Shown here: positions 1-64,000 of the stretch, piece after piece
Numbering within the stretch: position 1 is the stretch's first letter
Layout of the letters: each line of letters opens with the position of its first letter
Source of the DNA: Paracoccaceae bacterium
Lineage (GTDB): Bacteria; Pseudomonadota; Alphaproteobacteria; Rhodobacterales; Rhodobacteraceae
Assembly: GCA_947504705.1 (NCBI GenBank)
Contig: CANNIA010000016.1
Location: forward strand, 1 to 64,000
DNA: 64,000 bases
Direction: 5' to 3'
Notes under the pieces: generated by a model
Databases searched by the model: none
What the model was told of the DNA's origin: nothing
What the model saw: only the letters and a program-made list of their open reading frames with translations
Program-made: the position numbers and the translations under genes

Positions 1-148
1 CTTCAAGGCAAGCTCAGCTGCCGCATCCGCCGCAAAGAAAAAGAAGGAGACAACACACAGCTTGACCCCGGCATGAACCGAAATCCATAATCAGAGGTGG
101 CTCACTTCTCGGTGAAAAACCCGGCTCAGTTCTGGGTGAAAATCAACA
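1..148 (+). mobile_element. Right end of a probable IS21-family insertion sequence
   Basis: Two 20-bp direct repeats at 99-118 and 123-142 differ at two positions and both have the form GGCTCAsTTCTsGGTGAAAA. They sit just before a terminal CA at 147-148. Multiple terminal repeats and a CA end are typical of IS21-family elements. Immediately after this point the sequence becomes readable as the C-terminal part of a LacI regulator. I infer that the element inserted into that gene. The rest of the element lies outside the window, so the family call rests on the repeats and a short reading frame only. Confidence 0.45.
2..76 (+). CDS. C-terminal tail of a possible IstB-like transposition helper (partial)
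   Basis: An open frame enters from the left edge and ends at TGA 74-76. The 24 visible residues are Ala/Ser/Lys-rich and end in SLTPA. IstB ATPases of IS21 elements often have such low-complexity basic tails, and the position just inside the terminal repeats fits istB, the last gene of these elements. The stretch has no conserved domain, so the assignment depends on context. Confidence 0.3.
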   Translation, partial: FKASSAAASAAKKKKETTHSLTPA

Positions 149-149
149 G

Positions 150-341
150 TATCTGAAGAACGGCGATGGCGAGCCGATCTTTACCGCGACCCGATCCTCG
201 GTGCGCGATGCCGGACGGAGAGCGGCGGGGATGCTGATCGACCTGATCAATGACCCGAAGCCCGAGCCGCAGACCGAGCTTCTGGATGCGGTGCTTGTGG
301 TGGGCAATTCCACCGGACCGGCGCCAATTGGAAAAGGCTAA
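150..341 (+). pseudogene. LacI-family transcriptional regulator, C-terminal remnant
   Basis: The frame ending at TAA 339-341 reads through a typical LacI-family C-terminus: a TATRSSVRDAGRRAAGMLID segment followed by a late VVGNSTGPAP segment. These correspond to the last helix and final strand of the sugar-binding domain. The DNA-binding headpiece and most of the effector domain are missing because the frame meets the probable IS21 end at 148. The stop is 3 bases before the GH1 gene start, so this was probably the local repressor in an operon with the glucosidase. Without its helix-turn-helix it cannot repress. Confidence 0.7.
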
Positions 342-344
342 CCT

Positions 345-1688
345 ATGCTTCCGCGCCGCAGTGATTTCCCCGAAGGCTTTGTGTTTGGGGTGGCAACCTC
401 GGCCTATCAGATTGAGGGGCATGGGCAGGGTGGGGCTGGGCTGACCCAATGGGATACCTTTGCGGCAACCCCCGGCAACGTGGTGCGGGCGGAAAACGGG
501 GCGCGGGCATGCGACCACCTGAACCGCTGGCCCGAAGACCTGGACCTGATCCGCGACGGCGGGTTTGACGCCTATCGCTTTTCCACCTCTTGGGCGCGGG
601 TCATGCCCGAGGGGCGGGGGCAGGTGAATGCCGAGGGTCTGGATTTCTATGACCGGCTGCTCGACGGGATGCTGGAGCGAGGGCTCAAGCCTGCGCTGAC
701 GCTGTATCATTGGGAACTGCCGGTACCGTTGGCCGATCTCGGCGGCTGGCGCAACCGCGACATCGGCAACTGGTTCGCCGATTACACCGAGGTCGTCGCC
801 CGGCGGCTGGGGGATCGTCTGTGGTCGGTGGCGCCGATCAACGAGCCTTGGTGCGTGGCGTGGCTGTCGCATTTCATGGGGCTGCATGCGCCCGGCCTGC
901 GCGACATTCGAGCTGCGGCACGGGCGATGCATCATGTGCTTTACGCCCATGGCCGGGCCATTCAGGCGCTGCGGGCCCAAGGGGTGAAGAACCTTGGCGC
1001 GGTCTGCAATCTGGAATATCCGCACCCTGCGACCGACAGCCCTGCCGATGCCATCGCCGCCCGGCGCTATGACGCGATCTATAACCGGTTCTTCGTGTCG
1101 GGCCTCTTCAAGGGCGAATATCCCGCCGAAGTGCTGGAGGGGCTGGAGCCGCATTTGCCCAAGGGTTGGCAGGATGATTTTGGCGTGATCGGGCAGAAAC
1201 TCGATTGGCTGGGGCTGAACTACTACACCTGCAAACGCGTAGCAGCGGTGGACGAGCCTTGGCCTTCCTATGCCGAACCGGCTGGCCCCCTGCCCAAGAC
1301 CGAGATGGGCTGGGAAATCTATCCCGAGGGGCTTGCCCATTTCCTGCGGATGATACGGCAGGACTATACCGGCGACTTGCCGCTTTTTGTCACCGAAAAT
1401 GGCATGGCAGCGCCCGACCGGAAGCTGCCTAGTGGCGAAATAACCGATGCAGACCGGATCGACTATCTTGACCGTCACTTGCGGGTCTGCCGTCAGGCGA
1501 TTGCCGATGGTGTGCCGCTAAAGGGCTATTTCTCCTGGTCGCTATTGGACAATTACGAATGGTCGCTGGGCTATGACAAGCGCTTCGGCCTGGTGCATGT
1601 CGATTTTGAAACTCTGGAGCGGCGGCCCAAGGATAGCTGGCACCAACTGCGCGCGGCCCTGGCAGGAAACGGGCAGCTTACGCGCTGA
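345..1688 (+). CDS. GH1 family beta-glucosidase
   Basis: A 447-residue glycoside hydrolase family 1 enzyme, the usual single-domain (beta/alpha)8 length. It should release glucose from beta-glucosides with retention of configuration, in the cytoplasm since no signal peptide is visible. The N-terminal FPEGFVFGVATSAYQIEG segment is the GH1 N-terminal signature. The acid/base glutamate is Glu167 in INEPW, and the nucleophile is Glu351 in VTENG. The ATG at 345 follows the stop of the truncated lacI by 3 bases, with a GGAAAAGG stretch upstream as a possible ribosome site. With the repressor broken by an insertion, expression may now be constitutive or driven from the IS end. The physiological substrate cannot be read from sequence. 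Confidence 0.93.
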   Translation: MLPRRSDFPEGFVFGVATSAYQIEGHGQGGAGLTQWDTFAATPGNVVRAENGARACDHLNRWPEDLDLIRDGGFDAYRFSTSWARVMPEGRGQVNAEGLDFYDRLLDGMLERGLKPALTLYHWELPVPLADLGGWRNRDIGNWFADYTEVVARRLGDRLWSVAPINEPWCVAWLSHFMGLHAPGLRDIRAAARAMHHVLYAHGRAIQALRAQGVKNLGAVCNLEYPHPATDSPADAIAARRYDAIYNRFFVSGLFKGEYPAEVLEGLEPHLPKGWQDDFGVIGQKLDWLGLNYYTCKRVAAVDEPWPSYAEPAGPLPKTEMGWEIYPEGLAHFLRMIRQDYTGDLPLFVTENGMAAPDRKLPSGEITDADRIDYLDRHLRVCRQAIADGVPLKGYFSWSLLDNYEWSLGYDKRFGLVHVDFETLERRPKDSWHQLRAALAGNGQLTR

Positions 1689-1944
1689 CTTTACCATGGA
1701 CCGTCGAGATAGACGCAGTTCTGATCAAGGGCAAAGCGATCATACAGCCGTCGAGGCAGAAGAGGTTCGACGGCATTCCGAATCCCTCTGCCACTTGCCC
1801 CAGCAAGACCATTTTCCCGGGCCGGCCATGGCCGAACCTTTCCGTTGTTTTCGAGGGTTATGCAGGTAGGACTGAGCGCTGACCCAAAGACGGGGAGGGC
1901 TTCCGTCCAAATGGGCGGTCTGATCGCCTGCGGCTGGGAAGCCG

Positions 1945-2910
1945 TCAGCGGGCAAAGCCGCTGCTGCGCCTTTCCAAGATGCCATCGCCGTCGCGGATCA
2001 GAAAGATCGCGGCAACGTTCTGCGCTTCGGCCACTGCCCGGCCTTTTTCCGGACCCAGCACCAGCAAGGCCGAGGCCCAGGCATCGGCTATCATGCAAGA
2101 GGCGTGGCGCACGGTGACCGAGGCCACTGCATTGTCCACCGGCCAGCCGATGCGTCCGTCTATAGTATGGGCATAGGTCTTGCCCGCGCCTTCCACGAAG
2201 TGGCGGTAATCGCCTGAGGTGGCCAGCGCGCAATCAGACACTTCCAGCACGTCCCACGCCTCGCGTCGGTCCCGCATCGGGGCTTCCAGGGCCACGGTCC
2301 AGCGACCGTCCAGCCCCGGCTTGCGGCCACGTCCGCGCAACTCGCCGTCGATGTCAGCGAGATAGTCGGTGATGCCCTCAGCCTCCATTACCCGCGCCAA
2401 CTCGTCCACACCAAAGCCTTTGGCGATTCCAGAGAGGTCCAGATGGAAGTCGGCTGTCTTGCGTAGGGCGGGCGGGTCAAGCCGTGCCTCGAGCGCGCGG
2501 TATTGGCACAGCGGTTGGGCGGTTTCGGGAAGTGCGGCAATCTTTTGCGGGCCGAAGCCCCAGGCGTTGACCGCCCGGCCCAGCGTCATGTCGAAGGCAC
2601 CCTGCGTGGCGCGGCTGATCTTCAGCCCTTCGCACACCACTTGCGCCAGAGCGGTGGGAACCTGGACCCAGGTCTCCAGCGGCGCGCGGTTGAAGGCCGA
2701 CAGGGCTGAGTTCTGGTTCCAGGTGGACATGGTCTGATCGACATGATCGACGGCCCGGAACAAGGTCGCACCAAGGGCTTTCAAATCGACATCGCCTGCA
2801 GCAAAGGTGACGTGGAACTTGGTGCCCATAGTCCGCCCGGAAATCTTGTGCAGGCGTTTTTCTGCTGCAGGCAGCGGGCGCGGGGGGCGGCGTTTGAAGA
2901 AAGACAGCAT
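1945..2910 (-). CDS. apbE: ApbE-type FAD:protein FMN transferase
   Basis: 321 residues. ApbE transfers FMN from FAD to a Ser/Thr of a target protein through a phosphoester bond. Family marks are the early RTMGTKFHV segment, the DLSGIAKGFGVDEL metal/FAD-binding segment, and the late SCMIADAWASALLVLG segment (the aspartate there is a usual Mg ligand). The start lies 3 bases after the stop of the PepSY-reductase gene, so the two are co-transcribed. The likely substrate is the DUF2271 protein two genes upstream, which carries a flavinylation motif. Oddly, the N-terminus is basic and proline-rich (KRRPPRPLP) with no hydrophobic signal segment, whereas most ApbE proteins are exported. The 256 bases between this gene and the GH1 gene hold nothing I recognise. 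Confidence 0.9.
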   Translation of the reverse strand: MLSFFKRRPPRPLPAAEKRLHKISGRTMGTKFHVTFAAGDVDLKALGATLFRAVDHVDQTMSTWNQNSALSAFNRAPLETWVQVPTALAQVVCEGLKISRATQGAFDMTLGRAVNAWGFGPQKIAALPETAQPLCQYRALEARLDPPALRKTADFHLDLSGIAKGFGVDELARVMEAEGITDYLADIDGELRGRGRKPGLDGRWTVALEAPMRDRREAWDVLEVSDCALATSGDYRHFVEGAGKTYAHTIDGRIGWPVDNAVASVTVRHASCMIADAWASALLVLGPEKGRAVAEAQNVAAIFLIRDGDGILERRSSGFAR

Positions 2911-2913
2911 GGT

Positions 2914-5151
2914 TTAAAAGATGTCCTCAAGATAGCGGCCACGGTGTTTTAGCGCTGTCACGGTCTGGCCAAGGGGTGTCAGAATACGCTCGAACTCTTC
3001 CCGCACGGCCCGTGCCATGGCGTCCCCGCCGCACACCATGATGCTGGCCCCCTGCTGCAGCAAGGCTGACAGGCGCGGTGCTTCTGATGCCACACGGTCT
3101 TGCACATAGGCAGCGTCGCGCACCCGACTGAATGCCGTCACGAGGCGCGACAGGTCTTTCGAAGCGAGGCTTTCGTCCAATTGCTTCGCGTAATGGAAAC
3201 CCGAACCCGGGGAACGGCCGCCCCAGAACAGATGAAATGGCCGCTTCCTGCGGTTTTCACGGATAAGGCCAATGAACGGCGCAATGCCGGTGCCAGCCGA
3301 AACCATGATCACCGGGCGCCTGCCGGATGGTAGCGAGAATTCGGGGTTCGGGCGGGCAAAGGCCTGCACGACCCCACCGATTTCAAGATCACAAAGATAG
3401 GTCGAACATTCGCCGCCTGTCTGTTTGCGCACGCAAATCTCGACCGAGTCGTCCGAGCTGGCCGAAGCGACCGAATAGAAACGGGGCACCTTGCCCAAAG
3501 GCGGCAGCACGCCCAGAAGGTCGGTCGGGGTGTAGCGTTGTGCCCCGGTAAGGAGCATCATCATCTGCCGCCAAAGGGTGCGACGATGCGCTTGCAGGTC
3601 ACGAAAGCGCAGCACCACAGTGGGGGTCTGGGTTTCAGTTCCGAAGACTTCCTTGTCGATCAGTTGCAAGGATCGCGTGGCAGGGACCTCGACCTCGTGT
3701 GTCAATGTCAGGGGCAGTCCCAACGCATCGCCCAAAGCAATACCCCAACTGGCAAAGGCCTGTGCAGACTGGCGGTTGATGAAGCTGGGCGGCAAGAGTT
3801 GCGGCCAGCCGCGATCTTCCAGCGTGGCGTCGATGTCCTTGGCGAACTGGCAATATTGCGCAAAGGCCCGGTCGCCAAATCCCACGACAGCCGAGGACCA
3901 TTTCGGCAGGTCGGTGCTTTCGCGCAGTGATTTCAGAAAGCCGACGGCTGCATCAGGCGCATGGCCATTGCCATAGGTGGCGGCCAGAAACAGAACCTGC
4001 TTGGCGCTGTCATAACGGTTGCGAAAGCTGTCCATCACGGCCAGATGCACGGATTTTCCCGCCGCCGTCAGGGACTGATGCAACACGCGGGCAAAGCCCC
4101 AAGTGCTGCCGCCTTCCGAGGCGACAAGAATGACGATCTCGGCGGAATGGGCCGGGGCGTTCTGTGGCACATTGGCGCGCGACTTGCCGCGTCGGCGGGC
4201 CCAGACCGCAAGGCCCAGACCAGCGATCACCGGCGACAAAAGTGCGGCCAGTCCGAGCAGGGTGCCAAGCCAGGCCATGCCTTCACCGGTGTGCAGGGCG
4301 TAAAGCCAGGCGTAGACCCGTTCGGACGCGGTGGCGGGCACCACCTCCAACACATCGCCGTTGAACTGATCAACCATAGTCAGCCCGGCATCGGTTTTCA
4401 GGGTGAAGATGTCCGTGGGGTCATCGGGATAGGGGAATTGCAGGTTGCGCAAGTCCGACAGAGGGACGGCGGCAAGGCCCTGCAGTCTGGCCGGACTGAC
4501 AGAGGGGCCAGTGTAATCTGCGCTGGCCGGATAGGCGGCCGATTGCGCGGCAACAACGGGGAGGATTTCGAACTCGGTCAGCACGACATAACTGCCGGTG
4601 ATAGCCGACAACAGGAACGGCAAAAGCGCCAGACGCGATAGGGTCGTATGGATGCGCCCTGCAGCATCGCCTTTGGCGCGGTCGAAGATGCGGGTAATCC
4701 CGCCCATACGGGAAATCAGCAGCAGTACCCCAAAGATCGAGACCAGCGCCATCAAGGCAGCACCGATCCCGGCGATGATCCGCCCGGTCTGGCCAAGGAA
4801 GAACGATCTGTGGAAGGTCTTTACCGCCTCATAAAGCCAGCCCTGCCCGGTTTCGGCGCTGATGATCTTGCCGGTGGCCGGGTCAACATTGGCCTTCTGC
4901 TGGGCACCACTGGCGTCGGCGTAGTCCACCTCGACCCGCCCCGAGGGCATCCGGTGGATCGCTTGCACATTGGTCAACTCAGCCGCTACGCGCCCGGCCA
5001 GATCGGCCACGGTCATGCCGCCGACGGGCTGCACCTCGACCGAGAAGGCGTCCTTGACCGGATAGGCCGACAGGATTGCCCCAGAAAGCGCAAGCGCCAC
5101 CACCAGCACCAGCGAGACAAGTCCAAGGGCGGAATGGATGCTGCGCCACAT
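2914..5151 (-). CDS. PepSY-membrane / flavodoxin / FNR fusion reductase
   Basis: 745 residues joining a PepSY-associated membrane module to a cytochrome-P450-reductase-like module. There are membrane segments near residues 8-28, 125-150, 175-195 and 290-315, with the PepSY-like soluble part between the first two. A flavodoxin-like FMN domain follows (about 340-480). The FAD/NAD(P)H part has RFYSVAS (FAD), GGECSTYL, and VSAGTGIAPFIG (nucleotide). The protein ends in an aromatic residue, as FNR proteins often do. The likely role is to take electrons from cytoplasmic NAD(P)H via FAD and FMN across the inner membrane to a periplasmic acceptor. The neighbours are a secreted DUF2271 protein 11 bases upstream and apbE 3 bases downstream, which points to a flavin-based extracytoplasmic redox chain. 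The final acceptor is unknown. Confidence 0.85.
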   Translation of the reverse strand: MWRSIHSALGLVSLVLVVALALSGAILSAYPVKDAFSVEVQPVGGMTVADLAGRVAAELTNVQAIHRMPSGRVEVDYADASGAQQKANVDPATGKIISAETGQGWLYEAVKTFHRSFFLGQTGRIIAGIGAALMALVSIFGVLLLISRMGGITRIFDRAKGDAAGRIHTTLSRLALLPFLLSAITGSYVVLTEFEILPVVAAQSAAYPASADYTGPSVSPARLQGLAAVPLSDLRNLQFPYPDDPTDIFTLKTDAGLTMVDQFNGDVLEVVPATASERVYAWLYALHTGEGMAWLGTLLGLAALLSPVIAGLGLAVWARRRGKSRANVPQNAPAHSAEIVILVASEGGSTWGFARVLHQSLTAAGKSVHLAVMDSFRNRYDSAKQVLFLAATYGNGHAPDAAVGFLKSLRESTDLPKWSSAVVGFGDRAFAQYCQFAKDIDATLEDRGWPQLLPPSFINRQSAQAFASWGIALGDALGLPLTLTHEVEVPATRSLQLIDKEVFGTETQTPTVVLRFRDLQAHRRTLWRQMMMLLTGAQRYTPTDLLGVLPPLGKVPRFYSVASASSDDSVEICVRKQTGGECSTYLCDLEIGGVVQAFARPNPEFSLPSGRRPVIMVSAGTGIAPFIGLIRENRRKRPFHLFWGGRSPGSGFHYAKQLDESLASKDLSRLVTAFSRVRDAAYVQDRVASEAPRLSALLQQGASIMVCGGDAMARAVREEFERILTPLGQTVTALKHRGRYLEDIF

Positions 5152-5162
5152 GGCAGGGACTT

Positions 5163-5633
5163 TCAGTAGCTGACGGTCAGCGTGCTCAGGTATCTCGTGC
5201 CGTTGACGGCCACGCCGTTATGGGCGTCGTCCAGCGGCGTCGCGGCTTCGTCAGCGACGTAATACTGGCTTTCAACAGCTGACTCGATCCGCAGGGTGAA
5301 GCCCGCGTTCAACAGCTTGTCAGGCACCTCGACTGTAAAGTTGGCATGCCCGCCCGCCCCCATGCTTGCGCCCGTGGTGCCATCGACGTTGCCACGGTTG
5401 CGCATGAACATCCGGTACCAGCGGTCAAGATGTTCAAAGTAGCGGCCGTTGGACCCGGCGGCATAAAGCGTTGAGGCATAAAGGCCCTTTTCGTCTACGA
5501 CGTAGGCGACAAGGAAGGCAGGGTTGCCACTGTAGTCGGCCATTGTCAGGTCGATAGTCACCGGGCGGGCATTCGCCTCGGCCCCGAAGAGCAGGCCAAG
5601 GGCCAGGGTATTGGCAAGAACGATGGATTTCAT
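5163..5633 (-). CDS. Secreted DUF2271 protein with a flavinylation motif
   Basis: 156 residues with a signal peptide (cleavage likely after AEANA, about residue 22). The mature protein matches the DUF2271 type in length and in its AYVVDEKGLY and YLSTLTVSY segments. Residues 84-90 read DGTTGAS, which fits the D-x-x-[ST]-G-A-[ST] sequence modified by ApbE in NqrC and RnfG. Ser90 is the predicted FMN attachment site. It is the first gene of the three-gene minus-strand group with the reductase and apbE, and is probably the periplasmic electron carrier or a subunit of a terminal reductase. It is divergent from a two-component system that may control it. The DUF assignment is from memory of the family, and flavinylation is inferred. 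Confidence 0.75.
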   Translation of the reverse strand: MKSIVLANTLALGLLFGAEANARPVTIDLTMADYSGNPAFLVAYVVDEKGLYASTLYAAGSNGRYFEHLDRWYRMFMRNRGNVDGTTGASMGAGGHANFTVEVPDKLLNAGFTLRIESAVESQYYVADEAATPLDDAHNGVAVNGTRYLSTLTVSY

Positions 5634-5788
5634 GTGTGCCTCTGATGCTGATTGTCGCGGGCCAAGGGATATCCTTGCAATCCGGTGGTCCGACTGTTTC
5701 TATCGCCTTGCTACCTGACAAAGCTGACACGGGCCTGAACGCGCCGGCTTTTTCCTTGGGTCAGGTCGCGGATCAAGGACTGGCCCGT

Positions 5789-6454
5789 TTGCGTGTGCTT
5801 TTGGTCGAAAATGACAAGATGATCGGATCGGCGGTGCGGGACCATGTCTCGTCCAGCGGGCACGCCGTGGATTGGGCAGAAGACCTGCGCACGGCCCGTG
5901 ATCTGCAGGCAGTGGCCAGTTATGAGTTGGTGCTTTTGGATCTGGGCCTGCCGGATGGCTCCGGCCTTGATCTTCTGCGCGAGATGCGGCGGCGTGGCGA
6001 TGCGGCGGCGGTGCTGATCCTGTCGGCGCGCGACCAGATTGCCAGCCGGATCGAGGGACTCAACGCGGGCGCGGATGATTATCTAACCAAACCCTTCGAC
6101 CTTGCCGAATTGCGCGCCCGCGTCTCGGCGGTGTCACGTCGCTATCTTAGCCAACCCAGCCCGGAACGGCGGATCGGCCCCCTGGGCATCGACAGCGCCA
6201 ACCGCAAGGTGACCCGAGATGGCGAGACATTAGCCCTGTCAGCGCGGGAGTGGGCAGTGCTGGAGCGGCTTGCCCGCAGCCCCGGTGCAATCGTGGCGAA
6301 ATCGGAAATCGAGGACGCGCTTTACGCCTTTGGTGCCGAGGTCGAAAGCAATACGGTGGAAGTCTATGTGCTGCGGCTTCGCAAAAAGATCGGGCGCGAG
6401 ATGATCGCAACTGTGCGTGGGATGGGCTATCAACTGGTTGGGAACGGAGGCTGA
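5789..6454 (+). CDS. OmpR-family response regulator
   Basis: 221 residues from a TTG at 5789: receiver domain (1-115) with acidic residues Glu7 and Asp9, phosphoacceptor Asp51 and Lys of TKPF, then a winged-helix DNA-binding domain (about 125-218). I chose the TTG because it puts the phosphorylated Asp at 51, as in OmpR/PhoB proteins, has AAGGA 9 bases upstream, and leaves 155 bases for a divergent promoter. An ATG at 5636 in the same frame would add 51 unrelated residues and almost touch the DUF2271 start. The kinase gene follows after 1 base. The regulator probably controls the divergent flavin redox genes. Confidence 0.9.
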   Translation: MRVLLVENDKMIGSAVRDHVSSSGHAVDWAEDLRTARDLQAVASYELVLLDLGLPDGSGLDLLREMRRRGDAAAVLILSARDQIASRIEGLNAGADDYLTKPFDLAELRARVSAVSRRYLSQPSPERRIGPLGIDSANRKVTRDGETLALSAREWAVLERLARSPGAIVAKSEIEDALYAFGAEVESNTVEVYVLRLRKKIGREMIATVRGMGYQLVGNGG

Positions 6455-6455
6455 C

Positions 6456-7817
6456 ATGTCGATCACGCTGCGGCTGGTGTTAAGCCTTTCGGCGCTGATG
6501 GCCCTGTTCTGGGCGACCACTGCCGTGCTGACGCGGAACGTTTTCATTGATGAAATCGACGAAATCATCACCCAGAACATGGCGATCTCGGCGCGGCATC
6601 TTATGCCTTTGGTGCTGCAATTGGGAGGCAGCAAGCCTGAGGCTGAAGATGCCGAGTTTGAATCGGGCGAAGTGACGGAATTTCCGCAGTTCGGCGACGA
6701 CGAAGGCCAGCCAGATTCCGGGGTCGAGGGCTTTCTGGCCTTTGAAGTTCGCAACTCTGCAGGTCAGGTGGTGATGCGGTCCGAAGATGCCGCTGCCTTC
6801 GGTCTGCAAAGGGCGCCAAAGCCCGGTTTTGTGCATTGGCGGGACACCTTGGCCTTCACACTCGTCGACCGCGACACGGGCATGTCGCTGACGGTGCTGG
6901 AGCCCGGGGAGCACCGTGACGAGGCGATTGCCGAGGCGACGCACGCACTGTTGATGCCGCTTCTTTTTCTAATCCCGCTTATCGCATTGGCGATATGGAT
7001 CATCGCCCGCATTTCACTCGCCCCTGTCAAAGGGCTGAGCCGACAGATTGCTGCTCGCGGCGGCCACGATCTTTCGCCCATCGAAATGGAAGGCCAACCA
7101 AGGGAATTGCGCACGATCAGCGGGGCGCTGGACCGTTTGCTTGACCGCCTGCGCGCAGCACTGGATGCCGAGCGTGTTCTGGCGGCCAACTCCGCGCATG
7201 AATTGCGGACCCCACTGGCCGGGGCCTTGATACAGGCGCAGCAATTGAAAGCCGAACTGGGCGAGGGGCCGGCTGCCGAGCGGTTGGGCAAGGTTGAAAC
7301 CGCGCTGAAGCATCTGGTGGATTTCACCGAAAAGCTGTTGCAGCTTAGCCGCGCCGAGGCGGGGCTTGGGATACAGGGCGAACGGCAGAACCTGTCGCCC
7401 GTGCTGGCGGCAGTCGAAGGTGAATTTACCAGCCGGGCGATCAATCCGCTGCAGATTGAAACCGACAATCGGCTTGGGCAGGATCTGATGGTCGCAATGG
7501 ATGCCGATGCCTTCGCCATCTGCCTTCGCAATCTTCTGGAAAATGCGGGATTGCATGGCGCAGCCCATCGCCCGGTGCGGGTGGTCATCGGCAAGGACTG
7601 GACGGTAAGCGTCATCAACGAGGGCACGCCGGTTGCGTCCGCAGCCTTGTCGCAACTGACCGAACGCTATTTCCGTGGCGAGACCACCGCGCATGGCTCT
7701 GGCCTTGGTCTGGCGATCGTCGACCGGATCATGCGCCAAAGCGGGGGTGCATTGATCTTGGCCTCGCCAGCGATCGGACTGGACGTAGGGTTTGAAGCCA
7801 GACTGGTGCTTCCGTAG
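6456..7817 (+). CDS. Two-component sensor histidine kinase
   Basis: 453 residues from ATG 6456, with a GGAGG-like site just upstream and the preceding gene's stop 1 base away. Layout: membrane helix (about 7-27), an acidic periplasmic sensor region, second helix (about 165-190), HAMP-like linker, HisKA with His248 in ANSAHELRTPL, and an ATPase domain with NLLENA (N box) and HGSGLGLAIV (G2 box). It is of the QseC/PmrB general type. The periplasmic part contains a run of Glu/Asp residues (about 60-90) that could bind metal cations; this is inference. Its partner is the upstream regulator. Confidence 0.9.
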   Translation: MSITLRLVLSLSALMALFWATTAVLTRNVFIDEIDEIITQNMAISARHLMPLVLQLGGSKPEAEDAEFESGEVTEFPQFGDDEGQPDSGVEGFLAFEVRNSAGQVVMRSEDAAAFGLQRAPKPGFVHWRDTLAFTLVDRDTGMSLTVLEPGEHRDEAIAEATHALLMPLLFLIPLIALAIWIIARISLAPVKGLSRQIAARGGHDLSPIEMEGQPRELRTISGALDRLLDRLRAALDAERVLAANSAHELRTPLAGALIQAQQLKAELGEGPAAERLGKVETALKHLVDFTEKLLQLSRAEAGLGIQGERQNLSPVLAAVEGEFTSRAINPLQIETDNRLGQDLMVAMDADAFAICLRNLLENAGLHGAAHRPVRVVIGKDWTVSVINEGTPVASAALSQLTERYFRGETTAHGSGLGLAIVDRIMRQSGGALILASPAIGLDVGFEARLVLP

Positions 7818-7886
7818 GGTCGGACAGACAAATCCGCCAGCCGGCTGCCTGCGGGCTGAACCTGTCGAGCTTGATGCTGCGCACAA

Positions 7887-7931
7887 TCCCCTCTGGCCTG
7901 CTGTGACGGAGCGCAGTTGTGACAGAGGGGA
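7887..7931. terminator. Hairpin between convergent genes
   Basis: A 9-bp perfect inverted repeat, TCCCCTCTG at 7887-7895 and CAGAGGGGA at 7923-7931, lies in the 121-base gap between the converging kinase and flavoprotein genes. The position suggests a two-way terminator. The loop is long (27 bases) and there is no clear T-run, so confidence is moderate. Confidence 0.4.
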
Positions 7932-7938
7932 CTGAGGG

Positions 7939-9066
7939 TCAGAGGCCGAACCACCGGGCGCGGCGGCTGGAGCCAAAATGTTCCTTGTCGACGCGCAGTG
8001 CCTCGGACGCGCCATGAAAGGTGCCGAAGGGTTTTGGTCCGGACAGGAAATCGACATCGACCCGCGCGATCCGGTTTGCGCCGAACTCGATATAGCAAGA
8101 GCCGGCACCGGGGTTCCGCGCGGTTTCGGGCTCGCCCCGCAGCTGCGAGATGATGTTGGTCGCCACAGTGCGGGCAGCACCTTCGGCATAGACACCTGCC
8201 TTGGGCACGCCAGTATTGGCCAGATCACCCACCGCATAGACACCCGGATAGCGGGTTTGCAGCGTAAGGGGATCGACCGGAACCCAGCCACCCTCGGTCA
8301 GCCCTGCCGCAATGACCACATCTGCGGCGCGGTTCTTCGGAACGCCAAGGAAAAGATCGCAGGGCAGTGACGTGCCGTTGTCGAGATGCACCGTCTTGCC
8401 CTCGACCGAGGCGACGCGGGTGTTCGGGATGAAGGTGATCCCGCGCTCGAAAAAGGCAGCCATGATCGCTTTTGACGTGTCAGGCGATGGGGGGACGGGC
8501 GAGGGCAGCGGATTGACCAGGGTGATCCGTGTCTTGTCCGCCAGCCCGCGGGCCGTCACATAGTCATGCATCATCAGCGCACATTCCGCAGGCGCGGGCG
8601 GGCATTTGTAGGGGGCACCGCAAATCCCGACAACCACGTCCCCACCCTGGAAATCGGGCAGAAGCTTGGCCATATGGGCTGCACCGGGGACCGAGTAGAA
8701 TTCGTTCACGCCCAGAACAACGCCGGGGGTCGAGCTGACATCATAATCCGCCCCAAGGGCCACGACGAGGATATCCGCCTCATGAACTCCTGCAGTCGTG
8801 GTCACGCGCTTGGCTTCTGCGTCGATGCCCGTGATCGTTTCGCGCAAGAGCTTTACCCCCGGCTTGGAAAAACTTGCATAGGAATTGCGGATACCGGCCT
8901 CGGAGGTGCGACCGAACAGCATGTCCAGCTTGGCATAGCCAAAGACAAAGCTGTCAGACTTGTCGATCAATGTGACATCGATGCTGTCGCCCAAAGCTTC
9001 GGAGAGCATGGTCGACATTTCCAACCCGCCAAAGCCGGCGCCAAGGATAAGGATCTTCTTTTTCAT
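7939..9066 (-). CDS. SQR-like FAD-dependent pyridine nucleotide-disulfide oxidoreductase
   Basis: 375 residues. The N-terminal KKKILILGAGFGGLEMS segment is a Rossmann FAD-binding GxGxxG motif. A second dinucleotide site and the GVYAVGDLANTGVPKAGVYA segment (FAD ribityl contact) place it in the NDH-2/sulfide:quinone reductase superfamily. The CGAPYKCPPAPAEC stretch is typical of SQR-like and flavocytochrome-c flavoprotein subunits and supplies cysteines that could be redox-active. There is no secretion signal and no obvious C-terminal membrane helix. It lies 15 bases downstream of a peroxiredoxin gene in the same direction, which suggests a role in handling reactive sulfur or peroxide. Alternatives are an NADH dehydrogenase-like or ferredoxin-reductase-like enzyme. 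Confidence 0.75.
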   Translation of the reverse strand: MKKKILILGAGFGGLEMSTMLSEALGDSIDVTLIDKSDSFVFGYAKLDMLFGRTSEAGIRNSYASFSKPGVKLLRETITGIDAEAKRVTTTAGVHEADILVVALGADYDVSSTPGVVLGVNEFYSVPGAAHMAKLLPDFQGGDVVVGICGAPYKCPPAPAECALMMHDYVTARGLADKTRITLVNPLPSPVPPSPDTSKAIMAAFFERGITFIPNTRVASVEGKTVHLDNGTSLPCDLFLGVPKNRAADVVIAAGLTEGGWVPVDPLTLQTRYPGVYAVGDLANTGVPKAGVYAEGAARTVATNIISQLRGEPETARNPGAGSCYIEFGANRIARVDVDFLSGPKPFGTFHGASEALRVDKEHFGSSRRARWFGL

Positions 9067-9081
9067 GTGGATTCTTCCCCA

Positions 9082-9753
9082 TTATCCCTTGGTTTTGCCC
9101 GGCTGCGCCACGATGCGCAAGTAGGGTTTCGGCGCGGCCCAGCCCTGCGGATAAATCGTTTTGGCCTCGGCGTCGCTGACAGAACCGGCGATGATGACGT
9201 CCTGACCAAAGGTCCAGTTCGCCGGGGTTGCCACGCGATGCTGCGCGGTCAGTTGCAGGCTGTCGATCACGCGCAGTATTTCGTCAAAGTTCCGCCCGGT
9301 GGTCATCGGATAGGCGATCATCAGCTTGATCTTCTTGTCCGGCCCGATGACGAACACATGCCGCACGGTCTGGTTGTCGGCGGCAGTGCGTCCCTCGGCG
9401 GTGTCACCGGCGGCGGCGGGGAGCATGTCGTAAAGCTTGGCCACCGCCAGCGTCGGGTCACCGATCATTGGGAAGCCGGGCATGGCCCCCTGGGTTTCGG
9501 CGATGTCATTTGCCCAAAGCGCATGCTTGTCGACCGGGTCGACCGACAGGCCCACAACCTTGACGCCACGCTTGGCGAATTCAGGGGCAAGATGCGCCAT
9601 CCGGCCCAGTTCAGTCGTGCAGACCGGGGTGAAATCTTTGGGGTGCGAGAAGAGAACCCCCCAGGACCCGCCGATCCAGTCATGGAAGGACATAGGGCCT
9701 TGGGTTGTTTCGGCGGTGAAGTCGGGGGCGATGTCGTTGATGCGCAGGGACAT
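9082..9753 (-). CDS. 1-Cys (Prx6-type) peroxiredoxin
   Basis: 223 residues, the usual Prx6 length. The peroxidatic cysteine is Cys45 in DFTPVCTTELG, with the conserved Pro and Thr around it and a C-terminal Prx extension (VSDAEAKTIYPQGW) typical of the Prx6/AhpC-TSA subgroup. It reduces hydrogen peroxide and organic hydroperoxides in the cytoplasm, with an unknown external reductant. The SQR-like flavoprotein gene follows directly and might supply electrons. It is transcribed away from a BTAD regulator, from a shared 127-base region. Confidence 0.93.
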   Translation of the reverse strand: MSLRINDIAPDFTAETTQGPMSFHDWIGGSWGVLFSHPKDFTPVCTTELGRMAHLAPEFAKRGVKVVGLSVDPVDKHALWANDIAETQGAMPGFPMIGDPTLAVAKLYDMLPAAAGDTAEGRTAADNQTVRHVFVIGPDKKIKLMIAYPMTTGRNFDEILRVIDSLQLTAQHRVATPANWTFGQDVIIAGSVSDAEAKTIYPQGWAAPKPYLRIVAQPGKTKG

Positions 9754-9880
9754 GGAGCTTCCTTGTTTGGTTGGTGATTGCCCGCAGAGAATGGCCCAGA
9801 TACGTTCCGCCAGCGTTCCCTTTGGGCCGGGGCGCTGCGACGCAAGGTTCGCCGCAAGATCTTACAGGCAAGAGGTCGAA

Positions 9881-11590
9881 TTGAGCGTTGAAATTCAAGT
9901 TCTTGGCGGGTTTTCGGTCACGGTTGACGGCGTGGCAATCGCCCCGACGCATTGGCGCCGCGATCGTGCCGCAGCGCTTGTGAAGCTTCTGGCGGCCACG
10001 CCGCAGCACCGGATGCACCGTGAAAAGGTGATGGATACCTTCTGGCCCGACGCTGATTCGGAAGCGGCCGGAGCGGCATTGCGAAAGGCCGTCCATTACG
10101 CGCGCAAGGCCCTTGGCCAGAACGATCTGATCGGCACGAACGGCGACACTCTTTCACTGGCCCCGAAGGCCGAGTTGGTGATCGACGCAGAGAGCTTTGA
10201 AGCCGCTGCGTTGGCCACCGTGCGCCAGCCCACTCCGGAATCCTGCGCCAAAGCCGCTGATCTTTACCGGGGGGCGCTGCTGCCGGACGACCTTTACCTT
10301 GATTGGCTGGACGCCCCGCGCACGCGTCTGACCCAGTTGCACCTTGATCTTTTGCGGGCGGGCAAGCTTTGGCAGCGGTTGATCGCAGTCGATCCTGCCG
10401 ACGAACCCGCGCAATGCGCGCTGATGCAGGCAGCCCTTGATAGCGGCAATCGCGGCGAGGCTATCCGGATTTTCAACCAGTTGCGCCAAAGCCTGCACGT
10501 GGACCTTGGGCTTGGCCCATCAGCCAAGGCCGTCGCCCTTTATGAAAAGGCTTTGGCCATTCCCTCGGTCGACCCGGTCAGCCAGACCGACCGCATCCGC
10601 GCCTCGCTTGCCTGGGGACTTTTGCATCTGCACAGCGGCGATTTTGACAAGGCCCGCGCCGTGGCCGAAGAAACCCGTGGACTGGCCATGGCCGCCGGTC
10701 TGGTGCGCGAAATCGGGGAATCGAGCGCCCTTATGGGCCTTTGCGCACAAATGCAGGGTCGCTGGAAAGAAGTCTTTCAGACCGAATTCATCGATTGGGT
10801 CCGCAAGTCGCCGGACACGGTCAACATGATCTTCGACGGCCATCTGTGCCTAGCCGAGTTTTGCCTGTGCAACGCCAAGGGTCACCACGAAATCGGTATG
10901 GCCGCGCAGGAATTGCTGTCGGTCGCTGAAGGCGCTGGGTCCCTTCCCGGACGCGGACTTGCCTCGTTGATCCTGGGCGAAGTGGCGCTGTTTTCCGGCA
11001 ATCTGGGCGAGGCGGAACGGCTGTTGACCGAAGCCGACGCCCTGTTGGCCAAGGGCAACGCCCATTCGGGCCGCGCCCTGGCGCTGGAGCGTCTGGCCGA
11101 GATTGCGCTGTCGGATGGGCGCAAATGGCTGGCCAAGCGGCTGATCGCGCGGGCCGAGGGGGTTGCTGCGGCCTCATGGCTGGCACCGCATCTTCTGATC
11201 CGGCTGAAGGGCCTTGCCCTGCGCGCAGCCGGGACGCGGGACAAGGTGCTGGACATAATCCATGAAGGCGACCGGCTTTTGACCCAGCACAGCCATGGCT
11301 GCCAACCCTGCTCGATGGGGTTCCGCGTTGCTTCGGCGACGGCGCTTGCTGAACTGGGTGAGCTGGACCAAGTGGGCCGCAGGCTGGACGAGGCCGAGCG
11401 GATTGCCGGGATGTGGCATGGCGGACCCTGGGCGGCGGCGGTCTGGGAAGCCCGTGGCTCCCAGCGTCGGGCCGAACGGAATGGCGCGCGTGCCGTCGCT
11501 GCCTTTGAAGAGGCTGCAAGTCGCTATGCTGCATTGGGTCGTCCGACCGACGAGGCACGATGTCGGGCCCAGATAGCGCTGGCGTCCTGA
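9881..11590 (+). CDS. BTAD/SARP-type transcriptional regulator with C-terminal helical repeats
   Basis: About 569 residues from TTG 9881, with AGAGG six bases upstream. The first 95 residues form an OmpR-like winged helix (starting VEIQVLGGFSVTVDG), followed by a bacterial transcriptional activator (BTAD) domain to about residue 245. The remaining 320 residues are all-helical and TPR-like, with no NB-ARC ATPase motif. The frame stays open further upstream, but that part overlaps the divergent peroxiredoxin gene and looks like its shadow. The gene is divergent from the peroxiredoxin/SQR-like pair and is likely their regulator, possibly sensing peroxide or sulfur species. CQPC at about residues 472-475 is a visible redox-capable cysteine pair; a sensing role is inference. 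Confidence 0.75.
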   Translation: MSVEIQVLGGFSVTVDGVAIAPTHWRRDRAAALVKLLAATPQHRMHREKVMDTFWPDADSEAAGAALRKAVHYARKALGQNDLIGTNGDTLSLAPKAELVIDAESFEAAALATVRQPTPESCAKAADLYRGALLPDDLYLDWLDAPRTRLTQLHLDLLRAGKLWQRLIAVDPADEPAQCALMQAALDSGNRGEAIRIFNQLRQSLHVDLGLGPSAKAVALYEKALAIPSVDPVSQTDRIRASLAWGLLHLHSGDFDKARAVAEETRGLAMAAGLVREIGESSALMGLCAQMQGRWKEVFQTEFIDWVRKSPDTVNMIFDGHLCLAEFCLCNAKGHHEIGMAAQELLSVAEGAGSLPGRGLASLILGEVALFSGNLGEAERLLTEADALLAKGNAHSGRALALERLAEIALSDGRKWLAKRLIARAEGVAAASWLAPHLLIRLKGLALRAAGTRDKVLDIIHEGDRLLTQHSHGCQPCSMGFRVASATALAELGELDQVGRRLDEAERIAGMWHGGPWAAAVWEARGSQRRAERNGARAVAAFEEAASRYAALGRPTDEARCRAQIALAS

Positions 11591-11702
11591 AGGGATGGCG
11601 CGGGGTCGGGTTTAGGCGCGTGGCTTGAGGAACGCCGGACCTCAGCCTGACCTCGTTCACAAATCCGCCCGGCGCTGTAGATGCAGCTTGGCCCTTCAAC
11701 GC

Positions 11703-12165
11703 TTACTTCAAGCGGCGCTGCAACCCGGCCTTCAGGCGCGGGGTCGCAAAGTCAAGGAAGGCCCGCAGTTTTAGCGGCAGCAGGCCCTGATCGGAATATA
11801 CTAGGCTGACCGGCACCGGGTCTGGTGCATGCGCGTCAAGCACGGTGACCAACCGGCCAGCACTGACGGCATCAGAAATCTGATAGGCAGCACCCGCGTC
11901 GGGACGACGCCTGCAACCGCCGCATCAACGGCAGCCTCGGCCATGTTGACCGTCAGCCGTGCACGCAGCGTGGCTTGTCGTGCTGCCGCCCCTTTGCCAA
12001 AGGCCCACTCTTCCGCCGGGGCAAAGGCCGAGAAGGTCACGAAGTCATGCTGTGCAAGGTCTGCAGGGCTTTGCGGAGTGCCGCGCCAGATACTCGGGAC
12101 TGGCGCAGACCACCCGGCGGATCGTTCCCGCCTTCACGGCAACGTCGCTGCTGTCCGGCAGCCGA
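11703..12165 (-). pseudogene. LysR-family regulator remnant, frameshifted and 5'-truncated
   Basis: Read on the minus strand, three frames together give a continuous LysR effector domain. One runs from about 12165 through RRVVCASPEYLARH. After a one-base shift near 12085 the next runs through QHDFVTFSAFAPAEEW. After a second shift near 11905 the last runs through AAYQISDAVSAGRLVTV to the stop at 11703-11705. The N-terminal helix-turn-helix is absent. At about 12160 the reading abruptly joins a methyltransferase tail on the other strand. With two frameshifts and no DNA-binding domain this is a dead gene. Confidence 0.75.
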
Positions 12166-12481
12166 GGAAGCGCGCGGCCTTGTCCGCTGGCTGCGCCCCG
12201 ACTACCAGAACCCGGCAGGCCGCGCGGTGACCGCCAAAGCCGAACAGGCTGCCTTTGATATCGGCCCGACCGAATCCACCGCCAAGACGCCCTGGCCCAA
12301 AGACATGCCCGCCCAGATCGCCGCCGTCCGCGCCGCGCTGCAAGACTTGGGCGAAGCCACTCCCGACCAGATCGCCCGCTGCTTCCACCGCGTCCAGTCA
12401 CGCAGCGTGCAGCCGCTTCTGGAAATCCTGACCGCCCTTGGCCAAGCCCGCCTGACCGACGCGGGCAACTTCGCAAGCTGA
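12158..12481 (+). pseudogene. C-terminal fragment of a type IIL-like DNA methyltransferase/restriction protein
   Basis: The frame ending at TGA 12479-12481 reads EEARGLVRWLRPDYQNP and then about 85 residues ending in a helical ALGQARLTD segment. This resembles the extreme C-terminus of large class I SAM-dependent DNA methyltransferases of the MmeI/type IIL kind, where an RWLRP[ED][FY]Q segment is followed by a small winged-helix-like tail. Only the last tenth of such a protein is present and no start or catalytic motif remains. It abuts the LysR remnant and lies about 140 bases from a tRNA gene. The remaining bases to the tRNA hold only a short hairpin (CTTTCCG/CGGAAAG). Confidence 0.55.
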
Positions 12482-12618
12482 GCCTTTCCGGTATGACGGA
12501 AAGAAAGCGGCGGGCCGCATAAGGCAGGCCACCTTGCGCCAAGCGTTTTCGTATGGGCGGGTTCTTAGGCGGGTAAGTCGAAGAAACTTCGATTTTATCA
12601 AGCAAATTCAAGGGTGAT

Positions 12619-12694
12619 TGGTGGAGCAGAGGGGGATCGAACCCCTGACCTTATCATTGCGAACGATACGCTCTCCCAACTGAGCTACTGCCCC
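12619..12694 (-). tRNA. tRNA-Ala (anticodon CGC)
   Basis: A 76-base cloverleaf on the minus strand with encoded CCA (complement of 12619-12621). The acceptor stem is GGGGCAG/CUGCUCC and contains G3:U70, the alanine identity pair. The D arm is AGCUC...GAGC, the anticodon loop is UUCGCAA giving CGC, and the T arm contains GGUUCGAUCC. It decodes GCG, a common codon in this genome. Gene debris on its downstream side suggests that the locus has served as an integration site. Confidence 0.95.
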
Positions 12695-12863
12695 GCCGCA
12701 GCGCCGTTTTCACCGCAAATCCGGGGTAAAGTCAAGTCGGCACCGGGCCGTCGGGTCAGGTTGCAGAGTGGGAAGAGGGGGCTTGCGCCCCCTCTTCCTG
12801 TTGCACGCCGCGATGCCTTTAGCCGCGTCTGAGCCAAACCCAGATGCACGACGCTCGCAGATG

Positions 12864-13175
12864 TCAGGCATGCCCGACGCCGTCATCGGCGCCCCGGCCA
12901 CGACGGTTGCCGCCAACTGGATCGTCAGCGCCGTTCTTGGCGAACACGGCACCGGCGTCCAGAATGATGATCGACGCATGTCCGGCACCGTCGTCCGTGC
13001 CCCGACCGCGCCGATTGTCGCCAGCCGGATCATCGGCGCCGTGCTTGGCAAGCAGGATCGGCGCAGCAAGGCCTTCAAGGCCGGTCAGGGGGCCGGTTGA
13101 TGCCATTGCGCCGGTGGAGAATGCGGCAAGGCAGACTGCACAGACGAGTGGTGCGAGGGAGTGTTTCATGGTCAT
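12864..13175 (-). CDS. Small secreted protein with two 25-residue repeats
   Basis: 103 residues, starting at an ATG with AAGGA 8 bases upstream. It has a signal peptide (hydrophobic segment about 8-22, cleavage after AMA). The rest is dominated by two near-identical units beginning AK[HN]GADDP and continuing with a GDNRRGRG-type stretch and a DDG-G-GHA end (about residues 43-67 and 79-103). They are linked by a hydrophobic spacer (SIIILDAGAVF). The repeats are rich in Asp, Arg, Gly and His, which could bind metal or nucleotides. I do not recognise the family. It lies downstream of a NarL/NarX-type pair in the same direction, 126 bases away. Confidence 0.7.
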   Translation of the reverse strand: MTMKHSLAPLVCAVCLAAFSTGAMASTGPLTGLEGLAAPILLAKHGADDPAGDNRRGRGTDDGAGHASIIILDAGAVFAKNGADDPVGGNRRGRGADDGVGHA

Positions 13176-13301
13176 GGTGAGCTTCCTTATGGCCAGATGT
13201 GAACGATTGGAAGCTCAAGCTTAGCCAGCTAAACTATTTCCCAGCACCACTTAAAGTCCGGCGATTTTGGCATTTGTTTCCGACCAAGGTCTGATCCGGT
13301 G

Positions 13302-13964
13302 TCAGACTTTGGGATGCGCTCGCGCCAGCATTGCGGCTTCGACCCGGTTGCGCACATGCAGCTTTTGCAGGATCGAGGTCATATAGTGCTTTACGGTCTT
13401 TTCCTGAATATCCAGAATCTCGCCAACTTCGCGGTTGCTTTTCCCCTCGGCGACTAGCCGCAGAATATCCTCTTCACGTCGGGAAAGATCTGCCAGCGGA
13501 TCCTGCTTCTGGGCCTCGGCACGCCCGCGCATCGATACCAGAAGCCGCCCGGCAAGACCCGGCGTCACGTGCGGTTGGCCCAGGGCAAGATCGCGGACCA
13601 GACCAACAAGTTCGTCGGCACCGACGCCTTTCAGGACATAGCCAAGCGCACCCAGACGCATCGCCTCGACAAGATCGTCCTGCTCCTCTGATGCGGTCAG
13701 GATCGCAACATGGGGCGGAGATGGCAGGGCGCGAATCTGCTTCAGGGCTCCAAGCCCGCCACCCTTGGGCATTGAGAGATCAAGCAAGACCAAATCCGGG
13801 GTCAGCGCGATGGCCAGTTGGACCACCTCTTCGCCGTCGCTGGCCTGACCCACAACAGTGATGCCGCCGGCGTCAACCAGTGTGCGGGCAAGGCCGTCGC
13901 GATAGATCGGATGATCGTCGGCCAGAACCACCCGGATCGGCGTTGGCGAAGTCTCATCACTCAT
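13302..13964 (-). CDS. NarL/LuxR-family response regulator
   Basis: 220 residues: receiver domain with Asp16, Asp17 and phosphoacceptor Asp62 (LVLLDLSMP), then a LuxR-type helix-turn-helix (LSRREEDILRLVAEGKSNRE through VKHYMTSILQKLHVRNR). Its start overlaps the stop of the upstream kinase by 4 bases, so the two are translationally coupled. No adjacent target is evident apart from the small secreted repeat protein downstream. Confidence 0.92.
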   Translation of the reverse strand: MSDETSPTPIRVVLADDHPIYRDGLARTLVDAGGITVVGQASDGEEVVQLAIALTPDLVLLDLSMPKGGGLGALKQIRALPSPPHVAILTASEEQDDLVEAMRLGALGYVLKGVGADELVGLVRDLALGQPHVTPGLAGRLLVSMRGRAEAQKQDPLADLSRREEDILRLVAEGKSNREVGEILDIQEKTVKHYMTSILQKLHVRNRVEAAMLARAHPKV

Positions 13965-15391
13965 TCGGCACCTTTCAGATCAAGGCTCATTACCAGTTCC
14001 GCCCCGCCGCCGCGCCGGTTGCGAATGTCGATACGACCGCCCAGACTTTCCACCCGGTCTGTCAGACCCGCAAGCCCCATTCCGCCATCGGTGTCCGGCT
14101 TGGTCGACACGCTTTCTTCGGGTAGGCCGGGACCGCGGTCGCGGACGGAAAGAAGCAGGATATCTCCTGACAGTTCCATCTCCAGTTCTTGGTCAGCGCC
14201 ATTGCCATGCCGCCAGGCGTTTGTCAGACCTTCCTGCGCAAACCGGTAGGCACAGGTCTTTACGGCGACAGAGAATTCGGTGCCCTTCTGGACGGTGTTG
14301 TTGAATTCCACACTGGCGCCCGTACGCTCGGAATGGCCACGCGCCAGGGATAGCAAGAGATCAGCCAAGGGCAGTTTTTCGATGTCGGGAAGCGACAGGC
14401 CACGGGAAATGGACCGGATCTCGCCCATCGCATCGCGGACGGCCCGTTCAACCGCGTCGACCTCGTCCTGAGCCTTCAAGTCGAAAGTGCGGGCGCGCAG
14501 GGCATCCAGCCGAAGCGCAGCAAAACCCAGCAACTGCACCGGCCCGTCATGCAGGTCGGCCCCGATCCGCTTCAAGGTGCTGTCGCTGAGCGCCGCCACC
14601 CGGCCCGCCGCGCCTTGGGCCCTGATCCGCAGCGCAAAGTTGCGGGCTGACAGCGACGTCAACTCGGCAATCTGCCGGTCGATCGTGAAGCTGCCACGCA
14701 GGACGATGGCGAACATCGATACCCCGATCGCCACCATCACCGCAGCCACCGCGCCCCAACTGGCAAGGCGCGCCTTGACCAGATCCGACTTCAGGTCACT
14801 CGCAATCTCATAGAATTCAGCGACAGCAATGACTTCGCCGCTGTGAAGGTTGCGGATCGGGGCGTAGATTTCCAAAAGTGGCAGCCCAAGCGCCCTTTCG
14901 GCCACATCCTCGGCGTCACTGGTCTGCTCAAGATCGGCCCTGACTTCCCCGTCCCAGGCCAGAACCAGGTTCTCGGTCGGTTCGAACTGTTGTCCAACCA
15001 ACTCGGGGTTCGAAGAATCGACCACAATGCCCCCTTTTTGCCAGATCTTGAACGACGCGATCCGCTGCCCAAGTTCGGTCTCATCAAAAAGCTTTGCGAC
15101 TTCAAGCCGCTGCTCAGGGCCAAGGCTGTCGTGACCGGTCAGGCCCTGCAGCACGGGGGCCAGGAAGCTGTTCATGTAAAGCGCCGTCGTGTTGGCCGAA
15201 TTGCGCACCACGACCTCTTCGATCCGGCCCGAGACCCAAAGCCCTACAGCCAGGATCGCGACCAGCATGACGGTGCCACCGGCCAGGGCAAATTGCCGCG
15301 CCAGCGACAGGCTTTCCCACCGCCAATCGCCCCATGAGTCGGTCAATGATTCGGGATTATCTTGCACTTGCCCCCTCGGTGCGGTGTCCAA
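13961..15391 (-). CDS. NarX-type sensor histidine kinase
   Basis: 476 residues. A membrane helix near 31-50 and a second near 205-228 flank a periplasmic sensor region of about 155 residues. The dimerisation domain is HisKA_3 with His281 in GADLHDGPVQLLG, followed by a short ATPase domain with NAWRHG (N box) and GGMGLAGLTDRV (G box). This is the subfamily that pairs with LuxR-type regulators, and its partner overlaps its stop. The sensor region resembles no ligand-binding domain I can name, and it lacks the P-box of true nitrate sensors as far as I can see. Confidence 0.9.
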   Translation of the reverse strand: MDTAPRGQVQDNPESLTDSWGDWRWESLSLARQFALAGGTVMLVAILAVGLWVSGRIEEVVVRNSANTTALYMNSFLAPVLQGLTGHDSLGPEQRLEVAKLFDETELGQRIASFKIWQKGGIVVDSSNPELVGQQFEPTENLVLAWDGEVRADLEQTSDAEDVAERALGLPLLEIYAPIRNLHSGEVIAVAEFYEIASDLKSDLVKARLASWGAVAAVMVAIGVSMFAIVLRGSFTIDRQIAELTSLSARNFALRIRAQGAAGRVAALSDSTLKRIGADLHDGPVQLLGFAALRLDALRARTFDLKAQDEVDAVERAVRDAMGEIRSISRGLSLPDIEKLPLADLLLSLARGHSERTGASVEFNNTVQKGTEFSVAVKTCAYRFAQEGLTNAWRHGNGADQELEMELSGDILLLSVRDRGPGLPEESVSTKPDTDGGMGLAGLTDRVESLGGRIDIRNRRGGGAELVMSLDLKGAE

Positions 15392-15464
15392 TTCGTGGGT
15401 AAGCTACCGCATGGCAGCAGCGAAGACACCCGTTTTAGTATCGGTTTTGGCAGCCATCAACGGC

Positions 15465-15917
15465 TTAGACTACGGTCGCGACGTGCTCGCGGGCAAAAGC
15501 AATAATGTCGGCGGCAGGGCGAGCCCCGGCAAGCCGGGCAACCTCGCGTCCGTTGCGATAGAGGATCAGGGCGGGAATCCCCCTGATGCCCGCACGGGCC
15601 GAGATTTGCGGGTGGTCCTCGGTGTTCAGCTTCATAAGCCGCACCGAGGGCGCAAGCGACAGGGCGGCCTTGGCAAACTCCGGTGCCATCATGCGGCAGG
15701 GGCCGCACCAAGGGGCCCAGTAATCGACCAGCACAGGCAACCCGTCGCCTTTGGTGACCTTGTCATGCGTTGCTGCGTCAAGCTCGGCCACCCGACCATC
15801 GACAATGGGCGCGCCGCAGACCCCGCATTTCGGCCCGTTGGCCAGCCTGGACAGAGGTACCCGGTTGCCTTGCCCGCAGCTTGCACAGATCAGCTTGACT
15901 GAATGGTCGACATTCAT
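15465..15917 (-). CDS. trxC: Thioredoxin 2 (zinc-ribbon thioredoxin)
   Basis: 150 residues from ATG 15917, chosen over an upstream in-frame start because the TrxC zinc ribbon begins right here and AAGGG lies upstream. Two CxxC pairs (Cys11/14 and Cys31/34) form the zinc site, and the thioredoxin active site is WCGPC at Cys71/Cys74, followed by cis-Pro in GIRGIPAL. This is the full TrxC layout. It reduces disulfides in the cytoplasm, often under oxidative stress. A DUF3775 gene lies 72 bases upstream in the same direction. Confidence 0.93.
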   Translation of the reverse strand: MNVDHSVKLICASCGQGNRVPLSRLANGPKCGVCGAPIVDGRVAELDAATHDKVTKGDGLPVLVDYWAPWCGPCRMMAPEFAKAALSLAPSVRLMKLNTEDHPQISARAGIRGIPALILYRNGREVARLAGARPAADIIAFAREHVATVV

Positions 15918-15989
15918 GGCAGAACCCTTGCTTTCCTTGCCCCAAACGTGGGGCCGGGGAAGGACGCACGCAAGAGCCGCGACCACCGG

Positions 15990-16307
15990 TTAAAGGAAAT
16001 CCTCTTCTTCGCCCGCAACATCGACGCCCAAGGTGTCAAGGCCAGCTTCAAGATTTTCGGCCAGATGTGGCATGCCCATCAGGTAATCTGAAGTGGGTGT
16101 AGTTGCCTCTGACCGCGCGGTTGCGACAGCTTCGGCAAAGTCCTCGGCTTCGAAGGCCCCGCGCCCGACCCAGGCTATGGCTGTCAAATGGGCCTTTTCG
16201 TCATCGTTGAGATCGTCGATAAAACCATGCAGTTCAACAGCGCCAACCGGGCCTTCGCGGGCAAGGAAGATCACCTGGATCACTTTCTGCGGGATGATCT
16301 CAAGCAT
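15990..16307 (-). CDS. DUF3775 domain protein
   Basis: 105 residues, acidic and mainly helical, with no signal peptide. The DDLNDDEKAHLTAIAWVGRG segment and the C-terminal LAENLEAGLDTLG segment are characteristic of the DUF3775 family, found widely in Rhodobacterales and of unknown function. It lies between trxC and azlD on the same strand, 60 bases from azlD. No catalytic residues stand out. Confidence 0.75.
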   Translation of the reverse strand: MLEIIPQKVIQVIFLAREGPVGAVELHGFIDDLNDDEKAHLTAIAWVGRGAFEAEDFAEAVATARSEATTPTSDYLMGMPHLAENLEAGLDTLGVDVAGEEEDFL

Positions 16308-16367
16308 GATGGCCTCCGGAGATTTTGTCCATCGTCGCGCATGCGAAGGGTGGGCGCAAGCGCCACG

Positions 16368-16691
16368 TCAGAGCATGAGCCAGACTGTCAATCCGTGTAC
16401 CAGCGCCCCGACAAGTGTGGCCAAGACAACTGATCGGCGGGTGAACCAGATGGCAAGTACGGCCATCGTCCCCATGGCCAACGGCAAAAGCTTTACGACC
16501 TCGGGGACAAGGGCTGGCAGGATCGATGCGATGAACAAGGTGCCAATGGCGGCCGGACCGGTGGCGGACAGGAACCGCTCCAGCCAGCCGCCTGCTGCAA
16601 TCCGATCGGCGCGAGCAATCACCGGCAGGGCACGGAAGGCCCAGTTCGCAAACCCGGTCATCACGGCGACAGTCAGAAGCTCCCAGTTCAT
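16368..16691 (-). CDS. azlD: AzlD-type branched-chain amino acid export subunit
   Basis: 107 residues from ATG 16691, with four hydrophobic segments (about 4-20, 38-60, 65-82, 85-105), the AzlD size and pattern. The RALPVI segment after the first helix is the conserved AzlD feature. Its start overlaps the stop of azlC by 4 bases, and the two together form the LIV-E type exporter for branched-chain amino acids or analogues. A longer in-frame start at 16892 only repeats azlC sequence out of frame, so I rejected it. Confidence 0.88.
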   Translation of the reverse strand: MNWELLTVAVMTGFANWAFRALPVIARADRIAAGGWLERFLSATGPAAIGTLFIASILPALVPEVVKLLPLAMGTMAVLAIWFTRRSVVLATLVGALVHGLTVWLML

Positions 16692-17374
16692 TTGCGCACC
16701 AGTCCGGTAATTGCCCCGGCGACCATGCCCAAAAGGATGCCACTGGTGGACGAAATCGCCAGAGTTCCGGCAACGGTCGCTAGGGCTGCGACAGCGATGA
16801 CCGGAAGCTGGCGGCGGCTGAGGATCGAGAGCAGTAGCGACAGGAACAGCGCTGGCAGCATGAAGCCAAGCCCGGCGCTTAAGGCGGGCCACTGATCCAG
16901 CGCGCCGCCGCCGGCAAAGGCCCCGACAACTGTGCCCAATACCCAGGCTACATAGGCTCCAAGCCCGAGGCCGAACATGTAGGGTTCCGAAAACCGCTGC
17001 CCCCGCGCCAGCGCGCCCAATGCCTGACCAAAGACCTCATCCGTCAGCCCCCAGGCCCAAGCCCATGCATGGCGGGTTCCCGCTTCGCGCCCAGCTTCGC
17101 GCATCAGCGCGGGACCATAAAGCACATGGCGCAGGTTCATCGCGATCAGCGTGAAGGCCGAGACCAGCACCGGCGCACCCGAGGACAGAAGGGCCAGCGC
17201 CAGAAATTGCGAGGCCCCGGCATAGATGATCAGCGACAGAGCAACGGCTTCAAGGGGCGTGAACCCGGCCCGCGTGGCAGCGACACCAAACGAAAAAGCG
17301 ATCGGGAAATAGCCCATGATGATCGGCAAACTTGCCGAAAGGCCGGGAAGAAATGCGGAGCGCGGCGACGTCAT
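16688..17374 (-). CDS. azlC: AzlC-type branched-chain amino acid permease
   Basis: About 228 residues from ATG 17374, with six to eight membrane segments. GYFPIAFSFGVAATRAGF, YAGASQFLALALL and MNLRHVLYGPAL are the conserved AzlC segments. It is the large subunit of the two-part exporter with AzlD, which overlaps its end. An alternative start at 17437 would add 21 residues; neither start has a strong ribosome site. The gene follows the PstS-OmpA fusion gene on the same strand with a short gap, so read-through transcription is possible. Confidence 0.9.
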   Translation of the reverse strand: MTSPRSAFLPGLSASLPIIMGYFPIAFSFGVAATRAGFTPLEAVALSLIIYAGASQFLALALLSSGAPVLVSAFTLIAMNLRHVLYGPALMREAGREAGTRHAWAWAWGLTDEVFGQALGALARGQRFSEPYMFGLGLGAYVAWVLGTVVGAFAGGGALDQWPALSAGLGFMLPALFLSLLLSILSRRQLPVIAVAALATVAGTLAISSTSGILLGMVAGAITGLVRK

Positions 17375-17452
17375 TGCCCGGCAAGAGCTAGCGGCAGGTC
17401 CCGTCAGGGTCAAGCCGCTTGGCAAGAAGGTTCGCATCGTCTTAACGGCCGC

Positions 17453-19243
17453 TTATTGCATCCAGATCTCGACCCGGCGGTTCAGCCGCTGGCCAGCGAA
17501 ATCCGTATTGCACCCGACCGGGTTGATCTCGCCATAGCCTTTGATATCAATCGAAAGCGAACTGAAAACCGCCGGGTCCATGATTGCTTGCAACTCGCCC
17601 CGCATGGCTTCGGCGCGCTCCAGCCCCAGCTTCCAGTTCGCTTCGACCGGCCCGTCCGAATCGGTGAAGCCAACGAACACGAAATTGCGCCCTGCGCCCT
17701 TTTCGGCAAGAAACGCCGCTAGCCTTTCCAAGTCACGCCGCGACTGGTTCTCCAGCGAAGAGGAGCCGGTCTTAAACCGGAAGGTAGTCGAAAGCCGCTC
17801 CCATTTCCCCATTTCGGCGGAAAGCTCGCTCATCAAAGCCTTCTCTGAAGGGCTTTCGGTAGTCTCGGTCCGGCTGAGCAGAATTTCTACCTGGTGCGTC
17901 ATGGCCTCGGCCTCAATATTATACCCTATGAAGCCCGCCTTCTCGACGAACGGGAGTGCCGCATCCGACGTTGCAAAGTCGACCAGTGCGGCCTCCATCG
18001 GCGGCAGGTCTTTTTGCGGGGTATATAGATACAGCGTGCGATGCAGCGGATATTCCCCGGTCTTTGCTGCAAAGGCGCTTGGCGACGCGACTATGCCGCA
18101 GCTCGACACGATATCGACCGGCCTCGCGTCCTTCTTATAGGCAAAGCCGACATAGCCGATAGCACCAGGATCGGCGAAGACAGAATCCGTCATCTGAGCA
18201 TTTCCCGGCACAGTATTGGCGCCGGGGCTCATTTCTTTGGCAAAGGGCTTCAGGAACGCATCGACAATGGTCGAGAAGGTGCCGGACTCGGCGTCCCGCG
18301 TATAGACGCTGACCGGCAGATCGGGTCCGCCAACTTCAGACCAATTCGCGATCTCGCCGGAAAGAAGGCCACCGATCTGTTCGACGGTCAAACCCCCAAC
18401 CGTATTCTGCGGATTCACAATGATCAAAAGTCCGTCGACGGCGATTGCATGTTCCTGCTCGAAGCTGCTGGGGTCACCCAAACCCACTGCGATAAAGGCC
18501 TCCACTTCCTCGGGCTTCACCGCGCGCGACGACATTCCAATCATCGCCGAGCCGTCAAGCAACCCCTTGAAGCCAGTGCCCGAGCCCTTGTCCTCAAGAA
18601 AGACGGAAAAGAGCGACTCGCCCGTCCCATCGGCACCAAGTACGGTGTGGACCGACTGCCGTTCGCCGACTTCCTCACGCTTAATCGCAGCCCCAAGCGC
18701 TTCTGCTGCGCCCTTGATCAGCAGCGGCATGAGCTCGTCCCCGATCGTATCCGACCCCTTGATGCTAACGTCGATCGTGGCAGGATCATATGTCGCGTAA
18801 ACCGGCGCAGCGTCCGGATCGACCTCGGCTGGGATAGCGGGATTGGCGGCTGACGCTGGTTCAGCTGCAGGCACCACCGTGACCGGTTCGACAACCTCAG
18901 GCACACCGGATGCAGTCGGCGCGTCTTCTACCGCGGGCGCCGGGGGCTCGGCCACTAGCACGGCTTCCAGCTCGGCAGTTGCGGCGGCCGCAGGTTCGGC
19001 AACCTCAGCAGCGTCCGGGCACGCTGCACCGACACAAGTCACGTCTGCGGCTGGCACGCCAATTCTTCCAAGACGGGTCTCGATCAAGTATACGCCGTTA
19101 TCGAAACGGATCAGTTCGCCGGTGAACGAAATGCTGCCATTGCCACTGTTTAGGGTGACTGTTTCGGCAAAGGCCGATGTCAAACAGATTGCTGCTGACA
19201 AGGTAGCCACGAGCGCGCATAGGCCCATCCGTCCTGCATGCAT
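17453..19243 (-). CDS. Exported PstS-like binding domain fused to an OmpA C-terminal domain
   Basis: 596 residues with a signal peptide (cleavage after AFA, about 26). A short N-terminal beta region (about 27-75, with a Cys pair at CVGAAC) is followed by an Ala/Pro/Glu-rich linker (about 78-155). Next comes a PstS-like periplasmic binding domain (about 160-440) with KGSDTIGDELMPLL and the TRDAESGT segment of phosphate-binding proteins. An OmpA peptidoglycan-binding domain (about 475-596) contains FVGFTDSDGP and RLNRRVEIWM. It probably sits in the periplasm tethered to peptidoglycan. No pst transport genes are nearby, so its job may be phosphate capture or sensing rather than uptake. The ligand is inferred from the fold only. 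Confidence 0.82.
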   Translation of the reverse strand: MHAGRMGLCALVATLSAAICLTSAFAETVTLNSGNGSISFTGELIRFDNGVYLIETRLGRIGVPAADVTCVGAACPDAAEVAEPAAAATAELEAVLVAEPPAPAVEDAPTASGVPEVVEPVTVVPAAEPASAANPAIPAEVDPDAAPVYATYDPATIDVSIKGSDTIGDELMPLLIKGAAEALGAAIKREEVGERQSVHTVLGADGTGESLFSVFLEDKGSGTGFKGLLDGSAMIGMSSRAVKPEEVEAFIAVGLGDPSSFEQEHAIAVDGLLIIVNPQNTVGGLTVEQIGGLLSGEIANWSEVGGPDLPVSVYTRDAESGTFSTIVDAFLKPFAKEMSPGANTVPGNAQMTDSVFADPGAIGYVGFAYKKDARPVDIVSSCGIVASPSAFAAKTGEYPLHRTLYLYTPQKDLPPMEAALVDFATSDAALPFVEKAGFIGYNIEAEAMTHQVEILLSRTETTESPSEKALMSELSAEMGKWERLSTTFRFKTGSSSLENQSRRDLERLAAFLAEKGAGRNFVFVGFTDSDGPVEANWKLGLERAEAMRGELQAIMDPAVFSSLSIDIKGYGEINPVGCNTDFAGQRLNRRVEIWMQ

Positions 19244-19512
19244 AGTTTTTAACCCCAGATCAGACCAAATTGATCAAGCCAACCCTGACCGCATGTCTGC
19301 AGCCGGTATCAGCAAACCTTATCGGTTTTCTGACAGTATTTGGCTGCCCCACTCAACTCCACGGCCGACAGTTACCCTTGGCCGAATGCGGTTTGTTCGG
19401 ACCTCTTGCGAGGCGGTCGGCACGGAGCTTGTCGACATTGGAAAGCCTGACTTGCGCAATGCCACCCTGCCCTGTCATTCTGTCAGAAGGGAATCTATTC
19501 GGGGACACCGAC

Positions 19513-20130
19513 ATGCGCGCGCTTGCCATCTCAATTCTTGCTCTTCTTCCACTGACACCTGCCTTGGCCGACGACATTCCCGGCACCGAATTCGAGTCCG
19601 GCAACTGGACTGGTGCCGCATCGGACGACGAGACCGGGGCGTTTTCGCATTGCAACGTCTCGGTCGGCTATACCAATGGCGAAACACTGTGGATCGGGCT
19701 TTACCCAGACAATTCGATCTCGATCTTGCTGTCGCATCCGGATGTGCAATTCACGCCAGGCACGCAGTTCGATGTGCAGATGATGATGGAATGGGGACTG
19801 CCCTGGACTGGCGTCGGTGAAGCCTGGGATGAATACTTCGCCGGCATCACCTTTACCGGCATCCCGGAGACCGTGGAGTTCCTGTCTGGTGGCCAGTATT
19901 TCCGGATGCTTGGGATCGGGATTGACGAAGGCTATGATGTGTCCGGCATTGCCGAAGCGCTGAGCATGACGCAGGCCTGCCTGGCGCAGAACTCGGGCAA
20001 CGGCAAGGTTCTGACGCCCCCTGCCGTCAAGAAGCCCCTGCCGAAGGTTCCCGACCTGACCAAGCCGCGGACGACGGGCGTCGGCACCGGCAGTTCGCTT
20101 GGCACGCCCGCGCCCAAGCCCCAGCCCTGA
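19513..20130 (+). CDS. Secreted protein of unknown function
   Basis: 205 residues from ATG 19513, chosen because a clean signal peptide starts there (RALAISILALLPLTPALA, cleavage about residue 19). The mature part has a single central region with several aromatic and acidic residues, two Cys residues (HCNV and QACL) that could pair, and a Pro/Lys/Thr-rich tail from about residue 170. I do not recognise a domain. It is transcribed away from the PstS-OmpA gene across a 269-base region that should hold both promoters. A strong double hairpin follows it. Confidence 0.65.
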   Translation: MRALAISILALLPLTPALADDIPGTEFESGNWTGAASDDETGAFSHCNVSVGYTNGETLWIGLYPDNSISILLSHPDVQFTPGTQFDVQMMMEWGLPWTGVGEAWDEYFAGITFTGIPETVEFLSGGQYFRMLGIGIDEGYDVSGIAEALSMTQACLAQNSGNGKVLTPPAVKKPLPKVPDLTKPRTTGVGTGSSLGTPAPKPQP

Positions 20131-20173
20131 GATCAGCTAAAGATCGGGCCCCGAGCAGTTACCGCCCGGGGCC

Positions 20174-20224
20174 AAATTTCTTGAAGAAAGAAATTTGACA
20201 AGATCCTTGAGGAAGGATCTTGTC
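20174..20224. terminator. Double hairpin between convergent genes
   Basis: Two perfect inverted repeats stand back to back. AAATTTCTT/AAGAAATTT (20174-20182 and 20188-20196, 5-base loop) is followed by GACAAGATCCTT/AAGGATCTTGTC (20197-20208 and 20213-20224, GAGG loop). They fill the gap between the secreted-protein gene and the end of gcvP and should stop transcription from both sides. Similar symmetrical hairpins occur at 23092-23136 and 28328-28359. Confidence 0.75.
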
Positions 20225-20229
20225 ACTTC

Positions 20230-23067
<2,838 letters not shown>

Positions 23068-23091
23068 GACATACCTCGGGCAAGGGGCGGA

Positions 23092-23156
23092 CAAATTCCT
23101 TGAGAGGAATTTGCAAATCTTTTCGAAAAGATTTGCCTGGAATCTTCGAAAATTCC
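23092..23156 (-). other. Three consecutive hairpins in the gcvH-gcvP spacer
   Basis: CAAATTCCT/AGGAATTTG (23092-23113, loop TGAG), GCAAATCTTTT/AAAAGATTTGC (23113-23136, near-perfect palindrome) and GGAAT/ATTCC (23139-23156) occupy most of the spacer inside an otherwise tight operon. They could act as a partial terminator, a processing site or mRNA-stabilising stems that set GcvP output below GcvT/GcvH. Confidence 0.55.
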
Positions 23157-23169
23157 GGGCGCAAGGCGA

Positions 23170-23529
23170 TCAGCCGATCAGCTCTTGATACTCGTCTTCA
23201 TCCATCAGCTGATCGAGCACGCCAAGGTCATCAAGCTTCATCTTGAAGAACCAGGCGGTACCCGTCGGGTCCTCGTTCACCAAACCTGGATTGTCGACCA
23301 GCTTCTGGTTCACTGCGACAATCTCGCCATCGACCGGGGCCAGAATGTCCGACGCGGCCTTGACGCTTTCGATGACGCAGACTTCGTCGCCTTCAGCCAC
23401 CATCGTGTCGGGTTCGGGCAGTTCCACGAAAACCACGTCCCCGAGCTGGGTCGCGGCATGTTCAGTGATGCCGACAACCACGAGGTCACCCTCGACGCGC
23501 AGCCATTCATGGTCTTTGGTGTATTTCAT
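23170..23529 (-). CDS. gcvH: Glycine cleavage system H protein
   Basis: 119 residues, slightly shorter than the usual 125-130 but complete. The lipoylated lysine is Lys57 in ESVKAASDI, with the surrounding hybrid-motif glycine and valine positions conserved. It shuttles the aminomethyl and reduced lipoyl groups among the P, T and L proteins. It lies 9 bases after gcvT in the riboswitch-led operon. Confidence 0.97.
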   Translation of the reverse strand: MKYTKDHEWLRVEGDLVVVGITEHAATQLGDVVFVELPEPDTMVAEGDEVCVIESVKAASDILAPVDGEIVAVNQKLVDNPGLVNEDPTGTAWFFKMKLDDLGVLDQLMDEDEYQELIG

Positions 23530-23538
23530 CTTTTCGCC

Positions 23539-24660
23539 TCAGCGGTTGTAAGTGGTGGGATGGAAGGGAAGATCGCAGACAGTGACGGGAAGGCGCTTGC
23601 CGCGCACCTCGCCTAGAAGGGCAGTGCCTTTGGTGACATGAGCGCGGGCCACATAGCCCATGGCTATCGGCGCATTGACCGAAGGCCCGAACCCGCCCGA
23701 GGTGACGCGCCCGACGGGTGTGCCATCAGGGGCGAAAAGCTCGACCCCTTCACGCATCGGCGCCCGGCCTTCGGGCCTTAGGCCAACACGCAGCCGCTCG
23801 GGTCCCTCGGCCAGTTCCCGTAGGATGCGCGCGGCACCCGAGAAACCGCCTTCGCGGGCGCCACCGGTCTTGCGAGCCTTCTGGATCGCCCAGGTCAGGT
23901 TCGCTTCGACGGGGCTGATCGTCGTGTCGATGTCGTGCCCGTAGAGGCAAAGCCCCGCCTCCAGCCGCAGGCTATCCCGCGCTCCAAGGCCGATGGGCGC
24001 GACGCCCTGCTGCGCCAACAACTTCCGGGCAAACCCTTCCGCTTGCGCGTCCGGCACCGAAATCTCGAACCCGTCCTCGCCGGTATAGCCCGAGCGGCTG
24101 ACCCAGATGTCCCCCACAACCCGATGGTCCATGAATCGCATCGCCGCGATACCCGGCAACAGCGCCTCCAGAGCCGCCTCGGCCCCCGGTCCCTGCAGCG
24201 CCAGAAGCGCTCGGTCGGTCACGGGTTCCACCGAAACCCGCGGCATTCCAGCGGTCATATGGGCGATGTCGGCCGCCTTGCAGGCCGCATTGACCACCAC
24301 ATAAAGATGATCGCCTCGGTTGGTGAACATCAGGTCATCAAGGATGCCACCCTGGTCATTGGTGAATAGGCCATAGCGCTGCCGCCCCTCGGCCAGACCC
24401 AGCACATCGACCGGCATCAGCGCCTCGAAGGCCAGTTTCAGCGCCTCCATCGACCCCTTGGGCCGCAGGATCACCTGCCCCATGTGGGAGACATCAAACA
24501 ACCCCGCCGCCGCGCGCGTGTGCAGATGTTCCTTCATCACCCCGTCGGGATATTGCACCGGCATGAGGTAGCCCGCAAAGGGCACCATCTTGCCGCCAAG
24601 CTCTTCATGCAGGGCGTTCAAGCCCAACAGAAGCAGCTCTGTCTCCACAAGGTCGGCCAT
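23539..24660 (-). CDS. gcvT: Aminomethyltransferase (glycine cleavage T protein)
   Basis: 373 residues, normal length. It moves the one-carbon unit from aminomethyl-lipoyl-GcvH to tetrahydrofolate, releasing ammonia. The GLFDVSHMGQ segment is the conserved folate-proximal motif, and GYTGEDGFEI is the central T-protein signature containing the catalytic-region Asp/Glu residues. It is the first gene of the operon, about 75 bases downstream of the tandem glycine riboswitch. Confidence 0.97.
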   Translation of the reverse strand: MADLVETELLLLGLNALHEELGGKMVPFAGYLMPVQYPDGVMKEHLHTRAAAGLFDVSHMGQVILRPKGSMEALKLAFEALMPVDVLGLAEGRQRYGLFTNDQGGILDDLMFTNRGDHLYVVVNAACKAADIAHMTAGMPRVSVEPVTDRALLALQGPGAEAALEALLPGIAAMRFMDHRVVGDIWVSRSGYTGEDGFEISVPDAQAEGFARKLLAQQGVAPIGLGARDSLRLEAGLCLYGHDIDTTISPVEANLTWAIQKARKTGGAREGGFSGAARILRELAEGPERLRVGLRPEGRAPMREGVELFAPDGTPVGRVTSGGFGPSVNAPIAMGYVARAHVTKGTALLGEVRGKRLPVTVCDLPFHPTTYNR

Positions 24661-24734
24661 TGCCGCCCCTCCACATCTGGCCGGATCATACCGGCACCGT
24701 CAGGCAGGCTGATCCCTGCCCTGCGATGCCCCCT

Positions 24735-24905
24735 CTGTCCTTGCGCCATGTGGCGCGCCTGAGATTGTTATCCCTTCGGCGTCCCGGTTGTCCGGGAACT
24801 CTCCAGAGTCTGTCGTCAGAAACGGTCCTTTGCGCCTGAGAGTTTACCGGGGCGGTTGCTCCTTCGGCACCGATGGGCTGGATGGCCCGTCGGATTCTCC
24901 CGAAC
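24735..24905 (-). promoter_or_regulatory. Tandem glycine riboswitch upstream of gcvT
   Basis: On the minus strand two glycine-aptamer cores occur in series. The first has CCGAAGGAGCAA and later CTCTCAGGCGCAAAGGACCG. The second begins at ACTCTGGAGAG and has GCCGAAGGGATAACAA and ATCTCAGGC. Spacing and order match the known two-aptamer glycine switch. A GCGCCA/TGGCGC hairpin at about 24744-24757 follows the second aptamer and may be part of the expression platform. In most bacteria this class turns gcv genes on when glycine is abundant. Boundaries are approximate. Confidence 0.92.
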
Positions 24906-24991
24906 CTGACCTGCCTTGGTTAGCCCATTGGGGCCCATTGCGGCAAGGGGCAAACAGAATACGACGGTATGCAAAGTGGAAACGACGCGTT

Positions 24992-26377
24992 TCAGCCTTC
25001 GGCACCAGCCTCAACTGGTGGCTGTTCGGGCTTGTGTCCACGCGGCGCAGCGATGACGGGCGAGCGGATCGCGAGCAGCGCAAACCAGGCCGCCGCCAAC
25101 CCAAAGACCACCCCGCCAAGGGCCTGCCCGACCAGCACGCCAGCGGCCCCCCAGGTCCCGCTCAGCCAAAGCGCCAAAGGAATTGTGCCGACTGTGTGCC
25201 GCCCCCAGTTCACGATGGTCGACCAGAACGGCCGGCCCAGGTTGTTACAGACAGCATTGCCGACGAAAATTATCCCGTTGAAGAACCACAAAAGCGCAAG
25301 CGGCCCACAGAAAAGATAGACCAGATCGCGCACATGACCTTCCGCGTGGAAAAGGTCGGCGATGGGTGCGCGTAACAGGAAAAGCAGGGCGGAAACCACC
25401 AGGATCACCAGACCGGTAAAGATCAGCCCGTCAATGAAGACACGCCGCACCCGGTCCATCCGGCCCGCGCCAAGGTTCTGCCCGATGATCGGGCCGATTG
25501 CTCCCGTCATTGCAAAAACCACGCCGAAGGCGACCGGAGTCAGCCGCCCGGCAATCGCCATGCCGGTCACTGCCGCCTCGCCGTAGCCTGCCACCATCCG
25601 CGTCACCAGCGCTTGTCCGACCGGGGTCGCAAGTTGCGTCAGGATCGCCGGAAACGCGATGGCCAGAAGCGGGGCCAAGCCAAGGCGAAGCCCCTCGCCA
25701 GTGACTTGGGAAAAGCCGCCTATCCGCCGCCGCACCGCCCAAAGCGCCATGATCGCCATGGCGGCCCGCGATCCCGCCCCCGCCACCGCTGCCCCGGTCA
25801 GCCCCCAATCGGCCCACAAGATCAACACCGGGTCCAGCGCAGCAAGAACAACCGCCCCCCAGACCGTCACCATCATCGCGCGCCGCGCCTCACCATGCGA
25901 CCGCAGGACCGCCGCACAAACGATTGCGGCGATCAGAAGCGGCTGGCTGGCCGTGTAAAGCCGCAGGAAGCCCAGCGTTTCCTCGGCGGTTCGCCCTTTG
26001 GCCCCCAGAAGGTCGACAATCTGCGGCAACAACACGAAGACCAGCGCCGAGAATAGCGAGCCCAGCACAAGGCTAAGGACCAGCCCCTCGGTCACCCGCT
26101 CACGCGCCAGTTTCGGATCGCGCTGCCCGACCGCTTGCGAGACCAGCGCCGAAACCCCGATGGAAATCCCGATCCCGAACGAGGTGGTGAAGAACAGAAC
26201 TGCGCCCGCATAGCCAAGTGCCGCCGTCAGCACATGGTCCTGCAACCAGCTGATATAGACCATGTTGATCAGGTCAACGATGAAAACCGCGATCAGCCCG
26301 ACCGAAGAGCTCAGCGCCATGACAGAAAGGTGCCGGAACAGGTTCCCCTCAACAAACTTCGCCTGTTCACCCGCCAT
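24992..26377 (-). CDS. MATE-family multidrug/sodium efflux transporter
   Basis: 461 residues with about 12 membrane segments in two related halves, the MATE size and layout. Conserved features include GIGISIGVSALVSQAVGQRD in the first half and GAIGPIIGQNLGAGRMDRV in the second, the paired QxxGxxxxxR-type loops of the family. It expels cationic drugs or toxic metabolites with an ion gradient; the substrate cannot be predicted. It is 96 bases downstream of gltX on the same strand, separated by a strong terminator hairpin, so it is probably transcribed alone. Confidence 0.93.
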   Translation of the reverse strand: MAGEQAKFVEGNLFRHLSVMALSSSVGLIAVFIVDLINMVYISWLQDHVLTAALGYAGAVLFFTTSFGIGISIGVSALVSQAVGQRDPKLARERVTEGLVLSLVLGSLFSALVFVLLPQIVDLLGAKGRTAEETLGFLRLYTASQPLLIAAIVCAAVLRSHGEARRAMMVTVWGAVVLAALDPVLILWADWGLTGAAVAGAGSRAAMAIMALWAVRRRIGGFSQVTGEGLRLGLAPLLAIAFPAILTQLATPVGQALVTRMVAGYGEAAVTGMAIAGRLTPVAFGVVFAMTGAIGPIIGQNLGAGRMDRVRRVFIDGLIFTGLVILVVSALLFLLRAPIADLFHAEGHVRDLVYLFCGPLALLWFFNGIIFVGNAVCNNLGRPFWSTIVNWGRHTVGTIPLALWLSGTWGAAGVLVGQALGGVVFGLAAAWFALLAIRSPVIAAPRGHKPEQPPVEAGAEG

Positions 26378-26418
26378 CGCCGCACCTCACGAGAAATCGG
26401 CAAAAGCCCTTTCTCTTC

Positions 26419-26461
26419 TGAAAATATCCTCGGGGGTCCGGGGGCAGACAGCCCCCGGGGG
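26419..26461 (-). terminator. GC-rich terminator after gltX
   Basis: On the minus strand CCGGGGG (complement of 26452-26458) pairs with CCCCCGG (complement of 26438-26444) across a 7-base loop, followed by a GATATTTTC T-rich tail. This fits a Rho-independent terminator for gltX. The GAAAATATCCTCGGGGG motif with a following G-rich hairpin is, to my knowledge, a recurrent intergenic form in Rhodobacteraceae. Confidence 0.75.
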
Positions 26462-26473
26462 TCAGGCATCAAA

Positions 26474-27799
26474 TCAGATGCTGGGCACCTTGTGCAAAAG
26501 CGGCATGACATCCGCCATCTCCGGCCCCGCGTCACGCCCAGTCAATGCCCGGCGCAGCGGGCGGAAAAGGTCCTTGCCCTTGCGACCCGTCGCTTCCTTC
26601 ACAACCGAAGTCCACTCACCCCAAGTCGCCGTCGTCCAAGGCTTTGCGGGCAACAACCCCAGAGCCTGCCGCACGAAGTCGCGGTCGGCGTCTTCCACAA
26701 CCGGCTCCGCCCCGTCGCGGAACAAGGTCCACCACTCGGCGAGATCGGCCATGACTGTGATATTACCCTTGGCTACAGCCCAGAACTGCTCGGCCTCTGC
26801 TTCATGAACGCCAAGTGCCAGCACCCGGTCCTTCACGTCGGCAAAGGGCTGCGCCTGCACATGATGCCGGGTCAGCGGGAACAGGTCTTCGGCGTCAAAC
26901 TTGGTCGGAGCAGCCCCAAAGGACCCCACCTCAAAGCCCGCCACCAAATCCTCCATCGACCCGGCCAATTCCACCGGCTTCGAAGACCCAAGCCGCGCCA
27001 TCAGCGAAAGCAGCGCCATCGGCTCCACGCCCCGCGCGCGCAGATCACGCAAGGACAGAACGCCCAGCCGCTTTGACAGCTCTTCGCCCTGCGGCCCGGT
27101 CAGCAGCGAGTGGTGCGCAAAGGTCGGGGGCGTCCCGCCCAACGCCTTCATGATCTGGATCTGCGTTGCCGTGTTCGTCACATGGTCGGCACCGCGCACG
27201 ATATGCGTGACCCCCATGTCCACGTCATCCACTGACGAGGCGAAGGTATAAAGCACCTGTCCATCCGCCTTGATCAGCACCGGGTCCGAGACGGATGCCG
27301 CATCAATCGAGATGTCCCCGATGATCCCGTCCTTCCACTCGATCCGCTCAAGGTTCAGCTTGAAGCGCCAGTATCCTTGCCGCCCCTCGGCGCGGTAAGC
27401 CTCTTTCTGCGCCTCGGTCAGGTTCAGCGCCGCACGGTCATAAACCGGCGGTTTGCCCATGTTCAGCTGCTTCTTGCGCTTCAGGTCCAGCTCGACCGGA
27501 CTTTCAAAACATTCATAGAACCGCCCGGCCGCCTTCAGCTGCTCGGCCGCTTCCGCATAGCGCGCCGTGCGCTTGGACTGCTGCTCGATCCGGTCATAGC
27601 GGATACCCAGCCAATCCAGATCGGCCTTCAGCCCATCAATAAATTCCTGTTTTGACCGCTCCTGATCCGTATCGTCCAGCCGCAGGATGAACTGGCCGCC
27701 GTTCTGGCGGGCGATCAGATAGTTCATCAGGGCGGTGCGCAGGTTCCCCACGTGGATCCAGCCAGTGGGCGACGGGGCGAAACGGGTTGTGACGGTCAT
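26474..27799 (-). CDS. gltX: Glutamyl-tRNA synthetase
   Basis: 441 residues from ATG 27799 (AAGGAG 9 bases upstream); a longer start at 27976 would add unrelated sequence. Class I synthetase marks: FAPSPTGWIHVGN (HIGH region) and GEELSKRLG (KMSKS region, here ELSKR). It charges tRNA-Glu, and in alphaproteobacteria one of two GltX copies may also act on tRNA-Gln ahead of the amidotransferase. Length is a little below the typical 470, which is common for one of the two paralogues. It stands alone, with a terminator downstream. Confidence 0.95.
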   Translation of the reverse strand: MTVTTRFAPSPTGWIHVGNLRTALMNYLIARQNGGQFILRLDDTDQERSKQEFIDGLKADLDWLGIRYDRIEQQSKRTARYAEAAEQLKAAGRFYECFESPVELDLKRKKQLNMGKPPVYDRAALNLTEAQKEAYRAEGRQGYWRFKLNLERIEWKDGIIGDISIDAASVSDPVLIKADGQVLYTFASSVDDVDMGVTHIVRGADHVTNTATQIQIMKALGGTPPTFAHHSLLTGPQGEELSKRLGVLSLRDLRARGVEPMALLSLMARLGSSKPVELAGSMEDLVAGFEVGSFGAAPTKFDAEDLFPLTRHHVQAQPFADVKDRVLALGVHEAEAEQFWAVAKGNITVMADLAEWWTLFRDGAEPVVEDADRDFVRQALGLLPAKPWTTATWGEWTSVVKEATGRKGKDLFRPLRRALTGRDAGPEMADVMPLLHKVPSI

Positions 27800-27913
27800 G
27801 GAACGGGCTCCTTCAGGCGCTTCCCTGTCACAAGGCCCTGGATTTGTCCAGTTTGGGTCCAGCCGTGACCAAGCGGGCCTTCCTTCTTTCCCTGTGCCTG
27901 CTATCCTATCTGC

Positions 27914-28324
27914 ATGACCGACCCTGCCCCCGAAAGTCACGCCCCCTCGCTCGCGCTTATCGAGCAGCTGGCCCATGAGGTGATTTCAACCCTTCCCGAG
28001 CTATTTCGTGAGGCCGCAACCCATATCCGCCTGCGCATCGAAGACTTTGCCAGCGACGAGATGGTCGAGGAAATCGGGGCCGAAGATGCCTTTGATCTGA
28101 CCGGGCTTTATGACGGCATCCCCTTGACCCAGAAGTCCGTCAGCGACCAGCCGACAAGGCCTGATGTGATCTGGCTTTTCCGCCGCCCGATCCTTGATGA
28201 ATGGGCAGAACGCGGCAATGTCTCGATCTCCGAACTGGTCGGCCATATTGTGATCCACGAACTTGCACATCACTTCGGCTGGTCCGACGAAGACATCGCA
28301 ACCATCGATCCCTGGTGGGAATAG
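27914..28324 (+). CDS. Small zinc metallopeptidase-like protein
   Basis: 136 residues with an HExxH zinc motif near the C-terminus (VIHELAHHFGWSDEDI). This is the small 'metallopeptidase family protein' group of alphaproteobacteria, a minimal zincin fold in which HELAHH and a following acidic residue make up the metal site. No signal peptide; cytoplasmic. The substrate is unknown. It is divergent from gltX with a 114-base gap and ends at a strong terminator. Confidence 0.85.
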   Translation: MTDPAPESHAPSLALIEQLAHEVISTLPELFREAATHIRLRIEDFASDEMVEEIGAEDAFDLTGLYDGIPLTQKSVSDQPTRPDVIWLFRRPILDEWAERGNVSISELVGHIVIHELAHHFGWSDEDIATIDPWWE

Positions 28325-28327
28325 GCC

Positions 28328-28359
28328 GCGCCAAATTTCTTACTCAAGAAATTTGGCGC
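28328..28359 (+). terminator. Perfect 14-bp hairpin after the metallopeptidase gene
   Basis: GCGCCAAATTTCTT (28328-28341) and AAGAAATTTGGCGC (28346-28359) form a perfect stem with an ACTC loop, starting 4 bases after the stop codon. It is probably the gene's terminator. The stem core AAATTTCTT is the same as in the hairpin at 20174. Confidence 0.7.
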
Positions 28360-28434
28360 CCGCCGATTTGCGGCTCTCCCCGTTCCATTTCTCGCCGAAG
28401 CCCTCTATGATAGCGGTAACATCCTAGGTGCCGC

Positions 28435-29382
28435 ATGACCCAACTGCCGATTCTGACCCTGACACTGAACCCCGCCCTCGACATGGCGACCGAGGTGCAC
28501 GAGATCGTTTCCGGCCATAAGCTGCGCTGCTCCGAACCCCTTCTCGATCCCGGCGGTGGCGGTTTGAACGTCAGCCGCGCGATCAAATCGCTGGGTGGTG
28601 ACAGCCTTGCGCTGGTCGCCATCGGCGGGCTGACCGGCGACCGTCTGGCCGGGCTGATTCGATCCGAAGGCGTCACTTTCCTGTCAATCCTTGGCCCAGG
28701 CGAGACGCGCCAATCCCTGACTGTGAAGGAAGAAGTGACGGGTAAACAGTTCCGCTTCATGCTCCCCGGCCCCGTCTGGGGCGAGGCAGAGCGGTCGCGC
28801 GTCTTCACCCTTCTCCGTGCCACCGCGCGCCCGGGCGGGATTTCGGTCATCTCGGGCAGCCAACCCCCCGGCGTGCCAGTTGATTTCCCGGCACAACTTG
28901 CGGGATCGATGCCCGAAAGCCGGGTCGTTCTGGATACTTCCGGCGCCACGCTGACCGAAGCCGTCCGCCGCCCGATCCCGGGCCTTGACGTGCTGCGCAT
29001 GGATGGTGAGGAAGGCGAGGCCTTGGCCGGTCACCCCTTGGAAACTCGTCAGGACACGGCCGATTTCGCCCAGTCGCTGGTCCGCGCCGGTGTGGCAAGG
29101 ACTGTGATCGTAGCGCGTGGAGCCGATGGCAATGTGCTGGCGACCGCCGATCACCGTCTGCATGCGGCTTCGGCGAAAGTGCGGGTCAAATCGACCGTGG
29201 GGGCAGGCGACAGTTTCGTCGCCGCCTTCGTGCTTGCCCTGTCGCGCGGCCAGTCTGACGCCGAGGCCTTGGCGCTTGGCTCGGCCGCAGCCTCGGCGGC
29301 CGTCACCACCGATGCGACCCAGCTTTGCAGGCCGGAAGACGTGATGCGGCTTCTGCCGGAATGCGCGGTCAGCAAGGTCTGA
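28435..29382 (+). CDS. pfkB: PfkB-family hexose(-phosphate) kinase, likely 6-phosphofructokinase II or 1-phosphofructokinase type
   Basis: 315 residues. N-terminal LTLTLNPALDMATEV and the DPGGGGLNVSRAIKSLGG substrate segment place it in the PfkB/FruK/LacC group. The catalytic base lies in STVGAGDSFVAAF. It phosphorylates a sugar phosphate with ATP; PfkB (F6P), FruK (F1P) and LacC (tagatose-6-P) cannot be separated by reading alone. No PTS genes are adjacent, which argues mildly for PfkB over FruK. It is monocistronic, facing nadE. Confidence 0.85.
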   Translation: MTQLPILTLTLNPALDMATEVHEIVSGHKLRCSEPLLDPGGGGLNVSRAIKSLGGDSLALVAIGGLTGDRLAGLIRSEGVTFLSILGPGETRQSLTVKEEVTGKQFRFMLPGPVWGEAERSRVFTLLRATARPGGISVISGSQPPGVPVDFPAQLAGSMPESRVVLDTSGATLTEAVRRPIPGLDVLRMDGEEGEALAGHPLETRQDTADFAQSLVRAGVARTVIVARGADGNVLATADHRLHAASAKVRVKSTVGAGDSFVAAFVLALSRGQSDAEALALGSAAASAAVTTDATQLCRPEDVMRLLPECAVSKV

Positions 29383-29461
29383 TCCGACCGCTCGACCCTC
29401 CCTTGCGGGCGGTCCTCGCTGGCTTTAGCGAAGAACGCCGGTCAGGGCTGATGAGCGGTGC

Positions 29462-31120
29462 TCAGCTCTCGTCGCGCCAGTGGTTGGCAACCGGATAGCG
29501 GCGATCCAGCCAGAACGCCTTTTGGGTCAACCTGACCCCCGGCGCTGCCTGGAAGCGCTTGTACTCGGCTATGTAGAGCAGGTTCTCGACCTTCTTCACT
29601 GTGGCTCGCTCAAAACCCAGCGCCACGATCTCGGCCACTGACATTTCCTTTTCCACCAGGCATTCGAGGATAACATCGAGCACCTCATAGGGCGGCAGGC
29701 TGTCGTCGTCGCGCTGGTTTGCGCGCAGTTCTGCACTTGGTGGCCGCGAAATGATGCGCTCCGGGATCACCTCGCCTGCGGGTCCCTTCATCCAGCTTCG
29801 GTGGTTCTCGTTCCGCCACTTGGCAGTCAGGAACATGCGCGTCTTATACATGTCCTTCACCGGGTTATAGCCGCCGTTCATGTCGCCGTAGATCGTGCAA
29901 TAGCCAACCGCCATCTCGGACTTGTTGCCCGTAGTCAAAAGCATTTCGCCGAACTTGTTCGACAGCGCCATCAGAAGCAGGCCCCGCAGCCGACTTTGGA
30001 TATTCTCCTCGGTGATCCCGGCTTCGGTGCCCGCGAAAAGGGGGGCCAAAGCCTCGCCCACCGCGCCCTGGGCGCCCGAGATCGGCACGGTGTCATACCG
30101 GCACCCCAGCGCCTTGGCCGCCGCAGTTGCCAGCTCCAGCGACTCTTGCGAGGTGAACTCCGATGGCAGCATCACGCAGCGCACGTTCTCCGGTCCTAAA
30201 GCATCGACCGCCATCGCAGCGACAATCGCGGAATCGATCCCGCCCGACAGGCCCAGCAAAGCCTTCTTGAACCCGGTCTTGCGCAGATAATCGCCCAAGG
30301 CCATCACACAGGCCCGATAATCCGCCTCGCCAATCGGGGGGATCTCGCAGATTTCACCGGGGTCCGCCGCCCAACCCTCGGCCCCACGGCGGAAGGTGAT
30401 CATCACCTCCGTCTCGTCGAATTGCGGCAGCTGCGCCATCAGCCGTCCGCCGGGGTTCAGCACCATGGAGGAACCGTCAAAGACCTGATCATCCTGCCCA
30501 CCGACCATGTTCAGATAGACCAGCGGCAAGCCGGTCTCGACCACGCGGCTGATCATCAGGTTCAGTCGCAGGTTCGGCTTGCCCCGGTGATAGGGCGAGC
30601 CATTGGGGATCAGCAGAATCTCCGCCCCGGTCTCGGCCAGCGTCTCGGCCACATCGGAGTGCCACGCGTCCTCGCAAATCGGCGTGCCGATTCGCACCCC
30701 CCGAACCACATAGGGCCCATGCACATCCGCCGAGGCAAACACCCGCTTTTCATCGAAGACCGCGTCATTCGGCAGATGGTGCTTTAGGATCCGGGCATGC
30801 ACCCGGCCGCCTTCCAGCACGTAATAGCCGTTGTAGAGCTTGCCACCGGCCCGCACTGGCCCGCCGATCCCCAAGGCGGGACCATCGGCACAATCGACCG
30901 CCAGCTTTTCAATCGCTGCAATCGCATCGCTGACGAAGGCAGGCTTCAGGATCAGATCCTGCGTCTGGTAGCCGGTCACGAACATCTCGGTCAGGGCAAC
31001 CATGTCGGCACCCTCTGCGCGGCCCTTTTCCCAGGCCAAACGCGCCCGTGCCGCATTGGCGGCAATCGCTCCCACGGTCGGGTTCAGTTGCGCCAGCATC
31101 AGTTTGATCACGTCGCCCAT
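29462..31120 (-). CDS. nadE: Glutamine-dependent NAD+ synthetase
   Basis: 552 residues from ATG 31120: an N-terminal nitrilase-type glutaminase domain (about 1-255; Glu in ALTEMFVTGY, Lys in LKHHLPN, Cys in GTPICEDAWH) and a C-terminal ATP-pyrophosphatase synthetase domain with the P-loop GLSGGIDSAIVAA. It amidates nicotinic acid adenine dinucleotide to NAD+, channelling ammonia from glutamine. The upstream in-frame start at 31165 was rejected because the domain begins at the chosen Met. It is monocistronic. Confidence 0.96.
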   Translation of the reverse strand: MGDVIKLMLAQLNPTVGAIAANAARARLAWEKGRAEGADMVALTEMFVTGYQTQDLILKPAFVSDAIAAIEKLAVDCADGPALGIGGPVRAGGKLYNGYYVLEGGRVHARILKHHLPNDAVFDEKRVFASADVHGPYVVRGVRIGTPICEDAWHSDVAETLAETGAEILLIPNGSPYHRGKPNLRLNLMISRVVETGLPLVYLNMVGGQDDQVFDGSSMVLNPGGRLMAQLPQFDETEVMITFRRGAEGWAADPGEICEIPPIGEADYRACVMALGDYLRKTGFKKALLGLSGGIDSAIVAAMAVDALGPENVRCVMLPSEFTSQESLELATAAAKALGCRYDTVPISGAQGAVGEALAPLFAGTEAGITEENIQSRLRGLLLMALSNKFGEMLLTTGNKSEMAVGYCTIYGDMNGGYNPVKDMYKTRMFLTAKWRNENHRSWMKGPAGEVIPERIISRPPSAELRANQRDDDSLPPYEVLDVILECLVEKEMSVAEIVALGFERATVKKVENLLYIAEYKRFQAAPGVRLTQKAFWLDRRYPVANHWRDES

Positions 31121-31255
31121 CGCGGCCTCCTTCTCACATCGCCCCCTTCTAGCAGGTTGCACCACAAGGGAAAGTGCAAGGCCCGGTGACCGTCATCGCT
31201 TGTCACGCACCGGCCACGCGCATACCTTTTGGGCCGATCTTCCAAGGATTCGCCC

Positions 31256-32716
31256 ATGCGCCTCGTGACCAGTGCCCTTGTCATCCTGTTGGCTGTCCCG
31301 GCCCTTTCTCTTTCGGCCTTGGCCCAGGATGGAGAGATCATCACCAAGCAATACGATGACGGCTCGGTCTATGAAGGCACGTTCAAGGACGGTCGCCAGC
31401 ACGGCACCGGGACCTACCGGTTGCCCTCAGGCTTTGAATACACCGGCGAATGGGTCGAGGGCGAGATTACCGGCCAAGGCACCGCCCGCTATCCCAACGG
31501 CTCGGTCTATGTCGGGACGTTTCTGAAGGGCCGACCTGAGGGTAAGGGCATGATGACATCGTCCGATGGCAGCACCTATGAAGGCGACTGGGTCAATGCC
31601 GAGATGACGGGGGCGGGGGTGTCGATCCTGCCCAATGGCTCGATCTACGAAGGCAGCTTCGTCAACGGTGCCCTAAACGGCAAAGGCACCCTGACGACCT
31701 CCGCGGGCTATAGTTATGAGGGCGACTGGGTGATTGGCGTCAAAGAGGGGATTGGGAAAATCACCTCACCCGACGGTGCTATCTATGAAGGTGCCATGCT
31801 CAAGGGGATGCGCTCTGGCAAGGGGGTTCTGAAAGCACCGGACGGGCTGACCTACGAGGGCGACTGGGCCGACGGGCAGATGACGGGCGAGGGCAAGCTG
31901 ATCCAGCCCAACGGCGACAGCTATGACGGCAGCTTCGTGGGCGGCCTGCGCGAAGGGGAAGGCACGCTGCTGCACAAGGGCGGCGATGTCTATATTGGCC
32001 ACTGGAAAGCCGACCGCCGCCATGGCCAGGGGATATTCAGCGCCGCCGACGGGTTTCGCTATGAAGGGTCCTGGGTCGACGGGCGGATGACCGGCACCGG
32101 CTCGATCACCTATCCCGACGGTTCGGTCTATGTCGGCGCGATGAAGGATGATCAGCCGCAGGGCAAAGGCGCGATCACATATCCCGATGGCTCGACATAT
32201 GAAGGCGACTGGGAGGCTGGCGTGATGAACGGCACGGGCCGTGCGACCTATGCCGACGGCCGGGTCTATGAGGGCGCGGTCCGTGGTGGGCTGCCGGATG
32301 GCGTGGGCACGATGACAGACCCCGGTGGCTATCGCTATGACGGCGACTGGGTTGACGGCCAGCGGCAGGGCGTAGGGGCCGCGAGTTTTGCTGACGGCAG
32401 CACCTACAAAGGCACGTTCAAGGCGGGGCTTCGGGATGGCGACGGCGAATTTTCGACGACGGACGGCTTTCGCTATGTCGGCCATTGGGTTGGGGGTGTG
32501 ATCGAGGGCAAGGGGGACGCGACCTATCCGTCGGGCGATGTCTATTCCGGCCACTTCGTTGCGGGTATCCGCGAAGGCGAGGGAACGCTGACCTATGCGT
32601 CAGGCGAAGTCGCCATCGGCATATGGAAGAACGGCATCTTGACCGCCCCAGTCGCACCTTCGACCGAGGCCCCGACCGAACCTGCACCGGCACCCGATGC
32701 GCCCACCAGCCCCTGA
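31256..32716 (+). CDS. Exported protein of 19 tandem MORN repeats
   Basis: 486 residues from ATG 31256 (AAGGA upstream), with a signal peptide (cleavage after ALA, about 23). After a short lead, 19 MORN-type repeats of 23 residues run to about residue 460, each of the form Y-x-G-x-[WFMV] followed by G-x-G and a DG or NG turn. The tail is Ala/Pro/Thr-rich. Residues alternate between W and a smaller or other hydrophobic residue at the fifth position of successive repeats, with one phase slip in the middle (repeats 10-11). MORN repeats form an extended beta hairpin stack that binds lipids or proteins. With a signal peptide it would act in the periplasm or at the outer membrane. No neighbour suggests a partner. 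Confidence 0.88.
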   Translation: MRLVTSALVILLAVPALSLSALAQDGEIITKQYDDGSVYEGTFKDGRQHGTGTYRLPSGFEYTGEWVEGEITGQGTARYPNGSVYVGTFLKGRPEGKGMMTSSDGSTYEGDWVNAEMTGAGVSILPNGSIYEGSFVNGALNGKGTLTTSAGYSYEGDWVIGVKEGIGKITSPDGAIYEGAMLKGMRSGKGVLKAPDGLTYEGDWADGQMTGEGKLIQPNGDSYDGSFVGGLREGEGTLLHKGGDVYIGHWKADRRHGQGIFSAADGFRYEGSWVDGRMTGTGSITYPDGSVYVGAMKDDQPQGKGAITYPDGSTYEGDWEAGVMNGTGRATYADGRVYEGAVRGGLPDGVGTMTDPGGYRYDGDWVDGQRQGVGAASFADGSTYKGTFKAGLRDGDGEFSTTDGFRYVGHWVGGVIEGKGDATYPSGDVYSGHFVAGIREGEGTLTYASGEVAIGIWKNGILTAPVAPSTEAPTEPAPAPDAPTSP

Positions 32717-32940
32717 GGTTTATTGGCTGGGCAGGCTACGGATTGCGCTCTCGCTCCCAGCCATTAGTGTGGCCGACCTCCTTGCCGACGTGCTGGCTGC
32801 GTCGGGGACTAAAGCAGGTTGAGGACGCAGCGCACGCGGCGCTTGCCCAACCCAAACAAACTGCCGTTAGACCGACGGACTCTTGCGATGAACGGTGGCA
32901 CCCGGCGTGGCAACCTGCACCTAGTACCTCTGGTCCGAAA

Positions 32941-33978
32941 CTAGGACACTACAGCCCTCGACGATTGCTTGCTTGCAGCGGTGGGCAATTCCTCGGGCGC
33001 AAGATGGCACGACAGGCTATGGCCCTTTGCCAACCCGATAAGCAGTGGCCGGGTGACATCGCAAAGTCCCGGAATCCTCCTGGGGCAGCGCGACTGGAAT
33101 ATGCATCCCTTTGGTCGGTCCGAGGTCAATGGCAGGGGGACCACTTGCCCTTCTTCGATCAGCGGCTCGCCGGCCATGATGGTCGGGACCGACGACAAAA
33201 GTGCAGCGGTATAGGGATGGTGCGGACCCGAGAAGACCTCTTGAGCCGGTCCAATTTCAAGGATTTCGCCAATCTACATCACCGCGATGGGGTAAAACAG
33301 GTACAACACATCGATTTCGCCCTGAAGCTTGTCGCCCATGTACATCACCGCGATGAGGTCCAACAGGTACCGGACGATGCCAAGATCCTGGAAAATCAGG
33401 ATATAGCTGACCTGTTTGGTGGCCTGAAACTCGGCCAAAAGGTTCAGAACGGCGGCCTGAACCGAAACATCCAGCGCCAAGGTCAACTCGCAACAGATCA
33501 GCATCTTTGGGTCGCTGGCAAAGGCGCGCGCAATAGCGACCCGCTGCTTCGGACCACCGTACAGTTGACGACCAATAACAGAAAGGTGGGGGTAGTGGCG
33601 AGCTTTGCCCTGTCCTTACTGCGCCCCGCCTGCGGCAAGCAGCGCAAGAGGCTGGCCGTACAGGGGTGGCGGGGGTTTGAGACGACCTCCTCGGTTCGGG
33701 CCTCTTCCACCAGCCGACCGGCATAGAGGACGCTCTCTCGGTCGCACTTACGGGCAACGACCGCCAGATTGCGGCTGATGAACAGGATCGCGGTGGAAAG
33801 CTCGCGCCGCAAATGCTGGGTCAGGCTCAACACCTCGGCCTCGACCGTGGCAAAAAGGCCTGTGGCGGGTTCGTCCAGCACCAAAGGCGCAGGGTTCGCG
33901 GCAATCGCCATCGCGGTGGCGACACGCTGCTGCATGCCGCCCGACAATTGATGCGGATAACGTTCCGCAAGCCGAAAA
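32941..33978 (-). pseudogene. Collapsed remnants of two peptide-type ABC ATPases (Dpp/Opp D and F-like)
   Basis: On the minus strand the C-terminal half of one ATPase (AERYPHQLSGGMQQRVATA, then VLDEPATGL and a NPRHP segment) runs into the C-terminal half of a second (PKQRVAIARAFASDPK, ALDVSVQAAVLNLL, then the oligopeptide tail RCPRRIPGLCDV and GHSLSCHLAP). Both Walker A halves are missing. In the second copy the signature has become LYGGP, the Walker B acidic pair reads CE, and the switch histidine is Gln in IFQDLG. A 66-bp in-frame tandem duplication (30-bp matches at 33275-33304 and 33341-33370) brings in a stop codon. The 224 bases up to the MORN gene hold nothing recognisable. Confidence 0.8.
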
Positions 33979-34457
33979 AACTCAGCGTGGCGACGGTGAA
34001 GATCGCATGGCCCAGCCGTACAATGGCCTCGGCAAGGATCGGCGGCAGTACATTCGGTAGTATCTCGACAAACAGAATGTAGGTGGTACTTTCGCGGCGC
34101 AATTCCGCTGCGGTTACATAGTCCAGCCCAACCTCAGCCAAGACCGCCGAACGCACGGTTCGGGCGATGGTCGGGGCAAAGCTGAACGCGATGACTACCA
34201 GCACCGTGACAGTCGAGGTGCCAAGGGCGGTCAGGGCCAAACCAATGGTCGGTCGAGTGAGACAGCAGCGAGTTCTGCTGATCGTTTGCAACGGCTGCAT
34301 AGGGTACCACAATGGGTCCAGACAAGGCGCAGCCCACGCAGAACAGCACAATCACCGGTGCACAGATGAATGTCGCAGTCCTTGCAAGCAAGCGAAGGTC
34401 GTCGCGCCAGTCGTGATCCGGGACGGTGCTTTACAGCGGTTGGGGCTGATTGGTCAT
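33970..34457 (-). pseudogene. Remnant of a DppC/OppC-type ABC permease
   Basis: It starts at ATG 34457 with a strong GGAGG site, but codon 9 is TAA (MTNQPQPL-stop). Downstream, other frames continue a DppC-type protein: a membrane helix (CAPVIVLFCVGCALSGPIVV), the SLLSHSTDHWFG segment, and after another shift VVIAFSFAPTIARTVRSAVL and LPPILAEAIVRLGHAIF. It breaks off at LSFFGL near 33975, directly joined to ATPase sequence, so the end of this gene and the start of the next were deleted together. The 250 bases between it and the M24 gene hold no intact gene. Confidence 0.78.
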
Positions 34458-34709
34458 TCCCTGCCTCCAAACCGGATGCGCGGCTTAAGTCTGGCTCAAT
34501 GCAAGTCCGCCAGAAGCGTCGTCTGCGCGGTCAAAGTCATAAACCTAGCCCACAGCCTCTGCGGCCCCAGCGAAGTAGGTCAAGAGGTCGATTATTGACC
34601 TTCATGCGTCTCTCTCCTGACTGGGGCTACTTATCCTTGCGCAGGTCCAGTTCTACCCTTGAGTGGTGCGTTCCCATATTGACCAGTTGCGTTTGGGATC
34701 GGCAAGGCG

Positions 34710-35960
34710 TCAGGAAACTGTCTCCCACGGGAAACTGTCCAACCGTTCGAACCCGGTCGCAGTGATCAGAACCTGCGTTTCTAGCTTGATGCTTTCACTT
34801 CCCGCCTCGGCAATCAAGCTTTCCACACAGATCACCATTCCCTCTTCGAACCATCCGCCGTGATTTGAGGCAAAGTCTGGGTGCAGCGCGACAACTGGCC
34901 ATTCATCGGCCATACCCACACCATGGGCCGCAAGCGAATAGCGATAGGGCTGATAGCGTTCCGGAATCTGCCAGGACCGGGCGTTGAACTCGGTAAAGGA
35001 CAGACCGGGCCGCAACAACGCCATGTTGTGGTTGATCTGATCAAGCGCAGCGGAATAGAGGCCCCGCTGCAACGGTGTCATCGGCACATAGCCGCAGGTC
35101 CAACTGCGCGACAGATCGGCGCAATAGCCATAGGGACCGATCATGTCGGTATCGAACGAAATCATCTCGCCCGCCCGGCAAACCCGGTCGCCGCATTCGG
35201 CATACCAGGGGTTGGTGTGATCGCCACAGGTCAACAGCTTGGTCTCCAGCCAGTCGCCACCCGAGCGGGCGTTTTCGAAATGCAGATGCGCCCAAAGCTC
35301 GCGCTCGGTTACGCCGGGAACGGAATGCTCATAGATTCGTGCCATACCCGCCTCACAGACGCGGATCGTCCAGCGCATCAAGTCGATCTCTTCGGGTGAT
35401 TTGATCGAACGGGCGGTTTCGGTCAGGGGCGTGCCGTCGATGACGCTCAGGCCAAGGCCGGTCAAGACATGCAAACCGGGCAATTCCAACTTGTCGCAGG
35501 CCAGTCGATTGTTGCCAGCGCCGTGTTCTCGTATCAGATCGGCAATCTCGGCCGCCCAGCGATTGACGCGGAGTTCCGCCTGATCGCCCGCCGCCATGAA
35601 CATCCAGGTGGTCGCAAGGCGCAGCTCGTCGATGGTTTCCAGACCCGCGCAAAGATGCTCACAGCCCTTGAACTCGAACATGATCGCCGGACCTTCGGCG
35701 AAGATCAGGGCGTAACGCATGGGATTGTGCAGGGTCCAGACCTGCATGTTGGAACAATCCAGCGCATAGCGGATGTTGACCGGGTCATAAAGCAAGGCCG
35801 CCGCACAGTCGTTGTCGCGCAATAGCTTGCGAATGCGCGACAGCCGATAGCGGCGGGCCGCTTTCAGACCGCTTTCGGGCACCGGGCTTCGAAGCGGCTT
35901 GTCGGCCCCTTCGGCATTCAGGTAGGTCAGTTTACGTTCGTCCTTGAACGGTGTGTCCAT
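34710..35960 (-). CDS. dddP: M24-family enzyme resembling DMSP lyase DddP
   Basis: 416 residues from ATG 35960. The M24 'pita-bread' fold usually holds peptidases, but this sequence follows the DddP subgroup: NIRYALDCSNMQVWTLHN near residue 63 and FDTDMIGPYGYCADLSRSW near 269. Candidate metal and catalytic residues are Asp270, Asp272, Asp282, His346, Asp352, Glu380 and Glu394, plus Tyr341. From memory, RlDddP uses Asp295/297/307, Tyr366, His371, Asp377, Glu406 and Glu421; a constant offset of 25 matches the first six exactly, and the last two are off by one or two. DddP splits DMSP into dimethyl sulfide and acrylate. A related but different M24 lyase or hydrolase remains possible. An oxygenase gene lies upstream in the same direction; a decayed peptide-type ABC transporter lies downstream. 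Confidence 0.65.
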   Translation of the reverse strand: MDTPFKDERKLTYLNAEGADKPLRSPVPESGLKAARRYRLSRIRKLLRDNDCAAALLYDPVNIRYALDCSNMQVWTLHNPMRYALIFAEGPAIMFEFKGCEHLCAGLETIDELRLATTWMFMAAGDQAELRVNRWAAEIADLIREHGAGNNRLACDKLELPGLHVLTGLGLSVIDGTPLTETARSIKSPEEIDLMRWTIRVCEAGMARIYEHSVPGVTERELWAHLHFENARSGGDWLETKLLTCGDHTNPWYAECGDRVCRAGEMISFDTDMIGPYGYCADLSRSWTCGYVPMTPLQRGLYSAALDQINHNMALLRPGLSFTEFNARSWQIPERYQPYRYSLAAHGVGMADEWPVVALHPDFASNHGGWFEEGMVICVESLIAEAGSESIKLETQVLITATGFERLDSFPWETVS

Positions 35961-36078
35961 CACATTGGCTTTCCTGTCAAAACGCCACCCGTCCGGCGAC
36001 TGTGATACCACGCGAGGTCTACCGCCGTGCCCTCGCAGTCCAAAGGCGCCGACGGACCGTGGCTATTGTGTCACGAAT

Positions 36079-36867
36079 TCAGGCCGCACGACCGTAAAAC
36101 CCGACTTGCTCTTCCTTGGTGAAACGAACACCGGGGCGTTCGTAATACGAGAAGACAGCAATGAAGCGGTCTTGCGGGCCCTTGCACTTGGTCACCTTGT
36201 GCAGGGTGTTCTTGCCCTTGAACACGTTCAGCGTGCCCGCCTTCAGGAAATGCGACTTGACCTCGGGGTCCTTACCTTCCAGCACGCGGGCCACGCCGTC
36301 AAAATTGGGATTGCTATCGCTGCGCAGGTCGGTTCGGTACAGGAACTCGCCGCCCCCCGAGGGCTCTTGCAACAGCAGGGTCGTCGTGAATTCGGACCGG
36401 TCGAAATGCCAGTTCAGCGCCTCACCCTCGCCGTAGCGCATGATGTTCATCCGCGCCAAGGGGTCGGCCATCGTGAACAGCGCCGACTTGTCCATGGTTG
36501 CGGCCAGGAAAACTGCCATTTGCGGCCAAGAGTAGACCCAGTCGATCACCGTCTGCTCCAACTGATCTCCGCAAACCGTGTGGTTGATCGTGTCGACCAT
36601 CTGCAAGGCCGGATGATCCGGCGCGAGGCCCGGCACTTCCTTGCGGAAATAGATATTGTGGTGGCGTTTGTGCAGGAACGACAACCGCTCCATAATCGGG
36701 CCAACTTCAGCCATCGCCTTGGCAATGGCTTGGGGGCGCATCAAGCCTTCAAGGTTGAACATGCCCTCCGCCGCTAGACCTGCTTTGCAGCGAGCAACCA
36801 GATCAAGCCAGCCAGTCGAACCGGGCCGGTCAAGCGGAAAACGGTCCAAGTCAAGAATGTCGTGCAT
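36079..36867 (-). CDS. 2-oxoglutarate/Fe(II)-dependent oxygenase family protein
   Basis: 262 residues from ATG 36867 (AAGGA upstream). Iron ligands His154 and Asp156 in NWHFDRSEF and His223 in NTLHKVT are followed by a basic residue, Arg234 (QDRFIAVFSY), for 2-oxoglutarate. The double-stranded beta-helix core thus covers about 145-245, with a helical N-terminus. No signal peptide. It belongs to an unnamed group common in marine Rhodobacterales; the substrate is unknown. The DddP-like gene follows after 118 bases on the same strand, so the two may be co-expressed. It is divergent from a GcvA-type LysR regulator. Confidence 0.8.
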   Translation of the reverse strand: MHDILDLDRFPLDRPGSTGWLDLVARCKAGLAAEGMFNLEGLMRPQAIAKAMAEVGPIMERLSFLHKRHHNIYFRKEVPGLAPDHPALQMVDTINHTVCGDQLEQTVIDWVYSWPQMAVFLAATMDKSALFTMADPLARMNIMRYGEGEALNWHFDRSEFTTTLLLQEPSGGGEFLYRTDLRSDSNPNFDGVARVLEGKDPEVKSHFLKAGTLNVFKGKNTLHKVTKCKGPQDRFIAVFSYYERPGVRFTKEEQVGFYGRAA

Positions 36868-36941
36868 GTGTAGTCCTTGTTTGCCGAAAGTGGACACCTG
36901 CCGCTTAAGCTGGTCAAATCCGTCCCGTTGATCAAGGTGGC

Positions 36942-36966
36942 AAAAACTTAGTCTGAGATAGTTTTT
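36942..36966. promoter_or_regulatory. Candidate LysR operator in a divergent intergenic region
   Basis: The 335 bases between the oxygenase and the divergent LysR gene contain AAAAACT at 36942-36948 and its exact complement AGTTTTT at 36960-36966, an AT-rich palindrome with an 11-base centre. Its shape and its place about 75 bases upstream of the oxygenase start fit a LysR-type binding site. Nothing else in this intergenic stretch is recognisable. Confidence 0.4.
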
Positions 36967-37202
36967 ATTAGCCGGAAGCCACCAGCATGATCGCAAAGCG
37001 GCTAGAGACAACCTGCCACGACCATGTCATGTCTCCCGCATGAAATAGCAGGTAAGTTTCAGAAATGCGTCCTGGTCGCGGGCCTCCACGACGGCTCATC
37101 TTGGTTCTCCGGAGTTCAGGGTTGCCAGTCGAGGGTAGTCGGCGGCTTTACTTTCGCCGCGGGTCAGGGCAAAGGCAAATTAGAAAACCTAAGGCAACGC
37201 CG

Positions 37203-38144
37203 ATGCCCCTGAAGCTGCCGCCACTGAATTCCCTGCGCGCCTTCGAGGCCGCCGCCCGCAGCGGCAGCTATGTTGCCGCGGCCGAGGAATTGGGCGTGTC
37301 CGCAGCCGCGATCAGCCAGCATATCCGGAAGCTGGAAGACTATTTCGGCAAGGAACTGTTCCTGCGGATGAACAATCGGGTGATCCTGACCGATGCCGGT
37401 CACGCGATCTTTGCCGGAACGGCGGGCGCATTGCAGGCAATCTCGGATACTTCGGTCGATCTGATGTCTGACCGGTCGAGGTCCCGTCTGGTGATCAGCG
37501 CAATTGAATCCTTGGCTGAAAAGTGGCTGGTTCCCCAGCTTGGCGACTTTTGCCGCGCCCAGCCGGGGTTCCGCTTCGACCTGAGGGTAGAGCCTGACCC
37601 GGTGGATTTTGCCCGTCATAACATCGACCTTCGGGTTGGTTACGGGGCCAGCGCCTATCCCGACCACCATGTCCAACCTTTGGCGCAAGACGCCGTCCAG
37701 CCGATGTGCAGCCCCGCATATCTGCAAGCAAACCCCGCTATTCGCCACCTTGGGCTTGAGGCGGTGCCCGAAAGTGACCTGTTGCACACCAGCTGGGGCC
37801 CAAGCTTTGGCTCGAACCCGACGTGGCGCAGTTGGTTCAAGAAAGTCGGCCTAAGGATACCCTCAGACAGCGGCGGATTTCAGGTTGGACGGTCCAGCCT
37901 GGTGCTAGACTTGGCGCGCGAAGGTCTTGGCGCAGCACTCGCCCAAAGAATGATGGCAGCGCGGGATCTGGCCCGTGGTCACCTCGTCACGCTCTCGGAT
38001 GTCACATTGCCGTTGGGTCACCCCTATTGCCTGGTCTATCCGCAGGGCAAGGCGGGCAGGCGCGATGTGATGGCACTGGTCGGCTGGCTGACCCGGGCGG
38101 CTGCGCTGGAAACCGATGCCTTGCCCGGTGAAGTAGACCGATAG
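37203..38144 (+). CDS. LysR-family (GcvA-like) transcriptional regulator
   Basis: 313 residues from ATG 37203. N-terminal winged helix-turn-helix (LNSLRAFEAAARSGSYVAAA through AISQHIRKLEDYFG) and a C-terminal effector domain (about 95-300), of the GcvA type. The start at the LNSLRAF segment is conserved in the family; an upstream in-frame start at 37065 adds non-homologous residues. It is divergent from the oxygenase/DddP-like genes and is their most likely regulator, although the minus-strand gene cluster whose last gene ends at 38222 converges on its other side. Confidence 0.9.
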   Translation: MPLKLPPLNSLRAFEAAARSGSYVAAAEELGVSAAAISQHIRKLEDYFGKELFLRMNNRVILTDAGHAIFAGTAGALQAISDTSVDLMSDRSRSRLVISAIESLAEKWLVPQLGDFCRAQPGFRFDLRVEPDPVDFARHNIDLRVGYGASAYPDHHVQPLAQDAVQPMCSPAYLQANPAIRHLGLEAVPESDLLHTSWGPSFGSNPTWRSWFKKVGLRIPSDSGGFQVGRSSLVLDLAREGLGAALAQRMMAARDLARGHLVTLSDVTLPLGHPYCLVYPQGKAGRRDVMALVGWLTRAAALETDALPGEVDR

Positions 38145-38221
38145 AACGCCGAGACACCGCGTTAAGGCAGCAAGAGTCACGGCTTGTCAGTTCAAATCCG
38201 CTGCCGCCCGAATCGGCCCGG

Positions 38222-39121
38222 TCACTTGCCCAGAACACAGGCCAGAAGAACGATCCCGCCGCCTGACCATTGCAGGGCCGTCATCGTCTCGGCTGGCAAA
38301 AGCCAGGACGCGCTGATCGTGGCGACCAAGGCTTCTGACATCATCAGAACCGCAGCCCGTCCGGGAAACAGGATCCGACAGGCCCAGAAGATGACCAGGA
38401 TGCTGGGCAGCAAAAACAGGGTCGAGGCCAAAAGCGACAGCGGCAGCCCGTCGATCACCTGTGCGACCGAAGGGGGCGGATTGGGCAACAAAAGAAGCGC
38501 AAGCGCCACCCCGGCCAGAACCGCAAACAGAAACTGCAGTGCCGAGGTGGTCAGCACATGCGCCCCCGGCCAGCGTTTCATCCCCGCCGCGCCCAAGGCC
38601 CAAAGCATGCCCGAGGCGACCGCCAGCACATCCCCCAACCCAAGGGCCGACGACGGCAGGTCCGACCCACCCGACAACAACAGGAACAGGCCCAACAAGC
38701 CCGCCGCCACCGTCAGCACCCGGCGTAGGTCAAGGTGTTCTTTCAGCCAGATCACCCCGATAATGGTTGACCAGACCGAGGTCAGATAGAACTCCATCGT
38801 CATGCGGATTACCGGGGCCATCACGATCGAGGTGGAATAGAACCCCAGTCCCACACCCGTCGCCGCCCCGATGAACAGCGCCGGACCGGGATCGGCCAGC
38901 ACCACCCGCCGTTTCCAGATCATCAGCGGGACCAAAACCAGAAGCGGGCAGGCGTTAAACAGCGCCACCCCCCAAGCCCCGTCGATCCCCAACCGTGCGA
39001 GTTCTCGCAGGGGCAGCCAGTAAAGCCCCCAGATCGAGGCCCCCAGAAACAGCGCCAGCGTGGCTAGTCTTTGACTGCGTGGATCAGGCAAGGGGGACGC
39101 CGCTCCAATCCTGCGCTGCAT
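38222..39121 (-). CDS. DMT-superfamily (EamA) transporter
   Basis: About 300 residues with ten membrane segments in two EamA halves; the FLGASIWGLYWLPLRELARLG segment opens the first. The start is uncertain. ATG 39121, GTG 39151 and TTG 39091 are all in frame. TTG 39091 has GGAGCGG upstream and would overlap the previous gene's stop by only a few bases. It is the last gene of the thirteen-gene minus-strand cluster and probably exports a pathway product or analogue. Confidence 0.85.
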   Translation of the reverse strand: MQRRIGAASPLPDPRSQRLATLALFLGASIWGLYWLPLRELARLGIDGAWGVALFNACPLLVLVPLMIWKRRVVLADPGPALFIGAATGVGLGFYSTSIVMAPVIRMTMEFYLTSVWSTIIGVIWLKEHLDLRRVLTVAAGLLGLFLLLSGGSDLPSSALGLGDVLAVASGMLWALGAAGMKRWPGAHVLTTSALQFLFAVLAGVALALLLLPNPPPSVAQVIDGLPLSLLASTLFLLPSILVIFWACRILFPGRAAVLMMSEALVATISASWLLPAETMTALQWSGGGIVLLACVLGK

Positions 39122-39884
39122 AGATGTCAGGTCGGGCCCGACAAGCGTCACGATACCAGTCCATCACATTTCCCATGACCTGCCCGCCCGCCAGATACTG
39201 ATCAACGATCCGCTCAAGCTGCGCCTTGCCGAAGGAAGGTTCATGTCCGCCATGAAACACATCGGCATCCAGCTGCCGCAGCCGTTGTAGGGTCAGCCGA
39301 TAGGTTTCGGGGTTGGAATGATAAAGGCTGTCCAGAAGCCCGCCGTCATAAATCGCGTCGCCGGTAAAGACCGTGCGCGCCTTTTGGTCCCACAGCGCAA
39401 TCGAGCCGGGGGAATGGCCCGGCACATGCAGCACCTGAAACGCGCAATCGCCAAGGTCCACGACATCGCCTTCGTCTAGGTGCCCGGTCAGGGGCGCGGG
39501 CGTGATACGATAAGTTTCGGGCGCAAAATCGGGGTGCTGGTCGGGGCTGACCACTTCGATGCGCGGCCAGTCACCGGAATAGACTACGGCTTCAGCATCG
39601 GGTTGGGCAAAGATATGCGCCTCGGCCGGGTGGGCAAGGCGGCAATCAAACTCGTGCAGGCTGCCCATGTGGTCGAAATGGCAATGCGTGCAGATCGCTT
39701 TGATCGGCCGCTCCGTCTGCGCCATTATCCAGGATTTCAGCGAACTCAGCCCCATTCCCGTATCGATCACCAGATCGCAATCGCGGCCCCGAACGTGCCA
39801 GATATTACAGCGCAGGAAACTGGCGACGCCCGTCTCCTGGATCAGCGAGACCCGATCCGAAAGGCGCAAGGTTGTGAAGGGCAT
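39084..39884 (-). CDS. Metallo-beta-lactamase-fold hydrolase
   Basis: 266 residues from ATG 39884 (AAGGG upstream). The metal motif HxHxDH is in CTHCHFDHMGS (about residue 75), with further His residues in HVPGHSPGSI, the Asp in FTGDAIYDGG, and the late GGHEPSF. This is the glyoxalase II/lactonase-like branch; it probably opens an ester, thioester or lactone. It follows the SDR gene after 10 bases in the large catabolic cluster. Confidence 0.88.
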   Translation of the reverse strand: MPFTTLRLSDRVSLIQETGVASFLRCNIWHVRGRDCDLVIDTGMGLSSLKSWIMAQTERPIKAICTHCHFDHMGSLHEFDCRLAHPAEAHIFAQPDAEAVVYSGDWPRIEVVSPDQHPDFAPETYRITPAPLTGHLDEGDVVDLGDCAFQVLHVPGHSPGSIALWDQKARTVFTGDAIYDGGLLDSLYHSNPETYRLTLQRLRQLDADVFHGGHEPSFGKAQLERIVDQYLAGGQVMGNVMDWYRDACRARPDIYAAQDWSGVPLA

Positions 39885-39894
39885 GGTCTTTCCC

Positions 39895-40662
39895 TTACCA
39901 GTCCGCGCCAGCATTGATCTGGACATCGACATTGGTGAAACCTGGTGCTGCGTCCAAGCAGAAGAAATCCACCAGCGCGGCAATCTCGCCCGGCTGCACG
40001 ATGCGGCCCTGCGGGTTCGACCCCGCAAGTGTGGCCCGCGCCGCCTCACGGGTGATCCCTTGCGCCGCGGCGATCCGGTCGAAGGCCTTGCCCATCATCG
40101 GGGTTTCCACCCAGGTCGGGCTGACCGCGATGCAGGAAATCCCATGCGGCGCGCCCTCCACGGCAGTGGCCTTCGACAGCCCGATCAACCCGGCCTTTGA
40201 CGCGCAATAGGCGGCATACCCACGCTCGCCCCTGGTGCCCGCGGTCGAGGCGATGTTGGCGATGCGCCCCCATCCTGCCGCGATCATGCCGCCAAAGACC
40301 GCGCGGGTCATCCGGAAGCTGCCGGTCAGGTTGATCTCGATCTGATCAAGCCAGGCGTCTTCGTCGTGATCGTGCAGAAACGCCTCCTGATAGATCCCGG
40401 CAGCATTGACCAGAATGGTGGGCTCTCCAAGGCTGTCCCTCACGCCTTGGAAAAACCCGTCCACCGACGCCCGGTCAGCCACGTCCAGCGCCGCGACCCT
40501 CACCCCCGGGCCAAGCAGGCGGGCCATTTCAGCCTGAACCCCCGCCTCACCAGCACGGCGCGCCCCGATGGCGACGCGGTGACCGCGCGCAAGCAGCGCC
40601 TCGGCGCAGGCCAGACCGATGCCTGTGGTGCCGCCGGTGATGATCGCAACGCGAGGCTTCAT
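39895..40662 (-). CDS. Short-chain dehydrogenase/reductase
   Basis: 255 residues from ATG 40662. Classical SDR: cofactor motif TGGTTGIG (residues about 9-16), an Asp at the end of strand 3 (ALDVAD), the NAAG motif, and a Ser...Tyr-x-x-x-Lys active site in YAAYCASKAG. It has Arg residues after the second strand (IGARRAGEAG), suggesting NADP(H). Its start lies close to, and an alternative start at 40680 would overlap, the stop of the iron-type alcohol dehydrogenase. Confidence 0.92.
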   Translation of the reverse strand: MKPRVAIITGGTTGIGLACAEALLARGHRVAIGARRAGEAGVQAEMARLLGPGVRVAALDVADRASVDGFFQGVRDSLGEPTILVNAAGIYQEAFLHDHDEDAWLDQIEINLTGSFRMTRAVFGGMIAAGWGRIANIASTAGTRGERGYAAYCASKAGLIGLSKATAVEGAPHGISCIAVSPTWVETPMMGKAFDRIAAAQGITREAARATLAGSNPQGRIVQPGEIAALVDFFCLDAAPGFTNVDVQINAGADW

Positions 40663-40669
40663 CGGCGGA

Positions 40670-41845
40670 TTACCTTGCACGGGTGATTGCGGTGGTGATC
40701 AGGGCCGTTACCCCGGCCAAGCTCAGCGCGCGCGGGTTGGTGCCTGCGGCGGTGTCGGTCATCGCCTTGGCCGCGATGCTGTCGGTGTGGTCAGGGGTGA
40801 CGCCAATCTCAGCCAAAGAGCGCGGTATACCGCAGCGATCCAAAAGCGCGCAAACCGCCTGATAGAAGGTCTGAAAATCACTCCCGGCCAGCCCCATCGC
40901 CTGACACATCGGCCCCACCTGCGCCGCAATCTCCTTTTCGTTGAACCGCAAGACCAGAGGCAATAGAACCGCATTGGTCAGACCGTGGTGCGTATCAAAC
41001 TCGGCGCCAACCATGTGGCTGACGGCGTGAACCAGCCCCAGCCCTTTCAGGAACGCTACCCCCGCAAGGCAGGACCCAACCAGCATCGCCCCCCGCGCCG
41101 GGATGTCGGCGGGATGGTCGATGACTTGCGGCAGGGCGCGATAAATCATCCCTAGGGCCTGCAAGGCGATGCCGTCGCACATCGGATGGAACGAGGGCAC
41201 GCAATAAGCCTCAATCGCATGCACCAGCGCATCGCAGCCGGTCCAGGCGGTCAGGTTGCGGGGCAGGCCGACAGTCAACTCGGGGTCAAGCAGCGCGGCA
41301 AAGGGCTTTTGCAGGGGATGCCAGACACAGCCTTTGATCATCCGCTTGGTGTCGGTGACCATCGCGGTGCTTTCCGTCTCGGCCCCGGTGCCCGAGGTGG
41401 TCGGCACGCAAAGCAGCGGCACGAAATCGGCCTTGGTCAGTTCCTGCGGCACCGGGCAGTTGAAATCGAAATCCCACAGATCACGGTTGGAGTTCAGCAC
41501 AAGACTGATCGCCTTGCCCGCATCCATCCCCGAGCCGCCACCAAGCGCGATAACGCTGTCATGCCCCCCCGCTAGAAAGACCTTTTTGCCCGCAGCTACC
41601 TCGACATCGGTCGGGTTGGGCGAGACATCGGTAAAGCTGCCATGACCCAGGCCCGCGCTTTCCAGATATCCCCGCAGCCTGCCGACGAACGGCAACTGCC
41701 CGGTGGCACGGTCGGTCACGATCAAGGGCTTCTTGCAGCCCCTCGCCGCACAGATCGCGCCAATTTCGGCCAACCGACCGGGGCCATACTTGACCGGCAC
41801 CGGAAAATCCCAGTCGACGGCGTTGAGAAACGGATCTGCGGTCAT
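40670..41845 (-). CDS. Iron-containing (group III) alcohol dehydrogenase
   Basis: 391 residues. The NAD-binding GGGSGMDAGKAI segment, the metal region (TGCDALVHAIEAYCVPSFHPMCDG) and the later GLVHAVSHMVGAEFDTHHG segment with further His ligands are all intact. It oxidises a short alcohol to an aldehyde or the reverse. The start overlaps the upstream desaturase stop by 4 bases. Confidence 0.94.
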   Translation of the reverse strand: MTADPFLNAVDWDFPVPVKYGPGRLAEIGAICAARGCKKPLIVTDRATGQLPFVGRLRGYLESAGLGHGSFTDVSPNPTDVEVAAGKKVFLAGGHDSVIALGGGSGMDAGKAISLVLNSNRDLWDFDFNCPVPQELTKADFVPLLCVPTTSGTGAETESTAMVTDTKRMIKGCVWHPLQKPFAALLDPELTVGLPRNLTAWTGCDALVHAIEAYCVPSFHPMCDGIALQALGMIYRALPQVIDHPADIPARGAMLVGSCLAGVAFLKGLGLVHAVSHMVGAEFDTHHGLTNAVLLPLVLRFNEKEIAAQVGPMCQAMGLAGSDFQTFYQAVCALLDRCGIPRSLAEIGVTPDHTDSIAAKAMTDTAAGTNPRALSLAGVTALITTAITRAR

Positions 41846-42729
41846 TGGTTCATCCAGCCTTTGTGAGTTTTGGGCCAGAATCCTTCGATCCGGACATCGT
41901 TCTGCTCAAGCAGAGGGCGAATGTCGCGGAAGGTCTGGTCATAGCGGTAAAACGGAACGCCCGGCATCATGTGATGGATCAGGTGATGGTTCTGACCCAG
42001 CATCAGCAGGTTCGCTCCCGGGAACAGGGACTCGCGCGTGTCGCGGTAACGCCCGGTCTCGTGGTGGTCGTGGTGCGGCGTCCAGGTGAAGAAGGTCAGC
42101 ATCACCGTCTGACCCAGCCACCAGGGGATGAACCACAGCACCAACACTTCCCAGCCATAGCCCGCCAGGATCAGCCCCAACACCGCCGCCGTCTGCAGTG
42201 CGAAGGTGGCATAGGTGATCTTCACCTGCCCCGCTGGCACGCCATATCGCTGGCAGTCGCGGTAAAGATGCAGGGGGCTGAAGTACTTAAGCAAGGTCAG
42301 CGGCAGGCGCCAGAACAGCCAGCCCAGAAAGCTGCCGCGCGCATAAATGTCGGGGTCCTCATCCGTGTTTGCCTTGGTGTGGTGGACCATGTGCTGCTTG
42401 AGATGCGGAAAATAGAACAGCCACAAGGGAATGCAGGCCGCCGTTCCCATCCACAGATCCAGCCAGCGCAGGGTCTTCCGCTTCAGGCTGATGTTGCCGT
42501 GAATGGCCTCGTGCACGATGGTGTAAAGCGCATAGATAAAGCCGGTGTTGATGACGGCGCCCAGCGTATAGCTGATCCGCCCCGTCATCGCGGCCCAAAG
42601 CGACAGGCCGAAGATCGCGAAAAGCCCAAGGAAAAGCGCCACCGTCGGCCAGGCGAAATCCGGCGTGTTCCGGCGTCCGGCGGCCATTTCTTCTCCGATA
42701 GTTCTTGGCTTTTCCCGCTGACTGTCCAT
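41842..42729 (-). CDS. Membrane fatty-acid-desaturase/hydroxylase family protein
   Basis: 295 residues with three or four membrane segments and the histidine boxes of integral-membrane di-iron enzymes: HEAIH (73-77), HMVHH (113-117), HHDHH (219-223) and HHLIHH (248-253). It is closer in length and box spacing to the beta-carotene hydroxylase/small desaturase branch than to long acyl-lipid desaturases. Its place inside a soluble catabolic operon, overlapping the alcohol dehydrogenase gene, suggests that it hydroxylates or desaturates the pathway substrate, probably one with an alkyl chain. This is inference. Confidence 0.88.
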   Translation of the reverse strand: MDSQREKPRTIGEEMAAGRRNTPDFAWPTVALFLGLFAIFGLSLWAAMTGRISYTLGAVINTGFIYALYTIVHEAIHGNISLKRKTLRWLDLWMGTAACIPLWLFYFPHLKQHMVHHTKANTDEDPDIYARGSFLGWLFWRLPLTLLKYFSPLHLYRDCQRYGVPAGQVKITYATFALQTAAVLGLILAGYGWEVLVLWFIPWWLGQTVMLTFFTWTPHHDHHETGRYRDTRESLFPGANLLMLGQNHHLIHHMMPGVPFYRYDQTFRDIRPLLEQNDVRIEGFWPKTHKGWMNQ

Positions 42730-42745
42730 CGCGCGCCCCTCCGAC

Positions 42746-43759
42746 CTAACCTGGCATCGTCAGAATAATCTTGCCGCTGCCGCCCGTGCTTTCCAGCTTG
42801 CGATGCGCCTCGGCGGCGTCCTGCAGGGCAAAGCGGTCCGAGATCCGCACAAACACCCTGCCCTCGGCCAGCCAGTCCATCGCAGTCCGCAAGATCGCCG
42901 CCTGTCGCCGCAGATGCGCGGTCAGACCCTTCCACATCGGCGTCAGCATCATCACGTTATGGATGGTCAGATTGGCGTTATAGGCGGTGCCATCCTCCAG
43001 ATCGCCGGGCGTGCCCATCAGGGTGACCATATGGCCATAGGGTTGCAAGACCCGAAGACTTTGCAGGAACCCCTCGCCGCCGATGTTGTCGAGCACGGCC
43101 TTGACGCCCTGCCCCGCGCTCCAACCCATAACGGCGGCAACGAAATCCTGATCCTTGTAGGGGATCGTCTTCTCCGCCCCGGCCGCCGCCGAAAGCGCCG
43201 CCTTTTCCGCCGAGCTGACCGTGGTCGCCACCCGTGCCCCCAGCGCCTTGGCGATTTGCGTGGTCATCTGGCCCGTGCCGCCCGCACCGCCATGGATCAG
43301 GACCAGATCGCCCTGGCCGACGCCCGCGCGTTCGACCATCGCCTCCCAGCCGGTGATGAAGACCAGCGCGATGGCTGCGGCATCTTCCAGCGCCACGCTG
43401 TCCGGCACCTTTACCAGACTGTCCACCGGCACCACAGCATGTTCGGCATAGGTCCCCGCAGCACCGCCGACGCCGCCATGGCAAAAGCACACCCGGTCGC
43501 CTATGGCAAACCCACTGACCGCCCGCCCCACCGCCTGCACGATTCCAGCCCCGTCATGGCCCAGAACGCAGCCCTCGGCCTCGCCCACATAGGGTCCAAG
43601 GCTGCGAAAGAAGGTATCCGCCGGGTTCACCCCCGCCGCGACCAGCCGCACCAGCACGCCGGAGCCCTCGGGGTCCCAAGGCAAAGTGACCGGAGCATAG
43701 GCCAACACCTCGGGCCCACCGGCTCCGCGCATCACCATGGCGTTGGTCTTGAAACCCAT
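42746..43759 (-). CDS. Zinc-type alcohol dehydrogenase-like / NADPH:quinone oxidoreductase family protein
   Basis: 337 residues from ATG 43759 (GAGGG 7 bases upstream); an earlier ATG at 43780 overlaps the amidase stop by 4 bases and is also possible. MDR superfamily, quinone oxidoreductase/zeta-crystallin type: GVNPADTFFRSLG, the GHDGAGIVQAVG segment and the cofactor motif GGAGGTG. No structural zinc cysteines are present. It reduces a quinone or an alpha,beta-unsaturated carbonyl with NADPH, which would suit a step after desaturation. Confidence 0.92.
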   Translation of the reverse strand: MGFKTNAMVMRGAGGPEVLAYAPVTLPWDPEGSGVLVRLVAAGVNPADTFFRSLGPYVGEAEGCVLGHDGAGIVQAVGRAVSGFAIGDRVCFCHGGVGGAAGTYAEHAVVPVDSLVKVPDSVALEDAAAIALVFITGWEAMVERAGVGQGDLVLIHGGAGGTGQMTTQIAKALGARVATTVSSAEKAALSAAAGAEKTIPYKDQDFVAAVMGWSAGQGVKAVLDNIGGEGFLQSLRVLQPYGHMVTLMGTPGDLEDGTAYNANLTIHNVMMLTPMWKGLTAHLRRQAAILRTAMDWLAEGRVFVRISDRFALQDAAEAHRKLESTGGSGKIILTMPG

Positions 43760-43776
43760 CGACAATCCCTCTGCCA

Positions 43777-45216
43777 TCATGCGCCAAACCCCGGCAGACC
43801 GGCGCCTGGCAGAAACAGCCCCGGCGCCGCAGCTTCATACTGCAGGGCCGCGCCAATGACCGCCGCATCGCTGAAGGTCGGCCCGATGATCTGGATGCCG
43901 GTCGGCACACCATGCCGGTCCCGCCCCGAGGGCACGGAAACCACCGGGCAATTCGACAGCATGTTGAAAGGATGCGTCAGGACCCAGCCATATTCGGCAT
44001 CGACCACATGGCCGTCGACAGTGAAATCCTTGGCCAGCGGATCATGGTCAGCCCGGACAGCGCCCACCGACAGGGTCGGGCAAATCAGCACATCGAACCG
44101 CTCAAACAGCGCGCCGATGGTCTGGTACATCGCGTGCTGCACCTCCCACGACCGCGCAACCTCGTCGGGGGTAACCCGCGCGGCCATATCGGCAGCGGCT
44201 TTGGCATAGTCGGTCAAAAGGTCCCGATGTTCGGCCGCCAACCACAGCGGCTGGCGACCGAAATGCATCGCGCAGTACCAGCCCATCGAGGCCCGGTCGA
44301 CCTCGGCTCCCCAGCCGATCTGCACTTCCTCCACCTGGCAACCGGTCGCGGCAAACACCTCCAAGGCGCGGGCGGTGTTGGCGCGCACGTCCGCGTCCAC
44401 CGGGATATAGCCCAGATCCATCGACCACCCGACCCGCAGCGGACGGGGAACGGCGGTCAAGGGCAGCGCGACCCGTTCCCGCAAGCTGGAATGATCGCGC
44501 GGATGCGGACCCGAGATCAGGTTCTGCAACAACGCGGTGTCACCAACCGTCCGGGTCAGCACGCCGCAATGGTTATAGGGATCGAAATTTGCAGGCGGCC
44601 CGTCCGGGTTGCGGCCATGCGGTGGCTTGTAGCCGACCACCCCACAGGCGCTTGCCGGTATGCGGATCGAACCGCCGATGTCAGTGCCGGTCGCCACCGG
44701 AGTCATCCCGCCCGCCAGCGCCGCCGCCGATCCCCCAGAGGACCCACCCGGCCCGAAATCAGGGTTGTGGGGGTTGCGCGTCACCCCCCAAAGCCGCGAG
44801 TTGCAGGTGCCCGACAGGCAGAACTCAGGCGTCGTGGTGCGGGCATGCAGGATCGCGCCCGCCGCCTGCATCCGCTCGATCGTCGGGTCCGAGACGGCAT
44901 CGACATGGTCCTGAAACACCAGCGAGCCTTGGGTCGTCCGCTTGCCCGCGATGCGCTGCGCATCCTTGACCGCTATGGGCAGCCCTTCCAGAAGACGGGG
45001 TGAGCCTGAGCGGCTGCTATAGACCGCCTCGGCAGCCCGTGCCTCGGCCCGCGCCGCATCGAAATAGCAATCGGCATAGGCGTTGAGGATCGGGTTCACC
45101 GCCTCGGTTCGGGCCAAAAGCCTATCAAGGTACTCTACCGGCGAAAGCTGGCGCTGGCGAAAGAGGCTCAGCACTTCGGTTGCGGGCAGATAGCACAGGG
45201 TTTCGTCTGCGGTCAT
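43777..45216 (-). CDS. Amidase signature family hydrolase
   Basis: 479 residues. The Ser-cisSer-Lys triad is Lys84 (IAVKDA), Ser159 (GPGGSSGGS) and Ser183 (DIGGSIRIP); spacings of 75 and 24 equal those of the family. It hydrolyses an amide to a carboxylate and ammonia or an amine. The gene has no gatB/gatC partners and does not look like GatA. It sits between the HDAC-like and quinone-oxidoreductase-like genes, so it likely cuts an amide of the transported compound. Confidence 0.94.
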
Positions 45217-45246
45217 GGCGTCCTACCCCAAATTCCCGATGCTGGT

Positions 45247-46281
45247 TCAGCCTTCCAGATAGCTTGTCAGCACATTGGCCACATTGCGCCCCAAGGCGTC
45301 GATGGCATAGCCGCCTTCCATCACGAAATGGGTTGGCAGGTCCAGCCCAGCGATGACTTGCCCAAGGCGCAGATAATCGGGGGTCTTCAGGCAGAACCCA
45401 CCGACCGGATCGCCGTCAAACGTGTCCACGCCCAAGGAGACGATCAGCATGTCCGGCGCATAAGACCTGATCCGCGCCGCAGCCGTCTCCATCGCTTCCA
45501 TATAGGTGCCAATCCGCGTGCCGGGAGGCATCGGCAGGTTCAGGTTCAAGCCTTCACCCTTGCCGCTGCCGGTCTCATCGGCAAAGCCCAGAAGGAACGG
45601 GTATTCCTCTTCCGGCCGACCATGCAGCGAGATGAACAGCACGTCACCCCGGTCATAAAAGATACGTTGGGTGCCGTTGCCGTGGTGGTAATCGATGTCC
45701 AGAATGGCCACCCGCGCGGCCCCCCGGTCGCGATAGAACTGCGCGGCGATGGCGGCATTGTTCAGATAGCAATACCCCCCCGCCAGATCGCCCGAGGCAT
45801 GGTGCCCCGGCGGCCGGCACAGCGAGAACACCGACGAGGCCCCCGCCTGCATCAGCCCCGCCCCGGTCAGCGCCACATCAACCGCCGACCGGATCGCCTG
45901 CCAGCTGCCTGCAACGAGGGGTGCGAAGATGTCGAAGGTATAGGCCGACAGCATGGCGTTGACCGAATTCATGTTCGGCTTTTGCGCCATGCCGCGCATC
46001 CCGAACGTGCGGGCAAAGGCGGCACTTCCGGGGCCCTTTTCTTTCAGCCACATCGGATAGGCGGTTTCCAGAAAGCGCAGGAAATCCGGGTCGTGAATCC
46101 GCGCCGCTGCCTCCAGCCCATGCGGAGTGGGGGCCTGCACATCGGCAAGGCCTGCCTCCGCCAGCGCCTGCAGGATCACCTCCATCCGCTCAGGGCATTC
46201 GGCCATCGGCACGAAACTCTCGCCCCGCATCTCGGGCGCGCCCGCATGGCCCTTGTGGGCGTCGGAATAGATGATCTTCAT
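45247..46281 (-). CDS. HDAC-superfamily acetylpolyamine/acylamide deacetylase
   Basis: 344 residues, an AphA-like member of the histone deacetylase superfamily. RPPGHHA carries His160-His161, and LDIDYHHGNGTQ carries the zinc ligands Asp197 and His199; GVDTFDGDP supplies the third. The N-terminal DAHKGHAGAPEM loop is typical of bacterial acetylpolyamine amidohydrolases. It removes an acyl group from an amine. Its start overlaps the permease stop by 4 bases, so it is translated with a betaine-type transporter, which hints that the imported compound carries an N-acyl group. Confidence 0.92.
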   Translation of the reverse strand: MKIIYSDAHKGHAGAPEMRGESFVPMAECPERMEVILQALAEAGLADVQAPTPHGLEAAARIHDPDFLRFLETAYPMWLKEKGPGSAAFARTFGMRGMAQKPNMNSVNAMLSAYTFDIFAPLVAGSWQAIRSAVDVALTGAGLMQAGASSVFSLCRPPGHHASGDLAGGYCYLNNAAIAAQFYRDRGAARVAILDIDYHHGNGTQRIFYDRGDVLFISLHGRPEEEYPFLLGFADETGSGKGEGLNLNLPMPPGTRIGTYMEAMETAAARIRSYAPDMLIVSLGVDTFDGDPVGGFCLKTPDYLRLGQVIAGLDLPTHFVMEGGYAIDALGRNVANVLTSYLEG

Positions 46282-48365
46282 GGATAAGCCCCTTCCAGCC
46301 GTGCCTCGCTCCGCTTTTGCCAGGCGCGGCAGAACTGATCGGACAACAGCGCGATCACCGCCATCGCGATCCCGGCAAGGAACCCGATCCCGAAATTGCC
46401 CTTCGACAGCCCGATATAGATGATCTGCCCCAGATCATCCGTCCCCACCAGCGCCGAGATGACCAGCATCGAAATCCCGAACATGATCGCCTGATTAAGG
46501 CCCAGCATGATGTTCGGCATCGCCAGCGGAATCTTCACCCGCCACAACAGCTGCGACCGCGTGCAGCCAAGACTGGTCGAGGCCTCGATCACCTCTTTGG
46601 GCACATTGCGGATGCCGTATTCGGTATAGCGGATCGGGGCGACGACGGCATAAGAGATAATCGCCAGCAGCGCCGAAAACTCGCCGATCTTGAAGATCAT
46701 GATGATCGGGATCAGCAAGACAAAGGGCGGCATGGTCTGCAACGTGTCGTTGATCGGGCGCAAAATGCGCGAGAAGCGGTCGCTTTCGGCGGCAAGAACG
46801 CCCAGACCACTGCCGATGATGAACGAGGCCACGACCGCCAGCCCGCACAGCTGCACCGACAGCACCGCCTTGTCATAGCTGCCCGAGATCAGGATGAACC
46901 CCATCGCCGCTGCTGACCAAAGCGCCAGGCGCATCCCGCCGGACCGATAGCCGAAATAGATCAACAGCGCGGCCAGACCAGGCCAGGTCATGTTGGTCAG
47001 CCCGAAAAACAGGATCAGACCAAAGCTCAAGGTCGCAATCGCCAAGCCGCCCCTGCCGCGTGTCCGGGCATAGAAGGCCCCGCCAACCACAAGGACCACA
47101 TAAAACGCGGCGTGCCACAGTGTCGGGGTAAAGCCCCAGGTGAAGGGGCTGACCACCTTGTAAAACCCGATCTTCAACGGGAGCACAAAGGCGAAGATCA
47201 CGAAATTCTTCGTCGCATCCAAGACCGGTTTGGCCGCGATCACGAAAGCTTCGATCCCGCGGTTCAGCGGGCCCGAGGGATCGACCGTCCATCCCTCCGG
47301 CCAGACCTGCAGCGCAGGAACCACCAGCGACAGCCCATAGGCCGCAATCATCGCCGCCAGCAGCGTCACCCCAAAGCGGTGCCGGGCAAGAAAGCCCTTG
47401 TCGTGGTCCATGTCCTGCTCTCGGGTCGCCAGACCATAGGTGATGCGGTCCAGCACCATCGCCATCAGGGCAATGACGATCCCCGCCACCAGACTTTCGC
47501 CAAACTCGGCCTTGCGCAGGGTGGACAGCACCTTCCAGCCAATATCTTCCGACCCGCCGATGATCGAAGCGATGATGATCATGCTTAGCGCCGCCATCGT
47601 GGTCTGGTTCACCCCCAGCAGGATCTGCCGCAGACCCGCCGCACAGCGCACGCGAAAGAACAGCTGCCACGGCGTCGCCCCCGACATCAGACCGGATTCG
47701 ATGATCTCTGACGGCACCTCGCGCAGGCCGACGATGGTGTTCTTGACCATCGGCGGAAAGGCAAAGATCACCCCGGCGATCAGCCCGACAACCGGGCCAA
47801 AACCGAACAGCATCAGGATCGGCAACAGATAGGCAAAGGCCGGAACCGTTTGCGTCACGTCCATCATCGGGGTCAGGAACCGTTCAACCCTTGGCCGGAA
47901 GAACCCCGCCACCCCAAGCCCGAACCCAAGCGCAATCGCCAGTGGCACCGACACCGCGACCAGCGCCAGCGAGTTCATCGTGTCCGGCCAAAGCCCCATC
48001 GCCAGCACGTAAAGCAGCGACACCCCGGTAAAGATCGCCAAGGGCCTCTTGCCCGCCTGATAGGCAATCAGAACCGCAGCCACAGCGCTGACCGACCACG
48101 GCAGCCACGCCAGCAGATCCGACACCCATTGCAGCGGAAAGCCCATCACCCAAGACAGAAAGCGGAAGAACGGCTTGGTATGGTCAACCAGCCATTGCAT
48201 CAGCACATTCAGCCAATCGCCAAGCGGAAGCTGCCAGTCGGCGGGATAGGCGTGCAGCACCGGGAACCGGACCTGCAACAGCGCCAGACCCAAGGCTAGA
48301 CCCAGAAGCGCAAGCCAAACCACGGCGCCCGAAAGGCTGGACCCAGCGCCCCTGCCCTCAGCCAT
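46278..48365 (-). CDS. Double-length glycine betaine/choline-type ABC permease
   Basis: 695 residues made of two ProW-like permease units in one chain (EAA-type loops near AGLRQILLGVNQTTMAALSM and SQLLWRVKIPLAMPNIMLGL), joined by extra membrane segments around the middle. ProW-type permeases are usually about 300 residues, so this is a natural fusion that removes the need for a homodimer. The ATG at 48365 was chosen because it overlaps the ATPase stop by 8 bases. Confidence 0.93.
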   Translation of the reverse strand: MAEGRGAGSSLSGAVVWLALLGLALGLALLQVRFPVLHAYPADWQLPLGDWLNVLMQWLVDHTKPFFRFLSWVMGFPLQWVSDLLAWLPWSVSAVAAVLIAYQAGKRPLAIFTGVSLLYVLAMGLWPDTMNSLALVAVSVPLAIALGFGLGVAGFFRPRVERFLTPMMDVTQTVPAFAYLLPILMLFGFGPVVGLIAGVIFAFPPMVKNTIVGLREVPSEIIESGLMSGATPWQLFFRVRCAAGLRQILLGVNQTTMAALSMIIIASIIGGSEDIGWKVLSTLRKAEFGESLVAGIVIALMAMVLDRITYGLATREQDMDHDKGFLARHRFGVTLLAAMIAAYGLSLVVPALQVWPEGWTVDPSGPLNRGIEAFVIAAKPVLDATKNFVIFAFVLPLKIGFYKVVSPFTWGFTPTLWHAAFYVVLVVGGAFYARTRGRGGLAIATLSFGLILFFGLTNMTWPGLAALLIYFGYRSGGMRLALWSAAAMGFILISGSYDKAVLSVQLCGLAVVASFIIGSGLGVLAAESDRFSRILRPINDTLQTMPPFVLLIPIIMIFKIGEFSALLAIISYAVVAPIRYTEYGIRNVPKEVIEASTSLGCTRSQLLWRVKIPLAMPNIMLGLNQAIMFGISMLVISALVGTDDLGQIIYIGLSKGNFGIGFLAGIAMAVIALLSDQFCRAWQKRSEARLEGAYP

Positions 48366-49419
48366 GCGCCACCTCACGGGCCTGTGCGCCCTCGGATGCC
48401 GCAAGGGCCGCCACCAGCGACGCCGCCGTCAGCGTGCCGACATAAGTCCCGCCCTCCACCACATCGACACCCTTGGGATTGGCGGCCAAAAGCGGCATCA
48501 GCCCTTCGACGCGCGCCTCGGGGTCAACCTGCGGCAACCCCTCGGGGCGGTTGGCAAGGGCTTCAGCACATTGCCCCGCGCGCAGGATCTTGATCCTTGG
48601 CACCTCTCCAGTGAACTGCGCGACATAGTCGTCGGCCGGATGCAGGATCAATTCCTCGGGCGTGCCGATCTGCACCACGCGGCCATCGCGCATGATCGCC
48701 ATCCGGTCGGCAATGCGCAAAGCCTCAAGGAAATCATGGGTGATAAAGACGATAGACTTCTTCAGCACCCGCTGGATGCGCAGGAATTCGTCCTGCATCT
48801 GGCGGCGGATCAAGGGGTCCAAAGCACTGAACGGTTCATCCAAAAGCCAAAGCTCCGGCTCCACTGCCAAGGAGCGTGCAATGCCCACCCGTTGCTGCTG
48901 GCCACCCGACAACTGGCGCGGATAGGCATTCTCGCGCCCGCCAAGGCCGACCAGATCAATCACCCGGGCCGCACGTTCGCGTTGATCCGCTGGCGAAAGC
49001 CCCTGCAACCGCAGGGGAAAGGCGATGTTCTCGATCACGTTCAAATGCGGCAGAAGGCCAAAGTTCTGAAACACCATGCCCATCTTGTGACGGCGGATGT
49101 CGATCAGCTCACGGTTGGACTTGGCCAGAAGGTCCTCGCCGTCCAGAAGCACCTGACCGTGGTCAGCATCGATCAGCCGCGACAAGCAGCGCACGACGGT
49201 CGATTTTCCCGACCCTGACAGCCCCATGATCACGAAAGTTTCGCCGACATGTACGTCAAAGCCGACATTGATCGCCGCCGGAATGTGCTTTTCGCTGCGC
49301 ATCCGTGCAGCAAGCTGGGCCGCATCCGAAACAGGCTCAGATGACTTAAAATACTGGCCCGGATCGGGGCCATAAACCTTCCAAAGGTTGCGACAAGAAA
49401 GCTTGACGTCGCCAGACAT
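48358..49419 (-). CDS. Glycine betaine/choline-type ABC transporter ATPase
   Basis: 353 residues from ATG 49419 (a GTG lies two codons upstream). Walker A GLSGSGKST, Q-loop MVFQNFGLLPH, signature QLSGGQQQRVGIARSLA, Walker B LWLLDEPFSALDPLIR and switch His in FITHDF. The N-terminal stretch KSSEPVSDAAQLAARMRSEK is a ProV feature. The C-terminal 90 residues are shorter than and unlike a double CBS domain, so osmotic gating of the OpuA kind is not evident. It drives the double permease. Confidence 0.94.
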   Translation of the reverse strand: MSGDVKLSCRNLWKVYGPDPGQYFKSSEPVSDAAQLAARMRSEKHIPAAINVGFDVHVGETFVIMGLSGSGKSTVVRCLSRLIDADHGQVLLDGEDLLAKSNRELIDIRRHKMGMVFQNFGLLPHLNVIENIAFPLRLQGLSPADQRERAARVIDLVGLGGRENAYPRQLSGGQQQRVGIARSLAVEPELWLLDEPFSALDPLIRRQMQDEFLRIQRVLKKSIVFITHDFLEALRIADRMAIMRDGRVVQIGTPEELILHPADDYVAQFTGEVPRIKILRAGQCAEALANRPEGLPQVDPEARVEGLMPLLAANPKGVDVVEGGTYVGTLTAASLVAALAASEGAQAREVAHG

Positions 49420-49454
49420 GGTCACCTGCCTTGAAGGAAAATCAGCGGGGATGC

Positions 49455-49479
49455 GCGCCCGGCACTGGATGCCGGGCGC
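49455..49479 (-). terminator. Hairpin between binding-protein and ATPase genes
   Basis: GCGCCCGGCA (49455-49464) and TGCCGGGCGC (49470-49479) form a perfect 10-bp stem with a 5-base loop in the 102-base gap. There is no T-run in the right place. Such stems after binding-protein genes usually act as partial terminators or 3' mRNA stabilisers, keeping the binding protein more abundant than the membrane parts. Confidence 0.6.
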
Positions 49480-49521
49480 AATGGTCCGGGTCGCTTGGCG
49501 CGGCCCGAAAAGGAAGCGACC

Positions 49522-50463
49522 TTATTGCGTCCAGGTGGACCAAATCGCCTCATTGTTGGCGACCCATTCCGCCGCCACTTCCTCTGCCGGGCGACCCTTC
49601 TGATCCACTTCAAGGATCATGGCGTTCTGGTCGGTATTGGTCAGGGTGAACTTGGCCATCATCGCCGAGGCAGCCGGCCATTTGGTCGCAAACTCGCGGC
49701 CCTGAATCTTTTGCACATGGGCTTGGGCAAAGCCGCAGGCCGTGTCCTTGGCTTGGGTTTCCTCGACGCATTCCCCGTCGATCGGGTTCCATTCCACCCA
49801 GTTCAGATCCTGCTCGGCAAAGATCCAGTGCGGCTGCCAGAACATCATCAGGATCGGTTCCTTGGCGGCAATCGCGCCTTTCATCTCGGCCAGCATCGCA
49901 CCTTCGCTGCCGCCCGGCACCACATTGAACGGCAGGCCGATCGCGGTGACCACGTCGATGTCGCGGGTGCCCCAGTCGGCGGGATAGCCAACCAGACGCC
50001 CGTTCGGGAAGGTCTCGGCGGTGCCAAAGGCCTGGGCACAATCGTAAAGCGCCTGATAGCTGGGCAGGCCGGGGCAAAGCTCTTCCATATAGGGCGGGTA
50101 GACCCAGCCTTCGCGCGGCTCCAGCCCCAACTCGCCCAACACCACGATATCGCCCGAAGCGATGCCATTGGTATAGGCTTCGGTCACCGAATTGTCCCAA
50201 ACCTCTGGGTTCATATCCAGCTCGCCCTGCCCGATCGCCGCCAGTTGCGGCAGGGCGCCGGCAATCACCAGCTCGACGTTATAGCCCATCTTCTTCAGGA
50301 TTTCGGCAGCGATGTTCGCCGACAGAACCTGCCCCGTCCATTCATTGACCGCGATCTTGATCGGATCGGGCGACTCGGGCACATCCGCCAAAGTGACCGA
50401 AGGTGTGGCCAGTGTCAGTGCAGTAATTGCGACGGCCAACAGGCCAAGGCGCATCCTTTTCAT
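49522..50463 (-). CDS. Periplasmic quaternary-amine-type substrate-binding protein (OpuAC/ProX-like)
   Basis: 313 residues. ATG 50463 is preferred because GGGGAG lies 9 bases upstream, while at ATG 50472 that site would touch the codon. Signal peptide cleaved after TLA. The aromatic-rich segments NEWTGQVLSANIAAEIL, NPEVWDNSV, GWVYPPY, YPADWGTRDID and FWQPHWIF are those that build the aromatic cage for trimethylammonium groups in ProX/ChoX proteins. The ligand is probably a quaternary amine such as choline, betaine, carnitine or an N-acylated relative. Confidence 0.9.
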   Translation of the reverse strand: MKRMRLGLLAVAITALTLATPSVTLADVPESPDPIKIAVNEWTGQVLSANIAAEILKKMGYNVELVIAGALPQLAAIGQGELDMNPEVWDNSVTEAYTNGIASGDIVVLGELGLEPREGWVYPPYMEELCPGLPSYQALYDCAQAFGTAETFPNGRLVGYPADWGTRDIDVVTAIGLPFNVVPGGSEGAMLAEMKGAIAAKEPILMMFWQPHWIFAEQDLNWVEWNPIDGECVEETQAKDTACGFAQAHVQKIQGREFATKWPAASAMMAKFTLTNTDQNAMILEVDQKGRPAEEVAAEWVANNEAIWSTWTQ

Positions 50464-50506
50464 GGTCTTCATCTCCCCTTTTGGTTCAGTCTCTTGTTAT
50501 TGTTGT

Positions 50507-52237
50507 CTAGGTAAAAACAGCGACAAGCTCGGCCCGGTCGCCCGCATAGTCCCTGGAAATCGCGCCAGAACGCTGGCGCTCCTTCCAGTCTTCCGCCGCC
50601 ATTAACGGTGCCTCCTCGGCCTCTGGCAAGAGTTTTTGCAGAATGATGTCGGCAGCCCGTTCGGCCAGCATGATCGTCGGCCCATTCAGATCGCCCGCCG
50701 TCGCCTGCGGCATGACCCCGGCATCAACCACCCGCAAATTCTGCACCCCTATCACCCGGCATTCAGGATCTACGACCGCCATCGGATCGGTGCCCATCCG
50801 GCAGGTCCCGCACGGATGGTAGGCGCTTTCCACCTTGCGGCGGATAAACTCATCCAGCGCCGCATCCGACTGCGCCTCGGCACCCGGTGCCAGTTCCGTC
50901 CCGGTATAGGCCGCCATCGCCGGTTGGCTGAAAATCTCGCGGCTCAGCCGGATGCAGGCGCGCATCTCCTGCCAGTCATCCTCATGCGTCATATAGTTGA
51001 ACTGCACGCGCGGCAGGCTATGGGGGTCCTTGTCACGCAGCCGCACCCAGCCCCGGCTTTTCGACCGCTTGGTGCCGACATGCACCTGAAAGCCATGCCC
51101 CTTGGCCAGCGACTTGCCGTCATAGGAAATAGCCAAGGGCAGGAAATGGAACTGGATATCCGGATAAACCACCCCCGCCCGGCTGCGGATATGGCCGCCG
51201 GTCTCGAAATGATTGGTCGCCCCAAGCCCGCGTCCTGTCGTCAGCCACTTCAGCCCGATCAAGGCCTTGCCCGCCATAGACATCCACGGGTACAGCGACA
51301 CCGGTTTCAGACATTCGTACTGAACATACAGCTCCAGATGGTCCATCAGGTTCTCACCCACGCCCGCGCTGGCATGAACCACCGGAATGCCATGCCGGGC
51401 CAACTCGGCAGCCGGGCCTATCCCTGAGCGTTTCAGGATCACCGGCGACATGATCGACCCCGCACTCAGGATCACCTCACGCGCGGCACGGGCCACATGG
51501 GTCTGGCCATGGCGCAGATATTCAACGCCAACAGCCACCTTGCCCTCAAACAGAATGCGCGTGACCGTGGCCTTCGTCACCAACCGCAGCTTCCCATTCT
51601 TCAGCGCCGGACGCAGATAGGCGACCGAGGCACTGCACCGCCGCCCCCCACCCACCGTCATCTCCATCGGGCCAAAGCCTTCGTGCTGGACCGAATTCAT
51701 GTTGTCGCTGCGCGCATAGCCCGCCTGCACGGCGGCATCGACAAAGGCGTGATAAAGCGGGTTCGCCTCAGGCCCGCGCGTGACCTTCAAGGGGCCAGAA
51801 GTGCCGCGCAGCCTACCCCCGCCTGCGACATTCTCCATCTTCTGGAAATACGGCAGCACATTGGCCCAATGCCAGCCGGTCGCCCCTTTGGCCGACCAAA
51901 GCTCGTAATCCATCGGATTGCCGCGCACATAGCACATGCCGTTGATCGAGGATGACCCGCCCATCCCCTTGCCACGCGGCAAGTTGATCTCGCGCCCGTT
52001 CAGACCCGGTTCGGGCTCGGTCTTCATGCCCCAGTTGAAACGCCGGGTGTTCATCGGCATGGCCAGCGCCGCAGGCATCGCCACGATCATCGACCGGTCA
52101 CTGCCCCCGGCCTCCAGCACCAACACGCTGAACCCCGTGCCTTCCGTCAGCCGCCGCGCCAGAACGCTGCCTGCCGACCCCGCGCCGATGATCACATAGT
52201 CATAGGTTTCGCCCGTCCCATCACTCAATGATGACAT
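50507..52237 (-). CDS. GMC-family FAD-dependent (choline dehydrogenase-like) oxidoreductase
   Basis: 576 residues. The N-terminal FAD motif YVIIGAGSAGSVLARRL, the GMC signature LPRGKGMGGSSSINGMCYVR and the C-terminal His-containing catalytic segment VESAYHPCGTCRMG are complete. BetA and alcohol dehydrogenase AlkJ are close relatives. It oxidises a primary alcohol to an aldehyde. It overlaps the upstream cupin gene by 17 bases and lies next to a betaine/choline-type transporter. No betB gene is in the window, so it may serve another alcohol than choline. Confidence 0.93.
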   Translation of the reverse strand: MSSLSDGTGETYDYVIIGAGSAGSVLARRLTEGTGFSVLVLEAGGSDRSMIVAMPAALAMPMNTRRFNWGMKTEPEPGLNGREINLPRGKGMGGSSSINGMCYVRGNPMDYELWSAKGATGWHWANVLPYFQKMENVAGGGRLRGTSGPLKVTRGPEANPLYHAFVDAAVQAGYARSDNMNSVQHEGFGPMEMTVGGGRRCSASVAYLRPALKNGKLRLVTKATVTRILFEGKVAVGVEYLRHGQTHVARAAREVILSAGSIMSPVILKRSGIGPAAELARHGIPVVHASAGVGENLMDHLELYVQYECLKPVSLYPWMSMAGKALIGLKWLTTGRGLGATNHFETGGHIRSRAGVVYPDIQFHFLPLAISYDGKSLAKGHGFQVHVGTKRSKSRGWVRLRDKDPHSLPRVQFNYMTHEDDWQEMRACIRLSREIFSQPAMAAYTGTELAPGAEAQSDAALDEFIRRKVESAYHPCGTCRMGTDPMAVVDPECRVIGVQNLRVVDAGVMPQATAGDLNGPTIMLAERAADIILQKLLPEAEEAPLMAAEDWKERQRSGAISRDYAGDRAELVAVFT

Positions 52238-52580
52238 AGAACTTCACCATGGTCTGGGTCTGGCGCCAATAACCGGTAAACCCCTTGGGCACGAAAAACG
52301 CATCCCCCGCGCGATAGGTTTCGCTGAACCCGTCACTTTCCAGCGTCACTTCGCCTTCCAGCACATACATGAACTCATCGGCGGCATAGCTGTCGTAAAA
52401 CTCGGTATAGGGCTGCGAGCGCCAGATCCCGGTGCGAAACTTCGGGTTCGCGCGGTCAAAATACACATGGTCCCGCCCCAAAGGCAAACCTTCGATGAAT
52501 GTCGCCGTTTCCTGCGGCACATCGGGGCTTTGCATCCAGCCCTCAGGGCCAGTGGGCGAAAATTTGATCGGCAGGGACAA
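52221..52580 (-). CDS. Small cupin-domain protein
   Basis: 119 residues, a single beta-barrel. It has DEFMYVLEGEVTLESDG and AGDAFFVPKGFTGYWRQ, the two cupin motifs, though the usual first-motif metal histidines are replaced (no HxH). It is therefore probably a binding or stabilising protein rather than a metal enzyme, like the (S)-ureidoglycine-type or ethanolamine-utilisation-like cupins. It is the first gene of the thirteen-gene cluster, divergent from a LysR gene with a 132-base shared promoter region. Confidence 0.85.
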   Translation of the reverse strand: MSLPIKFSPTGPEGWMQSPDVPQETATFIEGLPLGRDHVYFDRANPKFRTGIWRSQPYTEFYDSYAADEFMYVLEGEVTLESDGFSETYRAGDAFFVPKGFTGYWRQTQTMVKFYVIIE

Positions 52581-52712
52581 GGCTTTCTCCTAGGTCACGT
52601 CAGGCGGGCACGTCTGGCCGCGCGGTTCAGCCTTGATAGGCAAGACCCCCACGATTGCAGAATCAATAATCTTCCACGAGAGTAACTTCAGGTTACGAAG
52701 CCAAGGACCAGA

Positions 52713-53699
52713 ATGCGCAACCGATTGCCCCTGACCGCCTTTCGCGCCTTTGATGCAGCGGCGCGCAATGGATCACTGACGGCAGCGGCAGCGGAACTTG
52801 GCGTCACCCGGCCTGCGGTCAGCAAGCAGATCAAGCAGCTGGAACTGATGCTGGGCGCCCCCCTGATGGACCGCTTTGGCAATACGGTCCGGCTGACCCC
52901 GGCGGGGCAAGAGCTTAGCCAATCCCTGGCCCAGGCCTTCGACCAGATCGCCGCCACCGCCAGCCGCATCGCCCAAGGCACGCCCGCGCCGAACGTCATC
53001 CGCATTCTGGTCGACCGCGATTTCGCCTCGTCCTTCCTTGCCGGACATATCGGCCAGTTTCTAGTCCGCAATCCCGGCGTTTCGGTCGAAGTCGTCGCCG
53101 AACGCAATGGCCGCCTTCGCCTGGATGAGGATTTCAACTTCCGCATCTTCTATGGCCACCACGCCGCCAAATCGCACCCCGGCCTGCGCGAAGAGGTGCT
53201 TTGCCATTGGCATGACCTGACCGTCTGCACCCCGGATTATGCCGCCGCCCATGTCAGCGCGGCGGGCGATCTGGTGGACGCACAACTGCTGATCGACGGC
53301 AATTATGACGTGTGGGAGGATTGGTTCGTCCAGACCGGCCAGCGCCATCCCGGCACGATCCGCAATGTCACGCATTTCAACGAAACCTCGCTATGCCTTT
53401 CGACCGCGATGTCAGGCGGTGGCATCACCATCGGCGATTCCATTCTGGCCTTTCCGGCGATCCGGTCCGGCAGGCTGGTGCTGCCCTTCCGCCACGGGCT
53501 GGAAAGCGCGCAATGCTATTCGATCTTCCTGCGCAGCGGGGCCCGGCCAACCCAGGCCGAGACCGGTTTTCGCAACTGGCTGGGTCAGGTCGTCCACGAT
53601 CACCAGGCCGAGGTCAACAAGTACCTTGCCGACATCGGAATCAACCTGATCAGCAATATCGGTAGAAAACGCGCAAGGTCCGTAGGGCAGATCAGCTAG
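52713..53699 (+). CDS. LysR-family (GcvA-like) regulator of the divergent catabolic cluster
   Basis: 328 residues. N-terminal helix-turn-helix (PLTAFRAFDAAARNGSLTAA and AVSKQIKQLELMLG) and a GcvA-type effector domain; a 25-residue C-terminal extension follows the last predicted helix. It faces away from the cupin gene that starts the minus-strand cluster, the classic layout of a LysR activator with its target operon. The effector is presumably the imported compound or an intermediate. The 233 bases after it hold no gene. Confidence 0.92.
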   Translation: MRNRLPLTAFRAFDAAARNGSLTAAAAELGVTRPAVSKQIKQLELMLGAPLMDRFGNTVRLTPAGQELSQSLAQAFDQIAATASRIAQGTPAPNVIRILVDRDFASSFLAGHIGQFLVRNPGVSVEVVAERNGRLRLDEDFNFRIFYGHHAAKSHPGLREEVLCHWHDLTVCTPDYAAAHVSAAGDLVDAQLLIDGNYDVWEDWFVQTGQRHPGTIRNVTHFNETSLCLSTAMSGGGITIGDSILAFPAIRSGRLVLPFRHGLESAQCYSIFLRSGARPTQAETGFRNWLGQVVHDHQAEVNKYLADIGINLISNIGRKRARSVGQIS

Positions 53700-53932
53700 C
53701 GTCATCGCGCCGACAGTCGCGCGCTTTGGGTCGCGAAGAGCTAGCCTCAATCGGGCTTCGTCCAGCAACCCCGTTTTTACCCGGAATTCACCCCAAAATC
53801 CCTGGCGGCAAAACCTTTCCAAATCCCCAATGCCCACGCGTAACATGTTGATATAAATCATTGTTCAAAAACCGTCCCGCGTGGACAGATCACGCGCCCC
53901 CGCCACGGACCAAGGCCCCGACCGACAGGTTC

Positions 53933-54892
53933 TCACGGCCGACGCAGCGTCTCGATAATCTGGGCAAGGATCGAGACCGCGATTTCCGCCGGCGTCGCCG
54001 CCCCGATATCAAGCCCGACCGGGCCCCGCAATCTGTCCAGTCCGGGCAGGCCAGCCAACCGATCCAGCCGCTTCGCATGGGTCCGGGTCGACCCGAGGCA
54101 ACCGATATAAAAGGCCTGCGAAGCCAGCGCCACCCGCAGGGCGGGATCGTCAAGCTTGGGATCGTGGGACAGCGTCACGATCGCGGTGCGGGCGTCCGGG
54201 GCAAGGGCGGTCAGGGCCTCGTCCGGCCAATCCTGAGAAAGGGCGACGCCGGGAAACCGCTGGTCGCTGCCGAAGACCTCTCGCGGGTCGATCACCAGAC
54301 AGTCGAACCCGCAGGCGCGGGCCATCGAAACCAGATGCTGGGCGACATGCACCGCCCCGATCACCACCAGCCGCAGGGGGGGGTTGTGAAGGTGGGTGAA
54401 GATCTCGCCCTCGACCCCGGACTTGTCGGCACGAAACAGGGGGGCGGTCGTCAGGTCCGGCTCGACCAGTTTCCGCGACCAGGTGGCAAGGTTCACCTGA
54501 TAGGCCACCGCCCGATGCGCCGCACGTTCGACGCACAGCTCTTCCAAAAGGGCCACCGCCAGTGCGTCTTGCCCCGCCCCAACCGGCTCGACCAGAACGC
54601 GGATCGTACCACCGCAGGCAAGGCCGACCGCAAAGGCCTGATCGTCGCTGACCCCAAACGTCAGCACCCGGGGGCGACCGTCTTCAAGAGCCGCGACAGC
54701 CTCATGGATCACCGCACCCTCGACGCAGCCACCCGAGACCGACCCCTCCATCGCCATGTTTCGGTCAACGACCAGTTGGGAACCAATCCGGCGGGGGGCG
54801 GACCCCCAGGTTTCGATCACGGTGGCAAGTGCAGCACCCCTGCCCTGTCGGTGCCAGTCGAGTGCGAGTTCGGGGAGGTTTTCCTGGGTCAT
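53933..54892 (-). CDS. XdhC/CoxI-family molybdoenzyme maturation-like protein
   Basis: 319 residues from ATG 54892. The N-terminal XdhC part has the ETWGSAPRRIGSQLVV segment and GSVSGGCVEGAV, with the conserved Cys. The C-terminal Rossmann part begins at LRLVVIGAVHVAQHL and includes YIGCLGSTRTHAKR. XdhC proteins insert or sulfurate the molybdenum cofactor of xanthine dehydrogenase-type enzymes. No such enzyme is in the window, and this copy follows frcK by 50 bases on the same strand, so it may ride in the fructose operon or serve an enzyme elsewhere. Confidence 0.85.
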   Translation of the reverse strand: MTQENLPELALDWHRQGRGAALATVIETWGSAPRRIGSQLVVDRNMAMEGSVSGGCVEGAVIHEAVAALEDGRPRVLTFGVSDDQAFAVGLACGGTIRVLVEPVGAGQDALAVALLEELCVERAAHRAVAYQVNLATWSRKLVEPDLTTAPLFRADKSGVEGEIFTHLHNPPLRLVVIGAVHVAQHLVSMARACGFDCLVIDPREVFGSDQRFPGVALSQDWPDEALTALAPDARTAIVTLSHDPKLDDPALRVALASQAFYIGCLGSTRTHAKRLDRLAGLPGLDRLRGPVGLDIGAATPAEIAVSILAQIIETLRRP

Positions 54893-54942
54893 GGCGGGAC
54901 TGTGCCCAATTTCCCGGGCAGCGCAAGGGGAGCGGTTGGCTG

Positions 54943-55548
54943 TCACCACCCGGTCAGGACAAGGTCAGCACCGATGCTTTCAGCCAGAACCACGCGGGCA
55001 TTCGGCAGGTCGTTTCCGGCAATCCAAGCCTCGGGGTCCGGCTTGCCAAAGCTTGCCCACCTGTCCCGCAGGCGTTGGACAAGCACATCTTCGTCCACCC
55101 TGATCAGCAGCTTCAGGTCGAAAAGCCCGGTAACGACGTGCCACTCCGGTCGATCCAGCAGCAGATAGTTACCTTCTGCAAGAATGATGCGATCCGACGG
55201 ATCGATCACATCCGCCGCAGCCCTTGCAAGTTCCAGGTGGCGGTCAAAGATTGGAATCGCCACTTCTTCCCCGGTGCGGATGCGCGACAGGCACTGGGCA
55301 AAGCCTGCAACGTCAAAGGTATGGGGTGCGCCTTTGCGGGAAAGATGGCCGCGCGCTTCTAGAACGGCATTGTCGAAATGGAAGCCATCCATGGGCAAGA
55401 CCTTCGCCCCCGGCCCAAGGCTCGCGACAAGCAAGGCTGCAAGGGTCGACTTGCCACTTGCCGGCGGACCGGCAAGGGCAACCATGAAACGGCCCTGATG
55501 GCTCTTGGCGCGACTTCGGATCAGCTCGGCAAGGGCATCGGGGGTCAT
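54943..55548 (-). CDS. frcK: FrcK-like P-loop kinase
   Basis: 201 residues from ATG 55548, which overlaps the frcA stop by 4 bases. Walker A is GPPASGKST (about 24-32), with a PMDGFHFDN segment as in uridine kinase/pantothenate kinase relatives. The protein is the fourth member of the frcBCAK set known from Sinorhizobium meliloti, where FrcK is a putative sugar kinase of unproven role. The likely function is phosphorylation of fructose or a related sugar after ABC import. Confidence 0.8.
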   Translation of the reverse strand: MTPDALAELIRSRAKSHQGRFMVALAGPPASGKSTLAALLVASLGPGAKVLPMDGFHFDNAVLEARGHLSRKGAPHTFDVAGFAQCLSRIRTGEEVAIPIFDRHLELARAAADVIDPSDRIILAEGNYLLLDRPEWHVVTGLFDLKLLIRVDEDVLVQRLRDRWASFGKPDPEAWIAGNDLPNARVVLAESIGADLVLTGW

Positions 55549-56342
55549 GCGGCCTCGGTCACGCCTTCGGGGAGTTTCGCCCCGGTCATGAAGGCAACCG
55601 CGTCGGACATCGAATAGTCCTTGGGGTTGATCACGCAAAGGCGGCGGCCAAGGCGGTGGATGTGGATCCGGTCGGCGACCTCGAAGACGTGGGGCATGTT
55701 GTGGCTGATCAGGATGATCGGGATCCCGCGCGCGCGAACGTCGCGGATCAGTTCCAGCACGCGGCGGCTTTCCTTAACCCCAAGTGCTGCGGTTGGTTCG
55801 TCCAGGATCACGACCTTGGACCCGAAGGCCGCCGCCCGTGCCACGGCGACACCCTGCCGCTGGCCACCCGACAGGGTTTCGACCGGCTGCGTGATGTCCT
55901 GAATGGTCATCAGGCCCAGTTCCGACAGCTTGTCGCGGGCGAATTTCTCCATCCGGCTGCGGTCCATCTTGCGAAAGACTGTGCCGAGGATGCCGGGTTT
56001 GCGCCATTCGCGCCCCAGAAACATGTTATCGGCAATCGACAGCGCCGGGGACATCGCAAGATTCTGGTAGACGGTTTCGATCCCCAAGGCGCGGGCGTCG
56101 TCGGGGCTGCGGAAATGCACTGGCTGGCCGTCCAAAAGGATCTCGCCATGATCGGGGACGACTGCCCCCGACAGGGCCTTGATCATGGTGGACTTGCCCG
56201 CCCCGTTGTCGCCGATGACAGCAAGGATTTCGCCCGGCATCAGTTCGAAATCGCAGCCGCTCATCGCGACCACAGTGCCGTAGCGTTTCATGAGGCCTTT
56301 GGCCTGAAGGATGGGAAGCGCCCCGTTCATTTCAGCGGTCAT
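55545..56342 (-). CDS. frcA: Fructose-type ABC transporter ATPase
   Basis: 265 residues from ATG 56342 (4-base overlap with frcC). A single ABC cassette: Walker A GDNGAGKSTMIKALSG, signature LSGGQRQGVAVARAAA, Walker B VVILDEPTAALG, switch His in LISHNMPHV. Most CUT2 sugar importers have a double-cassette ATPase (RbsA type). A single-cassette ATPase is the hallmark of the Frc system and of a few related CUT2 transporters. Confidence 0.92.
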   Translation of the reverse strand: MTAEMNGALPILQAKGLMKRYGTVVAMSGCDFELMPGEILAVIGDNGAGKSTMIKALSGAVVPDHGEILLDGQPVHFRSPDDARALGIETVYQNLAMSPALSIADNMFLGREWRKPGILGTVFRKMDRSRMEKFARDKLSELGLMTIQDITQPVETLSGGQRQGVAVARAAAFGSKVVILDEPTAALGVKESRRVLELIRDVRARGIPIILISHNMPHVFEVADRIHIHRLGRRLCVINPKDYSMSDAVAFMTGAKLPEGVTEAA

Positions 56343-57595
56343 TGCGACGCCCTCCGCAACCATTGGTCAAGTGCCACAGCGATGATGACAAGGCACCCCG
56401 CCGCGAATTTCTGCCAGTAATCGTCGACCCCAGCGAGCGACAGGCCGGTGATGAAGACGCCGACGATGATTGCCCCAAGGACCGAACCGATGATCGACCC
56501 GCGCCCGCCGAACAGCGAGGTGCCGCCAATCACCACGGCGGTGATCGAGGCCAGGTTGACGTCAGCAAAGGCGATGGGAGAGATCGAGCCAACCCTGCCG
56601 ATGGCGATCCAGGCGGCAAAGCCGCAGATCAGACCAGCCACGGTGTAGACCGAAATCAGCGTCCGACCGACCCGGATCCCGGACAGCATGGCAGCGTCGG
56701 GATCATCGCCGATGGCATGGACATGCCGCCCCCAGGCGGTGTGGTTCAGAACGTACCACAAGACAGCGGCCAGGATGATCAGCATGAACACCCCCCAGGA
56801 CAGCTGTGCGACGCCCAGAAATTCGGTCGTGTCCATGAAATAGATGCGGGGGTCACCAAAGCCGGTGATGACCAGACCGGTATCGACGACCTCTGGGGCC
56901 TTTGCCTTGGCAATGGCGATGCCCTCGCCGAACCACAAGAGGCCGGGGGCCTTTTCGGCGATGTCGACGTTACGGACCGATTCCGAAGCCGAATACCAAA
57001 GCTTCAGCGCCTCAAAAACCGAGAGCGTGCCCAAGGTCACGATGAAGGGCGGTAGCTTGGCTTTCACGACCAGAAGGCCGTTGATCATCCCCATCAGACC
57101 GCCGACCACGACGCCCAGAATGACGGCATCATAGACGGGCAGGATCATCCGGGTGAATTCAAGCCCGAAGGGCAGCGAGATCCCGAACAGCTCCATCGGG
57201 CCAAAGCCGGTGGGAACCGGAACGCCACTGGTGACGGCCGTATTGCCCATCACCAAAGATGCGACCACCAAGATCGCGCCGACCGAAAGGTCGATACCCG
57301 CCGTCAGGATGATCAGGGTTTGCGCAAGGGCGATGAAGCCGGTGACCGTCACCTGTTTCAGGACGGTCGACAAGGCACCTGTCCCCAGAAAGCGCGGTTC
57401 GATCAGGCCGAAGGCAAGGACCGAAAGGACCAGCACAAGGGCGGGGATCATCGTGGGATTGCGGCGAAGGAAGCTGCGCAGGATCTGTATGAACGACTTG
57501 TCATCCCGCTCGAAGCTTGCGACCGCGGTATCTGCCTTTGCCAGCGTTGCTTCGTAATCCGAGATTGTATTGGTGGGTTCGGTCGGGCTGGCCAT
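56339..57595 (-). CDS. frcC: Fructose-type CUT2 ABC permease
   Basis: 418 residues from ATG 57595. Nine to ten membrane segments, with the CUT2 permease features TVTGFIALAQTLIILTAGID and the AVVIGGTSLFGGRGSIIGS loop that contacts the ATPase. A long insertion between helices in the middle (about 215-270) is longer than in RbsC and fits FrcC. It is preceded by two stem loops that separate it from frcB. Confidence 0.92.
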   Translation of the reverse strand: MASPTEPTNTISDYEATLAKADTAVASFERDDKSFIQILRSFLRRNPTMIPALVLVLSVLAFGLIEPRFLGTGALSTVLKQVTVTGFIALAQTLIILTAGIDLSVGAILVVASLVMGNTAVTSGVPVPTGFGPMELFGISLPFGLEFTRMILPVYDAVILGVVVGGLMGMINGLLVVKAKLPPFIVTLGTLSVFEALKLWYSASESVRNVDIAEKAPGLLWFGEGIAIAKAKAPEVVDTGLVITGFGDPRIYFMDTTEFLGVAQLSWGVFMLIILAAVLWYVLNHTAWGRHVHAIGDDPDAAMLSGIRVGRTLISVYTVAGLICGFAAWIAIGRVGSISPIAFADVNLASITAVVIGGTSLFGGRGSIIGSVLGAIIVGVFITGLSLAGVDDYWQKFAAGCLVIIAVALDQWLRRASQ

Positions 57596-57620
57596 CTTGC
57601 CTTCGTCCTCCTGCTGAAGC

Positions 57621-57675
57621 CGACACTCTGGCGAGTGTCGCCTAAGAAGAAGGGCGACGCTAGACGCCGCCCTTC
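57621..57675 (-). terminator. Two hairpins between frcB and frcC
   Basis: CGACACTC/GAGTGTCG (57621-57640, loop TGGC) and GAAGGGCGACG/CGCCGCCCTTC (57649-57675, one mismatch) lie in the gap downstream of frcB. They probably protect the frcB mRNA end and lower transcription into frcC, giving excess binding protein. Confidence 0.65.
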
Positions 57676-57702
57676 CACTAATCAAGTCACCCTAGGGCAG
57701 GA

Positions 57703-58713
57703 TCAGCCCCAGCAGAGCGCGGTGCCTTCGGTCGTGTCGATTGAGGGCACGCCTTCGGCGGGCTTGTCGGTCACCAGGTTGACGCCGGTGTTGTAGAAGG
57801 ACAGACCTTCGGTCACGGCAGGCTTGGTGCCGTCCTTGGCGAAAGCAGCGATTGCGTCGATGCCAAGGCCAGCCATCTTCAGCGGATACTGCTGCGAGGT
57901 TGCGCCAATGACGCCCGACTTGACCGAGGCCACACCCGGGCAGCCGCCGTCTACTGAGACGATGATAGCCTGAGCTTCCTTGCCGGCGTTCTTCATCGCC
58001 TGGAAGGCCCCTTCGGCAGCCGGTTCGTTGATCGTATAGATCACGTTGATGTCCGGGTCTTTGGCCAGCAGGGTTTCCATCGCGCGCAGGCCGCCCTCGG
58101 GGTTCGCATCCGAGGATTCGTGGCCGATGACGCGGGCATCGGTTTCCGAACCCATCACGGTCAGGTCGGGAACTTCGATGCCGAAGCCGACAAGGAAGCC
58201 GGTGTCGCGGGCGACGTCGACCGAGATGTTGTCCTTGTTGATGTCAAGCATGGCGATCTTGGCACCCGAGGTGTCGCCCATCGTGGCGGCAGCCCATTTG
58301 CCGATCAGCAGACCCGCTTCGAAGTTGTCGGTCGCGAAGGTGATGTCCTGCGCTTCGCCGTCAGCCAGCGGGGTGTCCAGAGCGATCACGAGGATGCCAG
58401 CAGCGCGGGCGGCTTTCAGGGCCGGGCCGACGCTGTCGTTCGACGGGGTGATCAGGATACCCTTGGCACCAGCGGCAACGCAGTTTTCGATGGCAGTGAT
58501 CTGCGGGGCGGCGTCGCCGTCCTTTTCACCGGCATAGGCCTGGAAGTCGAGGCCAGCAGCGGTTGCAGCAGCCTCGGCGCCTTCCTTCATTTTCACGAAG
58601 AAGGGGTTGGTGTTGTTCTTTGTGATCAGGCAAGCCAGATCGCCAGCCGAAGCCGCGCCAGCAATGAGGGCAAGTGCAGCAGCGCCGAGAATCGCAGTGG
58701 TTTTGGTCTTCAT
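57703..58713 (-). CDS. frcB: Fructose-type periplasmic sugar-binding protein
   Basis: 336 residues with a signal peptide (cleavage after ASA, about 23). RbsB/peripla_BP_4 fold: ACLITKNNTNPFFVKMKEGA opens the mature domain, and ITPSNDSVGPALKAARAAG and VIALDTPLADG line the sugar site. It is the first gene of frcB-frcC-frcA-frcK, divergent from fucU/frcR. Fructose (also ribose and mannose) is the ligand in S. meliloti FrcB; here it is inferred from synteny and the full gene set. Confidence 0.9.
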   Translation of the reverse strand: MKTKTTAILGAAALALIAGAASAGDLACLITKNNTNPFFVKMKEGAEAAATAAGLDFQAYAGEKDGDAAPQITAIENCVAAGAKGILITPSNDSVGPALKAARAAGILVIALDTPLADGEAQDITFATDNFEAGLLIGKWAAATMGDTSGAKIAMLDINKDNISVDVARDTGFLVGFGIEVPDLTVMGSETDARVIGHESSDANPEGGLRAMETLLAKDPDINVIYTINEPAAEGAFQAMKNAGKEAQAIIVSVDGGCPGVASVKSGVIGATSQQYPLKMAGLGIDAIAAFAKDGTKPAVTEGLSFYNTGVNLVTDKPAEGVPSIDTTEGTALCWG

Positions 58714-58820
58714 GTCGTCCTCCCAAACAGGGCGATCGCCCCGGTTTCTTAATCAAGGGCGCAGGGCGTTGCCCGGCGTCTCGGAAAACATGGCGTGATT
58801 CTCGGTCATGCGTCAATAGA

Positions 58821-58837
58821 TAAATCTTGGTGATTTA
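58821..58837. promoter_or_regulatory. Candidate FrcR operator between divergent promoters
   Basis: The 183-base region between frcB and the mutarotase gene contains the palindrome TAAATC-TTGGT-GATTTA (58821-58837). On the plus strand TTGACA (58841-58846) follows it immediately. On the minus strand TTGACG with CATGTT 18 bases further lies just downstream. One bound repressor here would block both promoters. AT-rich half sites of this kind are usual for ROK regulators such as Mlc and NagC. Confidence 0.5.
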
Positions 58838-58896
58838 ATATTGACACGGGCCCCGCCACTTCGCAGAGTCTCCTGAAATGATCAAAGAGGTTCCCT

Positions 58897-59337
58897 ATGC
58901 TTATCGGCATCCCACCGCTGCTGTCGCCCGACGCGCTGCATGCCCTGCGGTCCATGGGGCATGGCGACGAAGTTGCCTTGGTCGACTGCAACTATCCGTC
59001 CAGCGAACACGCCCGTCGCCTGGTGCGCGCTGACGGGCTGTCGCTCAATGAATTCCTGGCTGCGGTCCTGACCGTACTGCCGCTGGACCGGGTTGCCCCG
59101 CACGCGATCTTTCGAACGGGTGAAAACAACGATCCGGCCCAGTTTGCACCGTTCCATCACGACCTTGACGCAACCTGCGCGCGGCTGGCCCCCGGCTACA
59201 CGGTCAAACCCCTTGCTGGTGCCGATTTCTACCCAAGGGTCAGGACGGCGTTCTGCGTGATTTCCACCGGCGAAAGATGCCTTTTTGCTAACGTCATCTT
59301 GCGAAAAGGCGTTATTCACCCCGATGGCACCACCTAG
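58897..59337 (+). CDS. RbsD/FucU-family sugar mutarotase
   Basis: 146 residues, FucU-like in length. The conserved residues are His22 (MGHGDEVALVD), Asp30 and the C-terminal ERCLFANVILRKGVI segment with Asn. It catalyses anomer or pyranose/furanose interconversion of a sugar, helping supply the form used by the kinase or transporter. A good AAAGAGG site lies 6 bases upstream. It is the first gene of the divergent unit, followed 6 bases later by frcR. Confidence 0.88.
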   Translation: MLIGIPPLLSPDALHALRSMGHGDEVALVDCNYPSSEHARRLVRADGLSLNEFLAAVLTVLPLDRVAPHAIFRTGENNDPAQFAPFHHDLDATCARLAPGYTVKPLAGADFYPRVRTAFCVISTGERCLFANVILRKGVIHPDGTT

Positions 59338-59343
59338 CCAATA

Positions 59344-60552
59344 GTGAGCCCGAAAGTGACGACAGCGATTCGAGATCCTGACCTGCAGACCGATGCCGCG
59401 ATGCGCGGCACGAACCAAATCGGCATGCGGGCGCAGAACGAGCGGGTGGTGTTGTCGCTGTTGCGCCGCCACGGCGCGCTGGCCAAGACCGACATTGCAC
59501 GCATGACCGGGCTTTCGCTGCAAGCGGCCTCGGTCATGATGCGGAAGCTGGAAGACGACGGCCTGCTTGAGCGGCGCGAAAAACTGCGCGGCAGGGTCGG
59601 TCAGCCACTGGTTCCGATGGCACTTGCTCCGCGTGGGGCGTTTTCCTTCGGGCTGAAGATCGGGCGGCGGTCAACCGATCTGATGCTGGTGGATTTTCTG
59701 GGCAACAGCATCGGGATCGCACGGCACACTTATCCCTATCCGACTCCCTCCGAGGTCATATCCTTTGTCGGCACAGCCTTGCCGAAGCTTAGCGCGCTGA
59801 TCCCCGCAGCCGAGCAGCACCGGATCAGCGGCATCGGCATTGCCATGCCATTTCAGCTTTGGAACTGGGCAGCCTATGTCGGCGCCCCGCAGTCCGAAAT
59901 GGACGCTTGGCGGCAGAATGACATTGCAACGGATGTGGCCGAGATAAGCGGGCTGCCGGCTTGGGTGCAAAATGACGCGACATCGGCCTGCCGGGCCGAG
60001 CTTGTCTTTGGCCAAGCGCGGGTGCCGTCGGATTTTCTTTACGTCTTCATCGCCCATTTCATCGGCGGCGGTCTGGTCCTGAACGGGCGGCTTCGGACTG
60101 GCCCGACCGGAAACGCGGCGGCCATCGGGTCGATGCCGGTGCCCGAGACCGGCGGGGCGATGACCCAGCTGATCACGGTCGGCTCACTTGCCGGGCTTGA
60201 ACGTCGGATGATCGAACGCGGCCAAAGTGCCGCCGCGATCTGGGAGCGGGCCGAGGATTGGGGGGTGGATGACGATATCCGGGCCTCATGGATAAGGGCC
60301 TGCGCTGCGGGCATTGCCCATGCCACGCTCTGTGCAACCGCCACGGCGGAACTGCGGGCAGTGATGATCGAAGGCTGGCTGCCCGCCGACTGGCGTGCGG
60401 ACCTTGCCCAGGCTGTCAGGGAAGAGATCGACCGGCTTGATTTCTCGGGCCTCGACCTTCCCGCCGTCATCGAGGGCAGCATCGGGCATCTGGCCCGGAC
60501 ACTCGGGGCAGCCTCGATCCCGCTTGCGCAGAAATACCTGCTGGACGCCTGA
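59344..60552 (+). CDS. frcR: ROK-family transcriptional regulator of the frc locus
   Basis: 402 residues from GTG 59344. N-terminal MarR-like helix-turn-helix (NERVVLSLLRRHGALAKTDI through MMRKLEDDGLL) and a ROK sugar-binding domain (about 85-390) with an NDATSACRAEL segment near the sugar site. The usual ROK zinc motif C-x-C-G-x-x-G-C is absent: the corresponding stretch reads GPTGNAAAIGSMPVPETGG, without cysteine. It probably represses frcBCAK and its own operon through the palindrome at 58821-58837 and is released by fructose or a phosphate of it. Confidence 0.85.
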   Translation: MSPKVTTAIRDPDLQTDAAMRGTNQIGMRAQNERVVLSLLRRHGALAKTDIARMTGLSLQAASVMMRKLEDDGLLERREKLRGRVGQPLVPMALAPRGAFSFGLKIGRRSTDLMLVDFLGNSIGIARHTYPYPTPSEVISFVGTALPKLSALIPAAEQHRISGIGIAMPFQLWNWAAYVGAPQSEMDAWRQNDIATDVAEISGLPAWVQNDATSACRAELVFGQARVPSDFLYVFIAHFIGGGLVLNGRLRTGPTGNAAAIGSMPVPETGGAMTQLITVGSLAGLERRMIERGQSAAAIWERAEDWGVDDDIRASWIRACAAGIAHATLCATATAELRAVMIEGWLPADWRADLAQAVREEIDRLDFSGLDLPAVIEGSIGHLARTLGAASIPLAQKYLLDA

Positions 60553-60586
60553 GCGTTTTCTGAGGGCCGGTAACGGACCTGATGCG

Positions 60587-60775
60587 TCAGACGGCAGCGA
60601 ATCCCGCGTCGGCCAGAGCGGATACCAGATTGTCGCGCGGGGCGGTGCTGGTGACATCGACCTTGTGCGAAGCGAGATCCGCCGCAACCTCGGCCATGGG
60701 ATCTACCGATTGGATGGCCCGTGTCACGCCACGAACGCAGCCACCGCAGGTCATGTTCTCGATCTGAAACTGCAT
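60587..60775 (-). CDS. copZ: Copper chaperone, heavy-metal-associated domain protein
   Basis: 62 residues, a single ferredoxin-like HMA domain, too short to be listed as a separate reading frame in most calls. MTCGGC (residues 8-13) supplies Cys10 and Cys13 for Cu(I). It hands copper to CopA, whose gene starts 123 bases away in the opposite direction, so both may share a copper-responsive control region. Confidence 0.85.
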   Translation of the reverse strand: MQFQIENMTCGGCVRGVTRAIQSVDPMAEVAADLASHKVDVTSTAPRDNLVSALADAGFAAV

Positions 60776-60838
60776 CGACTTTTGTCCTTCAAGCGCGTGC
60801 GGACATGGCGGGGGCCGTGATCCGCAGCGATTTGTTCT

Positions 60839-60860
60839 CTTGACCCTGCAAGGGGGCAAG
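60839..60860 (+). promoter_or_regulatory. Candidate MerR/CueR-type operator upstream of copA
   Basis: An imperfect dyad of the form CTTGaCCC-N6-GGGgCAAG spans 60839-60860 and contains TTGACC (60840-60845) as a possible -35 box. CueR-type activators bind such dyads between -35 and an over-spaced -10. The -10 here is weak (TCTGTG at 19 bases), and no cueR gene is in view, so this is tentative. Confidence 0.35.
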
Positions 60861-60898
60861 CCCATCTGTGCAAGATAGGCACCACGGGGAATTCTGCA

Positions 60899-63376
<2,478 letters not shown>

Positions 63377-63377
63377 T

Positions 63378-63462
63378 GCGGTTCAGGTCTTTGTGGAAAC
63401 ATCGCTGATCGGAATTCGAACACTCTTGGATTGAATTCCGACTCAATCGAGACCTGAACCGC
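63378..63462. repeat. Nested inverted-repeat element
   Basis: Outer arms GCGGTTCAGGTCT (63378-63390) and AGACCTGAACCGC (63450-63462) match perfectly over 13 bp. Inner arms CGGAATTC (63410-63417) and GAATTCCG (63433-63440) match over 8 bp. It fills the gap between the converging copA and indolepyruvate-oxidoreductase-type genes. It may be a terminator, but the long arms and spacing look more like a small non-autonomous repeat element. Confidence 0.55.
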
Positions 63463-63481
63463 TATAATTGCTTGGACAGCC

Positions 63482-64000
63482 TCAGACAAAGCTGCGGATC
63501 GTGGCGATAGCCCCGTCCAATGCCTTGCCCTGTTCGTCCTGAAGGGCTGCCTCGCGCAGGCGCTTTGCCCAGTCGGCGGCATCCTCGCGACCCTTGACCA
63601 AGAAAACCGCCTCTAGCACGCGGTCGAATTTCGACAGACCGCGGGCATGGGTGTCTGAGTACCCCTTGATGAGGCGACGGCAGCGGATGATCTCGACAGC
63701 GAGGTCATAGTTCGTGGACAGGTAACCCAGTGCGGTGGCAAGCCAGCGGTCAAGGTGGTCCATTTCCTGGGCATGGCGGAGGGTCTTCAGTCGCCAGCCC
63801 TTCAAGCCGCCCAGGATGTGCAGCATCAGAAACCCGCCCAGACGGTCGCTGCGCAACCGGCGGCCCTTGTTGAACAGCCGGTCGATCAGCGCCATACGGC
63901 GGGGGTTCGCGGCCCAGCGGGCCCCCATGCGGGCAGGAAGCAGCGAGACGATCTCTTCCGCCCGAGGGTGCAGGAATTCGGTGACCTGCATCGCCTTGCC
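63482..64000 (-). CDS. C-terminal part of an indolepyruvate oxidoreductase subunit B-type protein (partial)
   Basis: The last 172 residues of a minus-strand gene whose start lies beyond the right edge; the frame is open to position 64000. The segment HPRAEEIVSLLPARMG, then NKGRRLRSDRLGGFLM and the strongly conserved RRLIKGYSDTHARGLSKFD match the C-terminal DUF6537-like region of long IorB-type proteins of Rhodobacterales. These oxidise arylpyruvates to aryl-acetyl-CoA with ferredoxin. The catalytic domains are not visible here. Confidence 0.75.
   Translation of the reverse strand, partial: GKAMQVTEFLHPRAEEIVSLLPARMGARWAANPRRMALIDRLFNKGRRLRSDRLGGFLMLHILGGLKGWRLKTLRHAQEMDHLDRWLATALGYLSTNYDLAVEIIRCRRLIKGYSDTHARGLSKFDRVLEAVFLVKGREDAADWAKRLREAALQDEQGKALDGAIATIRSFV

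Follow-up and report, generated by a model that had tools for sequence, protein, structure and literature searches.

Thirteen tightly packed genes that join a quaternary-amine-type importer to a core around a membrane di-iron enzyme: a candidate route for degrading a small quaternary-ammonium compound

In exchanges of nitrogen and carbon among bacteria, algae and plants, quaternary amines serve as major currencies; the catabolic entries known for them are few. The thirteen consecutive ORFs that occupy the minus strand at positions 38222-52580 of the window (the whole 64-kb stretch of DNA analysed) raise the question of whether they provide such an entry, for which compound, and whether they do so as one unit. 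A first-pass annotation had described thirteen genes with tight junctions nearly throughout and had named their families, and on both counts it stands: the ORFs are confirmed, each of the 13 proteins exceeds the Pfam gathering score of a family fitting its name and, with the start codons judged most plausible, 11 of the 12 junctions have gaps of at most 34 bases. From the 5' end these measure -17 (cupin-GMC), 34 (GMC-SBP), 96 (SBP-ATPase), -8 (ATPase-permease), -4 (permease-HDAC), 30 (HDAC-amidase), -4 (amidase-QOR), 16 (QOR-DES), -4 (DES-FeADH), 7 (FeADH-SDR), 10 (SDR-MBL) and -8 to -38 bases (MBL-DMT), negative values denoting overlaps. The MBL gene probably starts with ATG 39884 rather than at the long-ORF start 40049 and the SDR gene probably with ATG 40662; the starts of the permease, SDR and DMT genes are uncertain.

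The exceptional 96-base gap, which follows the binding-protein gene, folds as RNA into a stable intercistronic hairpin (49426..49521, minus strand; -42 kcal/mol, z -2.64) without a T-tract; hairpins are usual in this position, and we read this one as a processing element, not as an operon end. A scan of 37000-53000 with the sigma-70 consensus, a poor guide in alphaproteobacteria, gave no promoter-like site on the minus strand and one on the plus strand, and folding at the operon's 3' end revealed no clear terminator structure (z -0.52 and 0.24). Divergent from the operon, with which it shares a 132-base intergenic region, lies the gene of a GcvA-like LysR-type regulator (52713..53699, plus strand; Pfam HTH_1 and LysR_substrate) whose product, we infer, probably controls the operon. 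A candidate LysR box of T-N11-A type, the perfect palindrome GTAAC-N5-GTTAC (52682..52696), is the single match in the window and was found 0 times in 100 shuffles, a count that overstates its weight since the pattern was picked after the region had been read. We lean slightly towards a joint explanation in which the thirteen genes are one predicted, LysR-controlled transcription unit by which a small quaternary-ammonium (choline-like) compound is imported and oxidatively degraded; it builds on what was directly observed: which genes are present, how they are linked in relatives, and the retention of catalytic residues and of the cage.

In support of betaine/choline-type uptake, as proposed earlier, the OpuAC-type binding protein (SBP; 49522..50472) is TmoX-like, with 4xz6 as its best PDB match (150 bits), and keeps a quaternary-amine cage: W45, W92, W167, W212 and E121 equal W55, W102, W177, W222 and Glu131 of TmoX. 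The cage residues Phe106 and Phe220 of TmoX are replaced by Val96 and Met210 in the window protein, and likewise in three relatives. A pocket of this type would suit small solutes. The importer is completed by a ProV-type ATPase (48358..49425; TIGR01186, 311 bits, below the cut-off of 327) and a double permease of ProW/ChoW type (46278..48404; TIGR03416, 377 bits, over the cut-off of 363), and is preceded by a small EutQ-like cupin with a TTG start (52221..52580; Cupin_3, 56 bits) and a GMC oxidoreductase of the choline-dehydrogenase class (50507..52237; TIGR01810, 753 bits, cut-off 732), which is among three genes of the genome to pass that cut-off.

DES, a membrane di-iron enzyme of the fatty-acid-desaturase family (41842..42729; FA_desaturase, 117 bits), belongs to the conserved core, and the His residues of its boxes HEAIH, HMVHH and HLIHH are invariant in alignment A1. 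The earlier suggestion of an alkyl chain, drawn from the di-iron enzyme, is not required, as the weak NCBIfam matches to CrtR (73.8 bits, cut-off 475) and GntB (36.3 bits, cut-off 380) include, with GntB, an arginine hydroxylase acting on a small polar amino acid. AlkB is a further membrane di-iron hydroxylase comparable to DES. We take DES for a hydroxylase; it could be a desaturase instead. Its structure model is fair (mean pLDDT 82) and a fold search gave 2 of 180 PDB matches at E <0.001, both chloroplast motor complex chains, and no enzyme of known substrate; against plasmids DES found no match at 1e-50. An electron-transfer partner for DES, an ALDH and an N-demethylase are absent from the window operon, which counts against the favoured reading.

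Also of the core is a QOR/PIG3-like medium-chain reductase (42746..43780; TIGR02824, 211 bits, cut-off 297), present at 12 of 14 related loci. Downstream of DES follow an Fe-type alcohol dehydrogenase (40670..41845; Fe-ADH 129 bits, ADH_Fe_C 169; 6 of 14 related loci), a 3-hydroxybutyrate-dehydrogenase-like SDR (39895..40680; adh_short 164 bits; TIGR01963 186 bits, below the cut-off of 307), an MBL-fold hydrolase with an HxHxDH motif (39084..39884 after start correction; Lactamase_B, 84 bits) and a DMT (EamA) transporter (38222..39151; EamA, 62 bits in two stretches). On S. meliloti p_2 a relative of the SDR sits among acetone-carboxylase-like genes and a choline-type binding protein, a neighbourhood that hints, no more, at the SDR making a ketone.

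The fourteen other loci, located via DES, are rare, patchy and alphaproteobacterial. Four lie on short contigs and ten span at least 14 kb (L015, on the same contig as L004, is uncounted and L049 continues L013). Near DES the ten long loci carry an ABC importer binding protein in all cases, some alcohol dehydrogenase in nine (none of the three types being found in L010), a BetI-related TetR in nine, QOR in eight (L011 and L016 show none over the length read), MBL in eight, one partial (L008 and L048 show none over theirs), and DMT in seven; the cupin occurs in none, GMC in two and an amidase of the window type in one. Over all fourteen the counts are 0 for the cupin, 2 for GMC, 3 for the amidase (closely related loci) and 5 for HDAC. 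Co-conservation of the thirteen, a check that the first-pass annotation had named, thus fails, and on this presence table we rejected a fixed 13-gene unit: what the relatives conserve is a core, the other members being optional. The table omits matches with <30% query coverage or under set identity limits, namely a partial L003 permease (89%), a partial L009 MBL and two L012 SDR genes (29-30%).

Among 13 comparison loci, L039, L040, L042-L044 and L051-L053 were chosen because a gene search matched them; at the limits of the table, the other twelve window genes are shown by none of the four that were not chosen via non-DES cluster families (L017, L018, L019, L050). Distant DES homologues occur in 6 of 16 genomes from the order of G628 and were excluded from the counts: in L017 (G628, 13 kb) DES alone matches the cluster, its three scanned neighbours being AMP-binding, ketopantoate-reductase-like and serine-hydrolase genes, and the remaining loci of this order are short (~4 kb), two of them with a single scanned neighbour. 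Over the 40 kb compared in the congener G191, two window genes alone, within 29462-32716, match strongly. Plasmid neighbourhoods of SBP, HDAC, MBL and SDR homologues, some in records without annotation, fix no substrate.

Identity matrices of the neighbours correlate with that of DES, r being 0.95 for QOR (n 9), 0.90 for MBL (n 8), 0.84 for DMT (n 7) and 0.79 for TetR (n 9), values reached by 1, 4, 5 and 1 of 2000 permutations, respectively; after thinning of near-duplicate loci they are 0.92, 0.81, 0.84 and 0.70 (reached in 12/5040, 1/120, 7/720 and 11/720). Such co-variation could in part reflect species descent. For the importer, r is 0.26-0.27 including L004 and 0.81-0.97 excluding it (n 4, same importer subtype); the low correlation comes from this one locus and does not show that the importer was recruited separately. 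These values bear on an alternative in which one transcript houses two systems, a choline-like module (cupin, GMC, SBP, ATPase, permease) and a separate DES-centred module from HDAC to DMT. In its favour, the genome links an importer to a GMC gene at two further places, on contig C69 (SBP, ATPase, permease, GMC) and on contig C3 (OpuAC protein, ATPase, permease, BetI over both curated cut-offs, GMC with 808 bits to betA), of which the latter fits standard choline genes. The scarcity of cupin and GMC among relatives also speaks for it. Moreover, the importer type is swapped in seven of the ten long loci, being Pot-like (polyamine-like) in six and of another OpuAC subfamily without the Glu in L004, which also makes a common substrate insecure. 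However, a binding protein accompanies DES in every long locus, the same-subtype importer co-varies with it, and L003, the nearest relative, keeps the order permease-HDAC-QOR-DES at 81-89% identity while lacking the amidase between HDAC and QOR. To our minds, two systems in one transcript are unlikely.

The Pot-like importers are also what might be expected if the operon served acetylated polyamine or guanidino-compound catabolism and the betaine-type importer were merely borrowed. Consistent with this, the HDAC-family amidohydrolase (45247..46281), whose metal and catalytic residues are invariant in alignment A3, belongs to the acetylpolyamine amidohydrolase (APAH) branch (352 bits to 9gkz, 326 to 3q9b), a PuuR-like regulator occurs in L004 and a PuuC-like ALDH in L048, and an annotated P. 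aeruginosa plasmid region unites genes for aphA, a solute-binding protein, DMT, MBL, ketoarginine decarboxylase and agmatinase, its MBL and AphA being 46% and 50% identical to the window proteins. Against it, APAH Glu117, which according to the available part of PMC5454378 forms a salt bridge to the polyamine, is F, F, C, C, S and S across six aligned cluster HDACs (Phe119 in the window HDAC; E in the plasmid AphA), yet 9gkz, likewise named APAH, also lacks it, so this Glu is not universal. With a quaternary-amine cage retained in the window importer and BetI-related regulators, Rieske and DMGDH-like genes accompanying the relatives, polyamine or guanidino catabolism seems quite unlikely. The amidase-signature amidase (43777..45216; Pfam Amidase, 287 bits) is, like HDAC, an optional member and is missing from the nearest relative; hence the former argument from two amide-cleaving enzymes to an N-acyl substrate is weak.

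The catabolic character claimed from the outset is borne out by what the relatives add. All eight TetR proteins scanned of the nine (L013 was left out) exceed the PRK00767 BetI cut-off (136-178 bits versus 118) and none reaches that of TIGR03384 BetI; a Rieske oxygenase resembling CntA, with 307 bits to 6y8j, is another addition, homologues of CntA and related enzymes lying inside L009, L012 and L013, and the best Rieske protein of the window genome scores only 139 bits to that of L009. Further additions are aldehyde dehydrogenases of BADH/PuuC-like type, which stay below cut-offs, and a DMGDH-like enzyme that scores 457 bits against 5l46. In L004 the run QOR-DES-FeADH-amidase is preceded, without a change of strand, by genes for an ALDH and a DMGDH-like enzyme; a pair 81% identical to these two lies on contig C23 of the window genome, unlinked to the operon. 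A cluster for biosynthesis or lipid modification, in which DES would be a true fatty-acid desaturase, would agree with the Pfam FA_desaturase domain of DES and with a fold search that offers no enzyme of known substrate. It is very unlikely, however: the importer, the repressors related to BetI and the ALDH, DMGDH-like and Rieske partners all suit a catabolic role. Least probable of all is the earlier hint at a quaternary amine with an alkyl chain, be it an amidoamine betaine, amide-linked and surfactant-like, or another. In its favour, one operon combines an importer of quaternary-amine type with a membrane di-iron enzyme and two enzymes that hydrolyse amides; against it, amidase and HDAC are found in only 3 and 5 of 14 relatives, the TmoX-type pocket would suit small solutes, none of the thirteen is a beta-oxidation gene and a literature search on this substrate found nothing.

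For degradation of a small quaternary-ammonium compound by one unit, the substrate class, each reaction and their order are what we infer as follows. The TmoX-like SBP and the ProV/double-permease ABC importer would bring in the cation, DES would hydroxylate a side-chain C-H, and Fe-ADH and/or GMC would turn the new or an existing primary alcohol into an aldehyde, whose oxidation might be completed by an ALDH encoded elsewhere in the genome (inside the cluster in L004 and L048). SDR, QOR and MBL may then carry out secondary-alcohol oxidation, enone/quinone reduction and ester/lactone/thioester hydrolysis on the remaining fragment, and an acyl or amide group may be taken off by the amidase and the APAH-like deacetylase in clusters that have them. 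Folate chemistry of DMGDH type (the C23 pair) could finish the methylamine end, and the DMT protein may export an intermediate or by-product. Our bolder and more tentative proposal is an undescribed route in which a desaturase-family di-iron monooxygenase first attacks the quaternary-amine side chain in place of choline dehydrogenase, Rieske monooxygenase or TMA lyase, with importers (OpuA/Tmo, Pot-like) and alcohol dehydrogenases (Fe, Zn, GMC) swapping between lineages around a DES-QOR-MBL core. If true, a core that is conserved and brings its own membrane oxygenase would point either to a compound so far overlooked or to an overlooked attack on a known one, and as some carriers of the DES core are named cultured strains, compound and attack are directly testable. 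In keeping with the earlier statement that no described pathway has this set, searches with narrow terms for the gene set and candidate substrates returned, in the text they surfaced, no pathway with the thirteen-gene combination.

How does the operon compare with known systems? CrtR and GntB hydroxylases are, like DES, FA_desaturase family members with three His boxes, but DES scores far below their curated cut-offs. CntA and related Rieske oxygenases have homologues inside L009, L012 and L013 and none in the window operon. AphA loci share AphA, MBL, DMT and a solute-binding protein, inside 7 kb in one annotated region, whereas the window HDAC lacks the polyamine-binding Glu, the importer differs and guanidino enzymes are absent from the operon; the HDAC keeps its catalytic residues but has Glu117 (not universal) replaced, and we did not file the operon as a polyamine one. 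With the TmoXWV TMAO importer, as far as described in the accessible part of PMC8918994, the window SBP shares the four-Trp box and Glu but not the two pocket Phe, and profile scans of the operon proteins gave no TMAO demethylase, a linked enzyme of the TMAO cluster; filing as a TMAO cluster was rejected on these grounds. Common to the operon and to betIABC and choXWV, in the accessible parts of PMC4744692 and PMC12442346, is a quaternary-amine ABC importer adjoining a choline-dehydrogenase-class GMC, and the operon's relatives carry BetI-related repressors. A bet operon was nonetheless rejected: GMC passes as BetA, but profile scans found no betaine aldehyde dehydrogenase BetB among the operon proteins (no gene in the whole genome exceeds the TIGR01804 cut-off of 668.6, the best scoring 474), and BetI is absent from the window locus, both flanking regulators being of LysR type by Pfam. 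Compared with betIABC and choXWV, the window operon thus does without betB or betC and adds DES, QOR, Fe-ADH, SDR, MBL, HDAC, amidase and DMT.

All thirteen open reading frames of the first-pass annotation were found on the minus strand, from 52580 to 38222, and each of the 13 encoded proteins exceeds the Pfam gathering score of a fitting family. The tight spacing claimed for them holds as well, with 11 of the 12 junctions no longer than 34 bases (including three 4-base overlaps) and a strong hairpin in the single longer one, which measures 96 bases and lies 3' of the binding-protein gene. A LysR gene diverges from the operon's first gene, and the 132-base region common to both carries a perfect palindrome, GTAAC-N5-GTTAC, the sole copy in the 64-kb window and presumably akin to a T-N11-A LysR box. 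Elsewhere in the window, the gene for an M24-family relative of the DMSP lyase DddP (34710-36011, minus strand; 374 bits, cut-off 600) adjoins those for a HalD-like 2OG-Fe(II) oxygenase (36079-37011) and a LysR protein (37065-38144), and a glycine riboswitch aptamer (58 bits) lies at 24813-24912 on the minus strand.

The nearest solved structure to the operon's binding protein is 4xz6, that of the TMAO-binding protein TmoX, whose pocket residues are named as W55, W102, F106, E131, W177, F220 and W222 in the excerpted text of PMC8918994. Of these, W55, W102, E131, W177 and W222 are kept (as W45, W92, E121, W167 and W212), whereas F106 and F220 are V96 and M210. By alignment, the same seven residues recur in the binding proteins of three related loci (L009, L011, L016); that of locus L004, which belongs to another subfamily, has all four tryptophans and lacks the glutamate. 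From these residues we infer that the ligand is a quaternary ammonium compound, possibly one bulkier than TMAO. The GMC enzyme scores over the choline dehydrogenase cut-off, and the HDAC-like protein falls in the acetylpolyamine amidohydrolase branch with its catalytic residues retained. The glutamate described in excerpts of PMC5454378 as holding the polyamine in acetylpolyamine amidohydrolase is absent from this HDAC and the other five cluster HDACs aligned, and retained in P. aeruginosa AphA in the same alignment. Since 9gkz, a solved protein also named acetylpolyamine amidohydrolase, is likewise without it, this loss is a hint only. The desaturase-family membrane di-iron enzyme (DES) carries the three histidine boxes of the desaturase/hydroxylase family and scores far under the cut-offs of all four NCBIfam families matched.

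Scanning genome contigs for DES gave 12 loci (L003-L014), assigned by record titles to Rhodobacterales, Rhizobium, Mesorhizobium, Bradyrhizobiaceae, Aestuariivirga and one unassigned alphaproteobacterium, and genome searches added two further independent ones (L016 in genome G282, L048 in genome G1067). The DES gene is rare: in the taxonomic family of the window's genome, 3 of 295 genomes, that one included, match at 1e-40; the sole congener in that sample (G191) gave no DES match at 1e-40 and no HDAC match at 1e-60. At 1e-80 the enzyme was found across the phylum in 1 of 398 genomes, the window's own, and in 2 of 297 from the family of genome G692. Across the class 16 of 385 genomes match at 1e-40, with only the window's and G628 above 300 bits; the 13-kb stretch covered around the G628 homologue shows no sign of the cluster. 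That homologue (locus L017, 44% identity) adjoins AMP-binding, ketopantoate-reductase-like and serine-hydrolase genes; enzymes of the DES family probably act in additional pathways. Two genomes that bear the label Mesorhizobium qingshengii each carry a DES cluster (L008, L012), their DES proteins only ~57% identical and their alcohol dehydrogenases of Zn type and GMC type, respectively. Locus L010 is from Aestuariivirga litoralis KCTC 52945, which like M. qingshengii is in culture.

Co-conservation was counted in the ten loci that span 14 kb or more (L004, L008-L014, L016, L048), the comparison loci being few, some from assembled metagenomes, with gene calls that depend on BLAST hits and a simple caller based on codon composition. 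A binding protein lies near DES in all ten, of OpuAC type in four and Pot-like in six, the latter named for weak hits against polyamine-binding structures, solute-binding domains of a general kind and a permease that falls short of the PotB cut-off. Nine have an alcohol dehydrogenase, whether of the Fe, Zn or GMC type, and nine a homologue of the L014 TetR gene; the quinone-oxidoreductase-like enzyme (QOR) is present in eight, and the MBL-fold hydrolase (plus one partial copy at the end of L009) and the DMT transporter in seven each. SDR (at least 44% identity) and Fe-ADH follow with four each, HDAC with three, GMC with two, the window-type amidase with one and the cupin with none. Over all 14 loci, four shorter contigs included, the counts are QOR 12, Fe-ADH 6, HDAC 5 and amidase 3. 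The nearest relative, L003, keeps a partial permease, HDAC, QOR and DES in order at 81-89% identity, with no amidase between HDAC and QOR; in L004 the amidase (71% identical) is placed after Fe-ADH, and in L014's genome the HDAC (60%) is on a different contig. These counts describe a conserved core plus optional members rather than a fixed set of thirteen.

Among the identity matrices, that of DES correlates with those of QOR (r 0.95), MBL (0.90), DMT (0.84) and TetR (0.79), values reached by 1, 4, 5 and 1 of 2000 permutations, counts which ignore shared ancestry; all four still track DES once near-duplicate loci are thinned. The Pot-like binding protein gives r 0.99 (n=6; 22 of 2000). Because the L004 importer belongs to another subfamily, the OpuA-type binding protein, ATPase and permease correlate poorly (r 0.26, 0.26 and 0.27, n=5); with L004 left out they give 0.86, 0.97 and 0.81 (n=4), values that 4, 2 and 3 of the 24 permutations also attain, too few to decide. 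For SDR, Fe-ADH and Zn-ADH, r is high (0.98, 0.86 and 0.90) but covers only 4-5 loci (185, 56 and 104 of 2000).

As to chemistry, relatives add a Rieske oxygenase (most similar to carnitine monooxygenase), a DMGDH-like enzyme, BADH- or PuuC-like aldehyde dehydrogenases (under cut-offs) and BetI-related regulators. L004 carries, consecutively on one strand, aldehyde dehydrogenase, DMGDH-like, QOR, DES, Fe-ADH and amidase genes, and the first two have an 81% counterpart pair on contig C23 of the window's genome, which holds ten full-length DMGDH-like genes, that of the C23 pair among them. A second DMGDH-like gene, interrupted by stop codons, adjoins this intact pair (L039, ~20440-21937 of the contig). 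Beside DES, alcohol dehydrogenases of two or three unrelated types replace one another, which suggests that an alcohol is made, or prepared, by DES. The proposed order builds on this: import would be followed by hydroxylation, alcohol oxidation, aldehyde oxidation and secondary steps.

On S. meliloti p_2 (L029, 9152-15826) an SDR 76% identical to L013's has annotated hydantoinase/oxoprolinase, acetone-carboxylase-gamma and choline-type binding-protein genes as neighbours, which may point to carboxylation of a ketone that bears an amine. On a P. aeruginosa plasmid (L030, 4448-18435) aphA, a solute-binding protein, DMT, MBL (46% to the window's), ketoarginine decarboxylase and agmatinase are annotated close together; MBL and DMT may accompany amine catabolism in general.

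Is the operon, then, a standard choline system? Probably not. Contig C3 of the same genome holds a separate OpuAC importer, BetI and betA set, as expected of standard choline genes, and contig C69 a further set (L043, bases 1-6000) of a second TmoX-like binding protein, ATPase, double permease and GMC, 36-60% identical to the window's; the importer and GMC module recurs. With both sets present, the operon is therefore not the sole choline system. For betaine aldehyde dehydrogenase, the window's genome has no gene above the cut-off. Both curated BetI cut-offs are exceeded by the BetI encoded next to betA on C3, and all eight TetR proteins scanned (L008-L012, L014, L016, L048) exceed one and miss TIGR03384; on these scores the TetR proteins of DES loci are BetI-related, perhaps a sub-family with another effector, sensing another amine. 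Excerpts on choline pathways and regulators (PMC4744692, PMC12442346) and on the DMSP-binding protein DmpX (PMC10030565) served for comparison. We conclude that the operon is a new variant of quaternary-amine catabolic gene cluster, built on a core of DES, QOR, MBL, DMT and an alcohol dehydrogenase, to which interchangeable importers and, optionally, amide hydrolases are added.
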